64,000 nt of DNA from positions 1,488,001 through 1,552,000 of the forward strand of contig CAWUHX010000024.1 of assembly GCA_963922205.1 (NCBI GenBank), given 5' to 3'. Positions 1 to 64,000 of this stretch are shown here, in pieces. The notes beneath the pieces were generated by a model, which saw only the letters and a program-made list of their open reading frames with translations, was not told the origin of the DNA and made no database searches. Each line of letters starts with the position of its first letter. The first letter of the stretch is position 1. Source of the stretch: Romanomermis culicivorax (lineage: Eukaryota > Nematoda > Enoplea > Mermithida > Mermithidae). A program made the position numbers and the translations under genes.

Positions 1-1336
1 TCAGTTTAATCGTATACGACGTAGATTTTGGAAAAAAATCCGAAAAAATGTAGAAAAAAATTAGGGAGGAAATTCCCCCCTTTCCCCCTCTAAATACTGG
101 CCTGCTTCTAGTAGAAATATTTTTTGTGCCGTTGGCATAAATTTTTTCGGCCTGTTGTGCCATTTGGTACAAATGTTGGTGCACAAAAAACACTGCTCTG
201 TTCATTTAGTGGAATTGTAAACTGAAATTTTTATTTTTGGTGTTTGATTCAAACAGAAAAATTGACATTGTTGACACAACTTTGCTACCACCAAAGATTT
301 CCACAACTTTCGACTTAGTTTTCTTCTGGAGAAAGCAATTATAGACAAAACATCCTTAATTTAATCATTACATAATATACATCGTTGTTAGAGAGAAATT
401 CGTAGCCGAAAATAAAAGAAAAATGTAAACTTCCTGATCAATAAAAATATTTTAATTCTCGCAGCATTCAATTTCGTTTCCAATCGTATAAACTGTTCTC
501 TCAATCAGTTTTTCTTATCTCACTGACGTGGTTAGATAAAAATATAGTAGGCTCGATTTTTATATAAATTAGTGCGGTGAAAGTACCCTTGATTATGTTT
601 CTATCAAACTTTAGGCTCGAAACTTTTTAAAAGCTGTCAGTATGTTTTAAGAAAGGGAAATTTTTTTGGCCTTTCGTGCCAATTTGCATGTGCACAAAAA
701 ACACTTTTTCGCTGTCATTCGCGCCACTGTTTTTTCGCGAAATCTGTGTTTTTGCGAAAAAATCTGGAAATGCGAGAAAAATTTCGGGATGTTCCGCTAT
801 ATGGCGCGACCGTTACGTGTCGACTCACTTGCTAGTTAGCATTCAACAGTTACTATCACCTAGAAATGTCCCATCTCAGTTTATTTTTGATATTGCGGCT
901 TGACCAAAGTCAAAATTTCTTTTACAAAATTTTTCTGTAGTTTTAACAGTGGCAGACGTTCCTACTGGTTGAAAAAGCTAAATTTTTAGTTGCTTGTCTG
1001 ATTTTTCATGCATTTTGTCTGGCTATGAAGAGTAATTGGATTGACTGTAAGATGAAAACACTTATCCAGGAAATAAATGTTGCGAAGATTCATTTTCCAG
1101 CATCCTACAATATCAAAATCTGAAAAAATTTTCGGCGTTCCACGCCTAGACTCTATTTATAAATTTTGCTGTTTCGCCCAAATTTATGAAACATCGTTCG
1201 TTCCAAGCTGATGTTTTAGATGATTAGAAACATCCGCACATTATTAAAGCCTGAAATCTATTCAAGCCTTATAATAAAGAAGAAAAATATCCAGGACTCA
1301 AATCATTAGGCCGGAAAAATCAAATAAGCGTTAAAC
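1..1336. other. Non-coding repeat debris, no gene seen
   Basis: No reading frame here looks like a real protein. Two spots (about 130-203 and 665-735) carry the ...GTGCACAAAAAACACT... type of end that belongs to the family described at 5943-6392, so they are probably worn transposon ends. A copy of the recurrent GC hairpin module (TTTTCGGCG...CGCC) lies at about 1127-1146. Nothing else is identified. Confidence 0.4.
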
Positions 1337-1440
1337 ATACCTTCAATTGGAAGGGAGGTATTGGCGCGACCCCCAACTTGATCGAACAATATACCAAAAT
1401 GTTGGGACCCCCAACTCGGAAAAATTAGGGAAAAATAGCT
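1337..1440. repeat. Fragment of family A (CATACCTGTA) MITE interior
   Basis: The alternation of GACCCCCAACTTGATCGAAC, a ...CCAAAATGTTGGGACCCCC... core and a trailing GGAAAAATTAGGG matches the interior of the family A copy at 22588-22905. No terminal repeats or target duplication remain. Confidence 0.4.
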
Positions 1441-1448
1441 TTTTTTGG

Positions 1449-1634
1449 TTAGTGCAACCCGACAGCTCAAGCTGGGGATAATCTCGACATCGAGCGCTTG
1501 ATAATCCTGACGACGTTAATATTATATTAAATTTGAAATCATCGACATGTTAGTGCGACCGCTGAAACGGAGGTAATCCCCTTTTTGTTCGAGATTATCT
1601 TGAGCTCGAGCTTGGACCTCTTTAGTGCAACTGG
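1449..1634 (-). repeat. Interspersed repeat M (TTAGTGCAACC)
   Basis: This segment is the reverse complement of blocks at about 57006-57172 and 62336-62493. Shared landmarks are TTAGTGCAACC at the ends and a GAGCTCGAGCTCAAGATAATCTC-type core. The two other copies lie inside the long-TIR elements at 56152-57795 and 61365-63078. Either M inserted into their common ancestor or this is a detached piece of it. No target duplication was found. Confidence 0.55.
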
Positions 1635-1897
1635 GTTATGGTTGCAGTCATTCGGCACCATCTTTAAATGGGACAACAAGTTAAAACATACAAAAATGCC
1701 AAAATTGCGAATTTTTCCTCATGGGCACAATTTTAATGCTTGGAATTGATTCACACGATTGATCTTACTTTAAGAAGACTTTATGTTATAACTTTTACTC
1801 CGAAAAAACCGAGTTGGATTTTATCTGTTTACTTTCCACAGTTGATTCCTGCTTTATGGACAATAAATTTAGTAAAAAAGTTCAATGCAGTTGAAAG

Positions 1898-1972
1898 CCA
1901 GTGTTTTTTTGTACTCGGTCCATTTGTACTGGTACAAACGACCTCTCAAAAACCGTTTGTACCAGAGGTCCC
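1898..1972 (-). repeat. Terminal fragment of family E
   Basis: CAGTGTTTTTTTGTACT followed by a ...CCATTTGTACTGGTACAAACGACC... block is the reverse complement of the right end of the full element at 5943-6392. Only the terminal ~75 bp are recognisable. Confidence 0.55.
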
Positions 1973-2974
1973 CAAGGTCGAAAATTTGGGTAGGGGTAAA
2001 ATGGTAAATTTTAAGGGTAGTACTTGAAATATGCTGTGACCTTTTTTTTTGCTCACAACTTTTTGCTATGGAGGGGGGAGTTGTAGTTTCTCGAACGTAC
2101 AAAAATCATTAATGCCCCTACTTTACGCTTTTTACGGTCAAAAACCATTTACTATTTCAACCCCATTTTCCAGCTCCCAATCATGAAACTTGAATGTACT
2201 AATTATACGCAGAGAATAGTCAGACTTTGAAGATTGTCGTGTCAACTGATTCCTGCACATTTCAAGAATCGGGCACAATGTACTTTTGGAAACATTGTTT
2301 CAACCAGCATCTTCAGTAGTATGGGCTTTCACTGATTAGGCTTGGAACAGTGCTTCCAAGTGAAAGTCCTTATGCTGAATGTGGCTTCAGTATTATTAAT
2401 CCCATTAGACTATGAACTACGAGTTTGATACCAAGTACCACTCCTGATCCACGTCAACAGACCTCACATGTCTCATCTCATAGCAGGGAAGTATGCCACA
2501 GCTTGGCTAACCATATGCGCACAGAAGACCCAACGCAGAAGCGGGGAAAAGGAAAGGACAGCATGAAGAGGCAGAATTTTAAGAACATAATGTTTTCTTC
2601 CCAAGGGGCGATTTTTTGATTAATCACATATACATAAGTCATTATTTCATCTCCCAATTATATTTATAATGATTTCCTACAAGTAGTATATATTAATGTG
2701 CTGATATCCTTTCCTAAAAATCGCTATATGGCACAGAAGTTGCATACTTTCCCATTATCATTTGCTCAGTAAATGTGTCAAAAAGAGCAGTGAGTAATTC
2801 CTCAGAATCACACATTCTGCAGTTTTTCTCGAATTAGTATAATCTACTGGGGAGAGGATGAAGTCTATCAAAATTTTTTGCTAAAGTGAGCTGTTTTTAT
2901 GGGGGTAGTAAATGAATTTCCAAATCTAAGACGGGGGTAATACCCCCATACCCCCCCCCATGGGGGTGCTCTGG

Positions 2975-3378
2975 CTTGTACTCCAAAATTTGCGAAAAAT
3001 TGCTGAAAAAAGTATTTATTGTTATAAAATGCAAACAACATGCTGTGAAATATGAATACGTTGGCTATTTCCACGAGACACATAAGAAGGCTACAAATTC
3101 AGACACATAAAACACTTGATCATGAGGCACATAACATGCACTAGTGAAATACTCCACAAAAAGCTTTTATTATTATGCCACAGCTGCTAGTTTGTCGTTT
3201 TCGATGTGGACGCATAACAAACAAGTCCTACAAAGTCCATTGATACTGAATACTGACAGCTGTTGAGTAACAAAAAATTTTTTTGTCCAAAAATTTTCGT
3301 TTGTACCGGTACAAACGAAGCCCAAATTTTCGTTTGTACTCAGGACCGTTTCGTTTGTAAAGTACAAAAAAAACACTG
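2975..3378 (-). mobile_element. Truncated family E hAT-like MITE
   Basis: Reverse-orientation copy of the element at 5943-6392. They share the GTTTGTACCGGTACAAAC palindrome, the block around AAGCTTTTATTATTATGCC and a terminal ACAAAAAAAACACTG ending at 3378. The end near 2975 is missing its terminal CAGTG and abuts C-rich sequence, so this copy is truncated. Confidence 0.6.
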
Positions 3379-3640
3379 TTGGAAGCACAAACGGGGATAT
3401 GGGGGTTGCATACCCCCAAGAGTTTTGAAATTGGAAAACTTTTCATGTAAAAAAATTTTTTTGGCCAGCTTTATTGTATTTTTGTTTCAAAGAACTAGGC
3501 TCTACCCTTTGTTACCTCCTCAAAATTTTTGGGGATGCACATGTATGGTTGGAAGGTGTGTTGATGCACTCAGCTGTAAAATATACTATTTCACATGCAT
3601 GGAAAATTTTTTTATGAGAAAGGATGAAATATAGAAATGT
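3379..3640 (-). repeat. Fragment of long-TIR element L
   Basis: The order of a block around TTTTGAAATTGGAAAACTTTT, a GGTTGGAAGGTGTGTTGATG block and CAGCTGTAAAATATACT is the reverse complement of the left part of the L copies at 56152 and 61365. It begins exactly where the truncated family E copy ends. Confidence 0.5.
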
Positions 3641-3689
3641 ATTTTTTAACACTTACCCAAATTGTCAAAAATCTAGTTCACTCATTTTT

Positions 3690-3915
3690 CTAGCTTGGCA
3701 ACTATCCAAGATATTCCACCCCTTTTAGGATACTTGTAGGAGGTCCCACCAGTTGGGTGGGTTGAAAAAAGTCGAAAATTTTCCCGAAAAAGGCATTTCT
3801 TCCCAATTTTTCCGAGTTTCGACGGGGGTTGGGTATAGGGTTGGCCAAGTTGGGGATCTCCCACATAGGGATCGGCCGAGGGTAAAATAAAAAGCCTCGG
3901 CCGAGGCGAGGATTT
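3690..3915. repeat. Degenerate family A copy with CCTCGGCC hairpins
   Basis: The block from GGAGGTCCCACCAGTTGGGT through GTTGGCCAAGTTGGGGATC is a reverse, worn family A copy (compare 19918-20215). It runs into a CGGCCGAGG inverted motif at about 3872-3908 that recurs at 5669-5760. Confidence 0.4.
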
Positions 3916-4010
3916 TTTTAACATGGTATAACAGACACAGTACATACTACACAGCGCGCCTTCAATAGTGACAATAAAACTGCTACATTGTATAGGTAGA
4001 CATAATATTC

Positions 4011-5490
4011 CAGGGTTCATGCGTGTCCTTGAAATCCTTGAAATCCTTGAATTGTCCTCATTTTTGAAAGCCATCCTTGAAATCCTGGAATTGTCCTTGA
4101 ATTCTGGAAAAAAAGAGAAATGCCCTTGAATTTTCTCAAAGTTCATGGCGTGAAATTAATTTTGAGGAAAAAACGTCAAAAATTTCCGGCGCTCCGCGCC
4201 AAAAAAACGTTGTTCTCTTTTCAATTCTTAGTTGTGACTTTTCTGCTTTGTTTTTATTTTTCATTTATATACCAACTGCCCAGAATTCTGCTGACAAATG
4301 GTTTTTTTCCTTCGCAGGTGTGCCCTCATCCTTTTTCTGCATTGCATGGATTACGCCTCTATCTCAGGATTGTATTAGTGTAATGTCTTCTCACCAACAG
4401 TAATCAGGCACCTATAAAAATTATCGTGATCAGTGCACCACTTTCAGTACTGTTTAACCTGTGAAAGCTAAAATCTAGGTACCAAAACTTTGTTTTTATA
4501 GTCTTACAACTGGGCATATGAATAATTCTTGTGAAACTCTTAGGCCTTGTTTAAAAGTCACTGTATAACGAAACTAGAAATTATACACATCCAATAGATA
4601 AGTGAAAATTCAGATAAAATCTGCATCAACTGCTGAAAGTATAGTGATATTGCTGCAGATAATAGAAAAGACATCAGCTATGAGCCAGCAAGTGGAATAC
4701 GCCAACCTTCAAGGTATCTTCACGATGAGCACTTTGTCTGCATATAACGTTTCCTTGATGTTAGCAAAAGTTAATAAGGTAACCAAATTGAATGAGGATT
4801 CCCATTTTGTTAGTGCATATGTATTTTTCAACACAGGAAGTCAGAAGAATCTATTTCCAATGCTGTCTGAGCAAAATTATGGGATTGAATTATGTGGAAT
4901 TAATCAATTAATTAATGTGAATTGTGTGAAATTATGTGTAATAAGCAAACAATTTTTGTAATTATAGTTTCTGGTTGGTCGAAAGGTTGCGAGTTGATGG
5001 ATCACAATCTGCATTGTATTCAAGATGTCAGTAATTGAGCAAACTTAATTGCATCTGAGCGAGTTGCAGTTGAGTGGTTTGGGATAGCTTATCATGTTTT
5101 TCGTGTTGGATAGAATCTGTGATGCAAGTCCTGATAGACTGTGTAAACACAAGGTCGTTGTCCTGGTCAATGAATTGCAATAATACATGGAGAGTGAATA
5201 TATTTTCAGGGTTTGGAATTGCTCTAGATTTCGATGATGATTTAATGTAAAGGTATGTGTCTGGTATGTGTGGTGTGTCTTCCAAGTTGAACACTGGTTT
5301 GTCTTTGTGGTTGATTATGTCTAGGGCTGATATGGGATTGATTTTTCTGAGGATGCTTGGCTATTTCCTTTTGCCATTCTGGAGTATCACTATTTTTTGA
5401 TGAAAATAGTCCTTGAAGAATGAAAATTTGTTTCCTTAAAATCCTTGAATTGTCCTTGAATTTCATTTTCAAAAGGGCGCATGGACCCTG
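4011..5490. mobile_element. hAT-like element J (CAGGGTTCATGCG)
   Basis: The left end reads CAGGGTTCATGCG and the right end CGCATGGACCCTG, its imperfect inverted repeat. Inside each end lies a series of TCCTTGAAAT / GAATTGTCC motifs in mirrored order, i.e. subterminal repeats. The flanks share ATATTC on both sides, shorter than the 8 bp expected for hAT, so the exact boundary is uncertain. The interior holds a decayed retroelement protease-like reading frame (4602-4961), suggesting that it captured or was hit by other elements. Confidence 0.5.
4602..4961 (+). pseudogene. Decayed BEL/Pao-like protease fragment
   Basis: A 119-codon open frame contains AYVFFNTGSQKNLF at about codons 72-85. This resembles the BEL/Pao aspartic protease segment V-x-x-D-T-G-S-Q-x-S-F, with the catalytic Asp changed to Asn. 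No flanking gag zinc knuckle or reverse transcriptase follows. It is best read as a relic inside element J. The call rests on one motif. Confidence 0.3.
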
Positions 5491-5668
5491 ATATTCTCAC
5501 ACATCACATCACATTATTATATTAAAAAGTGTAACACTAAATAGGTAAATTAACGCAAAGATGTCTTCTATGCAAATTTTGTAGAATTTATGGAGTCAAC
5601 CCGTCACTTTGATGCAGTAAACATTTTACATCAAAAATATCCTACTTGCTTTAGAGTTGCAAATAATC

Positions 5669-5790
5669 CTCGGCCTCGGCCATTTTTGATCGACACCCTC
5701 GGCCGAGGCCGAGGGTACCAATCCTCGGCCGAGGCCGAGGCCGAGCCCTCGGCCGATCCCGACCCACCAACCCCCTCAATTACAGGTATG
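5669..5790. repeat. CGGCCGAGG inverted-repeat cluster ending in a family A terminus
   Basis: Multiple CCTCGGCC/GGCCGAGG units in both orientations can fold into strong GC hairpins. The cluster ends in CAATTACAGGTATG, the right terminus of family A MITEs. The matching left terminus CATACCTG was not found, so this may be a rearranged family A copy. Confidence 0.45.
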
Positions 5791-5942
5791 CTTTTTAGTG
5801 GACCTTGATAATGCATGAAAACCTTCATTGAAGCACATTGAAGTTTTAAATTTGGTCATCTCCACATCGAATAAACAAGAAAAAACCTTGAAGCTACGAA
5901 TTCTCATTTTTGGTAAAAGTAAAAGATGTGTAGACTGTATAG
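5791..5942 (+). repeat. Dispersed repeat R1, left part (interrupted by family E)
   Basis: This sequence and 6393-6470 together match the reverse complement of 55940-56145. In that second copy the two parts are contiguous. Element E (5943-6392) therefore inserted into an R1 copy here. Confidence 0.65.
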
Positions 5943-6392
5943 CAGTTTTTTTTTGTACTTTACAAACGAAACGGTCCAGAGTAGAAACGAAAATTTCGGT
6001 TTCGTTTGTACTGGTACAAACGAAAATTTTAGAGCAAAAAACTTGTTGTCACTCAACAGCCATCAGTATTCAGTATCAATGGACTTGTTTGTTATGCGTC
6101 CCCATCGATAACGACAAACTAGCAGCTATAGCACAATAATAAAAGCTTTTTGTGGGGTATTCCACTAGTGCAGGTTATGTGCCTCATGATCAAGTGTTTT
6201 ATGTGTCTGAATTCGTAGCCTTCTTATGTGTCTCGTGGAAATAGCCAACGTATTAATATTTCACAGCATGTTTGTTGTATTTTATGACAATGAATACTTT
6301 TTTAGCAATTTTTCGCAAATTTTGGATTACAAACGGTTTTTGAGAGGTCGTTTGCACCGGTACAAATGGACCAAGTACAAAAAGAAACACTG
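5943..6392 (+). mobile_element. Family E hAT-like MITE, full length
   Basis: 450-bp element with ends CAG-TTTTTTTTTGTAC... and ...GTACAAAAAGAAACACTG. It is flanked by CTGTATAG (5935-5942) and CTGTATAA (6393-6400), an 8-bp duplication with one difference, as hAT elements make. The interior carries two GTTTGTAC-N-GTACAAAC palindromes. A related unoccupied site exists at about 55990 (reverse strand, CTGCATAG), which supports these limits. It has no coding capacity. Confidence 0.75.
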
Positions 6393-6470
6393 CTGTATAA
6401 TACTTAAAACATGTTGTAAACAAAGTCAACTATGGTCGAGAGCTACTTATAGCTTTCGTTCATACATGCA
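6393..6470 (+). repeat. Dispersed repeat R1, right part
   Basis: ATACTTAAAACATGTTGTAA and what follows continue the R1 repeat beyond the inserted element E. It matches the reverse complement of about 55940-55990. Confidence 0.6.
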
Positions 6471-6784
6471 CATAAGGGGTCAGAGGAGGTAAACCCTCCT
6501 ACCTGAGACTCTGGACAACCCTCCCTCGCCCGAAAAAATCATCAAAAACCCCTCCCTGAACTTTTTTGATGGCTGTTATGCATATTTAGTATGGCAAACA
6601 TGCTTGCGGTGCTTTTTTTGTTTTTTGCTCACTCACCCCACCCTTCCCCCAATGAAAAGTTTTTGAACATTCAGTCTTGGAAAATTTTTGCCGTGCACGT
6701 TTGGTTTCATTGTATATTAAATTTTTCTTCTGTTCATTTTGCTTCGACTGGTTGGAACTCAATAATTTGAACAAGTTCTACTAG

Positions 6785-7330
6785 ATTGTCATCATGCCCG
6801 CAGACGGCTGCGTTTAACTTGCGCTCAGCTGCATCTCGGTTGTGGACGGTTGCGACCTGCCCGCGTTGCTGCGTGTCACCAGCGGGCGGCTGCGTTTCAC
6901 ATGCGGCTTTCTGCGTCGCATCTGCGGGCGGCTGCATCTTACATGCGGCCGGCTGCATCTTACATGCGGCCGGCTGCATCTTACATGCGGCCGGCTGCGT
7001 CTCACCTGAGGGGGTTGCGTCTCACCCTAGTGGGTTGCGTCTCGCCCGCGGACGGCTGCATCTTACTTGCAGACAGCTTCATCTCGCACGCGAATAGTTG
7101 TGTTCCACCTGCGGACGACTGTGTTGCCTGCGGATAGCAGCGCCTCGCACGCGGGTGGCTGCGTCTCGACCGCGAATGCATGCGTCTCACTTTCGGACAG
7201 CTGCATCTCACTTGCGGTCGGCTGCATCTCACCTGAAGACGGCTGCGTCCCGCATGTGGTAGGCCGCGTCTCGCATGCGGACTACTGCGTGCGTTTCACT
7301 TACGGTCACCTGCGTCCCCTTTGCTCTGAA
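6785..7330. repeat. Minisatellite, 21-bp GC-rich unit
   Basis: About 25 degenerate copies of a ~21-bp unit of the type GCGGCCGGCTGCATCTTACAT. Three consecutive units near 6930-7000 are essentially identical, and identity falls off to both sides. Because 21 is a multiple of 3, several frames stay open on both strands and give spurious Cys/Ala/Gln-rich reading frames; none looks like a gene. It is GC-rich in an AT-rich neighbourhood. Confidence 0.85.
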
Positions 7331-7439
7331 TGATTGCACAGTCCAACTAATGGAGCTCCAACAGTGATAGTTCTACTAAACCGATGAACTGCTGCGCCGC
7401 CTATGACTCTATTTTAGGTTACTAACAGGTACCGTAAGG

Positions 7440-7560
7440 TAAGGTAACACAGTGGCTGAAATGACCTAGTGGCGGAAGTGATCCAATTTCGAAACTGACT
7501 CAGCGACGGAAACGACCCAGTGATGGAAATTACCCGGTGGCATGAGTGACCCGGTTACCT
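7440..7560. repeat. Short degenerate tandem repeat (~19-20 bp)
   Basis: Units of the type GTGGCGGAAGTGACCCAG recur five or six times with many changes. They are preceded by GTAAGGTAAGGTAAC. Confidence 0.5.
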
Positions 7561-7789
7561 CTCGCCAAGCACGCCCAGACGCGCCCGCTACCGCTCCATC
7601 CACCAGGACGCCTTTGTGGTCATGTGACCACGCAGTTGAGGACCACTTGTTCCTTCTATCCTTGACCATTGCAGGCCAGGGTGGTCAAATGACCACATGC
7701 ACCTCATACAACTACTCAGTTCATCTACGACTTTGTACATGCAGAATGTACATAAATTGCCTAGAAAAACATTACAGCAAAAAAACTTT

Positions 7790-8195
7790 ATGCAAAAAAT
7801 TATTTTTTGAAACCATAAACTTTATATAACAAAATTGTGTAATTTTGGGTGTTTCCGGGACTTTGGGCCGTGGTATAATTGGTTTGAAATTGGTTCGAGA
7901 CCATGTTTTCAAAAAAGAAAAAAGTATCTCCTGAGGGACACTGGGTAGATGCACGGGGCGAAGTATCGAAGTCGGGGAAGCTACGTCCAATGTGGGACAT
8001 ACTGACACTGGAGGCTCTGAAAAAGGCCGTTTTCTGTTTTTGGGTCCCCACCGAGCACCATTTGCAGATAGAGGCCAAATGACCACATCCACATGTGCCC
8101 TACAATTTGATCCTTTGCCCGAAATTATGAAAAAACGGACTTTTTTACCGTTTTAGCTCTAGGTGGGGGAGGGAGGCGGCCAACTTTGGGGGTCC
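7790..8195 (-). repeat. Partial LTR related to the 16-kb retrotransposon
   Basis: Read on the minus strand, this matches the second half of the long direct repeats at 39018-40442 and 53854-55279. Shared segments include AGAGCTAAAACGGTAA-like sequence, CATTTGGCCTCTATCTGCAA, a CTCGGTGGGG block and the terminal CAAAATTGTGT...TATAAAG region. Divergence is high, so it is an older relative or solo-LTR relic. Confidence 0.6.
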
Positions 8196-8199
8196 ATGT

Positions 8200-9925
8200 A
8201 TGTTATAGGTTGTCGCTATGATACGAACATTGCTGACAGTTGGCGTAGAACATAAAATTGTACTATTGCACAAAGTTTTTATGTTTTACGTCGTTGTTAG
8301 CAAAACATACCGAACGAATGAATCGAAATGTCGAAAACACCACTAGGAAGATCCAAAATTTTGTATTTCGTTGGCTAGGTTTTCCCATCAAAAAGTTGAA
8401 ATTATTTGTGACGTAAGCTCCAGGAGCAATGTGAAATCCACGAATTTTCGAATGTTTGTCTTCATCGATAAAAGTAGCGCATGAAAAACAAAGACAGTAT
8501 CTCAGAAAAGTTACATTTTTGATTCGGATATGATAATAATGTATATTGGCGAGGGAAACAAAACGAAATTAAAATAAACAGCAATTGAAATATGGTTTTT
8601 CTAGATAGTTAAAACAAAAAAAGTTTTTCCAATTTGGACCAAAAATTGCATTGTGTATTGTTGATGAAGTGAAGAAACATTATTTGTTCAAAAAATTTGC
8701 AATGTTTCGATTGTCAGATAAAATGTTGCCGTTTAAAATCAGAATGAATCTTCCACATAATGTACTACTTGATAACAATAAATTCACTTGGTACATCTAA
8801 AATGTGACAAAAGTGAAAATTTCCAAGTTGAATAGCGAATAGAATGGTCTAAAATAAGTATGTTTCAATTTTCAAAGCATTAGAATTTTGAAAATTCGGA
8901 GCCGTTGCTTGGCGTGAATTTTCAGATGAATAGTAATAGCCTAATTATTGAATTGAATGAAGAAATCGAGAAAAATTCACAATTCATTATTCTATTCGGA
9001 CGTAAAAATATCTGAAAAATTTCAGTTTTCGTATAATTCCTGAATAAGTATTACTGATTCTTATATGATAACAAATTTCTTGAAAGCAATCAAGGATATA
9101 TAACTTTCATCTGTAAATTGGAGAATGTTGATTTGTGTTTCTCATTGGGGGAAAATTGCGACTTCCCGACCAAAAAATGCAATTTTGTAAATGTATTCGC
9201 GAGCTTATTCGAACATCTTGATGTTTCCGGCGGAAATGGAGAAAAATAGAGTATTTTGGGTTTCATGTCAGATCACTGTTTTTTTCAGCGAATGGATCTT
9301 TTTGATAAACATATTTCGGAGAAGAGGAGAAAATTTTGGCCTTTTTTATCAAACGACAAGTAAAATTTTGCTATTCTTGAATAGGAAAGACGTATATTTT
9401 TTAGTTTTCAAATACTGGGTGCTGGTCATGTGCCAAATCATCATTGATCATTGGAATGTTAGCGCAATGTCCTTGTTTTTTTCAATCACTGAAAAATTGT
9501 TTCATTGATTTTTTATTAATAGTCTGTTTGATCAAGTACTGTTTTATATTCTTGAGATTTTTCGCTAAATTGTATTTCACATAGAACTTAAAAATTATGA
9601 ATTCACTTAAGCAACCTTAGTTCGAGTAAGAAATTTTATCGTGACAGCTTTAGGTGCGCGGTGTCCACGGCAGAGCCATTTTCGTCATTTTCCAATTTAC
9701 CAGCATTTTATAAAAACCAGACTTAGACAGTTGTTTTAACATTAAAACGTTTTAGAAAATTCAGAAGCAAATCTTACAGAAAGCATAAACTGAAATATAA
9801 TAACTAAAAATAAACTCTAAATTAAGATTAATCAAATGAATTTGACGTTAATATTGAATTTATAAAGTTAGAAATATTGAATACAAAATTAGAAATAATG
9901 TCAGGAATATTTTTTTCAATTTTAG
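8200..9925. other. AT-rich intergenic region before the TLDc gene
   Basis: No protein or repeat family was recognised. A CAATTTTAG at 9917-9925 could be the acceptor of a 5' UTR exon that carries the start codon at 9957. Confidence 0.35.
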
Positions 9926-9956
9926 AAATTGATGGAATTATTAATATCCGACTTAT

Positions 9957-12900
9957 ATGGGTAATAAACACGGCTCAAAACCAACATATCCTGCACATAA
10001 ACCGTCTACGAGCAAGCCAGGCAACGCAAGTAGCCATGATCCTACTTATGTTGAACTGACCCAAATATATGAGGTGTCTTATTTTTCATTCTTCCTGCGA
10101 ATTCATGTTGAAATGGTTTTCGTTTATTCACAAGCTCAAGTTCGAAATTACTGACTCTGCCTAAAGTTTACCTACGTAAAAAAATTTGTTCGCCACAAAA
10201 ATTTCGATATCAATTGTTTTTTTAATTTTAGTTACTCTTCAAAAGTTAATCAAATTTTTCCAGGGGCTATCAAGGAGCAATCAAAATAATGATCAACAGC
10301 TTCGAATAGCAGATTTTGAAGTAAGAAAAATAATGTTTCTAATACAGATTCATTCTAAATACGTATATTTTTTCTTTTCAGAATATATTCAATGGAAACG
10401 AGCAAGTTGCATCATATCTTTTTGAGATATTCAAATGTGAAAAAGTTTCAGGCAGCCTTCCAGAAAAGAAGCAATTCATCAATCTGTTTCGACCATTCTT
10501 TGATCAAGACGTCAAACAGATTATAAATCATTTCATGATTTCTGATGATAAATCACCTGAAACTGAAAGTAATGAGGATTTGATTTGAAGTTTTTATAAA
10601 AATTCGCTATTTTTTATCATTGTATATAATTTTGTTTCAGGAATATCTAAACTCATCATTTGTTGTTCTGCTGCAGCGGGCGTGCCATTGAACAACATTT
10701 CAGATAAACACATCCTAACATCGTTCGTACAAAATGTTAGTTTTTAGCACACAATGTACGGAGACTTTTTATTTAATATATGTATTTTGCAGGTAGTACT
10801 ACAATCCAACAATGGTTGTCCTATTGACATTGAATCATGTGTTGCTAATACTTGTTCGCAAATGGTTGGTCATTTGAATCAATTCATAATCCATACTTTG
10901 AGGAAAAATGATATTATGAAGGTACGTTTGGGCATGCCAGTCCAAGCTCTAAACCTTTCAGAAATAGACGCGAATCAAGGTCCGAAAATTTAAAATTTTT
11001 CCAGTTGATTTTGATTAGACCTATAGTTTTAAAACTGTGACATTATACCTGCTCTGACATCTTTGGGACACATACTCCATTATATTTTATGAACCATACA
11101 CGTTCCACACATACGTGTAACAGACCTCCGAGGTCAAGCCACTTTCTTATAAGTATGGTCATCGAAGGTCTGAAAGTTTAGGAGGAGGTCAGATTATTGG
11201 AAAAAAATTTCAGTTCTCAAAAAGTATAGGAAATGTTTTATAAAACCACGATGGCGCTATGCGTCAAAAAATTGACGTTCTTGACTAATTTTGTTTAAAA
11301 ATGATCATTTTTTACCAAAACTTTGACAGTTTTCATTTTTTCGATCAAAAGGATGAGATTCCTAAGGAAGAGATCCTATGTCTAGCCTATTTCAGACATG
11401 TAATTGACAAATCTATCATATGCCTACCCATATGGCCGTGGGGGGCTCTTATAGCACTTTCCCCATTTTACATGTACGGTGCCGCAGTCCTTAGCATAAG
11501 GTTGAAGATTCAAGCCATTAACCGATTTTTATTTTTCTATCGCTACGGACACATGATTTTGCTATGCAACACAGAGAATCTGGGATCTTTTCGAAATTTA
11601 TCCAAGTTGTACTGCTATATTTGCGATTGCATCAGACTGCGTCATGCTTGCCATAATACTCCAATTTTAGCATATCAAAATGCCACTTCAGTCGGTGTTG
11701 TTGTCACCATTCCTTTCGTGGCTGTTGCTCAGTCAAGTTCCTCAAGTATATTTCAGCCGAAGTAGTTCAAACGGGCCTCCATTGTTAGACGTATCGGTAG
11801 ATATTGATTTGTGTTGAAAGTTTCTACTCGATATTTTTCTCATTTATGCACCAATAATTACAGATTGACGAAACAATGTTCAACACTCCCATCAGTTGGA
11901 CTCTATTGTTTGATACATCGCGAGATGGCTTGAGCATGACGAGGTATAGGTCTACTGTAGTTGGTGTTTAATTTCACGTATTAACATTGGCTCGAATCGG
12001 TAACTCTCATATGGAGGTTTGCAGTAAGGGGTTGAAAAACTGCGTCGAATAACAAATGTCAGAATCAGAATAGAAAAAATCCAGATGCATTTAATCAACA
12101 CAAACGTCAACCAGTGACTGGTGGATGAGTCTTAGGGAAGCGCTTACAGTGGTCGTTTCGCTCCTACCAGAACCATTTGTTGCTCAAAGGTGTGAGAGAA
12201 CCAACCCTGTTAAATTTGAATTCGTCACTGTATCCGATGGGTTAAAGAAGAAGTTTGGACCTGCTGGATCCAATTACCGGGGTAAAATCTTGAAAATTCA
12301 GATCACTGACGCCTAATTCAGGACCTGAATCCAAACCCCCGATCTGACAGCTCTAGTTCTATCTTTTATTTCACGCATCAGACACAGTTCCTGGATCAGG
12401 TAGTGTCCGGTTCCAGGCTTAACTTTGGCTCTCGTTGGAATATAACTCACTCAACCCAAATTCATGCTTCATTCAGTCCACAGGTTCCTGCGATCTGGCG
12501 GTGGGGATGGCAGCGACAAACGTTGGTACACGTATCGTTCACCTCTGGCCGTATCCAGGAAGCACTTCGACACTGGTAGCTCCTTCTTAACATGTCGCTC
12601 GAAGGTGGTAGTGTTGTAATAGTGTGCTACACAATCAACCAATCATTCAATAAACATCTAAACTTTTTATTGCATTTTCACGCCTGACACTTGTTAGTGG
12701 TAATTTTATGACGCGTCAGTATAACGCGAGGCATTAGAACGCAAGGAAATTAAGACGCAGGGCGTTAGGGGCAAGGACAGTAGGACGCAGAACACCGAAC
12801 GCTAGAGGTAAAGACACCAGTGACTTAGGCTTATGCTTTGTCTATATGTTCTTGAAGAGGGGGATTTGTTGGGGCTCCTGACCCCCGGCAGAATCTTGGT

Positions 12901-14142
12901 TGATCTCCCCAGAATTGCAACTTTTTTTGTAAAATTTCAAACTATTTAAAAAAAATTCCCAAACATAACAAAATTCCATAAAATTGTCCGAAAATTCCGT
13001 AAAAAGTACTAGAAATGTATGGGTCCAAAATTTTAGAAATATCGGGTCCGGGTGTAGAATTTCAAGAATATCGGGTCCGGCTCCGGGCTCAAAATTTAAA
13101 GAATTTTGGGTCCGGGTCCAGCAAAATAATCGGGTAATTTAGGGTCTCATTTCGGGTCCGGGTCCATCATACTTTTTAAAACGCTCATCTGTGGAATATA
13201 CGTGCATATCTTCACGTAATAAAAACTAGAAGATGTATCAGGCTCAAAATTTTGAAAATATGGGTTCGGGTCTTCTACGGATTCCTGCCGCGTAGATTTC
13301 AGACTTTGTGGCAACCCTAGCCCTGACGCTTGCCAGTGGTAATTTGGGCACCAGTAAGGAACACTCAGGAAGCACTTGAGCACTTTGGCTATTAACACAG
13401 CTCACATTTCGCACCAAGGTTACGAAACTGGAACGTTCACTTCAGACAAGCGCTGAGGACAATTGGATTTTGTAAGAAGAATATTTCGCTTCAGATTCGA
13501 AAGTAAAGTGCTGGGTTATCAGTCGCCTACAGTATCGATTGTTGAATTCAATGATCAGCGATCATTTGTTTTAGGCGTTGATAGCCCGTGGCTGTAAGTT
13601 TCAAAATTTTTGAATTTGAAAATTATGTATGAGAGAAATACGTTTTTTGCTTTTTTTCAGATTGAGTCCACAAAACTGGGGTGGTTTGAACTGTTTTCTG
13701 ATCAGCGTGAAACCTGCTTTCAAAAAATTTGCTTCGGGGCCAAATTTTATATTTTTCAATACAAAGTTGCGTTCTTTGGATAACGGGATTATAGTGGGTA
13801 ATGTCAAAAATCCTTTACTTAAAATCAGCGGTGATTTCGACAATTTACATCACATGGAAGTTAGTTGATCGTGCTCTGAAAAGTGCACTCACCTGCAAAT
13901 ATTATGAATTTCTGACAGGTGTGGGGCTCTGGTCATGATTCTGCTCTAAGCGCTCAACAAAAGCAAAAAGCGTGGGAGAAGGTGCAAGCCGAAAAATATA
14001 GCAAAGTGAGCATGTTCGCAATTATTATTGCCATGAAATTCTGGTCAATGTTTTCCAGGTTGCTTTGCCTGGTAAATGGGAAGAAAATCCGGACAAAGCC
14101 ATTCTGGACATGGCCGATAGAAAGATATTCTTTCAACAATAG
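9957..14142 (+). CDS. MEAK7: TLDc-domain protein, MEAK7/TLDC1-like (spliced)
   Basis: Host gene. Exons by GT-AG and matching phase: 9957-10073, 10264-10320, 10382-10568, 10641-10735, 10793-10921, a middle part, 11671-11796, 11864-11943, 13495-13593, 13661-13859, 13919-14005, 14059-14142. The start MGNKHGSK has a Gly-2/Ser-type myristoylation context, as in MEAK7, a lysosome-associated mTOR-signalling protein. TLDc hallmarks are ISWTLLFDTSRDG, then KVLGYQSPT, then NWGGLNCFL, then GSGHDSAL, where vertebrate proteins have related blocks. The first five exons give 195 aa and the last six about 224 aa. The link between 10922 and 11670 is unsolved. A candidate exon from 11575 (encoding RIWDLFEIYPSC) is in the right frame, but a TAG at 11668 separates it from 11671, and the gap is too short for an intron. 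The gene could therefore be damaged, or use another exon. The 1551-nt intron 11944-13494 holds repeats. Confidence 0.85.
11944..13494. other. Repeat-bearing intron of the TLDc gene
   Basis: About 12710-12820 holds degenerate units around GAACGCAAGG / AAGACGCAGGG. About 13020-13160 holds repeated AATATCGGGTCCGGGT-type units, also seen near 28120-28230. The ends of the intron share CTGACxCTTG(C/T)(C/T)AGTGGTAATTT (about 12685 and 13324). No gene was recognised. The 63-codon frame at 12125 has no identifiable motif. Confidence 0.4.
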
Positions 14143-14183
14143 TTCAATGTATGATATACTGTCTATAGAAAATGCTTATATTC

Positions 14184-14189
14184 AATAAA
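14184..14189 (+). promoter_or_regulatory. Poly(A) signal of the TLDc gene
   Basis: AATAAA lies 42 nt after the stop codon, the usual distance for a 3' end. Confidence 0.6.
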
Positions 14190-14567
14190 TCTTTGTTAGA
14201 AAACCACTTGTTATTGATAGATATGTTCCTAGTCAAAAGTGATGCCAGTGTTGTGGGGCTTTTTTTGTGATATTTAACACAAGGTTTACTTGATTGGTTT
14301 TTCCAATAACTTTTGGGACAACTACTGTGAGTAATTCCAACATCAGCGAGTTCCTTCTAATGCGCGCAGTCAGTGTGTTACCAGATTGGCCGGACCGGAA
14401 ATGATGCACTGGTCGGTTTTTTTCTCGGCCGGTATTTTAATGACTTGGCCGGTTTCTACTTGAGATTTTAAAATCGGGAAGGTGCATTCTGATGCATTTG
14501 GGAAGGTCAAAACCCCAAAATTTTCCGGCGCTTCGCGCCGAAAATAATTATTTGTATCATTGCTTGC

Positions 14568-14800
14568 CATACCTGTACTTGGGGGGGGGTTGGGGGGGAC
14601 CCCCCCCCAACTTGGCCAACCCAGTACCCAAAATCATTTACCCCCCAACCCCCCCCCCCCCAGATTGGAAAAAATTAAAAAAATTTGCCAAAAAGTGTAT
14701 GTTTTTTGGCCTTTTTGGGAAAAATTTCGACTTTTTTCTACCCCCCCCCAAAATTTCGGATTTACCCCCCCCCCAACTGGTCGGAGGTCTTACAGGTATG
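14568..14800 (+). mobile_element. Family A MITE copy 1
   Basis: 233 bp bounded by CATACCTGTA and TACAGGTATG, and flanked by a perfect 8-bp duplication TTGCTTGC (14560-14567 and 14801-14808). The interior has long G and C runs near the ends, giving a foldback shape. Inserted in element N. Confidence 0.9.
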
Positions 14801-14893
14801 TTGCTTGCTATAATCCAGCTAAAGGGCGGCGACCGCAAGCATGTCTTCTTTACTTACTCGTTAGCTGCATTCAATAGTTGTTATCACCTAATG

Positions 14894-15099
14894 CATACCT
14901 GTACTTGGGAGGGGGGTTGGTCAACCCAGTACCCAAAATCATTTACCCCCCCCTCCAGTTGGGAAAAAAATTAAAAAAATTTGCCAAAAAGTGTATGTTT
15001 TTTGGCCTTTTTTGGGAAAAATTTCGACTTTTTCCTACCCCCCCCCCCAAAATTCCGGATTTACCCCACCCCCAACTGGTCGGAGGTCTTACAGGTATG
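14894..15099 (+). mobile_element. Family A MITE copy 2
   Basis: 206 bp with the same CATACCTGTA...TACAGGTATG ends, flanked by perfect ACCTAATG duplications (14886-14893 and 15100-15107). Highly similar to copy 1 in order and spacing. It inserted separately 93 bp away. Confidence 0.9.
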
Positions 15100-15488
15100 A
15101 CCTAATGTATCATATCTTGGTTTGAGTCACTTCACTTTTGATATTTCGTTTGACAAAAATGAAGATTTTTTCTCAAAGTTTTTCTCCGCTGTTCAAAAAT
15201 TTTTGAACTTTGTGGACATAATTTTTTTGCATTCGGCAAATGATTGAAACACCATCACTTTGAGACAGTGACAGATATTGCTGATTGAATAATCAAAATT
15301 TTTGTTTGGTTAGCAAGTTGGAAATATCTGCACATTGTTAAAGCATGCATATTATTACACCATAAAAATGAAATCTTAAATCATGAAATCAGTCTTAAAA
15401 AATTCATCTTTCGACGTTCGAGAATATCGGAATCCGAAAAATTTTCTGGCGTTTGGCGCCGCAAGCAAGAATGGATCATATGCAGCAT

Positions 15489-15901
15489 ACATGTAACGGG
15501 GCCCCGAAGTCTGGGGGGGGGTCAGACGACTTTTTTTGGGCCGGGGTCAGTAATTCCCAAAATTTTGGGGGGAGGGGTCTCTCAAGGAAAAAAATCGATT
15601 TCTTCCACGAAAAAAGTCTCAAAAATAGTTCAAAAAATAGTGATTTTTTTCTAAAAAGACCGAAAAAATGTATTCATAGCGCGAAGCGCCCAGAAAATTA
15701 ACATTTTTGGCCATTTTTTGTTCAAAAATTGTCATTTTTCATCAAAAAGTTAGCATTTTTCAGTATTTGTTCGACCAAAAGTATGGGTGTTCCTACGGCT
15801 ACCATATGGCTAGCTATAGGATCGGAAAGTCCTGGGGGGGGGGGCGGTCGCCCAATGGCTAGCCATATGGTCGACGATTTCTGGTGGGAGGGTTCCCATA
15901 G
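15489..15901 (+). mobile_element. Interspersed element F, forward copy
   Basis: Extends from ACATGTAACGGGGCCCC to GGGTTCCCATAG. It is the same sequence as the reverse copy at 60071-60450. It holds a GC hairpin (CGCGAAGCGCC) and a strong internal inverted repeat built on ACCATATGGCTAGC / GGCTAGCCATATGGT. The true ends and target duplication are not settled. Confidence 0.6.
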
Positions 15902-16690
15902 CAACATCTATGGTATGCAGTACTATGATTCTTCATTTTGGCTAAGCACAGATATGTCAGCCGTTGAACTTGTATGCAATTTAGATTCTCCGTGCTTCGG
16001 TTTTTTGTTTCTGTCACTACAAATTTTCATAAATTCTTATCATAATCTGACTCAAAAATCGAAATTTTTTTTTCTTCATTCTTGATTACTGACTTCAGGA
16101 GCGTCAATTAGTTCAGAAAAACTCAAAAATGTATAAATAAAGCACATTCTGTACGAAAAAGCAGTGGTTTGTATTCTGATGCCTGATTTTTCAATTTTTC
16201 ATTGTTTTTTCTTTTTTTCTTTCTTTTTAATCTGTAGAAATAAAATAATCCCACTTTTTAGGTTAGTTTTTATTCTATGTCGACATCTACTTAACGTAAA
16301 TCTGGTGAACTTTGCTTTGTAAAATCGTGGCTATATATATTATACATCATATATATTTCTTACATTTACATGACAGTGCAAACTGAAAAAATCATTTTTT
16401 GTGTATGGTTCTGAATATTGTCGTAATCTTTTGTACAGTGTGCTCTACAATGTTTTTGTTTAGTGCCAAGCAAAGAGAAGTGGATAGGCGGCTATAAGTT
16501 GGTGCGTAAAAGTTGGTGGTTGGTTAGCAAAGGGATGCAAAAGTGGAGGAAGTTTTGTGCAATAAAAACTCACAAAATTATTTCAAAAAGTCAAATCATC
16601 TGAATTTTATAATAATTTTGTAATAAATTTTTTTATCAAAAAACTTTTCTAATTAGTAATAGATTTAATGAGAATAATTATACATATAGT

Positions 16691-16886
16691 CAGGCCTATA
16701 GCCAGGAATTTTTTTCGGAGGAGCACACATTTTTTGGAAGCCAGTATCCCACTCAATTTACTGTAAAATTGGCTTTTTTGACTTGACGTTTTCTTGAACT
16801 AAAAATCAAAGGTACCTTTGCTTTTTTAACACTTGAAACATTTCGGGAGAGCTATGGCTCTCCCAACCCCCCTGCCTACAGGCCTG
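16691..16886. mobile_element. Family I hAT-like MITE copy 1
   Basis: Ends CAGGCCTATAGCCAGG and CCTGCCTACAGGCCTG are inverted repeats of a common hAT type. The flanks CATATAGT and CATATATA agree at 6 of 8 positions. The second copy at 29119 has a perfect duplication, which supports the limits here. Confidence 0.7.
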
Positions 16887-17324
16887 CATATATATAGTTA
16901 CCGTGTAATGTTCATCACAGGCCATTTAAATTACAAAATAACTGTAACTATGAGTTGAAAAATGGAATGAGAAAATAGCACGCTTCCATACGATTATAAA
17001 ATGTTTTCAATACAGTTTTATGTAGAACTTATTCTTTCAAAACATAATATTTCTAAAAAATGCATTGGCTGGTTTTGGCCAGTTTTTTTCATCCTTTGGC
17101 CGGTTTTGGCTGGTTTTTAAGACACCTTTGGCCGGTTTTCATTTTCCAATCTGGCAACACTGCGCGCGGTGCGGCCACTGTTTTTTCTATGAACATTTTT
17201 CCACAAATGTGGAAAGAAGCAGAGTTTTTTCCGTGCCAGTCGGATTTTAGGCTGGAAAACTTTTACAGAGTGTTCTGTATGGTGCGGATTTTTTGATGCA
17301 CAGTGCAACCTAAAGCCTGACGAT

Positions 17325-18100
17325 CACTGTTTTTTCCACATTTGCACCGTAATGTGGAAAAAAAATCTGGAATGTGGAAAAAACTTTTGAGGTCTTTCCA
17401 CAAATGTGGAACAAAAATTTGAAGTTTTCATATTGAAAAGATGCATTTTAGTGCATTTTAGGAAGTCCAAATCTCACAATTTTTCGGCGCTTCGCGCCGG
17501 TTATAGCTTTAATAACCATTATTATTCATTACCAAGCTCGGGCGCGGCCTTTAGCATGTCTACTTTTACTTACCATTTAATCTTTAATAGTTTTCATAAT
17601 CTTAAACGTATTATTTCAAGTTTAATTAGCTATTAAATGACGATATCCGCATTTTTTCCTTCATAGATTTTTTGAGGAACATCAACACGTCAACTTTCTA
17701 AACTTTTTGAAGCGTTTGTACCTTTCTTAACGTAAATTGAATTCAAAAGCTTCATGGAAGTATTTTTGGAAAATTTCTACGCGTCTGACTCATAGCTTCT
17801 CGGCCGAATTTATGAAAGGTTACGAACAAATTTATGGTTTTAAAATTTTTCGAATGATTAATTTCTAGAAATTACGATTTATGAACACAAAATTTAAATC
17901 TAATTTTTGAGATATATGATCCGAATGATTATCAGAATGCTTTGCCTTTAAAAGCTTAAAAACGCTTAAATAAAGTGTTTATGAGCATTTTCAAGCGAAG
18001 AAACGAGGATTTTTAGGCGAAAAAAAAATTTTCCACATGTGGAAAAAAATTTGATCTCTTTCCACATTTGCGGAAAAAATTTAGTGGAAAAAAAACAGTG
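17325..18100 (+). mobile_element. Family C hAT-like element, full length
   Basis: 776 bp from CACTGTTTTTTCCAC to GTGGAAAAAAAACAGTG, flanked by perfect CTGACGAT duplications (17317-17324 and 18101-18108). Several TTCCACAAATGTGGAA palindromes sit near both ends. The interior includes the GC hairpin CGGCGCTTCGCGCCG (about 17485). It is noncoding. A related end occurs at about 17175. Confidence 0.85.
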
Positions 18101-18143
18101 CTGACGATTCTTTTGATTAAGTTGCAGGATTTCCTGCCTGCAT

Positions 18144-18235
18144 ACCTGTAATTCGGGAGGGGTTGGGGGGGACCCCTCAACTTGGCCAACCATATATCCA
18201 ACCCCTCAACCCCCCAGACTTGAGAAAAGCATTTT
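18144..18235 (+). mobile_element. Truncated family A MITE
   Basis: Starts CATACCTGTAATTCGGGAGG and continues with the CTTGGCCAACC block, but the right terminus is absent. It lies just beyond the family C element. Confidence 0.6.
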
Positions 18236-18239
18236 AAAA

Positions 18240-19905
18240 CAAAAAATCCTTCAAAATTTTCTGGCGTTTCGCGCTGTATTTAAATGATTCAAAATTTTGC
18301 ATGTTATGTCGGGTTCACGGTTGAGAAATGTCGACCTATCTTCTGTTTTTAGCTTTTGAACATCAATCAACACATCATAGATGAATGTTCGATCTTGTAT
18401 TGTTTCTTGACATGATTGAACAAAAATCGGAAATTTTTCTTGATCCTTTTGCAGTGTTTAATATTTTACTGTTTTGTTGACATAAACTTCCCATTTGGAA
18501 TATGATTTAAACATCGTCATCGCAGAAAAATGACAGCTGTTTTTTCTGTTTGAGGAATCCAAACAATCGGGTGCGTGCCTTTTGTATTAAATAAATGTTG
18601 AAAAGGATTCCTCTATCCTGCATTCTCTAGAATATTGAAAAAATTTTCTGGTGCTCTGCGCCGGCATTAACGACCTTTGACTAAAAAATGAAACGTGTTC
18701 TTCCAAAAATTTTAACAGCCCTTCTTTACGATCGGTCACTCAAGGTTGCAGAAAAACAAGCTGAAAAATGCATTTTTCGACATTTTAGAAGCCTTGAAAT
18801 GAAAATTTATCGATAGTCTTGCCAGACTTTTTATTATTTTCCTCCAAAACTCATGAGATCCTGCTGCGAAAGTTTAGTACTGATGCGATTTGAATGAAGT
18901 TCAAAAAAATTAGCGTTTAATCGTTTTACTGATGGAAGTGAAGTAATTTGATCAATTTTAGAGTGCGCAAGTATGTTCCTACTTTTACGACGTTATGTAT
19001 ACTTTGAATATCCACCATACATGTGCATGGTACCAGTTTTAGGCCGGGGATAAATCCTAAAATCGTTGGGTAGCAAATTTTTTTCCTAATTTTTTTAAAA
19101 GTACAGTTTATTAAGGATATCTCCATGATGTTCAGTTATTTCTCCTGACTGGCACTTTTAATGTTCAGTGTGAATATCGATTCGTCAATAATGGAGCAAA
19201 GAAATGTTTTAGCAAAAAAACCACTCATACGTGCACTCAGGGTACGGACAGAGTATGATTTACCCTACCCTAAAAAATTTGGCAGAAGTTTACCATAGGC
19301 CAAAAATTTGGCAAAAGTTTACTATGGGCCAAATATTTAGCAAACTAAGATGCAACAAACATTTTGAAAAGATTAGATTACAAAAAAAGATCAAGTTAAA
19401 ACACGGTTTATGATTGATGTCAGCAAACAACTTTGTTGAGTAATTATTTATACAAAAGGCAATAAAATTTTAATTTAAAGTAAAAAAATTACTATATTAC
19501 CTGATTTCTAGAAAGAATTACTAAAGGACCAATTTTGGTCTCTTTTTATGCCCTGGGACCCCTGACCGTGTGCATGTTTGCAACCACTGATTGTACAGCT
19601 GAAGACTGTTTGGCTAAAATTGATTGATAGTAAATCCCTTACCTAAGGCCCAGCCCAGGGATAATCCCCGGGCTCTCCCCCCTATGCGCATGTATGATAA
19701 CCACAAGATATTAAGCAAGTGAAAAATAATAGTTGTACGGAAATGGGTAGGATGGTACAGAAATTTTTTCACTAGATTTCCGTACGGTACGGATCGATCG
19801 GTACGGAAAAAACCTGAGAAGTCAAAGTTTTTAGAAGTTTTCGTCTTAAAATCCTATGAGTTACTAAAGAAACACGTAAAATGTATGACTAGAAATTACA
19901 ATGAA
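18240..19905. other. Non-coding repeat-derived stretch
   Basis: No gene recognised. Two copies of the GC hairpin module lie at about 18258-18276 and 18644-18663. About 19265-19340 holds a short internal repetition of GGCCAAAxATTTxGCAAA. The rest is AT-rich and unassigned. Confidence 0.35.
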
Positions 19906-19917
19906 ACGCCTCATCCA

Positions 19918-20215
19918 CATACCTATAAGAGGTCCGACCAGTTGGGGGTTTTAAAATTTCCAAAATTTTGGGGGTCGAAGAAACCCCAAAAAAGTCGAAA
20001 AAATTTCGAAAAGTTTCCAGAAAAAAGTCCAGAAGACATCTTTTTCCCAATTTTTCCGAGTTTGGAGGTGGGCAGGGTATAGGGTTGACCAAGTTAAGTT
20101 GATTCCCACATTTGGGTATAGGTTTCGACCATGCTGGGGGCGGCGGTTACCTCCCCCCAAACTCCCCCCCCCCCAATTACAGGTATGCCCCCCAATCCTC
20201 CCAATGACAGGTATA
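19918..20215 (-). mobile_element. Family A MITE copy 3 (298 bp, reverse)
   Basis: Ends CATACCTATAAGAGGTC and TGACAGGTATA, flanked by perfect CTCATCCA duplications (19910-19917 and 20216-20223). A second internal terminus, ATTACAGGTATG, lies at 20176-20187, so this copy has a doubled end. Confidence 0.8.
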
Positions 20216-20226
20216 CTCATCCATCC

Positions 20227-21392
20227 CACCGTTTTTTTCGCCGGCCTTTTCCCCAAGTAGGAAATAATGTCAAAATCTTTTCTCCGTCTTCCCCAACCTG
20301 TTTTTTTTGCTCAAAGATGCTCATGGATGCTTTATTTAAGTGTTTTTGAGCTTTTTGGAGCATTCTGATAATTAATTTTTCGAACATGTATCCCAAAAAT
20401 TAGAGTCGAATTTTGTCTTCTAAAATCGTAAGTTATAGAGTTTTATCATTTTAAAAATTTTAAAGCCTGTACTTTATTCAGATACTTTCATGAATTTGGC
20501 CGAAATGATGTGAGTAAGAAGGGTAGAAATTTTCAAGAACTACTTCCATGAAGCGTTTGAATTCATTTTACGTTAAAAAGGGAATAATCGCTTGAAAAAG
20601 TTTGGAAAGTTTCTGTGTCCAGGAAAAATGCGAATATTCATTAAATATCAAGATAAAATATTGAAGATTAAGAAATTAAAACATGATATGATACGTTTAA
20701 GATGATGAAAACGATTAAGGATTAAATGGTAAGTAAAGGTAGACATGCTAAAAGCCGCCCCTGAGCTTAGTAAGAAATAATAATAATTATTTGGACCTAC
20801 TAAGGCCCAAATTACAGAAAGTGGGTTAAACGTGGGTAAGAGTAAAAGTAAAATGGCGGATTAAATCGTAGGTAAATAAAAGTCAGTAGAATCTCGGGTA
20901 AAATCGTAAGTAAATAAAACTCGAGTAAAATCTGGGGTTAAAGTCGAGTAAAGTTCGGCTAAAATCGCAGGTTATTTTCACGTCTTTTTCATCAACTTTT
21001 TACCCGACTTTTACTTTACCCACTGTCAGCAATCTCGAGTTGGATAAAATCGATAGTAAGAAAAAATTATTCGCGATTTTACCTGCTTTTAACCCATCAT
21101 TTTACCCACGATTTTACCCGAACTTTACTCGACTTTAACCCGAGATTTTACTCGAGTTTTATTTACCTACGATTTTACTCGACTTTTATTTACCTACGAT
21201 TTTACCCGCCATTTTACTTTTACTCTTACCCACGTTTAAACCACTTTCTGTAATTTGGGCCTAAAATGCACTAAAATGCATCTTTTCTGATATCAAAACC
21301 CCAATTTTTTCCACATTTGTGGAAAGACGCCAAATTTTTTTCCACATTCCAGATTTTTTACAGATTATAGTGCGAAGGAGGAAAAAACAGTA
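20227..21392 (-). mobile_element. Family C-like element abutting the RPRD first exon
   Basis: Begins CACCGTTTTTTTCGCC and ends GGAGGAAAAAACAGTA. The interior matches the reverse complement of the element at 17325, including the block around GCTTTATTTAAGTGTTTTTGAG. Element D is inserted at 20804. No clean target duplication was seen. Its end is only 30 bp before the RPRD start codon. Confidence 0.55.
20804..21261. mobile_element. Foldback Harbinger-like element D
   Basis: 458 bp forming one long imperfect hairpin. The left arm starts GGCCCAAATTACAGAAAGTG and the right arm ends with its complement. Arms of roughly 190 bp contain many AAATCGTAGGTAAATAAAA / GTAAAATC modules. It is flanked by TAA on both sides (20801-20803 and 21262-21264), the TWA duplication of PIF/Harbinger elements. 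Noncoding. Inserted in the family C copy. Confidence 0.8.
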
Positions 21393-21422
21393 TGAGCGAC
21401 TAGCGTTATTTTGCAGATCATC

Positions 21423-24400
21423 ATGTCCGCTTTAACCGAATCCAGCATACTTAAAAAACTTGAGACCTTACATTCGACGCAAGAAAGTATCGAAACATTG
21501 TCGTTATGGTGTTTACACCACAAAGACTCTCATTTTTTGATCGTCGAAACGTGGTCGAAATGTTTCAAGACGGGTAAGAAAGAGTAAAATATCAAAGTTT
21601 CATTTCCGCCACTAGCCAGGTTTCTTTTTGCTGCAACTTAGAATAATGTTTTCTCGTTTGAAATTTGAGAATTTCCATTTTCCGGATGAAGTTCTATTAG
21701 CAATTTTTTCTCTGATTTGAGTTGATTAAAATTTCGGAAATGTTAAAAATATTTTAGCTTGGTTTCCAAAATGAAAATCATTTCGAGGTGTCAAATAAAA
21801 AAAATGTTTATTTTGATGCGTTTTAGGGGTCAAAATCATACGAATTTACTAAAATAAAAAGCTATAACTGTTAATGAGAATTAAAACAAAACATGGCTGA
21901 AAAAGTTGGAATAATAGCAGCATATTGTCTCTAGCACGTAATAAAAGATACTTAGCAAACATATTCAAAAACAGCGTTAGGAGTAAACCGCTCAACCCAC
22001 TCAGAAAATTTTTTTCCTGGCTGCACGTTACAGAGCGTAAACTAAATTTTCAAACATCGACAGCTGATGAACTGGTTGAAGCGAATTTGGCAATCTATAA
22101 CTGAATTGGCAGGACGGGCGCCCAGTGCACGCCTACGCGGCTTCGCTCGCGCCCATCGGGCGCTTCGCTTCGCCTCTGAGCCTAAGCTTAAGGAATAGTA
22201 TAGGTATACGTCTATTGGAGTAACTTTCAAGTATTCGCTTTAGTTCACTATAATGCGTATGAACTACAGTAGATTTCCCAGATGGAAACTTTGATCCCAA
22301 TTAAGATTTCTTGCCCTTTCTAAATTTTTTCGCTCGGAATTTTTTTCCATCAATCCAAAGCTGGCACCCTACAGCTTGATTTAGCTTTTCTAGTTATCTA
22401 CGATTAATTTAGGTATTAAACTCAACGCTACTTCTATTCTAGTTCTCAGACCACATTCTGTATTCCAGCCAAAGAGTTTACATTCATTTTTAAGTGATTC
22501 GTAAATGTTTACATACATCTGGTATGTCTCATTTCTTATTCGAGTGGGTAAAACTTGACACTATTTTGTAGTGAAAATATAATGAAACAGCTGTAATGGG
22601 GACGGGTTGTTGGGGGACCCTTCCCAGCTCGATCGGATCTAGTACCCAAATGCTGGGATCCTCCCCCAACTTGAAAGGTCAAAAATGAGTTTTTTTGACC
22701 TCTCCGAAAAATTTTCATTTTCTCGAAATTTTGGGTCGTTTTGATACTCTTCGACTATTTTGGAACACCCCCAAAGATTTCGGAGAAAATTTTGGCCATT
22801 TTTTGACTATTTTGGTACCCCCAAGATTTTAAGGGAAAATGAGTAGCCCACCCCCCAAATTTGGACTTTACATTCCCCCAACCGACTGGAGGTCTTACAG
22901 GTATGTAATGAAAATAAGAATTTTTCGATTAGGATAAGATTCACACGAAATCGTTTAATTCTCACTATTTATTTACTCACATATTTAGTACACCGTTTTT
23001 CGGCCGAAAATCCTCCCCAAATGTATTGAAAATAAGGGTAGAATGCATTTTCCAAATTTTCGCAAGCTTCTATATCCAAAAACTTGCAATGTCCCTTAAC
23101 CAAGTGCACAGCAATGCAATTGGCGGAATTTTTTACAAATCTGATGTCATAAACAAGAACCCTTACTTATAAGAGCACGAAGATAACTGCCTATGGGTAG
23201 TTCATCAATCTAGGACATATCTACCTGCCGGTGGAAATTCTTACATAGAATGGGGTACAAACTACCCATAGATAAGATGTTCTACCTTCAGGTAGGAAAA
23301 AATATATGTCGGGAGATAGGTAGATAGGTGGTGAATTTTTGCATGACAAACCTAGCGAATTTTTTATCGGAGTCATGCATTGTGTGAACAAAGACGGATT
23401 GACTGAAGCATTATATTGAAGTAATTGGAGCGGATTTAAAGACCCGATTTTTCGCAGTTAACGGAAAAATCAAATAATTCCGGCATATCAGACTTTCACT
23501 TCAGCTGTGCTCAATACCTATAGATTAATCAACGAAGTGTTGGACTTTTGATTTAAAACGCTTTTCACGTATGATTTTCAAGTGGTGTTAATTTTTTACT
23601 CATCACAATTAGAGATGAAATTCATCCAAGATTTTCAATCTTCCAGATTCGGATCCTGGTTTTTTAATGGGTTTCACGGATCCTGATCCGGGTAATTGAA
23701 AATGCTTCTTTCGGATCCTGATAGTAATAACCAGGGCCGTGCGCAGGATTTTTTCATGGGGGCGGACTAGATTTTTTTACTGAATATCCCCAGAAAATGT
23801 CGATCTTACGCGGATATACTGTGTGCATACTACCTCAATGGGGGGGGGGGGCGGCCGCCCCCCGCCTCCCCCTTGTGCACGGCCCTGGTAATAACCTATT
23901 ATACACTGCTGTCATTATGCAGATATTTTAATTCATGTGTCTTTAAATGATTCTATTGAAGTTTTAATCAGTGAAAAGGACTGAGATCTGCTGTGAGTAA
24001 GAGTATGTGAGTAAGATCTGCTGTGTAATCAGCAGCAGAAATTCAGGAATCATACCTGTACTTGGGGGGGGGGTTGGCCAACCGTGTACCCAACATCACC
24101 CAACCCACCCCCTCAGTTTGAAAAAAATTTGCAAAAAAGTGTATGTTTTTTGGCCTTCTTTGGGAAAAATTTCTACTTTTTCTACTCCCCCCCCCCAAAA
24201 AAAATGTCGGATTTACCCCCCCCAACTGGTCGGAGGTCTTACAGGTATGTCAGGAATGTAAATTACTTTAGCAAATTGCATTATGAAATCTTCAAGGGTG
24301 AATCAATTAAACTTATGTAATGATGATAGTCCCTGAACGATCAACCTCTCTCGGCGGTGGGAAATTTGGGATCTATCTGTCTCATGAAGTAAGCATGTTA

Positions 24401-27400
24401 CTACGCATGCCTGACCTTGATTAGCTTGTGTTTAGTGATCACCAGGATTTTTAGGTGGCTCCTGAGTACAGTTTAAAATTACAAACAGCATACAAGCAAC
24501 ATCTAGCTTTGTTCAAAACAGACAGGGCAAAAATGTAAATGTGTAACGAAGATAATTGTGCTCAAAATGGAATTTTGTTTACAACAGACATATGATCAAA
24601 TGGAACAGAAGCTTTTTTCAGGTAGCTTACACTGACAGTGAGTTTGTCCTGTAGTATGTAAGAGAAATTTTGATGTCAAAATTGCAAATTTAGGCATAAC
24701 ATAAATTAGCAACAAATTACAGGTAACGGTATTGATGCAACAAGAATCAAGAAACCTAATGAGAAACAGACCAACAAAAAGCTGATCGAAAGCCAAAAGC
24801 AAGAGCGTTTGAAATTCAACAACTATATAGCTGCAGTTAGCAGCAGTGAGGGAAGTGGAGAAGGAGATATAGATGAAAATCCCATTAGAAAAGTAATAAC
24901 ATTTACTGTGAATTAGTGATGGGTCCGGTACCGGTACCAGCCCAGTACCATAGTGGTACCGGTGCCAGTACCTAAAATTGTACAACAATATTAATATAAT
25001 CATTGAGACTCGTTATCGTGACCATACATGCACAGCATAGAAATTCTGCTGGGGGTCAGCCAGAACAGGGGGTGGAACACAAAGTTTATTTTTCGTTCAT
25101 GATAACGAAAAGAAAGGTATTCTAACGTCCGAACAGCATATTCTTACAACCATATCAGTCAGATATGTAGAATAATTATCTTAGAATGCACTTTTTAAAG
25201 TTATAATGTTACTCCTTTGGGATCAAGTATGCCTTGTTTAGAAAAATTGTTAAACTACAGCATCATTTCCATTTTTATGACGACTTTCTCTTCTCTCGCT
25301 CATTTTTCGTCATCAATTTCTCAATTATTGCCGGAGGCGTCAAATCTGCTGGGGGTTAGCAAGAATCTGCTGGAGGTCAATAAAAATCTGCTGGGGGGGT
25401 CAAACCCCCCCCCCACGTGCATGTATGATCGTGACCAGGGCCGTGCACAGGATTTTTTCATGGGGGGGGGGGGGCGGATTAGATTTTTTCACTAAATAGC
25501 CCCAGAAAATTTTGATCTTACGCGGATATACTGTGTGCATCACCGTTTTTTTCCTCGAAGATTTTTTCCACATGAGAACCGGACCCAAAATTTTTTCCTC
25601 ATTTTCCAAAAATTTTCCACATTTTTAAAAACGCTTATAATGTGGCTACGGATGCTTTTTTATGCATTTTAGGAGCATACCCAAGCATTTTGTTGTATTC
25701 GTAGTCAGAAACCTGCAAAAATGAGGAAAAAAATTGAGAAAATTCTGGTTATGTTACTAAAAATGAGCTCATGAAGAATATATTGGTGTTCTATAGAATG
25801 GTCCGGCGCGAAGCGCCGAAAAAATTTTTTGATTTTCACTTTCTAAAACGCTGAAAAATGAACCTTCATAACGTTGGAAAATAAATTAAAATCAGACTGA
25901 TGAAGCGTAATTTGCCCCCCATTCCGGCACGAAGCGCCGGGAAAATTATCGGGTTTTTGTATTCTGAAACGCTGGAAAATAAATCTCACCAACAGATAAT
26001 TCGTTAACAAATGCTTTGAAATCGCGTTCTAGAGTAATGTCTTCAATTTCCACCTTCAATAAACGCAAAAATTCAGATTGCAAACGTTTAAATAATTCCA
26101 ATCATCGAGAGAAAAAATTGAGAGACTTGATGAAAAATCTCTATTTTCGACGACATAATTGACTGTAAACGATTAGAAAATGAAACGAGCTAACTTGATT
26201 GATAGAAACTGTTGAGCATTAATTAGTAAGTCGAAGTAGATATGCTAACGGCCGCGCCTGATAGAATAATTATACCCATGGCCGGCGCGAAGCGCCGGAA
26301 AATTTTGAGATTTTGACGTTTTAAAGTCCATCAAAACGCATCTTTTCGGTTTAGAATTACTGCCTCAATGGGGGGGGGGGCGCCCCCCCCCCTTGTGCAC
26401 GGCCCTGATCGTTCCTATATTCAATCAAAAAGTCTGAATCATAAGATAAACTTTATTAATCAAACTAATGTATTCTAATTTGTAATTAAAATCAAACTAT
26501 AATGTATTCTAAATTTCTCATTCCGGCGCGAACCGGAAAAAATTTTGAATTTTATATTCTAAAACGCTAGAAGATGAATCTTCGCTACAGCTATTCCTGA
26601 GCCTTTATCGTTTTTCAATGCACAATTTCATGTTCAAAACGTTTGAAAAACTCAAACCCAGCGAAAGAAAAAATGGGCGGAATATTTTTTGGGTGCTAAT
26701 TTCAAAAACTCAAGAGGACACATATTTTTCGGTAGCTCCTGGAATGATTAATAGACACGACAAGAAAGTGCAGAAACCAACTAGAGCTTAGATTATGCCA
26801 AGTTTGTAGTAAGAAGAAAATGCTTAAACTTAAAACTAAGCGTCAGCCTGAACCGAAGCCCAAGCCTGAGTAGCCTAAGCCTAGACTTAAGCACAGTGCA
26901 TCTAAATCTTGTCGATTCGTTTTCTACATCAAATTCCCTGTAAATTTCGTCAAAATTATCTAATTTCCGTCAGCATCATGTGCCTTGAGGAATCGGTATT
27001 GCTCACTGCACAACTAAGCATTGCCGAGCGAGAGCTGTCACTAAGTTGATTGGTTGGAAAAAATTTCATCAATTTGATTGGTTGGAAAAATATAGTTTAC
27101 TGCTTCCTAACCGTAAGTCTAAGCCTAAACCTAAGCCCTAGTTCAAGACTATGCCAGAAAATTCATCAAAAAACTGCAAAAATCAATAAATTTCCTGATC
27201 GTTTGTACCAGTACAAATGGGTCGAGTACAAAAAAAAACAATGATTGGAAGCTAATTTTAAAAATAAAAGCACAACTTTTAAAAATTAAAAACGTTATTT
27301 TTTAAAATCAAGAAGTACAGTATTTTTTAATAATAATAATTATAATAATAATATTTTATTCGTGTTGTTTACGTATGCAAAATTTTTTTTATTTTGTTTT

Positions 27401-30400
27401 TTACGTATGGAAAATTGTTAAACTAATCATCTTTTGAATCCTTCCGAGTAATTTGGATTTATTACTTTTCAAAAGGTTTTTGATATAAACTTAATCTATA
27501 ATGGCTTTTTGAGTTTCGATGTAAAATATACAGATTCGTTTTTCAATACTAATGTTATGTATAGGTGCAGTGTACTATGTTAAGAATAAAAGTACATGTT
27601 TATTTACTCTTTATTACATGTTATATAAGAGTACCGGTACCGGCTGAAAAGCGGTACCGGAACATCACTATTGTGAATCAAACATATTTTTAAGAAAAAA
27701 GTGATTTGCAGGAAATAACTTTATATTTGAAAAACCGAGTGAGTTGTGATCCCCTGCCTTTGTAGAAAACCAGAAAAAGTGAATTCTTGTTGACACAAGT
27801 TGCTTGTTGCTTTTTGGCATCCCCAGCGACCATTGTTCGTTCAAAGCAGTTGTTCAATGTCGCTGGAATTGTTTATTTGCAAAAAAGAAACAGATTATCT
27901 GGTGAACATATTGAAAACTTTTTGTTTTTGAAATACAATTCTCCAGAATAAATTCTAAATATTGAGACTGTTTTTATCACATCAATCAAATAAATATTCC
28001 TTAGCTTACCTTATAATGTTGCCTTAGTGTCAATATATACTTATAGTCATAGAGTACACTTCCACTTAATTATTATCAGTTATGTCAAAATTGCATTTGG
28101 AATTATCCGGGTAGTTGAAATGGGTTCTTCGGGATCCGGACATGGGTAATTGAAAGTGCTTCTCCAGGATCCTGATCCGGATTCTGAATAGTTCCGGGTA
28201 ACACTGATCCATATCTGGATACCCGTTTCATCTCTAATCACAACGACTAAGTTGAATCTTAAGGCCCTGTCATACTTCACCGCGCGGCACCGCGCTGTGC
28301 CGGTTGTCCTATTCATACTAACAGGCGGCGCCGCGCGGTACCGCGCGGTGGCTTGTCATACTTCGCCGCGCGGTACCGCTCGGCGCCGCTTTTTTACTTT
28401 TGGATTTTGCTCTTCTCAAAAAATGTGTATTGGTTTAGTTGAAACCTGATGGGGCGCCGCGCGGCGCCGCAGAAATTACAAAAACCTATTCATACTTCAA
28501 AGGCGGTACCGCGCGGCGCCGCTTTTTAGTATGAATAGAACAACCGGCGCCGCGCGATGAAGTATGACAGGGCCTTTAATTATAAATCGTGTTTTGACAT
28601 TTATTCATTGCTCGCTGCTATAGTCTGAATTTTGAATTATTAGTATCTATTTCCCCATACAGGGTTCATAACGACCAGGAAAAGACAAGAAATTTTTGGT
28701 TGGACCGTGAAAACCGGGAATTTCTTGAAAAATCCCAAATTTAATGAAAGTTTTATCGTATTTTCACAATAATTTTATTGCTTCTATGAATTTTTTAATT
28801 GACTTCACTTACCTGGTTTTGTTTTCGATAATTTCATTTTGTGATTTTAAGCACCTTGTTTTTGGCTTTCAATGGTCATTTTTTACTGTTGAATTGTTGA
28901 TCTAAATCGTCTGTCAATTACATTGTAATTTTAATTTTGTTCTGCCATACTCGTATGTTTTTAAATAGGTACCTATATATATTTTGAACTGTTGTTCTTT
29001 TTTGATTCTTTTTTGCATCTTAAATTTTTACGTACCTGTTATACTGAAAATATATGTCAAAACCTACCGGCAAAAAGCCGGAAATTTTGTTTTTGGAAAT
29101 CGCAATGAAGCCTGCCATCAGGCCTGTAGCCAGGAATTTTTTTCGGGAAGGGGAGGCCACAAATTTTTCACTCAATTTACCGTAAAATTGGCATTTCTGA
29201 CTTGACTTTCTTCTTTCTGACGACTTGAAAAAAAACCAAAGGTCCCCCACCTTTGCCTTTTTTAACACTTCAAACATTTCGGGGAGGAGGCATGACCCCC
29301 CCAACCCCCTGCCTACAGACCTGCCTGCCATAATAGGACTTCATAATTTTACAAACGGAAACTGTAGCCCATGAAAATAAATGTTTACGTTTAATCTGTA
29401 TCAGTGTGGTTTACTATGAGTGAGTTCATATCTGCTGTCGTTGCACATATGAACTTTTAATACAGGAAACGGCAGTATTAAGACTATCTGGCGAGAAGAA
29501 AATTACCGAGTCAAGCTAGACTTTGTGTGTCACTAAATTCAAGACTTTCAGGCTATCGATTTTTGGGTCACAGGATTTCTGCCGAGTCATTCACATGAGG
29601 TGATTTTTTATGCCGCAGGTTTAGTTGATATGCAGTTCGAAAATTTTCACTTTGGTCACATATTCAATTACTAGTAATTTCAAAGACATGTTTCATCAAT
29701 ATACATAAAAAAGGAAATATATCGCGATTGTGGTCATTTTTGAACAAGAAGTGTGGATAAAATAGGGAAACAGGTTTTGACCGTAGTCCCTATTTGAGGT
29801 AGAATGTTCCAAAAAAATACTGATTCTCTTGTACTCAAGAAAGTTATTATCATACTAACATGTTGGCATTATAGCGGCCGTAAAACAGCGCTTACCGCTT
29901 TTATATTTGGCCAACGATGTTTGCCAACGGGAACGCCAGAAAAAATTGGACGTTTTTCGGCGTTCTTTTAGCGCCGTATTGAAAGAAGCTATGCCGCATT
30001 TTAGGTAGCTTCAATCAATCTAGCTTCTCAAGTTCTCACAGGGATATCACTTCAATGCATTTTTTCACGCCGATTTGCACTGTTTAAACGGAAAAAATAC
30101 GCGATAATCTCAATTTTACATGCAATTTTTTGAAAATTTCGTCGACAGTCCTCATATTTTTGTAATTTGGCCTTTACTTTAGGAGCGAATCTTTGCGACC
30201 AAACGCCGAACGTATCTTAGAAATTTGGCGTCAAAGGACCATTTTCGATACGGCTTTTTTAGATTTATTGAAGAATTTACTGCGTATGCTTACTGATGAA
30301 CGTAAAAGTTCAAATTTTAAGCTTTTTTCTCTGTTTCAGACGAAAAAAATTTGCCCATCAAGCCGCCTATAAACAAGGAGAAAATTTTAACCGATTTTAA

Positions 30401-31979
30401 AGTAGGCGCATCAAACATGCGAGTGTAAAATCGGATGTAACTTTTATTTCTTAGCTATCGAAATTATTGCGCATCAAACATGCGAGTGTAAAATCGGATG
30501 TAACTTTTATTTCTTAGCTATCGAAATTATTACTTGATTTGGAATCGCAAACGGTAGAAGTTCAGCAATTAAAAAGATTCGAAGCAAACTTACCTAAACC
30601 GCCGTTTTTAACGCAAAATTTACAACAAAGTTTGAAAGGTATGTTGTGTAAACTTCGGGAATTGTCGTTCAAATTTTCGTCGTTTTTGTAGATAAACAAA
30701 ACGGTTTGAAAATTCAATCGGAAATAGATCAAGCTTTCGGAAATTTAGAAAATTACGTTCAAAATCTAGAGAAAACGATTTTAAATCGTCGAAAGTTGAT
30801 TTTAAATTTAGAACAGGCGGAAATTTTTTACGAAACTCAATATGAGGAAGCGAAGGTTGTGCAAAATGTAAGTTTCAATTTTTTTAAATCTACAATTTAC
30901 GTTGTTGAAAAAACTAAAATTTCCAAAAGATAGCTTACACCAAAATACTAAAATTATAAACTTTCGGCAGATAATATTGAAAAATTCAACTTTTATATCT
31001 TCGTTGAAAAAAATTCAACTTGGCGCGTCGAAAAACGTACTTTATATCTTTTTATCAGGCCTACAAGAAATTTGGACAAGGCGTCGAATTAGTACATCGG
31101 GAATTGACGAAAATATTATCGCCAGGGTCTCAAACGGCGTCTTCGTCGACGATAAAGCCTGTGGCGCCCAGGCTCGAAGACGCACCGTCGCCGTCGCCCA
31201 ACGACGACCCTTTCGCCTTGGGCGTCGAGGCCGTCGTCGCCGGTAAGCGCTTTTCAGCGAAAATATTTTTGTTTTCACCGTTTTACATTTTTGGCTTTTA
31301 TTTACATCACAAATGGATTGCTTACATTTTTTGTCAGTTGTTTACAAATTCGAATTTTCCAGCTTGTAAATCATCGATTTCCGATCCGATCGATATGGAC
31401 ATCGAGGAAGACGGTAACGGCTCGCTTACTTTACACCTGAGCATAATTTTTATCAAATTTTCAGGTTTGAAAGTTTCGACGAATAAGAGTTTTATGGTGT
31501 CATCGACGGATTTTCAACCATTTTTAACTCAAGCGGTATGACATTCGACAATCTTTCGAGATTTTTTCGCTGTTGACAAAGTTTTCAGAACGTTTAAATT
31601 TTAAAAATAATTTTAAAGTTAAATTTTCCGTTCATCCTTTCGAGTTTTTTCGAGAATTCCTAAAATTTTCATTTTCATAATGTAGGCCAAAACTTCACCA
31701 TCGGTTGCTCGATGGCCGGCACCGCCACCCCCGCCGTCCGCCGGTCCTTCGTTTTTTGCCCGGACGCCGTTGCCCCGCGCTCCGCCCCCGTTCCCGCCCA
31801 TGCGTTTTCTGCAGCCGCCGCCTATGGCCCCTCCGACGGCTGCCGCTGCCAGCGCGTCTCCAATCTTGAATGGAAAAAAAGATAGCGATATGAGAATTTT
31901 GGCGGCGTCACGGATGTCGCCCGCACCGCCGCGAGCCAATTTCCGTGTAACGCCTACGCGTTTTCAAAGGTTCGTATGA
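21423..31979 (+). CDS. RPRD: RPRD-type CTD-interaction domain protein (ten exons, 446 aa)
   Basis: Host gene. Exons: 21423-21573, 29875-30004, 30183-30283, 30340-30401, 30518-30638, 30692-30867, 31059-31242, 31363-31413, 31465-31535, 31686-31979. All junctions are GT-AG and keep frame. Residues 1 to about 130 form a CID (RPR) domain: LHSTQESIETLSLW, LPLLYLANDVCQ and AERILEIWRQRTIF match the RPRD1/2 pattern. The CID binds the phosphorylated C-terminal tail of RNA polymerase II in the nucleus, and RPRD proteins help CTD dephosphorylation. Residues about 149-275 are a coiled coil (NLENYVQNLEKTILNRRKL) as in the RPRD dimerisation region. Residues 355-446 are Pro/Ala-rich and end FQRFV. It is longer than RPRD1A/B (~310-330 aa) and much shorter than RPRD2. 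An acceptor-like TTTTGCAG ending at 21416 suggests an upstream 5' UTR exon. Intron 1 is 8301 nt, full of transposons; the others are 50-200 nt. Confidence 0.92.
22588..22905 (+). mobile_element. Family A MITE copy 4 (in RPRD intron 1)
   Basis: 318 bp, left end CAGCTGTAATGGGGACGG (degenerate), right end CTTACAGGTATG, with perfect TAATGAAA duplications (22580-22587 and 22906-22913). It is the longest and most diverged copy of the family. Confidence 0.8.
23732..23887. mobile_element. Family B hAT-like MITE copy 1
   Basis: 156 bp from CAGGGCCGTGCGCAGG to TTGTGCACGGCCCTG, flanked by perfect GTAATAAC duplications (23724-23731 and 23888-23895). A G-run/C-run foldback lies near the right end. Located in RPRD intron 1. 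Confidence 0.9.
24051..24249 (+). mobile_element. Family A MITE copy 5
   Basis: 199 bp, CATACCTGTACTTGGGG to CTTACAGGTATG, with perfect TCAGGAAT duplications (24043-24050 and 24250-24257). Confidence 0.9.
24914..27670. mobile_element. hAT-like element K, 2.76 kb, with nested insertions
   Basis: The left end TAGTGATGGGTCCGGTACCG and right end CGGTACCGGAACATCACTA are inverted repeats. The flanks CTGTGAAT (24906-24913) and TTGTGAAT (27671-27678) agree at 7 of 8 positions. The interior contains the family B copy at 25438, several GC hairpin modules and a family E terminus near 27200-27242. No transposase frame was seen. Confidence 0.7.
25438..26407. mobile_element. Family B copy 2, split by an internal insertion
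   Basis: Starts CAGGGCCGTGCACAGG and ends TTGTGCACGGCCCTG, flanked by ATCGTGAC and ATCGTTCC (6 of 8). It matches copy 1 up to ACTGTGTGCAT (about 25540) and again from TGCCTCAATGG (about 26353). The ~810 bp between are foreign: they start CACCGTTTTTTTCCTCG like family C and carry three hairpin modules. Confidence 0.7.
28262..28575. mobile_element. GC-rich Harbinger-like MITE H
   Basis: 314 bp with inverted ends AGGCCCTGTCATACTTCA and GAAGTATGACAGGGCCT, flanked by TTA on both sides (28259-28261 and 28576-28578). The interior is built from GCGCGGCGCCGC and TACCGCGCGG motifs, with repeated inner copies of the CATACTTC terminus. Noncoding. Confidence 0.8.
29119..29323. mobile_element. Family I hAT-like MITE copy 2
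   Basis: 205 bp from CAGGCCTGTAGCCAGG to CCTGCCTACAGACCTG, flanked by perfect CCTGCCAT duplications (29111-29118 and 29324-29331). About 550 bp before RPRD exon 2. Confidence 0.9.
30406..30531 (+). repeat. Perfect 63-bp tandem duplication across a splice acceptor
   Basis: 30406-30468 is repeated exactly as 30469-30531. The unit includes the intron end TTTTATTTCTTAG and the first bases of RPRD exon 5 (CTATCGAAATTATT). Using the first acceptor would read into an in-frame TAG, so the second must be used to keep the frame open. Confidence 0.95.
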
Positions 31980-32018
31980 TATTTTTCAGTCGATTTTGTG
32001 TAAATATTATCAAATTGT

Positions 32019-32024
32019 AATAAA
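32019..32024 (+). promoter_or_regulatory. Poly(A) signal of the RPRD gene
   Basis: AATAAA lies 40 nt past the stop codon. A second one occurs near 32091. Confidence 0.55.
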
Positions 32025-32109
32025 ATTTTGTATAAAGTAGAATGTTTATGCATTGTGTGAAGCCATTAGCTAGTTTTACTTTCACTTTTTAAATAAAATT
32101 TAGGTTTAC

Positions 32110-33590
32110 TGTGTTTGGGTGTCATTTTTTTTAAACACTTGAAACCCGAGAACAGCACTCAGCAGGTCTGACGCATATTGATGTCGAACACTCGAGAATC
32201 TCTCTTGTAGGGGTGCTAGCCGAATTCTTGCAATTTTCGAAGTGCTTTTTTAGAGGTTGCACTGCGGTCCGAAAATTTATATGTCCATGGAAAAATCGCC
32301 AAAAACTTTGGATATACAATGTCGGTGTAGACATGAGCTGGTAATCAGTGAGAAACATATCACACCTAATTTGATTATTCGGTGGATGTGTGATATGCAT
32401 TTACATTGCGAAACAATATTTATATTTCAGAGATTAATCATAGGAATGAATTATTCTCACTTCCTCAAATTCGATCTAATACGACCGTTATCAGTGCATT
32501 ATACCTATAGTCTGTTTTTCTTAAAATGCTTCTAAATAATGGAAGTTGAAAGCAAGTAGTATTTCAGATTTTCTGATGAATAATATATCGTGTAGGACTG
32601 GAAATTTGTGAGCATACTGACCTAACCTTTAACATTTTTTCGAGTGTGTGACGTTAGGGAAGGTGGTGTAAAGGGAGATAGGAGAAGCGGCTGTACCTCA
32701 GGAAAGAGGGCCAAAAGGTGCTACTGGAGTCGTAGGCACAGGGGCACTATAGGTGGAGAGACGCTACTGATTATCCCCCGCTTTGGATGTCACAGGGCCT
32801 ATCACATAGGGTGATTGCCCGTGGATGATGAGAGAAAGTTGTGGAGTGATGTCAGCAATCGTAGTCCTGGAGTAGGACCTGAGGAAAGCTGGAACCTTAG
32901 TCCTATATGTGAATTCCTGGAGGGAGAAACCCAATTGAGAACTGAAGGGGTAAACTGACACTGGAGCAAGAGGAGAGAGAGAGTGTGTGTTGGGGGCCTA
33001 ATCCCACTTACTACTAGCTTATGAAGAAAACTTACCGAATGAATATGCAAATTGATCTTTTATTAATATAATAAATTGGCAGCAAATACATAATAGGTGA
33101 CGGGGGGGGGCGCTTGGGCAAAATAACTTTGAAGTATCGAAATACTAGTGCATAAGAGCGGACTCGATATTTATACCAGTGGCAGTAGGTGTGTCAGCTG
33201 CTCCAGAGTACGGTAGGAGGAGGCGGGTACAGTAATCATCGACGGTTTTTGCAAAACAAGAAGCTGGTTGAGTTGAAGGCCAAAAATAGTTCGCGCTGGC
33301 CTATCCAATAGAGAAGAGGCCAGCGGGCGTGCATTGCTGTGAAGATGCAGGAAAGAAGCCTCAAGAGGGATGCCGACTCTGTTTGTTAGGGTCATTTATC
33401 AAGCACAGAAATAGCTACAAAAAGATGCGAAAATGAATGTATACAACTACGATAATAAATGAGTATACTGTAAGAAATTAAGGTATACTGTAAGATCACA
33501 TGAGCAGCAGCACGTGACAAGTTAAAAATTTTACAGTAAGAGCTCTATGTAAACGATTTTTGTGACAGTACTGATTTGTGTCACTTTTCT
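32110..33590. other. Intergenic region, nothing identified
   Basis: Moderately GC-rich purine-biased sequence at about 32640-32990 and 33170-33390 has minus-strand open frames of 65-82 codons without recognisable motifs. They could be retroelement relics, but I cannot name them. Confidence 0.3.
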
Positions 33591-33659
33591 ATTTGGAAGC
33601 ATTTTATAAAAAACAGACTATAAGTCTATAATATTAAAATTCAAGTGTCCGTTTGTGCA

Positions 33660-34480
33660 TGTGTGTTATGGTCCTATGCTATAACATACAAAAAATTTTT
33701 TTCCATTTTCGACATGTTATAACATAGGACTATGTTATAGCATGTCAGTATGTTATAACATATACAATTTTATAATATATAATATGTTATAAAATATAAT
33801 ATGCTTCATCATATCACATGTTAAAACATAGGCATGTTATAACATAGGGTATGTATAGCGCAGAGAATGTTATATTTCGAGGCATGTTATAACACGTGGT
33901 ATGTTATACGATAGGTTATAACATGGGGTATGTTATAACAAGAGAAGCTATGTTATAACACAGCAGGGTATGTTATGAGAAAGTGAATGTTGTAACATGG
34001 GAAGGTATGTTATAACATGGGGTGTTTTATAACATGCTGTATGTTATAACATATGGCATGTTTTAACATGTCCTATGTTATAACATAATCAGGCTGCTAT
34101 ATTTTGTGTGTTGTGACAAATATAACATAACATATGTTATAAAATGGGACATGTTAAAACATGTGATATGTTATAACATATCCCATGTACCATGTTATAA
34201 CATGTCCCACATCATAAAATATACCACATTAAATTATATACATGTTATAACATACCCCACGTTATAATATATCCAGTGTTATAGCATATGTTATGTCATA
34301 TTTGTCACAACACACAAAATAAAACAGCCTGATTGAGAATAAGAGCAAGTTATGAGATTATAACATATGGCTTCAACAAGGAAATTTTTTGGAAAAAAAC
34401 ACTTTTTTTATACATTATGATATAGGTTATTGTTATAACATATTTTGTATGTTATAAGATACATTATAAGAAATAAAATA
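33660..34480. repeat. Array of GTTATAACAT palindromes
   Basis: Dozens of ATGTTATAACAT-type 10-12-bp palindromes are spaced irregularly over about 800 bp. Inside it, 34088-34336 is itself a long hairpin: an AATCAGGCTG...TTTTGTGTGTTGTGACAAATAT block recurs inverted at its other end. The region could be a foldback transposon whose interior expanded. Confidence 0.75.
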
Positions 34481-34499
34481 CATTATTCTTTTTTAAAAT

Positions 34500-35440
34500 G
34501 TGAGCATCACGAGCCAAAGTATCTAGTTTTTATCTAAGCTTTTTTGAATGCATTCTGGAAACAGCTGACAATGGGAAACAACCTAAAAAATGAATGCTAT
34601 CACCTGATGGAATGTGAATTGAATCCAAATCTGTATTTATTTGAGACCTGAGAGCGTGGGGGTACTGACTGCCAGTAGATTTGACCCCCCCCCAGCAACA
34701 ATTGAGAAGATGGCGAAGGAAAATGAGCAAGGGATGAGAAAGTCATCATTTAAATGAAAATGATACTGTAGTTAAACGATCTTTCTAAATGAAGCATACT
34801 TGATTCCGAAGAAGTAACATTAAAACTTTAAAAAGTTCTGTCCAAGCTTTTTAGCACGACTCCCATTAGCATCCAGGGCATCGAGTTGCACATCTTTAAC
34901 ATTTGAGTATTGAGCATATAGGATAACATGTACATACATCGTCAATGAAGTCTGATTTTGCAAGTAGTATATTCTGGGACCCTGGAGAGTGAAATATTTA
35001 AGATTTATTTTTTGTCAAACCAGCATCATTTATGGAATTAAAAATCTGTGCTACTGTCAGGAAGAAAATAATAATTTTTGTATTTTACATTTATTTTTAA
35101 TCATTATGTATATTTATGTTTTCCTTAGTTCATCATATATTATTCCGAACCAGAAAACCAACACCACAAAAACAAACAAGCACATACGCTTGGAAACAGA
35201 AACCACACTTCTAACAGAACAGAATCCAACGTTTACCAAACTCTGAATTATCTATCAAAATAAAAACCATACTTTCATTAACCGTCTGTTAGATTTCTGT
35301 TTCACATCTGGGAAAAATAGTCTTTTTTTCGTCTTCCCTTCTCTCTGTGGAGAGTTTTGTGTTTTCGCTCATTTCTGTCGTATTAGCCGTTTTTTGGAGT
35401 TTTTACGTAGATCGAATTATCGTTGATTTTTATATTCTTA
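34500..35440. other. Intergenic region, nothing identified
   Basis: AT-rich, no recognisable gene or repeat. It ends upstream of the candidate gene start at 35451. Confidence 0.3.
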
Positions 35441-35450
35441 ATATTAAAAG

Positions 35451-35836
35451 GATGCCATCAGCGGCCGTTTTTAAGCGCATCCCCAAACTTTCAGGTTAGA
35501 GGTTTTGTATTCTAAAAGGAAGGATAAATTTCTTTTTCTAAATGTATTTACTTTATTCCATACCTCTGCCTGACACTACCAACAAGCTAACTATCAAAAA
35601 TTATTGGAGATATACAGTACAAAAAATTTTAGGTCAGTAATTCCAAAGTTGGTGCACATTTCTGTTATTTTTCATTCTAAAACAGTGTTATAAAAATAGT
35701 ATTGAGATAATATTAAAATCTGAAATTGAACTCATTAATGCTTCAATAAGTTGTAAGTTGCAACCCAAACTTTTCCAGATCCCTACTGGTGGATGTTTTC
35801 CAGAGTCGACAAAGTCAATATAGAGGATAGCATCAT
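35451..35836 (+). CDS. Candidate first two exons of a small unidentified gene
   Basis: ATG at 35451 opens MPSAAVFKRIPKLS and meets a donor-like CAG/GTTAGA at about 35494. After a 284-nt gap, TTTTCCAG at about 35778 is followed by sequence that continues in the right phase as DPYWWMFSRVDKVNIEDSIM up to a donor-like ATG/GTAAAT near 35836. Read straight on, the frame stays open to a TAG near 35930. The aromatic-rich, codon-like stretch and good splice signals argue for a gene, but I recognise no family and found no convincing further exons. Confidence 0.3.
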
Positions 35837-35939
35837 GGTAAATTCGATGAACTGCACAAAGAAATTTTCAAAACTTATGTACAGGATGAGCTCAAGAAAA
35901 TGGGACTGGTACAGACTTTCATAGCTTTCAAATGAGTGA

Positions 35940-38500
35940 AGCTTTTTTAATGCGATTTGCTGCCATTCATAGATAACACATCTGGCATAAAAACTGAAAG
36001 GTTCCGCTAGATTGATCAAATATTGACTGACTAGAATCAAAAATACTAAATGTTGACTTTTTTGCAAACAACGAGAAAAAATCCACAAAAATTAACTGTT
36101 TAACAACAGAAAAAGTAAAATAGATTCATTCAGAAGAACCACATAACAGCTAAGCCTACAAGAGAGCCGTTTCAATGTGTTCTCCTTTCTGTTTCACCAC
36201 TAATTTTTATCTTTTTTCAAACTCAACAATGACAGAATTGATTTTGCTTTTTTTACAATTTCAAAACAAAAGTTTTTTTGCTAAATTTTGTCCGTATTGG
36301 AACAGCAAGTTGATGACTTTAAATTATGTGTAAATTACAAATCTGGATGATTTTAAAGTATTACTGTGTGTAAACAGCTTTACGAAACTTTTTTCAAAAT
36401 TTTTTGATATACTTTTACTTTGATTTCATAACTTTTACTGGGTAAAAAATGACTAAATGACCCCTTTTACAAATTTTCTGTTTGTATGGAAACCATGTAG
36501 GCTACGAGCATCAAATTTGGCCCTTAAAACAAAGACAGCAATCAGCATTAAAAGCTTTATCTGTTAGAAAGTTATGAAAGTCAGCACCAGTCGCCTTTTT
36601 TTGGCTCACCCTGTATAACATTCTGTTCAGAAGTATCTGCAACAAATCAGGTTCTGGATTCATCGTGAAACGAATGTAGTGAACTAGTTCCCTGATTTGG
36701 TAACTATTGAAGAATTATGCATCACTGAAGAACATTTGATCTAGAACGGCGAGTGTAGAGAAGATGCTCCTATATTACTAACTATGGCTAAACATGTGTA
36801 GATTGATGACTGCATCCTTGTTTATGAAAATGAATTACATCAGTCAAAGTATATGAACATTTTGGAAATTATACAAGTGGGGCCTTACTCTTCATTATCA
36901 GAAAATAGATACCTGTTTTTGAATTTATGAATAGAGTATTAGCATTGTACTCACGCTGCAGAAGAAAGTCATTCATAACTATGTGGCAGAGATTATAACA
37001 TCAGTTTTCTCTCCTTATTTTGCGTTAGATTCTTATTATTCTGAGTGCTTGTTCTTTCTTGAACTTATCACATTTGTCAAACACGCCTGACAATAATTTT
37101 CCAGGAGAGAAGATCCTTGGACTTTTTATCAAGGGAGGATGGGGTGAGTGAGGAAAAACCAAACAAAAGCTCCGCTAGCATGTTTTTTATGTGAAATATG
37201 TATAAAAATTATTACTAAATGTCTTCAATAAAGTTTAGGGATGTGTGTTTGACCAGGATTTTTTCATTTTTTCTCGACAGACCATTTGGCTCCTAGAGTC
37301 AAAATTTTACAGGTCAATACCAAAACTAAAAAGTTTGCAGATAAATGTAGCAGTAAAAAACAGTTTTTTCAAAAAATTTACTCAAAAACACTCTTCAGAA
37401 TCATAGTAGAAACACAGAATAATAAGGCTCACAAATTAGATCAGTCATTATTCAAATCAATCATCAACGTTTTTTCGCACGAGCGAGGCTGATCTGCAAC
37501 TTGGAAAAAAAATTTGATTGCGCAGATCAATTTTTAATTCGTGGCTCTAAAATTGATAAATTCACTTAATTTCATCAGAAAAAAATGATTTAAAATTACT
37601 TCCCTTCAGACAGCCCCAAAGGCAGGGCATGGGGGGGGGGTATTACCCCTATCTAAAGTCATAAAAAAAGTCATCACTAGTTGCCTAATTTTGAGACAAA
37701 ATAGCGTGTTTAGTGACATTTAGGTATACTACCCTGCAAATTTTTAACTTCACCCTACCTGAGAAGTTTGACCTTGGGGGCCTCTGCTTTCCTTGTATTT
37801 CATTCACTTCATGTCAGTTCCTGACTTTTAAAACGGAATTTCGTGAATCTTGCAGGAAAAATTAAAAGGTCAGCACCTAGCACAGACAAATTTTGATTTC
37901 TAGGACTATAAAATGTCGGAAAATTCATTCTTTGAGCACATTCTTCTGCAACTACTGATGATCGATCATTATTTTTTCACTATTTGGTTGGTGGAAAATG
38001 TCGGTCAGATGGTCAATGCCTCTGACTCTTTGTCCTCCATCATTATTCATTTTATTTCTGAAGTAAGTGTGTTGACTTTTCATCAGGTAAACAAATATGT
38101 CAAGACAGTTTGTGTTATTCTATTTTTGGTATGAAGATAAATACCAGACCTAGCTGTCCTGTCTAGCAAATGACAATTTTTAAATTTAAGGTCATCAAAC
38201 CTACCTCAGTGTCTCAAGTGTTTACTCAGCAAAATTCAATTTTCTTGATACTGTCAAAGGACCTGGAAACAATTTTTGGGCTGTATTCAACTTTAAAACT
38301 AAATTTATCGATGAAGTTGAACATCACTTTAAAATTAAAGAAATAAACCAGGTTTCTTTTCTACTGTTTCTTTACAACACATTAAGTTTTTGATGTCTGT
38401 TGTGCTTATTTTCAAGTTAAAAAATTCAATCGCTGTCACACACATATAGAAAATATGTCAAATAAATGTTCTAAAATTGTATTTACAGATATTAAATAAA
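35940..38500. other. Mostly unassigned AT-rich region
   Basis: GGCTCACCCTGTATAAC at about 36603-36619 resembles ends common in insect DNA transposons, but no partner end was found. A G-run with GGTATTACCCC near 37631-37660 is related to the block at about 2930-2960. Open frames at 37286 and 37913 show no recognisable motif. Confidence 0.3.
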
Positions 38501-38506
38501 AAAACT

Positions 38507-38638
38507 ATGTTGGCAACAGTTCTTGACTGCAGATTTGAGAAATTGGACCTTTTGGATCAAAAATATTGTGATACAGCAAATTCAAATCTGGAATTCGGGT
38601 CATCAGAGACAGCCTTCAAAGAACATAATAATTTATAA
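38507..38638 (+). pseudogene. hAT transposase-like fragment
   Basis: A 43-codon frame starting MLATVLDCRFEKLDLLD resembles the hAT transposase segment A-T-x-L-D-P-R-F-K-x-L, with Cys in place of the usual Pro. It lies just upstream of the retrotransposon. Nothing else of a transposase is readable nearby, so this is a relic. The call is tentative. Confidence 0.35.
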
Positions 38639-39017
38639 AATTATGCTTTTTATATTTCAAGAAAAGAACTACATATCTACTTGCCATAATTAATGTTTAC
38701 ATATTATAATATTAGATAATAATACTAATAATATTTTCTCAATTTCATGTTTATGTAGAGTCCTATATCGATCGACTAATACAAGTGCTGGAAAAAAAGA
38801 AAAAATCGAAGCCATTTATAGTGCATCAACTAAGATGAATAACAGGGATTTGAGCTCAGCATACAAAGAAGTAAATGAATGTGTGAACTCAAATAGTGTG
38901 CCCCTGGGAAACACATCAGTTTTAAGTTATCGGAAGAAAATTTCTTGAAGTTCCCATAACTGGCCACATTGGCCACTGCCAGCCAAATATTGGGCAGCTG
39001 AAGATTATCCTTAGATC

Positions 39018-40442
39018 ATGAATCAGCCAAATAACTTATCATTTTGCATGAAAATCTGAAACAAAGTAAGGACAGTTGCCAGGCCCAATTTTGAATTAAT
39101 TCTGAAGACTACCACGATGACGAAGAAGTGGAGGCCATCATTAGTTATTTTATGAAAAATGAGATGTTGGTTTTACCTGAAATGGATGATGCTTCTCCTT
39201 GGCATCTTCTTTGGATTAATTTTGTTGATTTTTATAATGTTTATTCTGATTATTAATCTGGTCATATATTGAATGAATTGTTGAAAATTTGAGTTTTTTT
39301 CATATTTCAGCTCACAGTATATGTTACTGTTAAATACTTGACACTTAAAAAACTGTGCATTTTTCATCCCAGTTTTGGCTATGCGCTCTTTTTTCTTTTC
39401 ACTCTTCCTTTATTTGTTTTTTCGAGTTTTTCATTTCTTGAGTGAATTTTTATGTATATTTATTTTATTTTTAAGGCATTTTCAGAAAGAGATTTTCAAA
39501 GGGATTCACAATATGTTGGTTGTGCTGTGCTTATAGCATTTTCAATGGATATATAACTGCGTGAAAATTCTGAATCTGAAAATTAGGTGTAAACACATTC
39601 TTAGGACTAGGACCTGACTTTGTTGTAGCAGTGAGAAACATGCTATTAGATGAGTTTCATATGAGAAAAAGATGTGGCCAAAACAGATCTCTGCTGGTAA
39701 AGCATATCAGCTATAACTCTCAAATATGTGTTGAGACAGCTTGTTTTACATCTCACTTTTCTGAGAATTTCTTGAGATTTCACAGTCGTAAATGGTTAAA
39801 GCTTATTCAGAAATGTGAGACAAATAATTCCCTACATCTACTGAGAATTTAAGACCTCGTGTATGATTTGCAGCCTCAAAAATGGTCGACTTTAAGCGAA
39901 CCTAAAAATTTTTTCGAGTGCTTGGCTGAGTCTTATTTATACTTTACTTTTATCATAGGTGGCGCGACCAGGTCAACCTATAATATACTTGGCCCTCAAA
40001 TTTCATGCCCCCCCTAGAGCCAAAACGGTAAGAGCTAGAACCTTCGGGTTTTTCGCATAATATCGGGCATAGCGGCAAACTATGGGGTGCCTTTTGTCAT
40101 TTTGCCTCTATCTGCAAGTAGTGCTCGGTGGGGCCCCAAAAACATGCAAAAAGCGCACTTTTTAAGGCCCCCCAGTTCCACCATGCCCAGCAATCGGTGT
40201 GCCATATCCAACCTCCATACTTCGGCCTGAGCATCTTGGGGATGTAATCTCAAATGTGAATTTTTTTTTTAAATATGGCCTCCATTCAATTATATGGTTG
40301 TCCAAAGTCCCGGAAAACGCCAAATTCCCCAATTTTGTTATATAATACTTATGGGTTCAAAAAAAATTTTTTTTGGAGCATAATGCACTACTAATTTTTT
40401 TGCAGTTTCAATTGAACCTGTAGCCTTACTGGAATTTTTGGG
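39018..40442 (+). repeat. 5' long terminal repeat
   Basis: 1425-bp direct repeat, also at 53854. It ends ...GGAATTTTTGGG. A TATA-like TTATTTATACTTT lies at about 39932. Its second half (about 39960-40440) is related to the reverse-oriented relic at 7790-8195. The small open frames inside are identical in both copies, but do not look like genes. Confidence 0.85.
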
Positions 40443-40443
40443 G

Positions 40444-40461
40444 TGGTGGCTTCTGACACTT
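40444..40461 (+). other. Possible primer-binding site
   Basis: TGGTGGCTTCTGACACTT starts 1-2 nt after the repeat. A leading TGG is expected, because it pairs with a tRNA CCA end. I could not assign the tRNA. Confidence 0.4.
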
Positions 40462-40535
40462 GCAATACGGAAGAGCGCAGAGTCACTCGAGGTGTCACAA
40501 AACCTAAAGGTTTTTACAAAGACTTAGGGCTCAAA

Positions 40536-41342
40536 ATGTCCAAAAATACTGAGGATTTAGCCTCTGGTACGACTTTGCCGAGGACTCCGCCTGGTGTAAG
40601 GCATGATGAGTTGGATAAATCTTTCCCATTGCCCGTGGTATCTAATACTATGAGCAAGAGGAAAGGCTCTGACTCAAGTGCCATAAGCCAGCGGGCTGAG
40701 GTAAAATTGGACCCAGTAAGCGCTCCCACTTCCGTAGCACCTATAATGGCCAGCAATAATATCAATAATATGGCCACGGCAAAGGAACTATTGACTGCCG
40801 ACGATAGAGACGCTCAATTATTAGCGCCTATTGATAGAAGGCCGAAACTGGCCGAGGATCATATTGATCCATTTGATCAATTTAGAGAGGAACGTTTTCG
40901 ACGACCTCGACAACGATTTGATACGTATCATCGCGAATACGTCAACGAAAATATGGATAATATTATTCGGGACGATTACCGTCACGATCCACTGGACGAC
41001 TTACATTTCGAAATGAGTCAAAAGGATGACGAAATTCGACGACTAAACGTCAAAATTGATAAAATGGCCGATTCGATGGTCGGAGTCCAAGGACTATTGG
41101 AAAGATTCGTCCTGGATCAAAAGGAAAGGGATATCCCAGTGAGTATGACTACAGACAGACCATTGCAAACTCAGGATATGTGTAGAACTTTGCCAACGAC
41201 GTCTGCAACCTGTATTGCCAATGACCAAAGGTTACGGCAGATGGAAGCAGATGAGTCAGAGCAAAAGTTCACAGTCAAACCTGCTGTGAAATCAAAGGTT
41301 TCTACAGAAAAACGGGTAACTGAACCGCTTGCTGTTCGATAA
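40536..41342 (+). CDS. gag: gag, N-terminal block (ends at in-frame TAA)
   Basis: The first good ATG (40536, A at -3) opens a hydrophilic, charged protein with a likely coiled coil (MSQKDDEIRRLNVKIDKMA). The frame is also open upstream to the repeat. It stops at TAA 41340-41342. The next codons continue open in the same frame into the main gag-pol frame, so this is the front part of one polyprotein interrupted by a stop. The break could be a nonsense mutation or a readthrough stop. No retroviral matrix motif was recognised, but gag N-termini of this group are poorly conserved. Confidence 0.7.
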   Translation: MSKNTEDLASGTTLPRTPPGVRHDELDKSFPLPVVSNTMSKRKGSDSSAISQRAEVKLDPVSAPTSVAPIMASNNINNMATAKELLTADDRDAQLLAPIDRRPKLAEDHIDPFDQFREERFRRPRQRFDTYHREYVNENMDNIIRDDYRHDPLDDLHFEMSQKDDEIRRLNVKIDKMADSMVGVQGLLERFVLDQKERDIPVSMTTDRPLQTQDMCRTLPTTSATCIANDQRLRQMEADESEQKFTVKPAVKSKVSTEKRVTEPLAVR

Positions 41343-44300
41343 CAAGCAAGTGATATAGTTGCTCAATTTTTCCAAGAGGCTGATGAGGAAGCAGCAGGTA
41401 GTCATAGGGAAAGCAAACATACTACGTCGAAGCACAAACGATCCAAAAAGTCCACACGAGGAAATTCATCAGATTCTGATGACTCCTCAGTGGATGGATT
41501 GGAGCCTACTGTGTCAGATATAGTGAAGGCTGTAAAGCCAAAGCTACTCCTCAATGACATGACTGAGACACAAGTTCTCAGCTTCCTAAATGATTTAGAG
41601 GCAGAATTTACTTCAGAAACTACTGATAAAATGAAGCTGGCTGCCTTACGAGCGCTTTCTAAGGGTGTACCGAAAGCTACTGCCAAAAGGTTCAAAAGTT
41701 ACGAAAAAGCCCGAAGAAAGTTGCTCAAAGTGCAAGCTCCAGATTCAAATGTCGGTATGCAAACAAGGGAGCTGATGAACATAAAGCAGGAATTTGATGA
41801 AGCTCCAGTGAAATTCCTCAAGAGAATTAGTGTGCTAGTAGATAGATTATATCCTAATAAGACCGAAGAGTTCAGAGATCGTTTCATAATTGATACCTTT
41901 TTGTATAAAGCATCTGAAGAGTATCAGATGGAGTTGCTAGATCAAAGAGAAAAGTATGAAACATGGCACGATTTAGCAGAGGATGTGCACAAGATTGATA
42001 AGCGGAACACAGCTGCTTATAAAAAGAGAGGAACTGCGGAGTCTCCAATTGTGATAAATGAGGTGATGATGGGTGAAGGGCAAGCTGAAGTGGCTTATGT
42101 CGGTAGAAATAAATTTGGCAATGCCCCACAAAGGCAGTTTCAAAATAAAGCTATGCGACAGCAAGCAAGGAGAGAGAAGCAAGCCCCGATCCTAGTGTCA
42201 GAAAAGAAGGATTCCGATACTTCTATAGAAGAGAATAACTCACAGGGGACTCAAATGGCTACTACTCCCCAAAAGGGAAAAGAGCCTGAGGAACCTAGCA
42301 GTGATTCTGTTCTAGCAAAGTTATCACAGGAGATTGCGAAGTTGGCTCAGTGTTATCAGGAGATAAGCCAAAAAACTGATGCTAAATTGAATGAAATTTC
42401 TGCCAAAGTTAATAAGGGCAAACCCCAAAAACCTGGTGGAAACGAGTTCAGGAAACCATATTGTCGATACCATAGAAATAATTCTCATGACACGTCCGAA
42501 TGTAAAACCCTTCAATGGAAAAATGCACAAGGACGTAATTGGGATAATCGATATGGTGGAAACAGAGGTTTCAGGCAACAGTTTGGAGGCTTTAGAGGAG
42601 GATATGTTGGCGGGAGCAGTAGAGGTGCTCATGCCGTAGGTTATTATGGTGATACCATGGATTATGATACTTATCAACGATTCATGGATTACCAGAATAG
42701 ATTGCGGAATGAGCAACTCTATATGGCACCACAACTGCCAGCCCCTAGCCAACAGCTGATGATCACAGCTCCCCCTCAAGGTCAGGTTCAAATCAGTAAC
42801 CCTAGCCCAAGTGTGCAAGCCATTTCCAGTAGTCAACCATCCACGTCCAGTCAGACAGAGTTGGGATCTGCTGGAGGTGTTAATAGCATTGCCACTACGG
42901 GTCAAGGTGTTAGTGAGATGAAATGGCCTGGAGTATTGAAGTGTGCCATGATGAAAGAGGATTATTCAAAGGTTACAAAAGCGTTCAAGCATGGGATAAT
43001 TCCCAATCAGGAGGAACGATTAAGGTTTTCTAAATTCCCTCCAACTCTCCCATTTCACATTAATGTGACCGTATGTAATAATAACACCAAGGCTTTAGTG
43101 GATACTGGTGCTCAGTGTTCGGTGATGTCTTCATGGTTTCTTAAGGAAGCTTTTGATGAAGAATATACCGGATATCCTGAGATACTAAAAGTCACTGTTG
43201 CTGATGGTGCAGTAGTACATGCACATGGTTACATACAGTTCAAAATGCATTGTGAATTTGGAGTTTTCTTGGTGAAAGCCATAATCATTCCTAATGCGGA
43301 GGAAAATCTCATAATTGGAACGGATTTCTTAGCACATCCGGATGTTGGAGCAATGATAGATTTTGGTAAAGGTATCATGAAACTTAATGGAGTTGAGAAA
43401 GCTATAAGTGTTGTACCTAAAGATCACGCGAGTCATATACAAGCTATTGATTGTATAGGGGAAGCACCTATAGTACATTCAAGTCCTGAAGAGGATCAAT
43501 ACCCCAGGATCTGCCAATTAGGTATAGTGGTTCCAGTGGTATCATGTACGAAAGTATACATACCACACGGAACTGATGTGCTTATTAAGGCAAGATTATG
43601 GGAACGATCGTCTAAAACAGATCTCAATTGTTTGGTCATAGATGGAAATAAAGAGGAAAAGAAATTCAGAGTTGATAGCACACTGGTTGATGGTAAACGG
43701 GAAGACTTTGTTCTGATGATTTCAAATAATACAGGTTCCGGATGCCAATTGCAACCTAACCAGGTTGTAGGCTACTGTGACTCAATATTACAAGAAAATT
43801 CAGGAGTATCAGATGTACAAAGTACGAGTTGTGGGATATTTAGTGTTGAAGATAATTTTAATGCCACTCCCAGAATGTCCGTGCATGATGCATTGGCATT
43901 TAGGGAAGCGCTGTATAAAATGATCTCCAAGGCTGATATCAATGAGGAATTAAAGGAAACAGCTGTAGCAAAACTGTCTAAATACAGGGATGTTTTCAGC
44001 TTACCCAATGATCCCTTAACTACAACACCGTATCTTACGTGCAAAATTGATACTGGTAATGCAATGCCAGTGGCAAAACATTATTACAGAGCTCCCATTA
44101 ACCAAAGATCAGGGATTAGAGCTCAAGTCCAAGACATGTTAGATAAAGGAGTTATTGAACTCAGCCAGTCACCATGGGCTGCTCCACTTTTCCTAGTTGG
44201 GAAAAAGGACGGTTCCACGAGACCAGTTGTGGATTTCAGAGGTATAAATGAGGTTACTAAGGACGATAGGTATCCTATACCTAGAATGGATGATTATTTG

Positions 44301-44765
44301 GATTGTCTAGGTAATGCCAAATTTTATACCACATTGGATCTAAAGTCTGGATATTGGCAAGTCCCACTTGAGGAGAGTAGCAAGGAGAAAACTGCATTTA
44401 TATGTCAGGAAGGCCTATATCAGTTCAAAGTTATGCCTTTCGGACTTAAAAATGCACCTGCAGAGTTTCAAAGAATGATGGAGAGAGTGTTGCATGGTCT
44501 AGTCTGGAGAATCTGCCTAGTTTATATTGATGATATCATTGTGTTCTCCAAGACTTATGAGGAACATTTGGAGAATTTAGAGTTGGTCTTGCAAGCTCTT
44601 CGGAAAGCAAAGCTAACACTTAAACCAGAGAAGTGCGAATTTCTTCCAAAAAGTGTTCATTTTCTTGGACACATACTGGACGAAAATGGAATCTCACCAG
44701 ATCCGAAAAAAGTGAAGGCTATTACGGAATTCGAATTTCCCAACAGCGTTAAGCGTATGCAATGA
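41343..44765 (+). CDS. gag-pol: gag C-terminal part, protease and reverse transcriptase (ends at in-frame TGA)
   Basis: Open throughout; the first Met is at 41490 (1091 aa from there). Numbered from that Met: a capsid-like helical region at about 20-190; a Zn-binding motif CRYHRNNSHDTSEC at about 324; aspartic protease VDTGAQ with D at about 538, and LIIGTDFL near 607; reverse transcriptase with VDFRGIN near 914, MPFGLKNAP near 981 and the catalytic YIDD at about 1012. Reverse transcriptase copies the element's RNA in virus-like particles. The frame is closed by TGA at 44763-44765 in the thumb/connection region, and the same frame continues immediately with RNase H. The TGA is one transition away from a sense codon. 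Confidence 0.93.
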   Translation, partial: QASDIVAQFFQEADEEAAGSHRESKHTTSKHKRSKKSTRGNSSDSDDSSVDGLEPTVSDIVKAVKPKLLLNDMTETQVLSFLNDLEAEFTSETTDKMKLAALRALSKGVPKATAKRFKSYEKARRKLLKVQAPDSNVGMQTRELMNIKQEFDEAPVKFLKRISVLVDRLYPNKTEEFRDRFIIDTFLYKASEEYQMELLDQREKYETWHDLAEDVHKIDKRNTAAYKKRGTAESPIVINEVMMGEGQAEVAYVGRNKFGNAPQRQFQNKAMRQQARREKQAPILVSEKKDSDTSIEENNSQGTQMATTPQKGKEPEEPSSDSVLAKLSQEIAKLAQCYQEISQKTDAKLNEISAKVNKGKPQKPGGNEFRKPYCRYHRNNSHDTSECKTLQWKNAQGRNWDNRYGGNRGFRQQFGGFRGGYVGGSSRGAHAVGYYGDTMDYDTYQRFMDYQNRLRNEQLYMAPQLPAPSQQLMITAPPQGQVQISNPSPSVQAISSSQPSTSSQTELGSAGGVNSIATTGQGVSEMKWPGVLKCAMMKEDYSKVTKAFKHGIIPNQEERLRFSKFPPTLPFHINVTVCNNNTKALVDTGAQCSVMSSWFLKEAFDEEYTGYPEILKVTVADGAVVHAHGYIQFKMHCEFGVFLVKAIIIPNAEENLIIGTDFLAHPDVGAMIDFGKGIMKLNGVEKAISVVPKDHASHIQAIDCIGEAPIVHSSPEEDQYPRICQLGIVVPVVSCTKVYIPHGTDVLIKARLWERSSKTDLNCLVIDGNKEEKKFRVDSTLVDGKREDFVLMISNNTGSGCQLQPNQVVGYCDSILQENSGVSDVQSTSCGIFSVEDNFNATPRMSVHDALAFREALYKMISKADINEELKETAVAKLSKYRDVFSLPNDPLTTTPYLTCKIDTGNAMPVAKHYYRAPINQRSGIRAQVQDMLDKGVIELSQSPWAAPLFLVGKKDGSTRPVVDFRGINEVTKDDRYPIPRMDDYLDCLGNAKFYTTLDLKSGYWQVPLEESSKEKTAFICQEGLYQFKVMPFGLKNAPAEFQRMMERVLHGLVWRICLVYIDDIIVFSKTYEEHLENLELVLQALRKAKLTLKPEKCEFLPKSVHFLGHILDENGISPDPKKVKAITEFEFPNSVKRMQ

Positions 44766-47144
44766 TTTCTGGGGATACTGCAATGGTGTAAGAAATTTAT
44801 CCCAAACCTTGCAAATCTTGCGGAACCGTTGTATAAGCTTACCGCTACGGGAAAGAAGAAGTTCCAAGCAACAGAGGAACATCGCCAAGCGTTTGAGAAA
44901 CTGAAAAAAGCACTCACCTCAGTGCCATTTCTATGGTATCCTGTTTTGGATGGAACTGTGGAGTTCATTCTCCAAACAGATGCCAGTGGAACCGCACTGG
45001 GAGCAGTACTTTATCAGAAGACTAAAGATGACCAATGGGTAATAGCCTATAGCAGCCGAATCCTTAAGGAAGACGAGAGGAAGTGGTGTGCTACAGAGCG
45101 AGAATGCCTAGCGGTTGTCTATGGTCTTAAAGTTTACCGGCACTATTTGTTTGGGCAAAAAGTATTGATCAAAACTGATCATAAACCTCTCTTATCTATG
45201 AAAGTTAATACTCAAACTAATGATAAATTGAAAAGATGGTATTCCATTATAAATCAATTTAATCATAGGTTGGAGTATGTGCCTGGTAGACAAAACGCAA
45301 TGGCCGATTTTCTCTCAAGAAAAGATGAACCCGAAGACGCTAAGGACAAAAACCCACCAAAATGGGAATATGTCTTCAAAATTCAATTTTGTAATTTCGG
45401 AACTCAAACCAATGAAATTGAAAGCCAAATAGTGGTACAACAATTTCAGAGGATGAGGGACGAAGAGGTTGAAAGTAGAGACGAAAAAATTGTCCCCAAG
45501 CAGACCGAGGAATTGACGGATATCCAGGAATTGACGGTAGGAAATGACAGCATTGCACCAACTACCAAAGATGTATTGCAGAGCAGAAATGAAATGCAGA
45601 AGCTTACGGTAGTTGATGCAGTCACAACTAGAAGACAAGCAAAACTTCAGGATCAGAGTGCACAAAATCAAGAACAGGGTACATCTGTACCCAATGATCC
45701 TGAAAACATTGCTTGGCTTTTCCCGAATAGAGAAAAGGAGTTTGAAGAGGTGAAGGAAGGAGAAAAGGAAGAAAAGGATGATGATAAGATCGATTATCCA
45801 ATTGATCTAAATGTTATCGCTCAATTGCAAAAAGAAGACACTAATCTTACCCCAATTTGGGAAAGATTAGGGGTCAAAAACACTACGAAGTATCATAGTG
45901 GATTCTATGAGGATAACGGAGTTCTTTATAGGGAAACTGAGGGACGTGGCCATGATCAGATCGTGGTCCCGAATTCCCTCAGAGACAGCATACTTCACCA
46001 ATATCACGGAGCCGTTATAATGACACACCAAGGGTTCAAAAGAACTCTGGGTATTGTCAAACAGCGGTTCTGGTGGCCTGGCATTGAAAAAGATGTCAGA
46101 AATTGGTTGAAGTTTTGCCCTGTCTGCCAAGTGGCTACTCCCCGTAAAAGCTCCATATCCCCATTGATACCCATTATACCGGAGGGTCCCTTGGATATTG
46201 TGTCTGTGGACATAGTAGGGATTGCTCCCTTGAGGGAACCTCGCCCATATGTCATTGTCTTTCAGGATTATTTCACTAAATGGGTTGAAGCTATATTGAT
46301 TCCTGATCAGACGGCTGAAACCATAGTGGATGCATTCTTAGAGCATGTGATATTTAGGCACGGTACCCCAAGAAAACTTCTTAGTGATAATGGATCTGGA
46401 TTTAATTCAGATCTTATGAAAGCAGTCTGTAAACTGTTAGAGTGCAGAAAAATTTTCACAACAGCATACCACCCACAGGGTAATGGTATGGTTGAGAGAT
46501 TTAACCAAACTCTAATAAAGCAGCTGCGAAAAGTTGCAATTGAGGATAACAATAAATGGCCAAGGTACCTCAGTGCAGTGGTATTTGCATATAATGCCAC
46601 ACCTCACGCAGCAACAAAATGCTCACCATTTTCACTGCTGCGGGGGCATGAAGCTAATTTTGGTATCGATTTCACTGCTGCCCTTAGAATAGTCATGCCT
46701 AATGACTATGAGGCTTACAAGTATGTTTTGGCTACCCATCTTACAAATTTGTACGAAAGTATTGCCGAAAACATACAAAAAGCCGCTAAGGACAGCAAGA
46801 AATATTTTGATAACAAAATTAAAACTTCTGGTTTTAAAAATCAAGATTGGGTTCTGTTGAAAGTAGACAGACAGAAAAAATTGGGGTTACCTTGGCAAGG
46901 ACCATATATCATCATCGATGATAAAAGATTGAAAGACAATGTGCTCACAATAGCGCATTGGAATAACCCGCTTAAAAAGCAGGTCGTATCGGCAAGTAGG
47001 CTAAAACACTTTCGATACGAAGGTACCAGATGGTTTCGACACGAAATGTCGCAGGTCTTCCGGGATACTCCAGTTAATGCAACTGGAAATCCCGCCGAAA
47101 CCGAAGATCATCCGGTCGTTATTTCGGTGTCTAAAAATTTTTAG
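44766..47144 (+). CDS. pol: RNase H and integrase block of pol
   Basis: Same frame as the preceding block. Counted from the Met at 44829 (771 aa): RNase H with QTDASG at about 50, RECLAVVYGLKVYRHY and KTDHKPL; an HHCC zinc finger near 390-435 (HQGF...CPVC); integrase core D,D35E with VSVDIVG (~460), LSDNGSGF (~519) and GNGMVERFNQT (~555); a C-terminal GPY-type motif LPWQGPYII. These carry out RNA template removal and insertion of the cDNA into host DNA. No chromodomain follows. A TAG at 47142 ends the frame. AATAAA at 47176-47181 could give a gag-pol mRNA its own 3' end. Confidence 0.93.
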   Translation, partial: FLGILQWCKKFIPNLANLAEPLYKLTATGKKKFQATEEHRQAFEKLKKALTSVPFLWYPVLDGTVEFILQTDASGTALGAVLYQKTKDDQWVIAYSSRILKEDERKWCATERECLAVVYGLKVYRHYLFGQKVLIKTDHKPLLSMKVNTQTNDKLKRWYSIINQFNHRLEYVPGRQNAMADFLSRKDEPEDAKDKNPPKWEYVFKIQFCNFGTQTNEIESQIVVQQFQRMRDEEVESRDEKIVPKQTEELTDIQELTVGNDSIAPTTKDVLQSRNEMQKLTVVDAVTTRRQAKLQDQSAQNQEQGTSVPNDPENIAWLFPNREKEFEEVKEGEKEEKDDDKIDYPIDLNVIAQLQKEDTNLTPIWERLGVKNTTKYHSGFYEDNGVLYRETEGRGHDQIVVPNSLRDSILHQYHGAVIMTHQGFKRTLGIVKQRFWWPGIEKDVRNWLKFCPVCQVATPRKSSISPLIPIIPEGPLDIVSVDIVGIAPLREPRPYVIVFQDYFTKWVEAILIPDQTAETIVDAFLEHVIFRHGTPRKLLSDNGSGFNSDLMKAVCKLLECRKIFTTAYHPQGNGMVERFNQTLIKQLRKVAIEDNNKWPRYLSAVVFAYNATPHAATKCSPFSLLRGHEANFGIDFTAALRIVMPNDYEAYKYVLATHLTNLYESIAENIQKAAKDSKKYFDNKIKTSGFKNQDWVLLKVDRQKKLGLPWQGPYIIIDDKRLKDNVLTIAHWNNPLKKQVVSASRLKHFRYEGTRWFRHEMSQVFRDTPVNATGNPAETEDHPVVISVSKNF

Positions 47145-47561
47145 CAGAAAATGCCGTATACGTGTATTTTATGTGAATAAAATTTCTATTTATTGTGTTA
47201 TTTAACCGATTTATATTCGTTTAATACCTTTCTTAAATTTTGGGTAGCAAAGGGTCAAATTTTCAGAATAATATTGTTAATTTGTACACCCGACACTAAA
47301 ATTTTTGGATTACATTTTGGGAGGTTTACGACCAATTTTCATTTTCAATTTCAAAAGTCGTATTTTTCTTGTGCTCCGCGTCGCACAAAATTTTCGGAAC
47401 AAATTTTTTCGTCCAGCCCAAGGACCCGATAAAATTATTTTCGGTAATTTCGTATATTGTATCGATACTGAAGTAATGATAAGTGTTCTTTAACATTTTG
47501 TTTACTTTAGAAGATACAACGCGGAATTTTAGAAAAAAAAAATTTAAAAAATTTTTTTAAA
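47145..47561 (+). other. gag-pol / ORF3 intergenic region
   Basis: 417 nt. Contains AATAAA (47176-47181) and, at 47501-47510, TTTACTTTAG, a plausible splice acceptor for a subgenomic mRNA that would start ORF3. No coding sequence was recognised. Confidence 0.4.
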
Positions 47562-50500
47562 ATGTCGAAATTAGGCGTTGCGCCTTTCGCGCGAAATTAT
47601 TGCGCACACGCCGACCACATCAAGGCGGGCCAACCGCAAGGCCGCCAAAACAATTGTTATTTTTTGACCGACGGTAAGTTTTTTATTTAATTATTTCTTG
47701 GTATGTGGGATGAATTCGCCCATTTAGGTGTCTTAGGAATGATTTCTTCACGCTCAATTTTCTGAATGGGCCAACCAAGGGGAAAACGAGTTCGAAGAAA
47801 AGTTTCTAAAAATGTTAGGATAGGTGAAAAGAAAAAACCTAATGGATTTACGGCCCTAAAAAGCCAAAGTCTAATGGTTTTTACCTTGGATCCGATTCCG
47901 AAGCATTTATTTTTGGTTTTATTGAAGCCCCTGGTTTACTAAATTTATTTCTTGGATTAATTAAAACCTTAATTGGTATTTATTCATTACTTAATTTTGG
48001 TACCGAGGCGTGAAGTTATCGCTAGGGTAAGTGGTAAATTGACGGCGGCCGACGTCGAGAAGCGAAAGGTGGTGCAGATGTGAGGTTCCTGAAAAATTGG
48101 TGTAGCATTTGCGTTAACCACTGGGCCTGCTTACTTTATGACTTTGACACCTAACCTCACTAATTAATTTATTTTTCCCCACGCTAAATCTTTTTTTCTA
48201 AATTGGTGCCGGTCAAAGTTGATTATTTATTTCGTGGTGGTGGCCTAATGCCTGATTTATAAAGGGTCAAGGGGCAAATTCTTTTTGATTTTTAGACTAC
48301 AACATCAAGCGTCTGGTCCGCGTCGGAGAAATCGAACAATGGTTCGCCGGCGCGATGGGTTATTGGCCGCAAAGACCAATGGAACCCGAACGGGTTCACG
48401 GCGGCAACATCGAACCAATCCTGAAGCAATTGGCCACAAGCCAGTTTCGGGGGCTAGGCGTTGTCGGATTTGACGTCGAAAAGGTCAAGAAGACCGAGGT
48501 ATGTATTATACCTTATAAGGTAGCGATCCAGAACCGGGAAGGGAAAGAGTTCGCTAGGCTGGTGTCATTTGCACACATAGATGGTTCCAGCTTTGTGATC
48601 GACCTTACAACATTGAAGCCGCAGGAGTGGGATCTTTTGATTTCATTCCTGGCATCGGTGGATCGTTTCTTGGTCGGTTTCAAAGTTGTGGACGATCTGG
48701 TTGCAATTTTGAACGTCTACGGATCCGGGTCAGGGGCCTCGGCTCATGATAAGACGAAAATTATACAGGCCCGTATACTCCAAGGATTTGGAAAATATTG
48801 GGACTGTGAAATTTGCGTCAGATTGATGACGGGGCCCATGGCCAATCACGCTCGTGATTTAGGATTGTGTCCTGAAAACCTTGGGTTAAAAGGACTTTTC
48901 ACCGAATTTTACTTGGCTGATGTCGGCAAATGCCAATGCGACTTCGGTGACAAAAAGATTCGAGAAAAGTTCTTGGCCCCCAAGATTCAAGACACAGAAA
49001 TTGTGTATGCTGGCCTGGACGCTTATTATTCAATTGCCGTATTTTTAGGGTTCTTTCACTACGGGTTTTGCGGTGAATTGAGTGGGGTTACGGCAACGTA
49101 CCCCCATGATATTGTATCGCCGGCCCAAGTAAAGACCTTGGCCTTCCGCTTTTATACGGTGTACTCTCAAGACCTAATGGGGTTCGAGGATCGAAACTTC
49201 GTAGATGAGAAGGACATCATAAAGAGGCAGTTGTTGAAGGTCTACCATATGATGCGGCAAGAGGTAATGGCCAGGTGGGCTACACAATTTCATAATGACT
49301 TGCCAGAATATTCGTGTCCTGCGGATATTAAAAATCCCGCTAAAGCTACGGACCACACTTTACTGTCTGGGGTTTATCCCAAGGCGCTAAAAGCTGGTCC
49401 AAGCAAAAAGAAAAGAAATCAGTGGGAAGACGTAAGTGATCCGGAGGACATGGATACAATGGAACAACAAGTCAATAGGACAAACGAGGTGATAAACCGG
49501 CTGCACACAGAAATGTTGCAAGGGGTTTCATTTTTCAAATTGACGGATCCTGTAGATGTTGTATGGTATATCACAGCCGGTCTTGCCATGAATAAGACTC
49601 CTCGACAGGACTGGTCGAAGCAGCTTCAATCGTTCCAACTCGGAACGGACTGCTACAAACCAGTGGAAATCGACACCGGTATGGCTAAGTACGACAGGGA
49701 TCACTGGATGGCAGACTTGAGGAATTACGAGCATGTCATGGACTCAACGAAGTTTCCTGCGTTGGAGAAGGCATGCAACCTAATTCCTCTACCATTCTTT
49801 GTTTTCTGGCCTCATAGCCGTGCCGAGTACGACTACATACTGAGGGAATTATTGAATTATAATTTCCTCAAATCCTACTCGAAGGAGGATGCAGAATTAA
49901 TAAAGAAGATGGCATGGAAGACCGATGACAGGGTTTTACAGAATTACGACATAGTAGCATCATTACCGCCAACGGAACCTGAACATGCTGTAAAAGGCAA
50001 AAGGGTTACGACCTGGCAAAATAGGTTTGGTTTTATGCCTATTCGGTTGCGCTTGCTCAACAAAATAGGTTCTCCAATTTCGACGGAAAAAGCAAAAGAC
50101 AATATTACCCATAACAAGGATTATTGGGCCAACTGCTTTTTCTACGTCAGATTCTACTATGCGGAATTTGGTAGTAAAACCCCGTCACTGCGATATGGCC
50201 TATCACCAGACACGCCTACTCTTCAGACGGGTCAGATCAGATGTATACCGGCTGATTATCCGTTGTATACTATTGAATTTCCTGAAAAGTGTATTCACCG
50301 GAGGCCTCTGCCGTCGGAATTACCCATGGTTATCTATTCATACCGTAATCAAACCAAACAATCCGATTTCAGGACGAAATCCGATATACTAGACCCTGAT
50401 AATGAACCCACAGTTCAAACGGGTCTAGTGGACGAGGACGTCACGGAATTGGAGAGTGAGGATGAGGATAATTCCGCACTCCTGGGAGAGGAAAGCTGCA

Positions 50501-52359
50501 AGGAGGTTGACGACGAAGACGCATTATTGTATATTTCGATCGCGGACCCCCAAGTAGCCGAATCTGCGGTGACAGCACCTTCTGTCACGCAGTTGCAACC
50601 GCAACCACAAGTTGTGACGCAGCTGCAGACGGAAATGCTGCCGCCGCCGCCTGGCTTACCTACACCACAAGTCACACAAACATCTATGGATGCGAGTCAG
50701 TACTTGTCTAGCGTAGAAAGTCAAGCGCAATCGGAAGAAATTCCGATTACCCAGGACGAGCAGAACGTCTATGATCAGGCATATATTAATGAGTACATGG
50801 ATGCCGAAGGTGGAAAGAAGAAGGAGGAAGAGCAGACAGCAGGGACACCTAGCCATACTGTGGTGGAAACACCACAAGAGCTAGCGGCCCGGCTGGCTGA
50901 AGAGGATAAGGAAATTCAAGTATTAGCCTTGACCTGGGACAAAGAAGGTGTTCCCGGATACTATACTGCTGAGGCGATAAAAAATATGAAAATAAAAGGT
51001 TTAAATGATAGGCAAATTTTCGTTAACTTGAAAAAGAAACGAAAAACAAAAGCCCGTCAGGAGAAGAAAAAGGTGGAAAAGGCAATTGCGCAGCCTGCAA
51101 AGGTTACGCAGCCGAAACCTGCCAAAACTTCTGCTCCGGCTTCAGCAACGGTATCTGTGACCACCGTATCTTCAACTACTCCTGTGTCGCAGACTGTCTC
51201 TACAGGTACTTTATCGATGGCAACGAGTCAGTCCACGCAATTTGTGTCGCAGGCTACGGACACCTCTGCTTCCGGACGGCGTCAGCCTAAGGTGCAGGGA
51301 GCTCCTAGCAAGCCACAGGTTGCAGGACAAAAAGTTCAAATCTTTACACCAGGAAAGATAAAGCCGTTAACTCTGGTTACTGTTGACCCAAATCAACAAA
51401 CACCAGAAATGACGGTGGAGTTATTCCGGGATGTATTGTTGGATTTTTGGCAAGTCACCAAAGATAAAAGTAGAGTCAGAGGTCCAATTTCTTTTGCTAC
51501 ACCGGAATTGGCTAATTATTTCTGCGACGAGCAGTTTGAAGATCCAGAGATTTGGCTGATGGTCAATAAAGCGGTCAGGACTATATACAAACTGTATCAG
51601 CCACAGTTTGATGTCCAAGGTGGATTTTTATACGACTTGCGAAATATTCCAGAGCCACTATGGGATAGGATCATTCGTGAGATTGTCCTTGAATGGCTCA
51701 CGGAATATCGAGGGAGTGTCGTATTTGCAGCTGTCAGATATTTGTGTATGATGATATTCCTTATGCTTGACTATGCACCACTTACGGCTGAGCAGATCGG
51801 TAAACGATCGGTCTCAGCCAAAGTGTTTGCAAACATCATGCTGTTACAGGAATATCGGAGTGCCACTGCTTCGGATGTTTTCAAGACTGCCTATCGCTTG
51901 GTGATGTATAATTACAGTCAACAAGCGGCGGAGATGGATGTCAAAAGGTCAGGTAGCCCAAGTCCTCCGACTACTGTTAAATTTAGCAAAGTTCAGAACG
52001 ATGCGGGACAGACCTTTCGGGCACCCGGACCCGCAAGCAGTCAAACTGGTGGTCAAGGAGCCACGGTTGGTATAGCCAACCAGGTCTTTGCTGGCCCCAG
52101 TTCTGGCACTGGGCAAGCCTCCAGAACCGTTCCGAAACAACAGCAACCTATACAGCATCTACAGGGTGCTAGGGGAGCTCGTGGAGGACGGGGAAGGGGT
52201 GCCCAACCAGGCCAGTTTCATTTTAACAATCCGAACAGGGGCAGAGCTGGTTACGTTGGTGGCCGAGGTATATACCGAGGACAACACCCTCGTGGTGCAT
52301 TCCGAGGTCGCGGAGGTCATCAACAAGGCCAGCAGCAAGGCGGCGGGCAGCAACAATAA
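47562..52359 (+). CDS. ORF3: DEDDy 3'-5' exonuclease with RGG tail (spliced, ~1391 aa)
   Basis: Exon 1 is 47562-47673, beginning MSKLGVAPFARNYCAHADH. A GT-AG intron spans 47674-48295, and exon 2 is 48296-52359; the junction restores an Asp codon and stays in frame. Without the intron, translation could start at ATG 48355 (1334 aa). Counting from 48355: Exo I GFDVEK (D40, E42), Exo II LVGFKVVDDL (D114) and Exo III YAGLDAYYS (Y218, D222), with the spacer LGLKGLFTEFY usual for RNase D/WRN-type nucleases. All four acidic residues and the Tyr are present, so it should be active on RNA or DNA 3' ends. The next ~700 residues are unidentified. They are followed by acidic, Thr/Gln and Ser/Thr-rich linkers, a helical domain (~1020-1190), and an RG/RGG and Gln-rich end (RGARGGRGRG), an RNA-binding type tail. 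It sits where errantiviruses have env, but no signal peptide or clear membrane anchor is seen. Confidence 0.88.
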
Positions 52360-53853
52360 TTTTTAGCCGCCAAAATCTTGGTCAAAAATCCTCCATTCTT
52401 GACTTCATTTCATTTATTCAAAAAATACAAAAAACACAAAAACATAAAAAATTACAAAAATCCAAAAACATTAAAAAACATAAAATACAAAAATATTATT
52501 TAAACTTTTGGTTGTGTTGTTGCCTTTCAAAAAATCTCATTTTCTGGCCAAGCTCATCGCTTGAGTCCACATTTTTGGTTTAATTTTCTTTCACTTATTT
52601 TTCATTTGTTATTTTTTCTCGTATTTTAATCTCGTCATTTTGCCTCGTATTTTTCTTGTCGTTTTTTCGGTGTCTTGTAAATTTTTCTTGTTATTTGTGC
52701 CTCGTATTTTAAAATTTTGCTCAATTTTTTCGCCCTACTAGTTTTGTAAATATTTGTTCGCCATATCGTATTTTAAATTTTTTCGTACAAAAAATTGGCG
52801 ACGAACCGAAAGGGGCGATGGAGCGGATGAAAGTAGCCGATTACTGCAAGGATTGGGACGCTGCTGCCAAAGACACTCCACATCACTCAATGGGACGAAG
52901 CGATCGACTGTGGAGGAAGGTACCTAGGAGCCTCAAGGCACGCTGGCGAAGCCAGGGAAAAGTCAAGCCGATGCAGAGTCGTCGATCCGTCAGATGCCGG
53001 ATCAGTGATCGATCGTGCCGCGGCATCTCAGTGGACAGACCTAGGTAACCTTGTAAAAAGACTTGACGTTGGAGGTGGTCTTGACCCGTACACCCTTCAG
53101 GGTCAGGTCAGGACGATTATGACCCGTACACCCTTCGGGGTCGGATCATAATCCTTTTAAGTTGGGATCCAGTAGTAGGTCACACCGTAAAAGGTAAAAG
53201 TCCTGCTCACGGTTTCCTTCTTCACCTCCCGTTGGTCAGTTTCAAGGCCCGAGGGATGTTGGGGATGTGCTTACGGCAGTAGCAATCCCACATCTATGCA
53301 AAATTGGTGAATCGACAAAGTTACGATTCGACCAAAAAGAGCAATGTTTATCATTCTCGTACTTTGGTGTGTTTCGGGCGAGTCGCGTCCGTTATAAATT
53401 ATATTGTACTGTTTCGCCTAGTAAAGGCCGACGCTGACAGCCCCACACCACATTTGCATATTATTATTATAATAATTATTTATTATTTATATTATTATTA
53501 TTACTCGCGCATTGAGCGGTTGGAGGGAGTCGTCTTACACGGGAGCCAAGCCAAGGTGAAGCCCCAGTCCTTTTGGATATTATTGAAGTGAGTTCTGTGT
53601 ATTTGTGTGAATCTTTAGGAGGCATCTGGGGAGACCCTGAGTGCCCTTCGATTGCAAGAGTTAGAGTTTCCAGTTACTTATTAGTGACTGAAGGTTGTGT
53701 TTATTTCTGCTTAAGGACTGTTGCACTGTGTTCAGTTGATTGCTAATAGGAAGCTCCTTTGAGTGACCTACAGTAGTCGATTGAGTACAAGCTGATAGGA
53801 CTTGAGTCATATTGCTGACATCTTCGGATCTAAGCAGAGAAGTAAACATAACA
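52360..53853 (+). other. 3' internal region between ORF3 and the 3' repeat
   Basis: T-rich to 52795, with repeated CTCGTATTTT / TTGTCGTTTTT motifs. Then TTGGCGACGAACCGAAAGGG at 52796, which resembles a gypsy primer-site leader, and a short basic frame (52818-53048). GACCCGTACACCCTTC-(A/G)-GGGTC is repeated at about 53083-53143. TGTTGGGGATGTGC at 53259, after a purine-rich GAGGGA, resembles an LTR start, and TTATAAATTATA at 53391 looks like a TATA box. ATT/TTA microsatellite at 53460-53502. An AAGCAGAGAAG near 53833-53843 is the nearest purine tract to the 3' repeat. Confidence 0.5.
52818..53048 (+). CDS. Small basic ORF of unknown function
   Basis: 76 codons, starting MERMKVADYCKDWDAAAK; the second half is Arg/Ser-rich. 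It follows a primer-site-like TTGGCGACGAACC. An AAG/GTACCT at about 52917-52922 could be a splice donor, so only the first ~34 codons may be coding, as a leader exon. No family recognised. It may be noise. Confidence 0.25.
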   Translation: MERMKVADYCKDWDAAAKDTPHHSMGRSDRLWRKVPRSLKARWRSQGKVKPMQSRRSVRCRISDRSCRGISVDRPR

Positions 53854-55279
53854 ATGAATCAGCCAAATAACTTATCATTTTGCATGAAAATCTGAAACAA
53901 AGTAAGGACAGTTGCCAGGCCCAATTTTGAATTAATTCTGAAGACTACCACGATGACGAAGAAGTGGAGGCCATCATTAGTTATTTTATAAAAAATGAGA
54001 TGTTGGTTTTACCTGAAATGGATGATGCTTCTCCTTGGCATCTTCTTTGGATTAATTTTGTTGATTTTTATAATGTTTATTCTGATTATTAATCTGGTCA
54101 TATATTGAATGAATTGTTGAAAATTTGAGTTTTTTTCATATTTCAGCTCACAGTATATGTTACTGTTAAATACTTGACACTTAAAAAACTGTGCATTTTT
54201 CATCCCAGTTTTGGCTATGCGCTCTTTTTTCTTTTCACTCTTCCTTTATTTGTTTTTTCGAGTTTTTCATTTCTTGAGTGAATTTTTATGTATATTTATT
54301 TTATTTTTAAGGCATTTTCAGAAAGAGATTTTCAAAGGGATTCACAATATGTTGGTTGTGCTGTGCTTATAGCATTTTCAATGGATATATAACTGCGTGA
54401 AAATTCTGAATCTGAAAATTAGGTGTAAACACATTCTTAGGACTAGGACCTGACTTTGTTGTAGCAGTGAGAAACATGCTATTAGATGAGTTTCATATGA
54501 GAAAAAGATGTGGCCAAAACAGATCTCTGCTGGTAAAGCATATCAGCTATAACTCTCAAATATGTGTTGAGACAGCTTGTTTTACATCTCACTTTTCTGA
54601 GAATTTCTTGAGATTTCACAGTCGTAAATGGTTAAAGCTTATTCAGAAATGTGAGACAAATAATTCCCTACATCTACTGAGAATTTAAGACCTCGTGTAT
54701 GATTTGCAGCCTCAAAAATGGTCGACTTTAAGCGAACCTAAAAATTTTTTCGAGTGCTTGGCTGAGTCTTATTTATACTTTACTTTTATCATAGGTGGCG
54801 CGACCAGGTCAACCTATAATATACTTGGTCCTCAAATTTCATGCCCACCCCTAGAGCCAAAACGGTAAGAGCTAGAACCTTCGGGTTTTTCGCATAATAT
54901 CGGGCATAGCGGCAAACTATGGGGTGCCTTTTGTCATTTTGCCTCTATCTGCAAGTAGTGCTCGGTGGGGCCCCAAAAACATGCAAAAAGCGCACTTTTT
55001 AAGGCCCCCAGTTCCACCATGCCCAGCAATCGGTGTGCCATATCCAACCTCCATACTTCGGCCTGAGCATCTTGGGGATGTAATCTCAAATGTGAATTTT
55101 TTTTTTTAAATATGGCCTCCATTCAATTATATGGTTGTCCAAAGTCCCGGAAAACGCCAAATTCTCCAATTTTGTTATATAATACTTATGGGTTCAAAAA
55201 AAATTTTTTTTGGAGCATAATGCACTACTAATTTTTTTGCAGTTTCAATTGAACCTGTAGCCTTACTGGAATTTTTGGG
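53854..55279 (+). repeat. 3' long terminal repeat
   Basis: 1426-bp copy of 39018-40442, offset 14836. Differences noticed: G to A near 53991, C to T near 54829 and near 55168, an extra A in a C run, and ±1 changes in C and T runs. Confidence 0.85.
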
Positions 55280-55286
55280 CTGCTAG

Positions 55287-55965
55287 GGTTTTCGACCATT
55301 GGGAATTTGATGGACGCGGTCACTTTACACAAAAAATTATCCCGGGTGTAAACAAGCGTATTTCCGTGATTTTTCAGTGGAGGGAGTTTTCGACCGCGGG
55401 GATTCAACAGATGTGGTCACTTTACACAGAAAATTATCCCGTGAGTAAACAATCGTATTTTCGTGATTTTTCAGTCGAAGGGGTTTTCGACCACGGGGAA
55501 TTTGATGAATGTGATCATCTTACATAAAAGAACTATCCCGGATACAAGCGTATTTCTGTGATTTTCTATGGAAGGGGTTTTCGACTGCGGGGAATTCAAT
55601 GGATGCTTCACTTTACACAAAAAAGTTATCCAGGGTGTAAACATGCGTATTGCCGTATTTTTTTGTGGCGAGGATTTCCGACCACAATGAATTCCATGAA
55701 TTTGATCAAAAAATTATTCTGCATTTAACCAAGCCTATTTTTGTAATTTTTTGTGGAAGGGGTTTTTGACCATTGGTAATTTAATGAATGCGATCACTTT
55801 ACGCAAAAAAATTTTCTTAGGGAGGGGTTTTCGATCACTGAGAATTTAATGAATGTGATCACTTTACACACTAATTCATATCGAGTGTAAACAAAGGTAT
55901 TTCTGCGATTTTTTGGGTTGAAGGATTCTAGACCATGAGGAATTCAATAGGTATGGTCATTTTTC
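55287..55965. repeat. Minisatellite of ~97-98-bp units
   Basis: Eight degenerate units beginning GGTTTTCGACCxxxGGGAAT and containing CACTTTACACAxAAAATTATC, GTGTAAACAAGCGTATTTC and GTGATTTTTCAG. Unit starts are at about 55289, 55387, 55484, 55578, 55675, 55764, 55828 and 55926; one unit is shortened to 64 bp. The array begins 8 bp after the retrotransposon ends. Confidence 0.85.
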
Positions 55966-56145
55966 AGTCTGTTTACAATGTTTTTTAAGTACTATGCAGT
56001 TTACACATCTTTTACTTTTGCTGGAAGTGAGAATTCGTAGCTTGAGGATGGTTTTTTATTGTTTTTTGACGTTAAGATGACCAAATTTAAAACTTCAATG
56101 TGCTTCTATGAACGTTTTCGTGCATGGTTGAGGCCCACTAAAAAG
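55940..56145 (-). repeat. Dispersed repeat R1, uninterrupted copy
   Basis: Reverse complement of 5791-5942 joined to 6393-6470, e.g. AAATTTAAAACTTCAATGTG and AATTCGTAGCTTGAGG. It shows the pre-insertion state of the family E site. The minisatellite runs into it. Confidence 0.65.
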
Positions 56146-56151
56146 AGGTGA

Positions 56152-57795
56152 ACTAGTTTATTAGAAAATGCCCCGATGGGGCAGAAAAAAGGAGAATATA
56201 CTTGCTTCGATAGTGCCATGCTAGAAAAAGGAGCGGACTAGACTTTTGAGAACTTGGGTTAAAGTTGGAAAAAATTCATTTTCGTTATATTGGATTTTCA
56301 TTTTTTCTCACTAAAAAATTTTCCATGTCTGTGAAAAAGTATATTCTGCAGCTGAGTGCATCAACACGCTTTCCAACCAAACATGTAGAGCTCCGAAATT
56401 TTAAGGACGGCACTTGGGTGGACCCTGGTTTTTTGACATATTTTGAAACAACAAATTCAATAGTAGTTTTCGAAGAATTTTTTTTCATACAAAATGTTCC
56501 AGCTTGAAAACTCTTAGTGTAGTTTGCTCCCCCATGCCCCCCTTCACACTTCTGTGCTTCCAGTCGTTGAACTTTTGAAATAAATTCAGTGTTAATAAAA
56601 CAGGAATTGACTGTGAAAAAGTGACCCATATAATCCCACAGTTTTTTAGAAAAAAGCAACAGCACAAATCTTCCTAGAACTGAATTGATTGTGCAGGATA
56701 TATTTCATTCAGTCATTTTAGGTAACATATCGTGTAGAATTCACTCTGTAAGCTTTACTGATCACAAGCTATAAACCCTTTTTTCTCTCAATATCTCAAT
56801 AATTTCGCCCATCCCGACCACTCCCGTCCTACTTCCAGAAAAGTCCTACTGTTACCATGGGAGTGCGAGTAGAGAGGGGAAGAAGTGGGAACCGGATTTG
56901 GCGCACACCCCTGATATAGGCATGGCTGAATCAGGAGCTTTTTAATGACATTTTCATGTGCTTTACCATGTTGCCCCATTTGCATATGGTGCCCAATGTC
57001 TGTAACCAAGGCTCAGTTGCACTGAAGAGGTCTAAGCTCGAGCTCAAGATAATCTCGAACAAAAAGGTGACACGGTTTTATCTCAAGTTTGCTGTAATCT
57101 CAATGTCATCAGGATTATAACGAACTCAATGCCGAGATTATCGTCAGCCCTAGCTATCGGGTTGCATTAACATTTTCACATATTTTTCTTATCTCTAAAC
57201 CAAACAAACATAAAAATGTTTGCAATGCCCAAACTCGAACTGAAACCTCAGTATTAGTTAATCCTGAAGTGAGCATTGTTTGTGCACTGAAAGAACATAA
57301 TCTCGACATACCGATTAGCTCATACTGAGGATCACCAATTTAATTCCAATGTTGAGATTATCCTCATGTTGGATTAGTGCAACCAACCACAGGTTTCTTT
57401 ATAGTTCTAAAGATGACTATAATATGCCTCCCTCACTATTTTTCAGCTAGTGTGAGAAGCAGGAATTTTGAATTGGTAGGGAGTTAGAATGCTATTGGTT
57501 TACCATTTCTTTACATTTGAAATCATGTGCATATATTTTTTGTATAGAAAAATTTTACTGTAGTTGATGCCAGGGAAAGGACAAAATGCACGATGCTACA
57601 GAATATACTTTTTCACGGACATGGAAAATTTTTTAGTGAGAAAAAATGAAAATCCAATATAACGAAAATGAATTTTTTCCAACTTTAACTCAAGTTCTCA
57701 AAAGTCTAGTCCGCTTCTTTTTCTAGCATGGCACTGTCGAAGCAAGTATATTCTCCTTTTTTCTGCCCCATCGGGGCATTTTCCAATAAACTAGT
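56152..57795. mobile_element. Long-TIR element L copy 1
   Basis: 1644 bp with inverted repeats of about 205 bp, starting ACTAGTTTATTAGAAAATGC and ending with the complement. The arms contain CCCCGATGGGG, AGGAGAATATACTTGCTTCG, CTCACTAAAAAATTTTCCATG and GAAAAAGTATATTCTGCAG. The interior holds repeat M and TTAGTGCAACC motifs. No coding capacity was recognised. No target duplication is apparent. Confidence 0.8.
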
Positions 57796-57823
57796 AATAT
57801 ATGCACAGGTATGCTTCGGTAAT

Positions 57824-58204
57824 TCAGGTACCCAGGTAAGAAACCTTGGTTGTGTGAAACACTACTAATCTGTCTTTTTGTGTTGAGTGCAACGAAAACT
57901 TGGAATTGTCTGCAATATCAGCATTTTCTAGGTAACTATAGCAATGAAGCAAACCTTGGAAAACTTTGAGGCCTAACTGAGTTAGCCTCTTGTTTGGCTG
58001 ATGTTGATCTTCCTTAAAGAATTGTGGGTAATTTCTTTGTTGAGCATTTTTCACCAGAAGTCTCTCTGCCATTAAAATTTCTTGACCTGATATATACTGA
58101 TTAATTTGTACAGGTGTTAGTAGTGATACCAATGCTTGATTTTGTATGCCAGTTCCAACTTTATTCTTGATGAAACATAAGACGTAGACCATAATCCTTG
58201 TCAC
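57824..58204 (-). pseudogene. BEL/Pao integrase N-terminal region
   Basis: Minus-strand frame of 126 codons. The order RIMVYVLCFI, AERLLVKNAQQRNYPQFF and LHSTQKDRLVVFH matches the segment before the BEL/Pao integrase zinc finger. It is cut off at element L. Confidence 0.65.
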
Positions 58205-58209
58205 CTTTT

Positions 58210-59035
58210 GCCAACTTGAAATAGGATTCAGATCAATTTAGTTTTTTATGTCTGGAGTCCCTTTTACGTCTGCTTCGATTTTAACATTTTTTGTAGCATT
58301 TTCGATAGCACATGGTGACCAAACTGAAAGATCGTCTTTTAACCAGTTCGGATCTTTCCACTAAAGCGCCATTGTACTTAAGCCACCTATTGGATAACCT
58401 CTTGTGGCAATATTGGCTGAATTTTCTTTGCTTGAGACATATCAAAAATTAATGTCATTATTGTATTTGATTTTTCTGATTCAATTGGTAACAAATGTGG
58501 TTAGTGGCTTCTTTTCACTGAGCCTATGCAAGGTGCATTCTGAGTCTATGAACAAAGTCTTTTCTTTTATGGCTATTCCCAAATTCTATCCCTCTGCTAC
58601 AGTTAATGCACCCATCAGTTCCAAATGAGGAATGGTAACTGTTTTGCAAGATGCCAGTCGATTTTTTTGCATAGACTATGTAGACATTGTTCCAGCTGAA
58701 CCAGTAGTTTTCAAATAAATTTTTGTAGCAAATGCAGATTTAGATGCATCTGAAAGGGTTATGAGATTAAACTCAACATTGTTAAAATCATGTGGAACAG
58801 AATCTTGAATAATAAATGAACTACTGCTGAACCAGTCACTCTTGATTGCTCACCATTGCTTCATTTTTTCCATGCCACGTTCTTTGTCGCACGGAACTTT
58901 CTCCTTCCATAAGTTCTGTAGAAATATTTTTGCTTTGAATGTGACTGGTGATTTCAGTCCCAAGGGATCAAATGTGCTAGCCAGTTCTTGAAGAATCTTA
59001 TGTTTCATCAGTTGGTTTGTACTTCCTTGACCCAT
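58210..59035 (-). pseudogene. BEL/Pao RNase H region, many stops
   Basis: On the minus strand, the frame in pieces shows LASTFDPLGLKSPVTFKAKI (58850-59035), then NLITLSDASKSAFATKIYL, then IPHLELMGALTVAE, then SSKENSANIATRGYP and WLKDDLSVW. These are in the order of BEL/Pao RNase H and its tether to integrase. Several in-frame stops show that it is dead. Confidence 0.75.
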
Positions 59036-59039
59036 ATTG

Positions 59040-60060
59040 TTTATTTTCAGCTACAGCGTGTCTTTTTCTGTCTTCCAAATTAAGCCACATGTAAGTGATT
59101 GGTTTCTTTTTGTTTTTGTCTATCTTCTATCAAAATTATTTCTCCGAACTCTTTTGAATTTGGTATCCATTATCAAAGGTTGAAACTTGCTTTTCTGAAA
59201 AAAATACTTTTAAGAACCGCTAAATTCACATTCTGTTTCGATAATCGTTTACATCTTTTCATTGTATCTGATACTGTTTATGAAAACGGCGATTTTTGAT
59301 TTTTCACCACAATTTTGTGATATTCTTGACTTTCTTATCGAACTTTTTTCGAAAATTTCTTCCTTTCGGTCATTAGCACCACGCTAAAAAAACCCTGCTA
59401 TATGCGTTGCATCAAATTTGGCATACTAAACCAATCTTAAACAGAGTGTGAATTCTACTATAAAGCGTGCGTAAATGACTTTAACAGTTATTAATGCAGT
59501 CCGTCTTCAATTAAGAAACATAAAAAAGATAATTTAAAGTTCTGTTTACTTTGAATGCGAAGGACATTGGACAATTGAAGTCCAAAATGTGGTTTAAAAG
59601 TAACTTTTCCTGAAAAGTCGCAAAGGTCTTAGAAGTCAGATTTTACCTTAGCTGTCGGATCCAACGATTCTAGAGTAAAATCCAGACCGAACAAATACAA
59701 GATCCAGATTCAACTCCAATATGTGGCTGGATCTTCGGAAATTCAAGAGAGACGTAGCAAAAGCTGGTCAATTTTTTAGAATCTATCCATCGAAAAGCTT
59801 TTCCACTTTTCACTAAAAAAGAGAAGAAAAAAATATAAAAAAGCTATACTTTTCCTACAGTACTTCCTGAGATATTGCAGTTTAAAAAACTAACTTATTT
59901 TTATAACAATCACAGTTAACGTAAATATAAAACGAAAAGTTATTGCACCTATTGAATATTATTATGTGGTATTGTAGTTGACCCAGTGTGTCATTACTTA
60001 TGTGACTTCTGTTTACCTCTGTGCAAACATTAGAAATATCCGAATACATACACGTAATTA
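59040..60060. other. Unassigned sequence within the BEL/Pao relic
   Basis: The reverse transcriptase expected here on the minus strand is not recognisable. It was probably deleted or replaced. AT-rich, nothing else identified. Confidence 0.3.
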
Positions 60061-60070
60061 GTGGGAAGTG

Positions 60071-60450
60071 CTATGGGAACCCCCCCCCCCCCAGAAATCG
60101 TCGACCATATGGCTAGCCATTGGGCGACCGCTCCCCTCAGGATTTTCCGATCCTATGGCTAGCCATATGGTAGCCGTTGGGATCTCCATACTTTTGGTCG
60201 GAAAAATACAGAAAAATGTCAATTTTTGAACAAAAAATGGTCAAAAATGTGAATTTTCTCGGCGCTTCGCGCCATAACTACATTTTTTCGGTCTTTTTAG
60301 AAAAAAATTACTATTTTTTGGACTTTTTTCCAGAAAAAATCGTTTTTTCCCCTTGAGAGACCCCTCCCCCCAAAATTTTGAGAATTACTGACCCCCGGCC
60401 CCAAAAATGTCGCCCGACCTCTCCCCCAGGCCTCGGTGCCCCGTTACATG
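60071..60450 (-). mobile_element. Interspersed element F, reverse copy
   Basis: Reverse complement of 15489-15901: same G-run, GGCTAGCCATATGG inverted motifs, CGGCGCTTCGCGCC hairpin and terminal CCCCGTTACATGT. It is inserted in the BEL/Pao relic and followed by a short CCGGATAT repeat cluster (60455-60520). Confidence 0.65.
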
Positions 60451-60544
60451 TATGTCCGGATATATCCGGATATCTGTATATCCGAAGGTGCAAAAAAATG
60501 GATGTCCGGATATGAAAATTTTTCCGGCGCACATCACTAATTGA

Positions 60545-60860
60545 CAGTAGTTGTTTTGATAATTGCATCAGTCAATTGAATGCCAAGGTTGAGTGTTGAT
60601 GATTCAACCTGATAAGGATTTTTCGGAGCAAAAGTGTTTATTAATAAAATTTCCATTGTCAAGGATTGCAAAGCACGAACATCTTTACATTCGTTTGTTA
60701 TGAATGTAGATTAGCCTCCTGAGTCGAAAAACGCAGGCACAATAACTGACCTTTGATTCTCATCATCAATGTGTATGATTTTCAGATTAGCAACTATTAA
60801 TGCAACATTAACTTGCTCCTTCGTCACTGAACTTTTAATTAGTTGTGGGGATAGTACAAC
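60545..60860 (-). pseudogene. BEL/Pao protease region
   Basis: On the minus strand, AFFDSGG followed by a stop and STFITNECKDVRALQS matches the BEL/Pao protease pattern D-S/T-G-x-Q-x-S-F-I. The stop falls in the motif, so it is inactive. Confidence 0.6.
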
Positions 60861-60904
60861 TTAAGCGAATTGATTTGTTCACAGTTGTTTTCTTTTTCTT
60901 TATT

Positions 60905-61360
60905 AGATTTTGTGTCAGAAGGTCCTAGACTGTCCCTGTTTAAATAGCTCCTGATCTGCTCCTTCTGATCGTGAAACCTGTAGAAGGCTTGTATATGTTA
61001 TTTGCTCAGAATTATTTATTTCACATTTCTTTTCACATAAAGCTCGATGATGATTTCCACGGCAATAGAAGCAGGGTCGATTAAATGTACACTTTCTGGC
61101 TGGATGACCTGCTCTGGTCTGAAACATCGAAAGCAAAGATTGCTGTCTTTGATTTGCTCATTTCTTGCCATGTCGATACCAAACTTTGAGCATTGATCGC
61201 TGAAGATCACTGTGGCAAAAGTATTAAATAATAGCCCTATTTGCTGATCAGTTCATGTAAATTGTTACTCAGCTTTTAAATTGACTAGATTTGATTTGCT
61301 GACTTCAATCTTCCAAGATCAAGCAAAATTTCTGTTGGGAGCTTTTCCAAATCGAGCATA
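60905..61360 (-). pseudogene. BEL/Pao gag zinc-knuckle region
   Basis: Minus-strand pieces, with frame changes, show DLEKLPTEILLDLGRLK, NLCFRCF, and then PARKC...PCFYCRGNHHRALCEKK: the two-knuckle end of BEL/Pao gag. The upstream gag is cut off by element L copy 2. Confidence 0.7.
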
Positions 61361-61364
61361 ACTA

Positions 61365-63078
61365 ACTAGTTTATGAGAAAATACCCCGATGGGGCAGAAA
61401 AAAGGAGAAAATACTTGCTTCGATAGTTGCCATGCAAGAAAAAGAAGTGGGCTAGACTTTTGAGAACTTGGGTCAAAGTTGGAAAAAATTCCACTTTCTT
61501 TAGATTGGATTTTCATTCTTTCTCAAAAAAATTTTCTATGTCTGTGAAAAAGTATATTCTGCAGCTGAGTGCATCAACACACTTTCCAACCAAGCATGTG
61601 CATCTCTGAAATTTTTAGGAGGGCACAGGCGTGGACCTTGGTGTTTTGGCATTTTGTGAGACAAAAAATTCAAAAAAAGTTGACCAAAAAATTTAAAAAA
61701 AGTTGACCAAAAAATTTTTTGCATAACAAATGTTCCAGTTTCAAAACCCTTGTGCACGTTTATGGCCCCATGTTCCCTCTCACACATGTTTGCTTCCAAC
61801 TGTGTTAAACATTTTTACTGAATTTGGTGTCAACAAAAGGAGTCAACTGTGGGAAAGTGGCACATAAAATTCCATTCAGCTTTTTTAGAAAAAAGAGCTA
61901 CAGCACGAAGTCTTCTAAGAACTAAATTGATTGTGCAAGATACGTTTCATTCACTCATTTTATATAACATATCGTATAGAATTCACTCCGTAAGTTCTAA
62001 TGATTACAAGCTATAAACAGATTTATTCTCCTCTATTTGACTATTCAACAAAAACACATCATTCACAGTTTTTGAATTTGAACTGAAATTTGCAGAAAGA
62101 GGGCAAGCTTTTTGGGGGATGGCAGACGGGAAGCAATTTCACCCATTCCTGTCGCTCCCGTCCTGCTTTCAAAAAAGTCGTATTGTTGCCGTGGGAGTAA
62201 AGTAGAATCGGGGAGAACCGGGTACGGGATTTCGCGCACACTCTAGTATAGGCAGGGCTGAATCAGGTGCGTTTTTGTATGCTTTACCCTGTTCTCCCAT
62301 TTGCAGATCGGTGCTCCATGACTGTAACCAAGGTCCAGTTGCACTAAAGAGGTCCGAGCTCGAGCTCAAGATAATCTCGAACAAAAAGGCGACTCGGTTT
62401 GATCTCAAGTTCGGTATAATTTGAATGTCATCAGGATTATAACGAGCTCAATGTCGAGATTATCCCCAGCTCGAGTTGTCGGGTTACACTAAAATTTTCG
62501 CATAATTTTCTTATCTCTAAAGCAAATAAATATAAAAATTTCTGCAATTCCTAAACCCGAAACTCAAACCTCAGTTTTAGTTAATCCTGAAGTGAGTATG
62601 GTTTGTGCATAGGAAGAAAATAATTTGAACATGGTGAATAGCTTAAACTCAGGATCATCAATTTAATCCGGATGTTGAGATTATCCTCATGTTGGGTTAG
62701 TGCAACCAACCTCAGGTTTCTTTATAGTTCTGAAAATGACTATAATATGCCTCTCTCACTATTTTTTCAGCTAATGTGAGAGGCAGGAGTTTTGTATCGG
62801 TAGGAAGTACGAATGCTATTGGTTTACATTTGAAGTCATGTGCGTATAATTTTAATATAGAAAAATTTTACTGTAGCTGATGCCAGGGAAACGACAAAAT
62901 GCACGATGCTGCAGAATATACTTTTTCACGGACATGGAAAATTTTTTAGTGAGATAGAATGAAAATCCAATATAACGAAAGTGAATTTTTCCAACTTTAA
63001 ACCAAGTTCTCAAAATCTAGTTCGATCCTTTTTCTATTCTTTTTTCTGCCTTGCCGGGGCATTTTCTAATAAACTAGT
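61365..63078. mobile_element. Long-TIR element L copy 2
   Basis: 1714 bp in the same orientation as copy 1. It starts ACTAGTTTATGAGAAAATAC and ends TTTTCTAATAAACTAGT. The arms contain CCCCGATGGGGCAG and, on the far side, CTTGCCGGGGC. The interior includes repeat M (62336-62493). No target duplication was seen. Confidence 0.8.
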
Positions 63079-64000
63079 TGCTATATGTGCATAGAATGGC
63101 GAGTTGTGGCTCGATTATGCTATGCTTATTCATCGTCCTGTTGTGGGTGGTCTACCTTGATGCATTAACGATTGATGATTATTCGGAGGGTAAAATTTCT
63201 GCCTGTAATACTTAAGTAGAAACGATTACTATCAGAGACCATATTCGTAAAATGTAGAAGCTACCTACAAGTAGAAAAAAATTTACATAAGTAGCTATAG
63301 TCCATTGACTTCAAAATGATAAACTTATTATACTTAACGTAATTAATACTTGGTGGAAAACTTTATACTTTGAGAAATGGATAAATTTATTCATAAGAAT
63401 GGGAAAGGTTAAAATCATCTAAAAACGCCAGTCGAGTTGGAAAGAATTTCATCTATACTCAGCAGACCACTTAACCGCGTTATTGAAGGAGATTTTCAGT
63501 TGTTTTGTTTCAGAAGTTTTAAACTAAATTCAGAACTAAAAACTAGCCATAAATCCTCTCGCCCTGATTTCCGGGCCAAAGGATTTTTGGCCGAGAACTT
63601 AAAACCCAATGGTGGGAACCGTTTCTTGATTCACTTACTTTAGAATAAAAAGTCTGAAACCGAAAATTGACGAAGAAGCTACAGTAAAATCTATGCAGCA
63701 CGATATCAGACACTTCATATTTTTGCGTGAAGCACCAAGAAAAAACTAGAAACTGTTCTAAAATCGTCTCAAAACATGAAGGTCTGGCATATATTGTTCA
63801 TTTATGCTTTTATCAATCCTTTTTGAAAATTATGAAAGGACGAACGCGGTTTTTCAGAACATCAAGAGAAAAATTATACTTTGGAATTAGTGTTGAAATA
63901 AATTCTTCCCGTGTACGCTGTTTACGGTAACTTGATTGTGTTTGAGTCATGACTGTGAGGCAAAATCTAAGCTGATTTTCCAAGCAGATCGCAATTTGTT
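63079..64000. other. Unassigned end of window
   Basis: No recognised gene or repeat family. Two open frames of 67-68 codons (63437 and 63727) have no motifs. Confidence 0.3.

Follow-up and report, generated by a model that had tools for sequence, protein, structure and literature searches.

The analyzed window comprises 64,000 nucleotides of contig CAWUHX010000024.1 from the mermithid nematode Romanomermis culicivorax and contains an LTR retrotransposon of 16.3 kb, measured from LTR to LTR. All features described herein lie on the forward strand and are numbered from the first letter of the window. The element is bordered by a 5' LTR of approximately 1.43 kb (39018..40442) and the paired 3' LTR (53854..55279), with a gag-pol region and a third gene, ORF3, located inside this pair. 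Both LTRs lack a CA end and are 99.58% identical, differing by three substitutions and three one-base gaps. With its LTRs and the pol order protease–reverse transcriptase (RT)–RNase H–integrase, the element is, judged from its sequence, a young LTR retrotransposon of the Ty3/gypsy type and would, therefore, have been recently active. At the scanned LTR edges, which are uncertain by a few bases, no target-site duplication of 4 to 6 bp is found. Because of this uncertainty, and since a satellite directly adjoins the 3' LTR, loss of the duplication after insertion is possible. Within the window, Rfam yields no match at gathering scores and ARAGORN no tRNA. Scanning the LTR for bacterial promoters was uninformative, the element being eukaryotic.

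The coding part starts with an ORF of 299 aa (40443..41342) that is without a family match, shares its frame with gag-pol, and ends with an in-frame TAA. It is followed by the gag–protease–RT frame (41343..44765; Pfam RVT_1, 2.8e-40; gag-asp_proteas, 4e-07) with a gag knuckle of the form CX2HX4HX4C. This frame is closed by an in-frame TGA (44763-44765), situated between RT and RNase H, and succeeded by the RNase H–integrase frame with a GPY motif (44766..47144; Pfam RT_RNaseH, 2.9e-31; Integrase_H2C2, 3.9e-19; rve, 4.6e-12). A dUTPase match is absent from Pfam results at E values up to 10, a threshold that a very divergent dUTPase could escape. The gag-pol of the present copy is interrupted by these two stops, one TAA and one TGA. 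A changed genetic code as their cause was rejected because the two stops differ, because neighboring ORFs end with TAG and TAA, and because the TGA is replaced by a sense codon in the pol relative P0123. Of 481 pol matches, 120 are listed, and P0123, which matches at 66% identity over 95%, is the only close relative among them. A tree of 61 rows comprises the window and, from these 120 matches, P0123-P0179 plus three additional Trichonephila rows; here, the window and P0123 are set apart on a long branch, as judged by SH-aLRT values only and a short search. Among viral contigs, no match to pol is found.

The reading frame of ORF3 (48289-52359) is complete and open and, counted from the Met at 48355, encodes 1334 aa. 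The earlier sequence-only reading, which had described it as the third gene of a 16-kb Ty3/gypsy-like element, is confirmed in this. Codon usage of the main exon (48296..52359) scores +272 bits in frame versus −362 and −366 bits in the other two frames. Position 47562, where that reading let the gene begin, is indeed the ATG of a predicted first exon of 112 nt (47562..47673; donor ACG/GTAAGT), which joins the main exon in frame via a predicted GT..AG intron of 622 nt (47674..48295). The predicted spliced product comprises 1391 aa. An additional donor, AGG/GTAAGT, is present within the predicted intron at 48027, and codon usage does not support exon 1, its score being equaled or exceeded in 17.5% of 5429 noncoding windows. 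The N-terminal DEDDy 3'-5' exonuclease-like domain (48400..49134; residues 16-260 of the 1334-aa product) is followed by a long middle part without a recognized fold. Two KKKR basic stretches, at 49405..49416 and, within a lysine-rich region, at 51031..51042, are possible nuclear localization signals. Toward the C terminus, a hydrophobic 19-mer (51712..51768; mean hydropathy, 2.05) and an RG-rich tail with 10 of 13 RG dipeptides (52171..52356) are found, the latter potentially binding RNA.

Within the domain, column tests place motif I at D40-x-E42 (48472..48480), motif II at D114 (48694..48696), and motif III at Y218-x-x-x-D222 (49006..49020). Hence, all five catalytic residues (D40, E42, D114, Y218, and D222) are kept, in order and in the register of the superfamily, and none of 300 shuffles reaches this five-column match. 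The sequence-only reading had named the segments FDVE, LVGFKVVDDL, and YAGLDAYYS and had called their order and spacing correct. The segments are found and the order stands, whereas the spacing does not: D40 and D114 are 74 residues apart and D114 and D222 are 108 apart, compared with the shorter 57 and 70 of Escherichia coli RNase D and 61 and 73 of WRN, the difference being made up by insertions. A broad family profile built here ranks the ORF3 domain first of 658, above chance, although the best scores are small on an absolute scale (5.3 bits; hhalign P 0.0024). With a profile restricted to RNase D/NrnC-type sequences, hmmsearch places the domain fourth and full-length ORF3 48th of 1002, and hhalign places the domain second of 248, with one shuffle above it; this result appears suggestive but not clear. 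A hand-written motif pattern hits ORF3, WRN, and none of 20,000 shuffles, but fails to recognize RNase D or any of 120 bacterial members of the family; for this reason, and because it was composed after ORF3 had been seen, it was given no weight.

Curated libraries miss the domain. A profile match to DEDD nucleases had been set beforehand as a test of the proposed identity, and none is obtained: PF01612 gives no match to the ORF3 domain up to E 10, while it matches the remaining 24 of the 25 rows. NCBIfam and PHROGs contain no nuclease match for ORF3, and scans of ORF3 and its pieces against Pfam, NCBIfam, and PHROGs return nothing or chance-level matches only. With phmmer against the PDB, neither full-length ORF3 nor its domain, middle part, or C-terminal region obtains more than chance-level matches. 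No ORF3 homologue occurs among 6511 scored candidates, and no match among viral contigs and phage records. The exonuclease-like identity is supported by the profile and column tests built here and by a guided model (see below), and not by curated profiles. Together with the position after pol and the hydrophobic 19-mer near the C terminus, the lack of any curated family above chance would also fit an env-like or structural protein that resembles DEDDy nucleases by chance. Set against this are the five columns that no shuffle matches, the first rank of 658, N-terminal residues that by eye are unlike a signal peptide, and the RG-rich tail; we regard such a protein as very improbable. Pfam detects no viral fusion glycoprotein in ORF3, although it also misses the DEDDy domain, so that divergence could hide one.

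A single-sequence AlphaFold model of ORF3 is unusable (pLDDT 37.5). A model guided by RNase D relatives matches the superfamily fold; this match depends on the guide and is not independent evidence, because those relatives guided the modeling. In a structure search with the guided model, Nibbler occupies the first row, family-A DNA polymerases occur among the rows, and identity is 12-17% in the rows for Nibbler, WRN, and RNase D of E. coli. EXD2 is not among the best 50 rows. A DEDDy fold in ORF3 is very probable, and its domain is probably catalytically active.

The structure rows also touch on two further roles. Nibbler acts in miRNA and piRNA maturation, as described in PMC5622571, and its first rank as well as the young age of the element, which hence was recently active, would suit a nuclease that trims or destroys host piRNA-like small RNAs silencing the element. 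We consider such counter-silencing improbable. It is decidedly improbable in a wider form, namely that an unnamed deep Ty3/gypsy lineage captured a Mut-7/Nibbler-like gene independently of rotifers, whose 1391-residue product is a nuclear, RNA-binding, enzymatic suppressor of silencing that cuts back or degrades small RNAs of the host. In family-A DNA polymerases, DEDDy domains proofread. Their presence among the rows and the length of the 16-kb element genome would be consistent with proofreading or end trimming of element cDNA during reverse transcription. This role is very improbable, as ORF3 is a separate gene on a predicted spliced mRNA without a visible link to pol, and we know of no retroelement RT that proofreads via such a domain.

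The reading that we favor, with moderate confidence, is that ORF3 is an accessory gene with an N-terminal DEDDy exonuclease domain of the RNase D/WRN/Mut-7 superfamily, most likely serving in auxiliary trimming of 3' ends. Herein, ORF3 protein would be made from spliced mRNA, while the unspliced RNA would serve gag-pol. Going by its composition, the protein may be nuclear and bind RNA via its basic stretches and RG-rich tail. It would most likely be brought to the RNA or ribonucleoprotein of the element. The domain would then hydrolyze in the 3'-5' direction by a two-metal-ion mechanism and trim or degrade 3' ends of RNA (or cDNA), thereby aiding replication. That RNA 3' ends are what the product acts on is put forward tentatively.

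Alternatively, the DEDDy fold could be kept as an RNA-binding platform of a pseudo-nuclease, perhaps for export, packaging, or localization of genomic RNA. The large extra regions, the RG-rich tail, and the basic stretches of ORF3 are compatible with this. Egalitarian is presumably an example of such an RNA-binding, pseudo-nuclease-like DEDDy protein. PMC5408684 describes EXD1 and Maelstrom as RNA-binding DEDD derivatives that lack activity, and a protein made from spliced mRNA of Cer1 is reported as required for genomic RNA export (PMC10309623). Drift should, however, have lost some of the catalytic residues, and five of five are present in this one sequence; we regard a pseudo-nuclease as unlikely.

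ORF3 is a divergent addition to already reported retroelement-borne DEDDy nucleases and not the first case. The novelty implied by the sequence-only reading does not hold, since DEDDy third genes in LTR retrotransposons of bdelloid rotifers were described in 2017 (Rodriguez, Kenefick and Arkhipova, PMC5408684). If the domain is active, retroelement-borne DEDDy nucleases occur in a further LTR lineage besides the rotifer families already published; LTR elements would then seem to gain a repeatable advantage from such a nuclease. As a second, divergent, and intact example, ORF3 makes the role of the third genes described in PMC5408684 testable. That curated libraries miss the domain suggests that further such genes may be overlooked. 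In PMC6338049, a DnaQ-like exonuclease domain is counted among the well-known accessory domains that LTR elements carry, with reference to PMC5408684, PMC5348765, and Novikova 2008; in the text of PMC5348765, the words exonuclease and DnaQ are absent.

Compared with cellular RNase D, WRN, and Nibbler/Mut-7 (and EXD2), ORF3 has the catalytic residues in register and a guided model that matches the fold; it differs by longer inter-motif stretches and by more than 1000 further residues attached. Dada DNA transposons, described in 2013, likewise carry a DEDDy domain on a mobile element, with all four catalytic residues, but inserted inside the DDE transposase (PMC3706591). Terminons (Athena), whose DEDDy ORFs were also described in 2017, resemble the present element in carrying this class of enzyme on a retroelement but are Penelope-like and are described as giant telomeric elements that are endonuclease-deficient (PMC5408684, PMC6431247). 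CERV of Cer1 resembles ORF3 as an extra LTR-element protein made from spliced mRNA, splicing being predicted for ORF3, but is described as a novel RNA-export protein (PMC10309623).

The closest arrangement is that of the bdelloid Juno and Vesta elements: LTR retrotransposons with gag, pol, and, downstream of pol, an ORF3 for which an RNase D-like DEDDy domain was found with HHpred (PMC5408684). The proposed function of the nematode gene is likewise near the suggestion made there for the rotifer genes, namely 3'-end processing of retrotransposon RNAs. According to these published descriptions, by which the two are set apart here, Juno and Vesta have LTRs of 159-551 bp with TG..CA ends, compared with 1.43 kb and no CA end in the present element. 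A dUTPase is described between protease and RT in all their members, whereas none is recognized by Pfam here, and their gag knuckle is CX2CX4HX4C in all but one, as opposed to CX2HX4HX4C. The rotifer DEDDy ORFs are further described as being without transmembrane segments or coiled coils, whereas ORF3 contains one hydrophobic stretch. A change of DEDD to DEED is noted there (PMC5408684), whereas ORF3 keeps D, E, D, Y, and D.

The third gene (ORF3) of the Ty3/gypsy-type LTR retrotransposon lies downstream of gag-pol, with its main exon at 48296-52359. On codon usage, this exon scores +272 bits in its own frame, while the two alternative frames give -362 and -366; with stops at their background frequency, 1356 codons in a row would stay open with a probability of ~5e-35. 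The start at 47562, as proposed by the sequence-only reading, fits a predicted exon at 47562-47673 that joins the main exon in frame through a 622-nt GTAAGT..TTTTTAG intron. The first exon has a G+C content of 53% versus 37% in the predicted intron; its codon score is matched by 17.5% of noncoding windows. The predicted splice 47673/48296 is likely and would yield a product of 1391 residues. A second good, consensus donor is found inside the predicted intron at 48027, and an extra small exon is possible.

The N-terminal part of the product (48400..49134, plus strand) resembles a DEDDy 3'-5' exonuclease. In DEDDy domains, acidic residues hold metal ions and nucleotides are taken off 3' ends. 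The curated 3'-5' exonuclease family profile PF01612 did not match the whole ORF3 protein (E up to 1) or the domain (E up to 10), NCBIfam and PHROGs scans of ORF3 gave no nuclease match, and PDB sequence searches with protein and domain returned chance-level matches only. Hence, family profiles were built for this analysis. The first, with 66 rows among which E. coli RNase D counts twice, otherwise comprised only bacterial relatives and NrnC-type sequences. In hmmsearch, it ranked the domain 4th and the whole protein 48th among 1002 sequences; in hhalign, where 248 were ranked, the domain came 2nd. For a broader profile, human and mouse WRN and EXD2 were added and the remainder was thinned to 24 rows. 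With both programs, it placed the domain 1st of 658, the other 657 being 400 shuffles, 7 other ORF3 tiles, and 250 retroelement-protein tiles; the scores are low in themselves (hhalign P 0.0024, score 27.0; hmmsearch 5.3 bits). When the domain is added to the family alignment by MAFFT, its D40, E42, D114, Y218, and D222 fall on the five catalytic columns, whereas among 300 shuffles none matched five and 11 matched four. In an automatic alignment of 25 rows, the domain keeps 8/8 row-invariant columns, including Q, K, and A outside the catalytic set. Taken literally, the missing curated match is the result that the sequence-only reading had named as counting against its DEDDy exonuclease, but the purpose-built profiles and the aligned catalytic columns speak for it. 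A rival reading is that the product is an inactive, RNA-binding derivative.

The middle and C-terminal parts of the protein gave no family or structure match above chance level. A KKKR stretch occurs twice in the protein, its tail is RG-rich (ten RG dipeptides), and a single 19-mer is hydrophobic (mean hydropathy 2.05); from these features we infer that the protein may enter the nucleus and bind RNA. The 19-mer could still be a membrane segment; an Env-like protein is another rival reading. As proposed here, the ORF3 product would be an accessory protein translated from spliced mRNA, as is described for ORF3s of LTR retrotransposons (PMC5408684) and for CERV, the extra protein of Cer1 (PMC10309623). 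Because of the RG tail, its likeliest substrate would be the RNA of the element's own ribonucleoprotein; for the rotifer ORF3s, 3'-end processing of retrotransposon RNAs was suggested (PMC5408684). Rival roles are suppression of small-RNA silencing and cDNA editing.

The element spans 16.3 kb (39018-55279). The two LTRs (39018-40442 and 53854-55279) align over 1427 columns at 99.58% identity and differ by three substitutions and three one-base gaps. Their divergence is ~0.002; hence, the insertion is young. In the matched LTR stretch, TG sits one base in from the start and the end is not CA; a scan of the edges turned up no target-site duplication of 4-6 bp. An LTR fragment at 7794-8212 (minus strand), 68% identical to the element's LTR, is probably an older relative. 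Directly 3' of the 3' LTR lies a satellite array (55286-55708) with a 97-bp unit, doubled to about 192 bp. A repeat with two copies about 80-84% alike (56151-57795 and 61364-63036), the former with 210-bp inverted ends that are 96% complementary, is perhaps a DNA transposon. A palindromic 17-bp tandem repeat at 34004-34334 is rich in TATAACATG.

Two in-frame stops, a TAA (41340-41342) and a TGA (44763-44765), interrupt the gag-pol frame (40416 to 47144) in an otherwise young copy with intact ORF3. A domain search gave the Ty3/gypsy order of protease, RT, RNase H, and integrase; the frame carries a CX2HX4HX4C knuckle and the integrase a GPY motif. Relatives of pol number 481 proteins at E up to 0.001. 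Among the best 120 of these, only P0123 is close (66% identity, 95% query coverage), and the other 119 share 26-39% identity over aligned parts. A 61-row tree sets the window's pol and P0123 apart from the rest on a long branch. Since P0123 has a sense codon at the position of the TGA, the window's pol looks damaged there.

DEDDy genes borne by mobile elements are a known category, given the following precedents. The ORF3s of the bdelloid rotifer LTR elements Juno and Vesta are reported to show strong homology to DEDDy exonucleases, acquired at least twice, and Athena Terminons, which are Penelope-like elements, to carry related ORFs (PMC5408684). In Laccaria and Ectocarpus, Dada DNA transposons are also reported to carry a DEDDy domain (PMC3706591). 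In the open-access literature, covered mostly as listings, no DEDDy ORF3 was noticed in LTR elements beyond bdelloids; this is weak evidence of absence because of that scope and because a review terms such domains in LTR elements well known (PMC6338049). As far as the published descriptions of Juno and Vesta go, the window element differs from them in LTR length and LTR ends, in its knuckle type (CX2HX4HX4C), in lacking a dUTPase match (Pfam, E up to 10), and in the isolated lineage of its pol. It also differs in its ORF3, which keeps D, E, D, Y, and D intact in a divergent domain of a 1391-residue protein.
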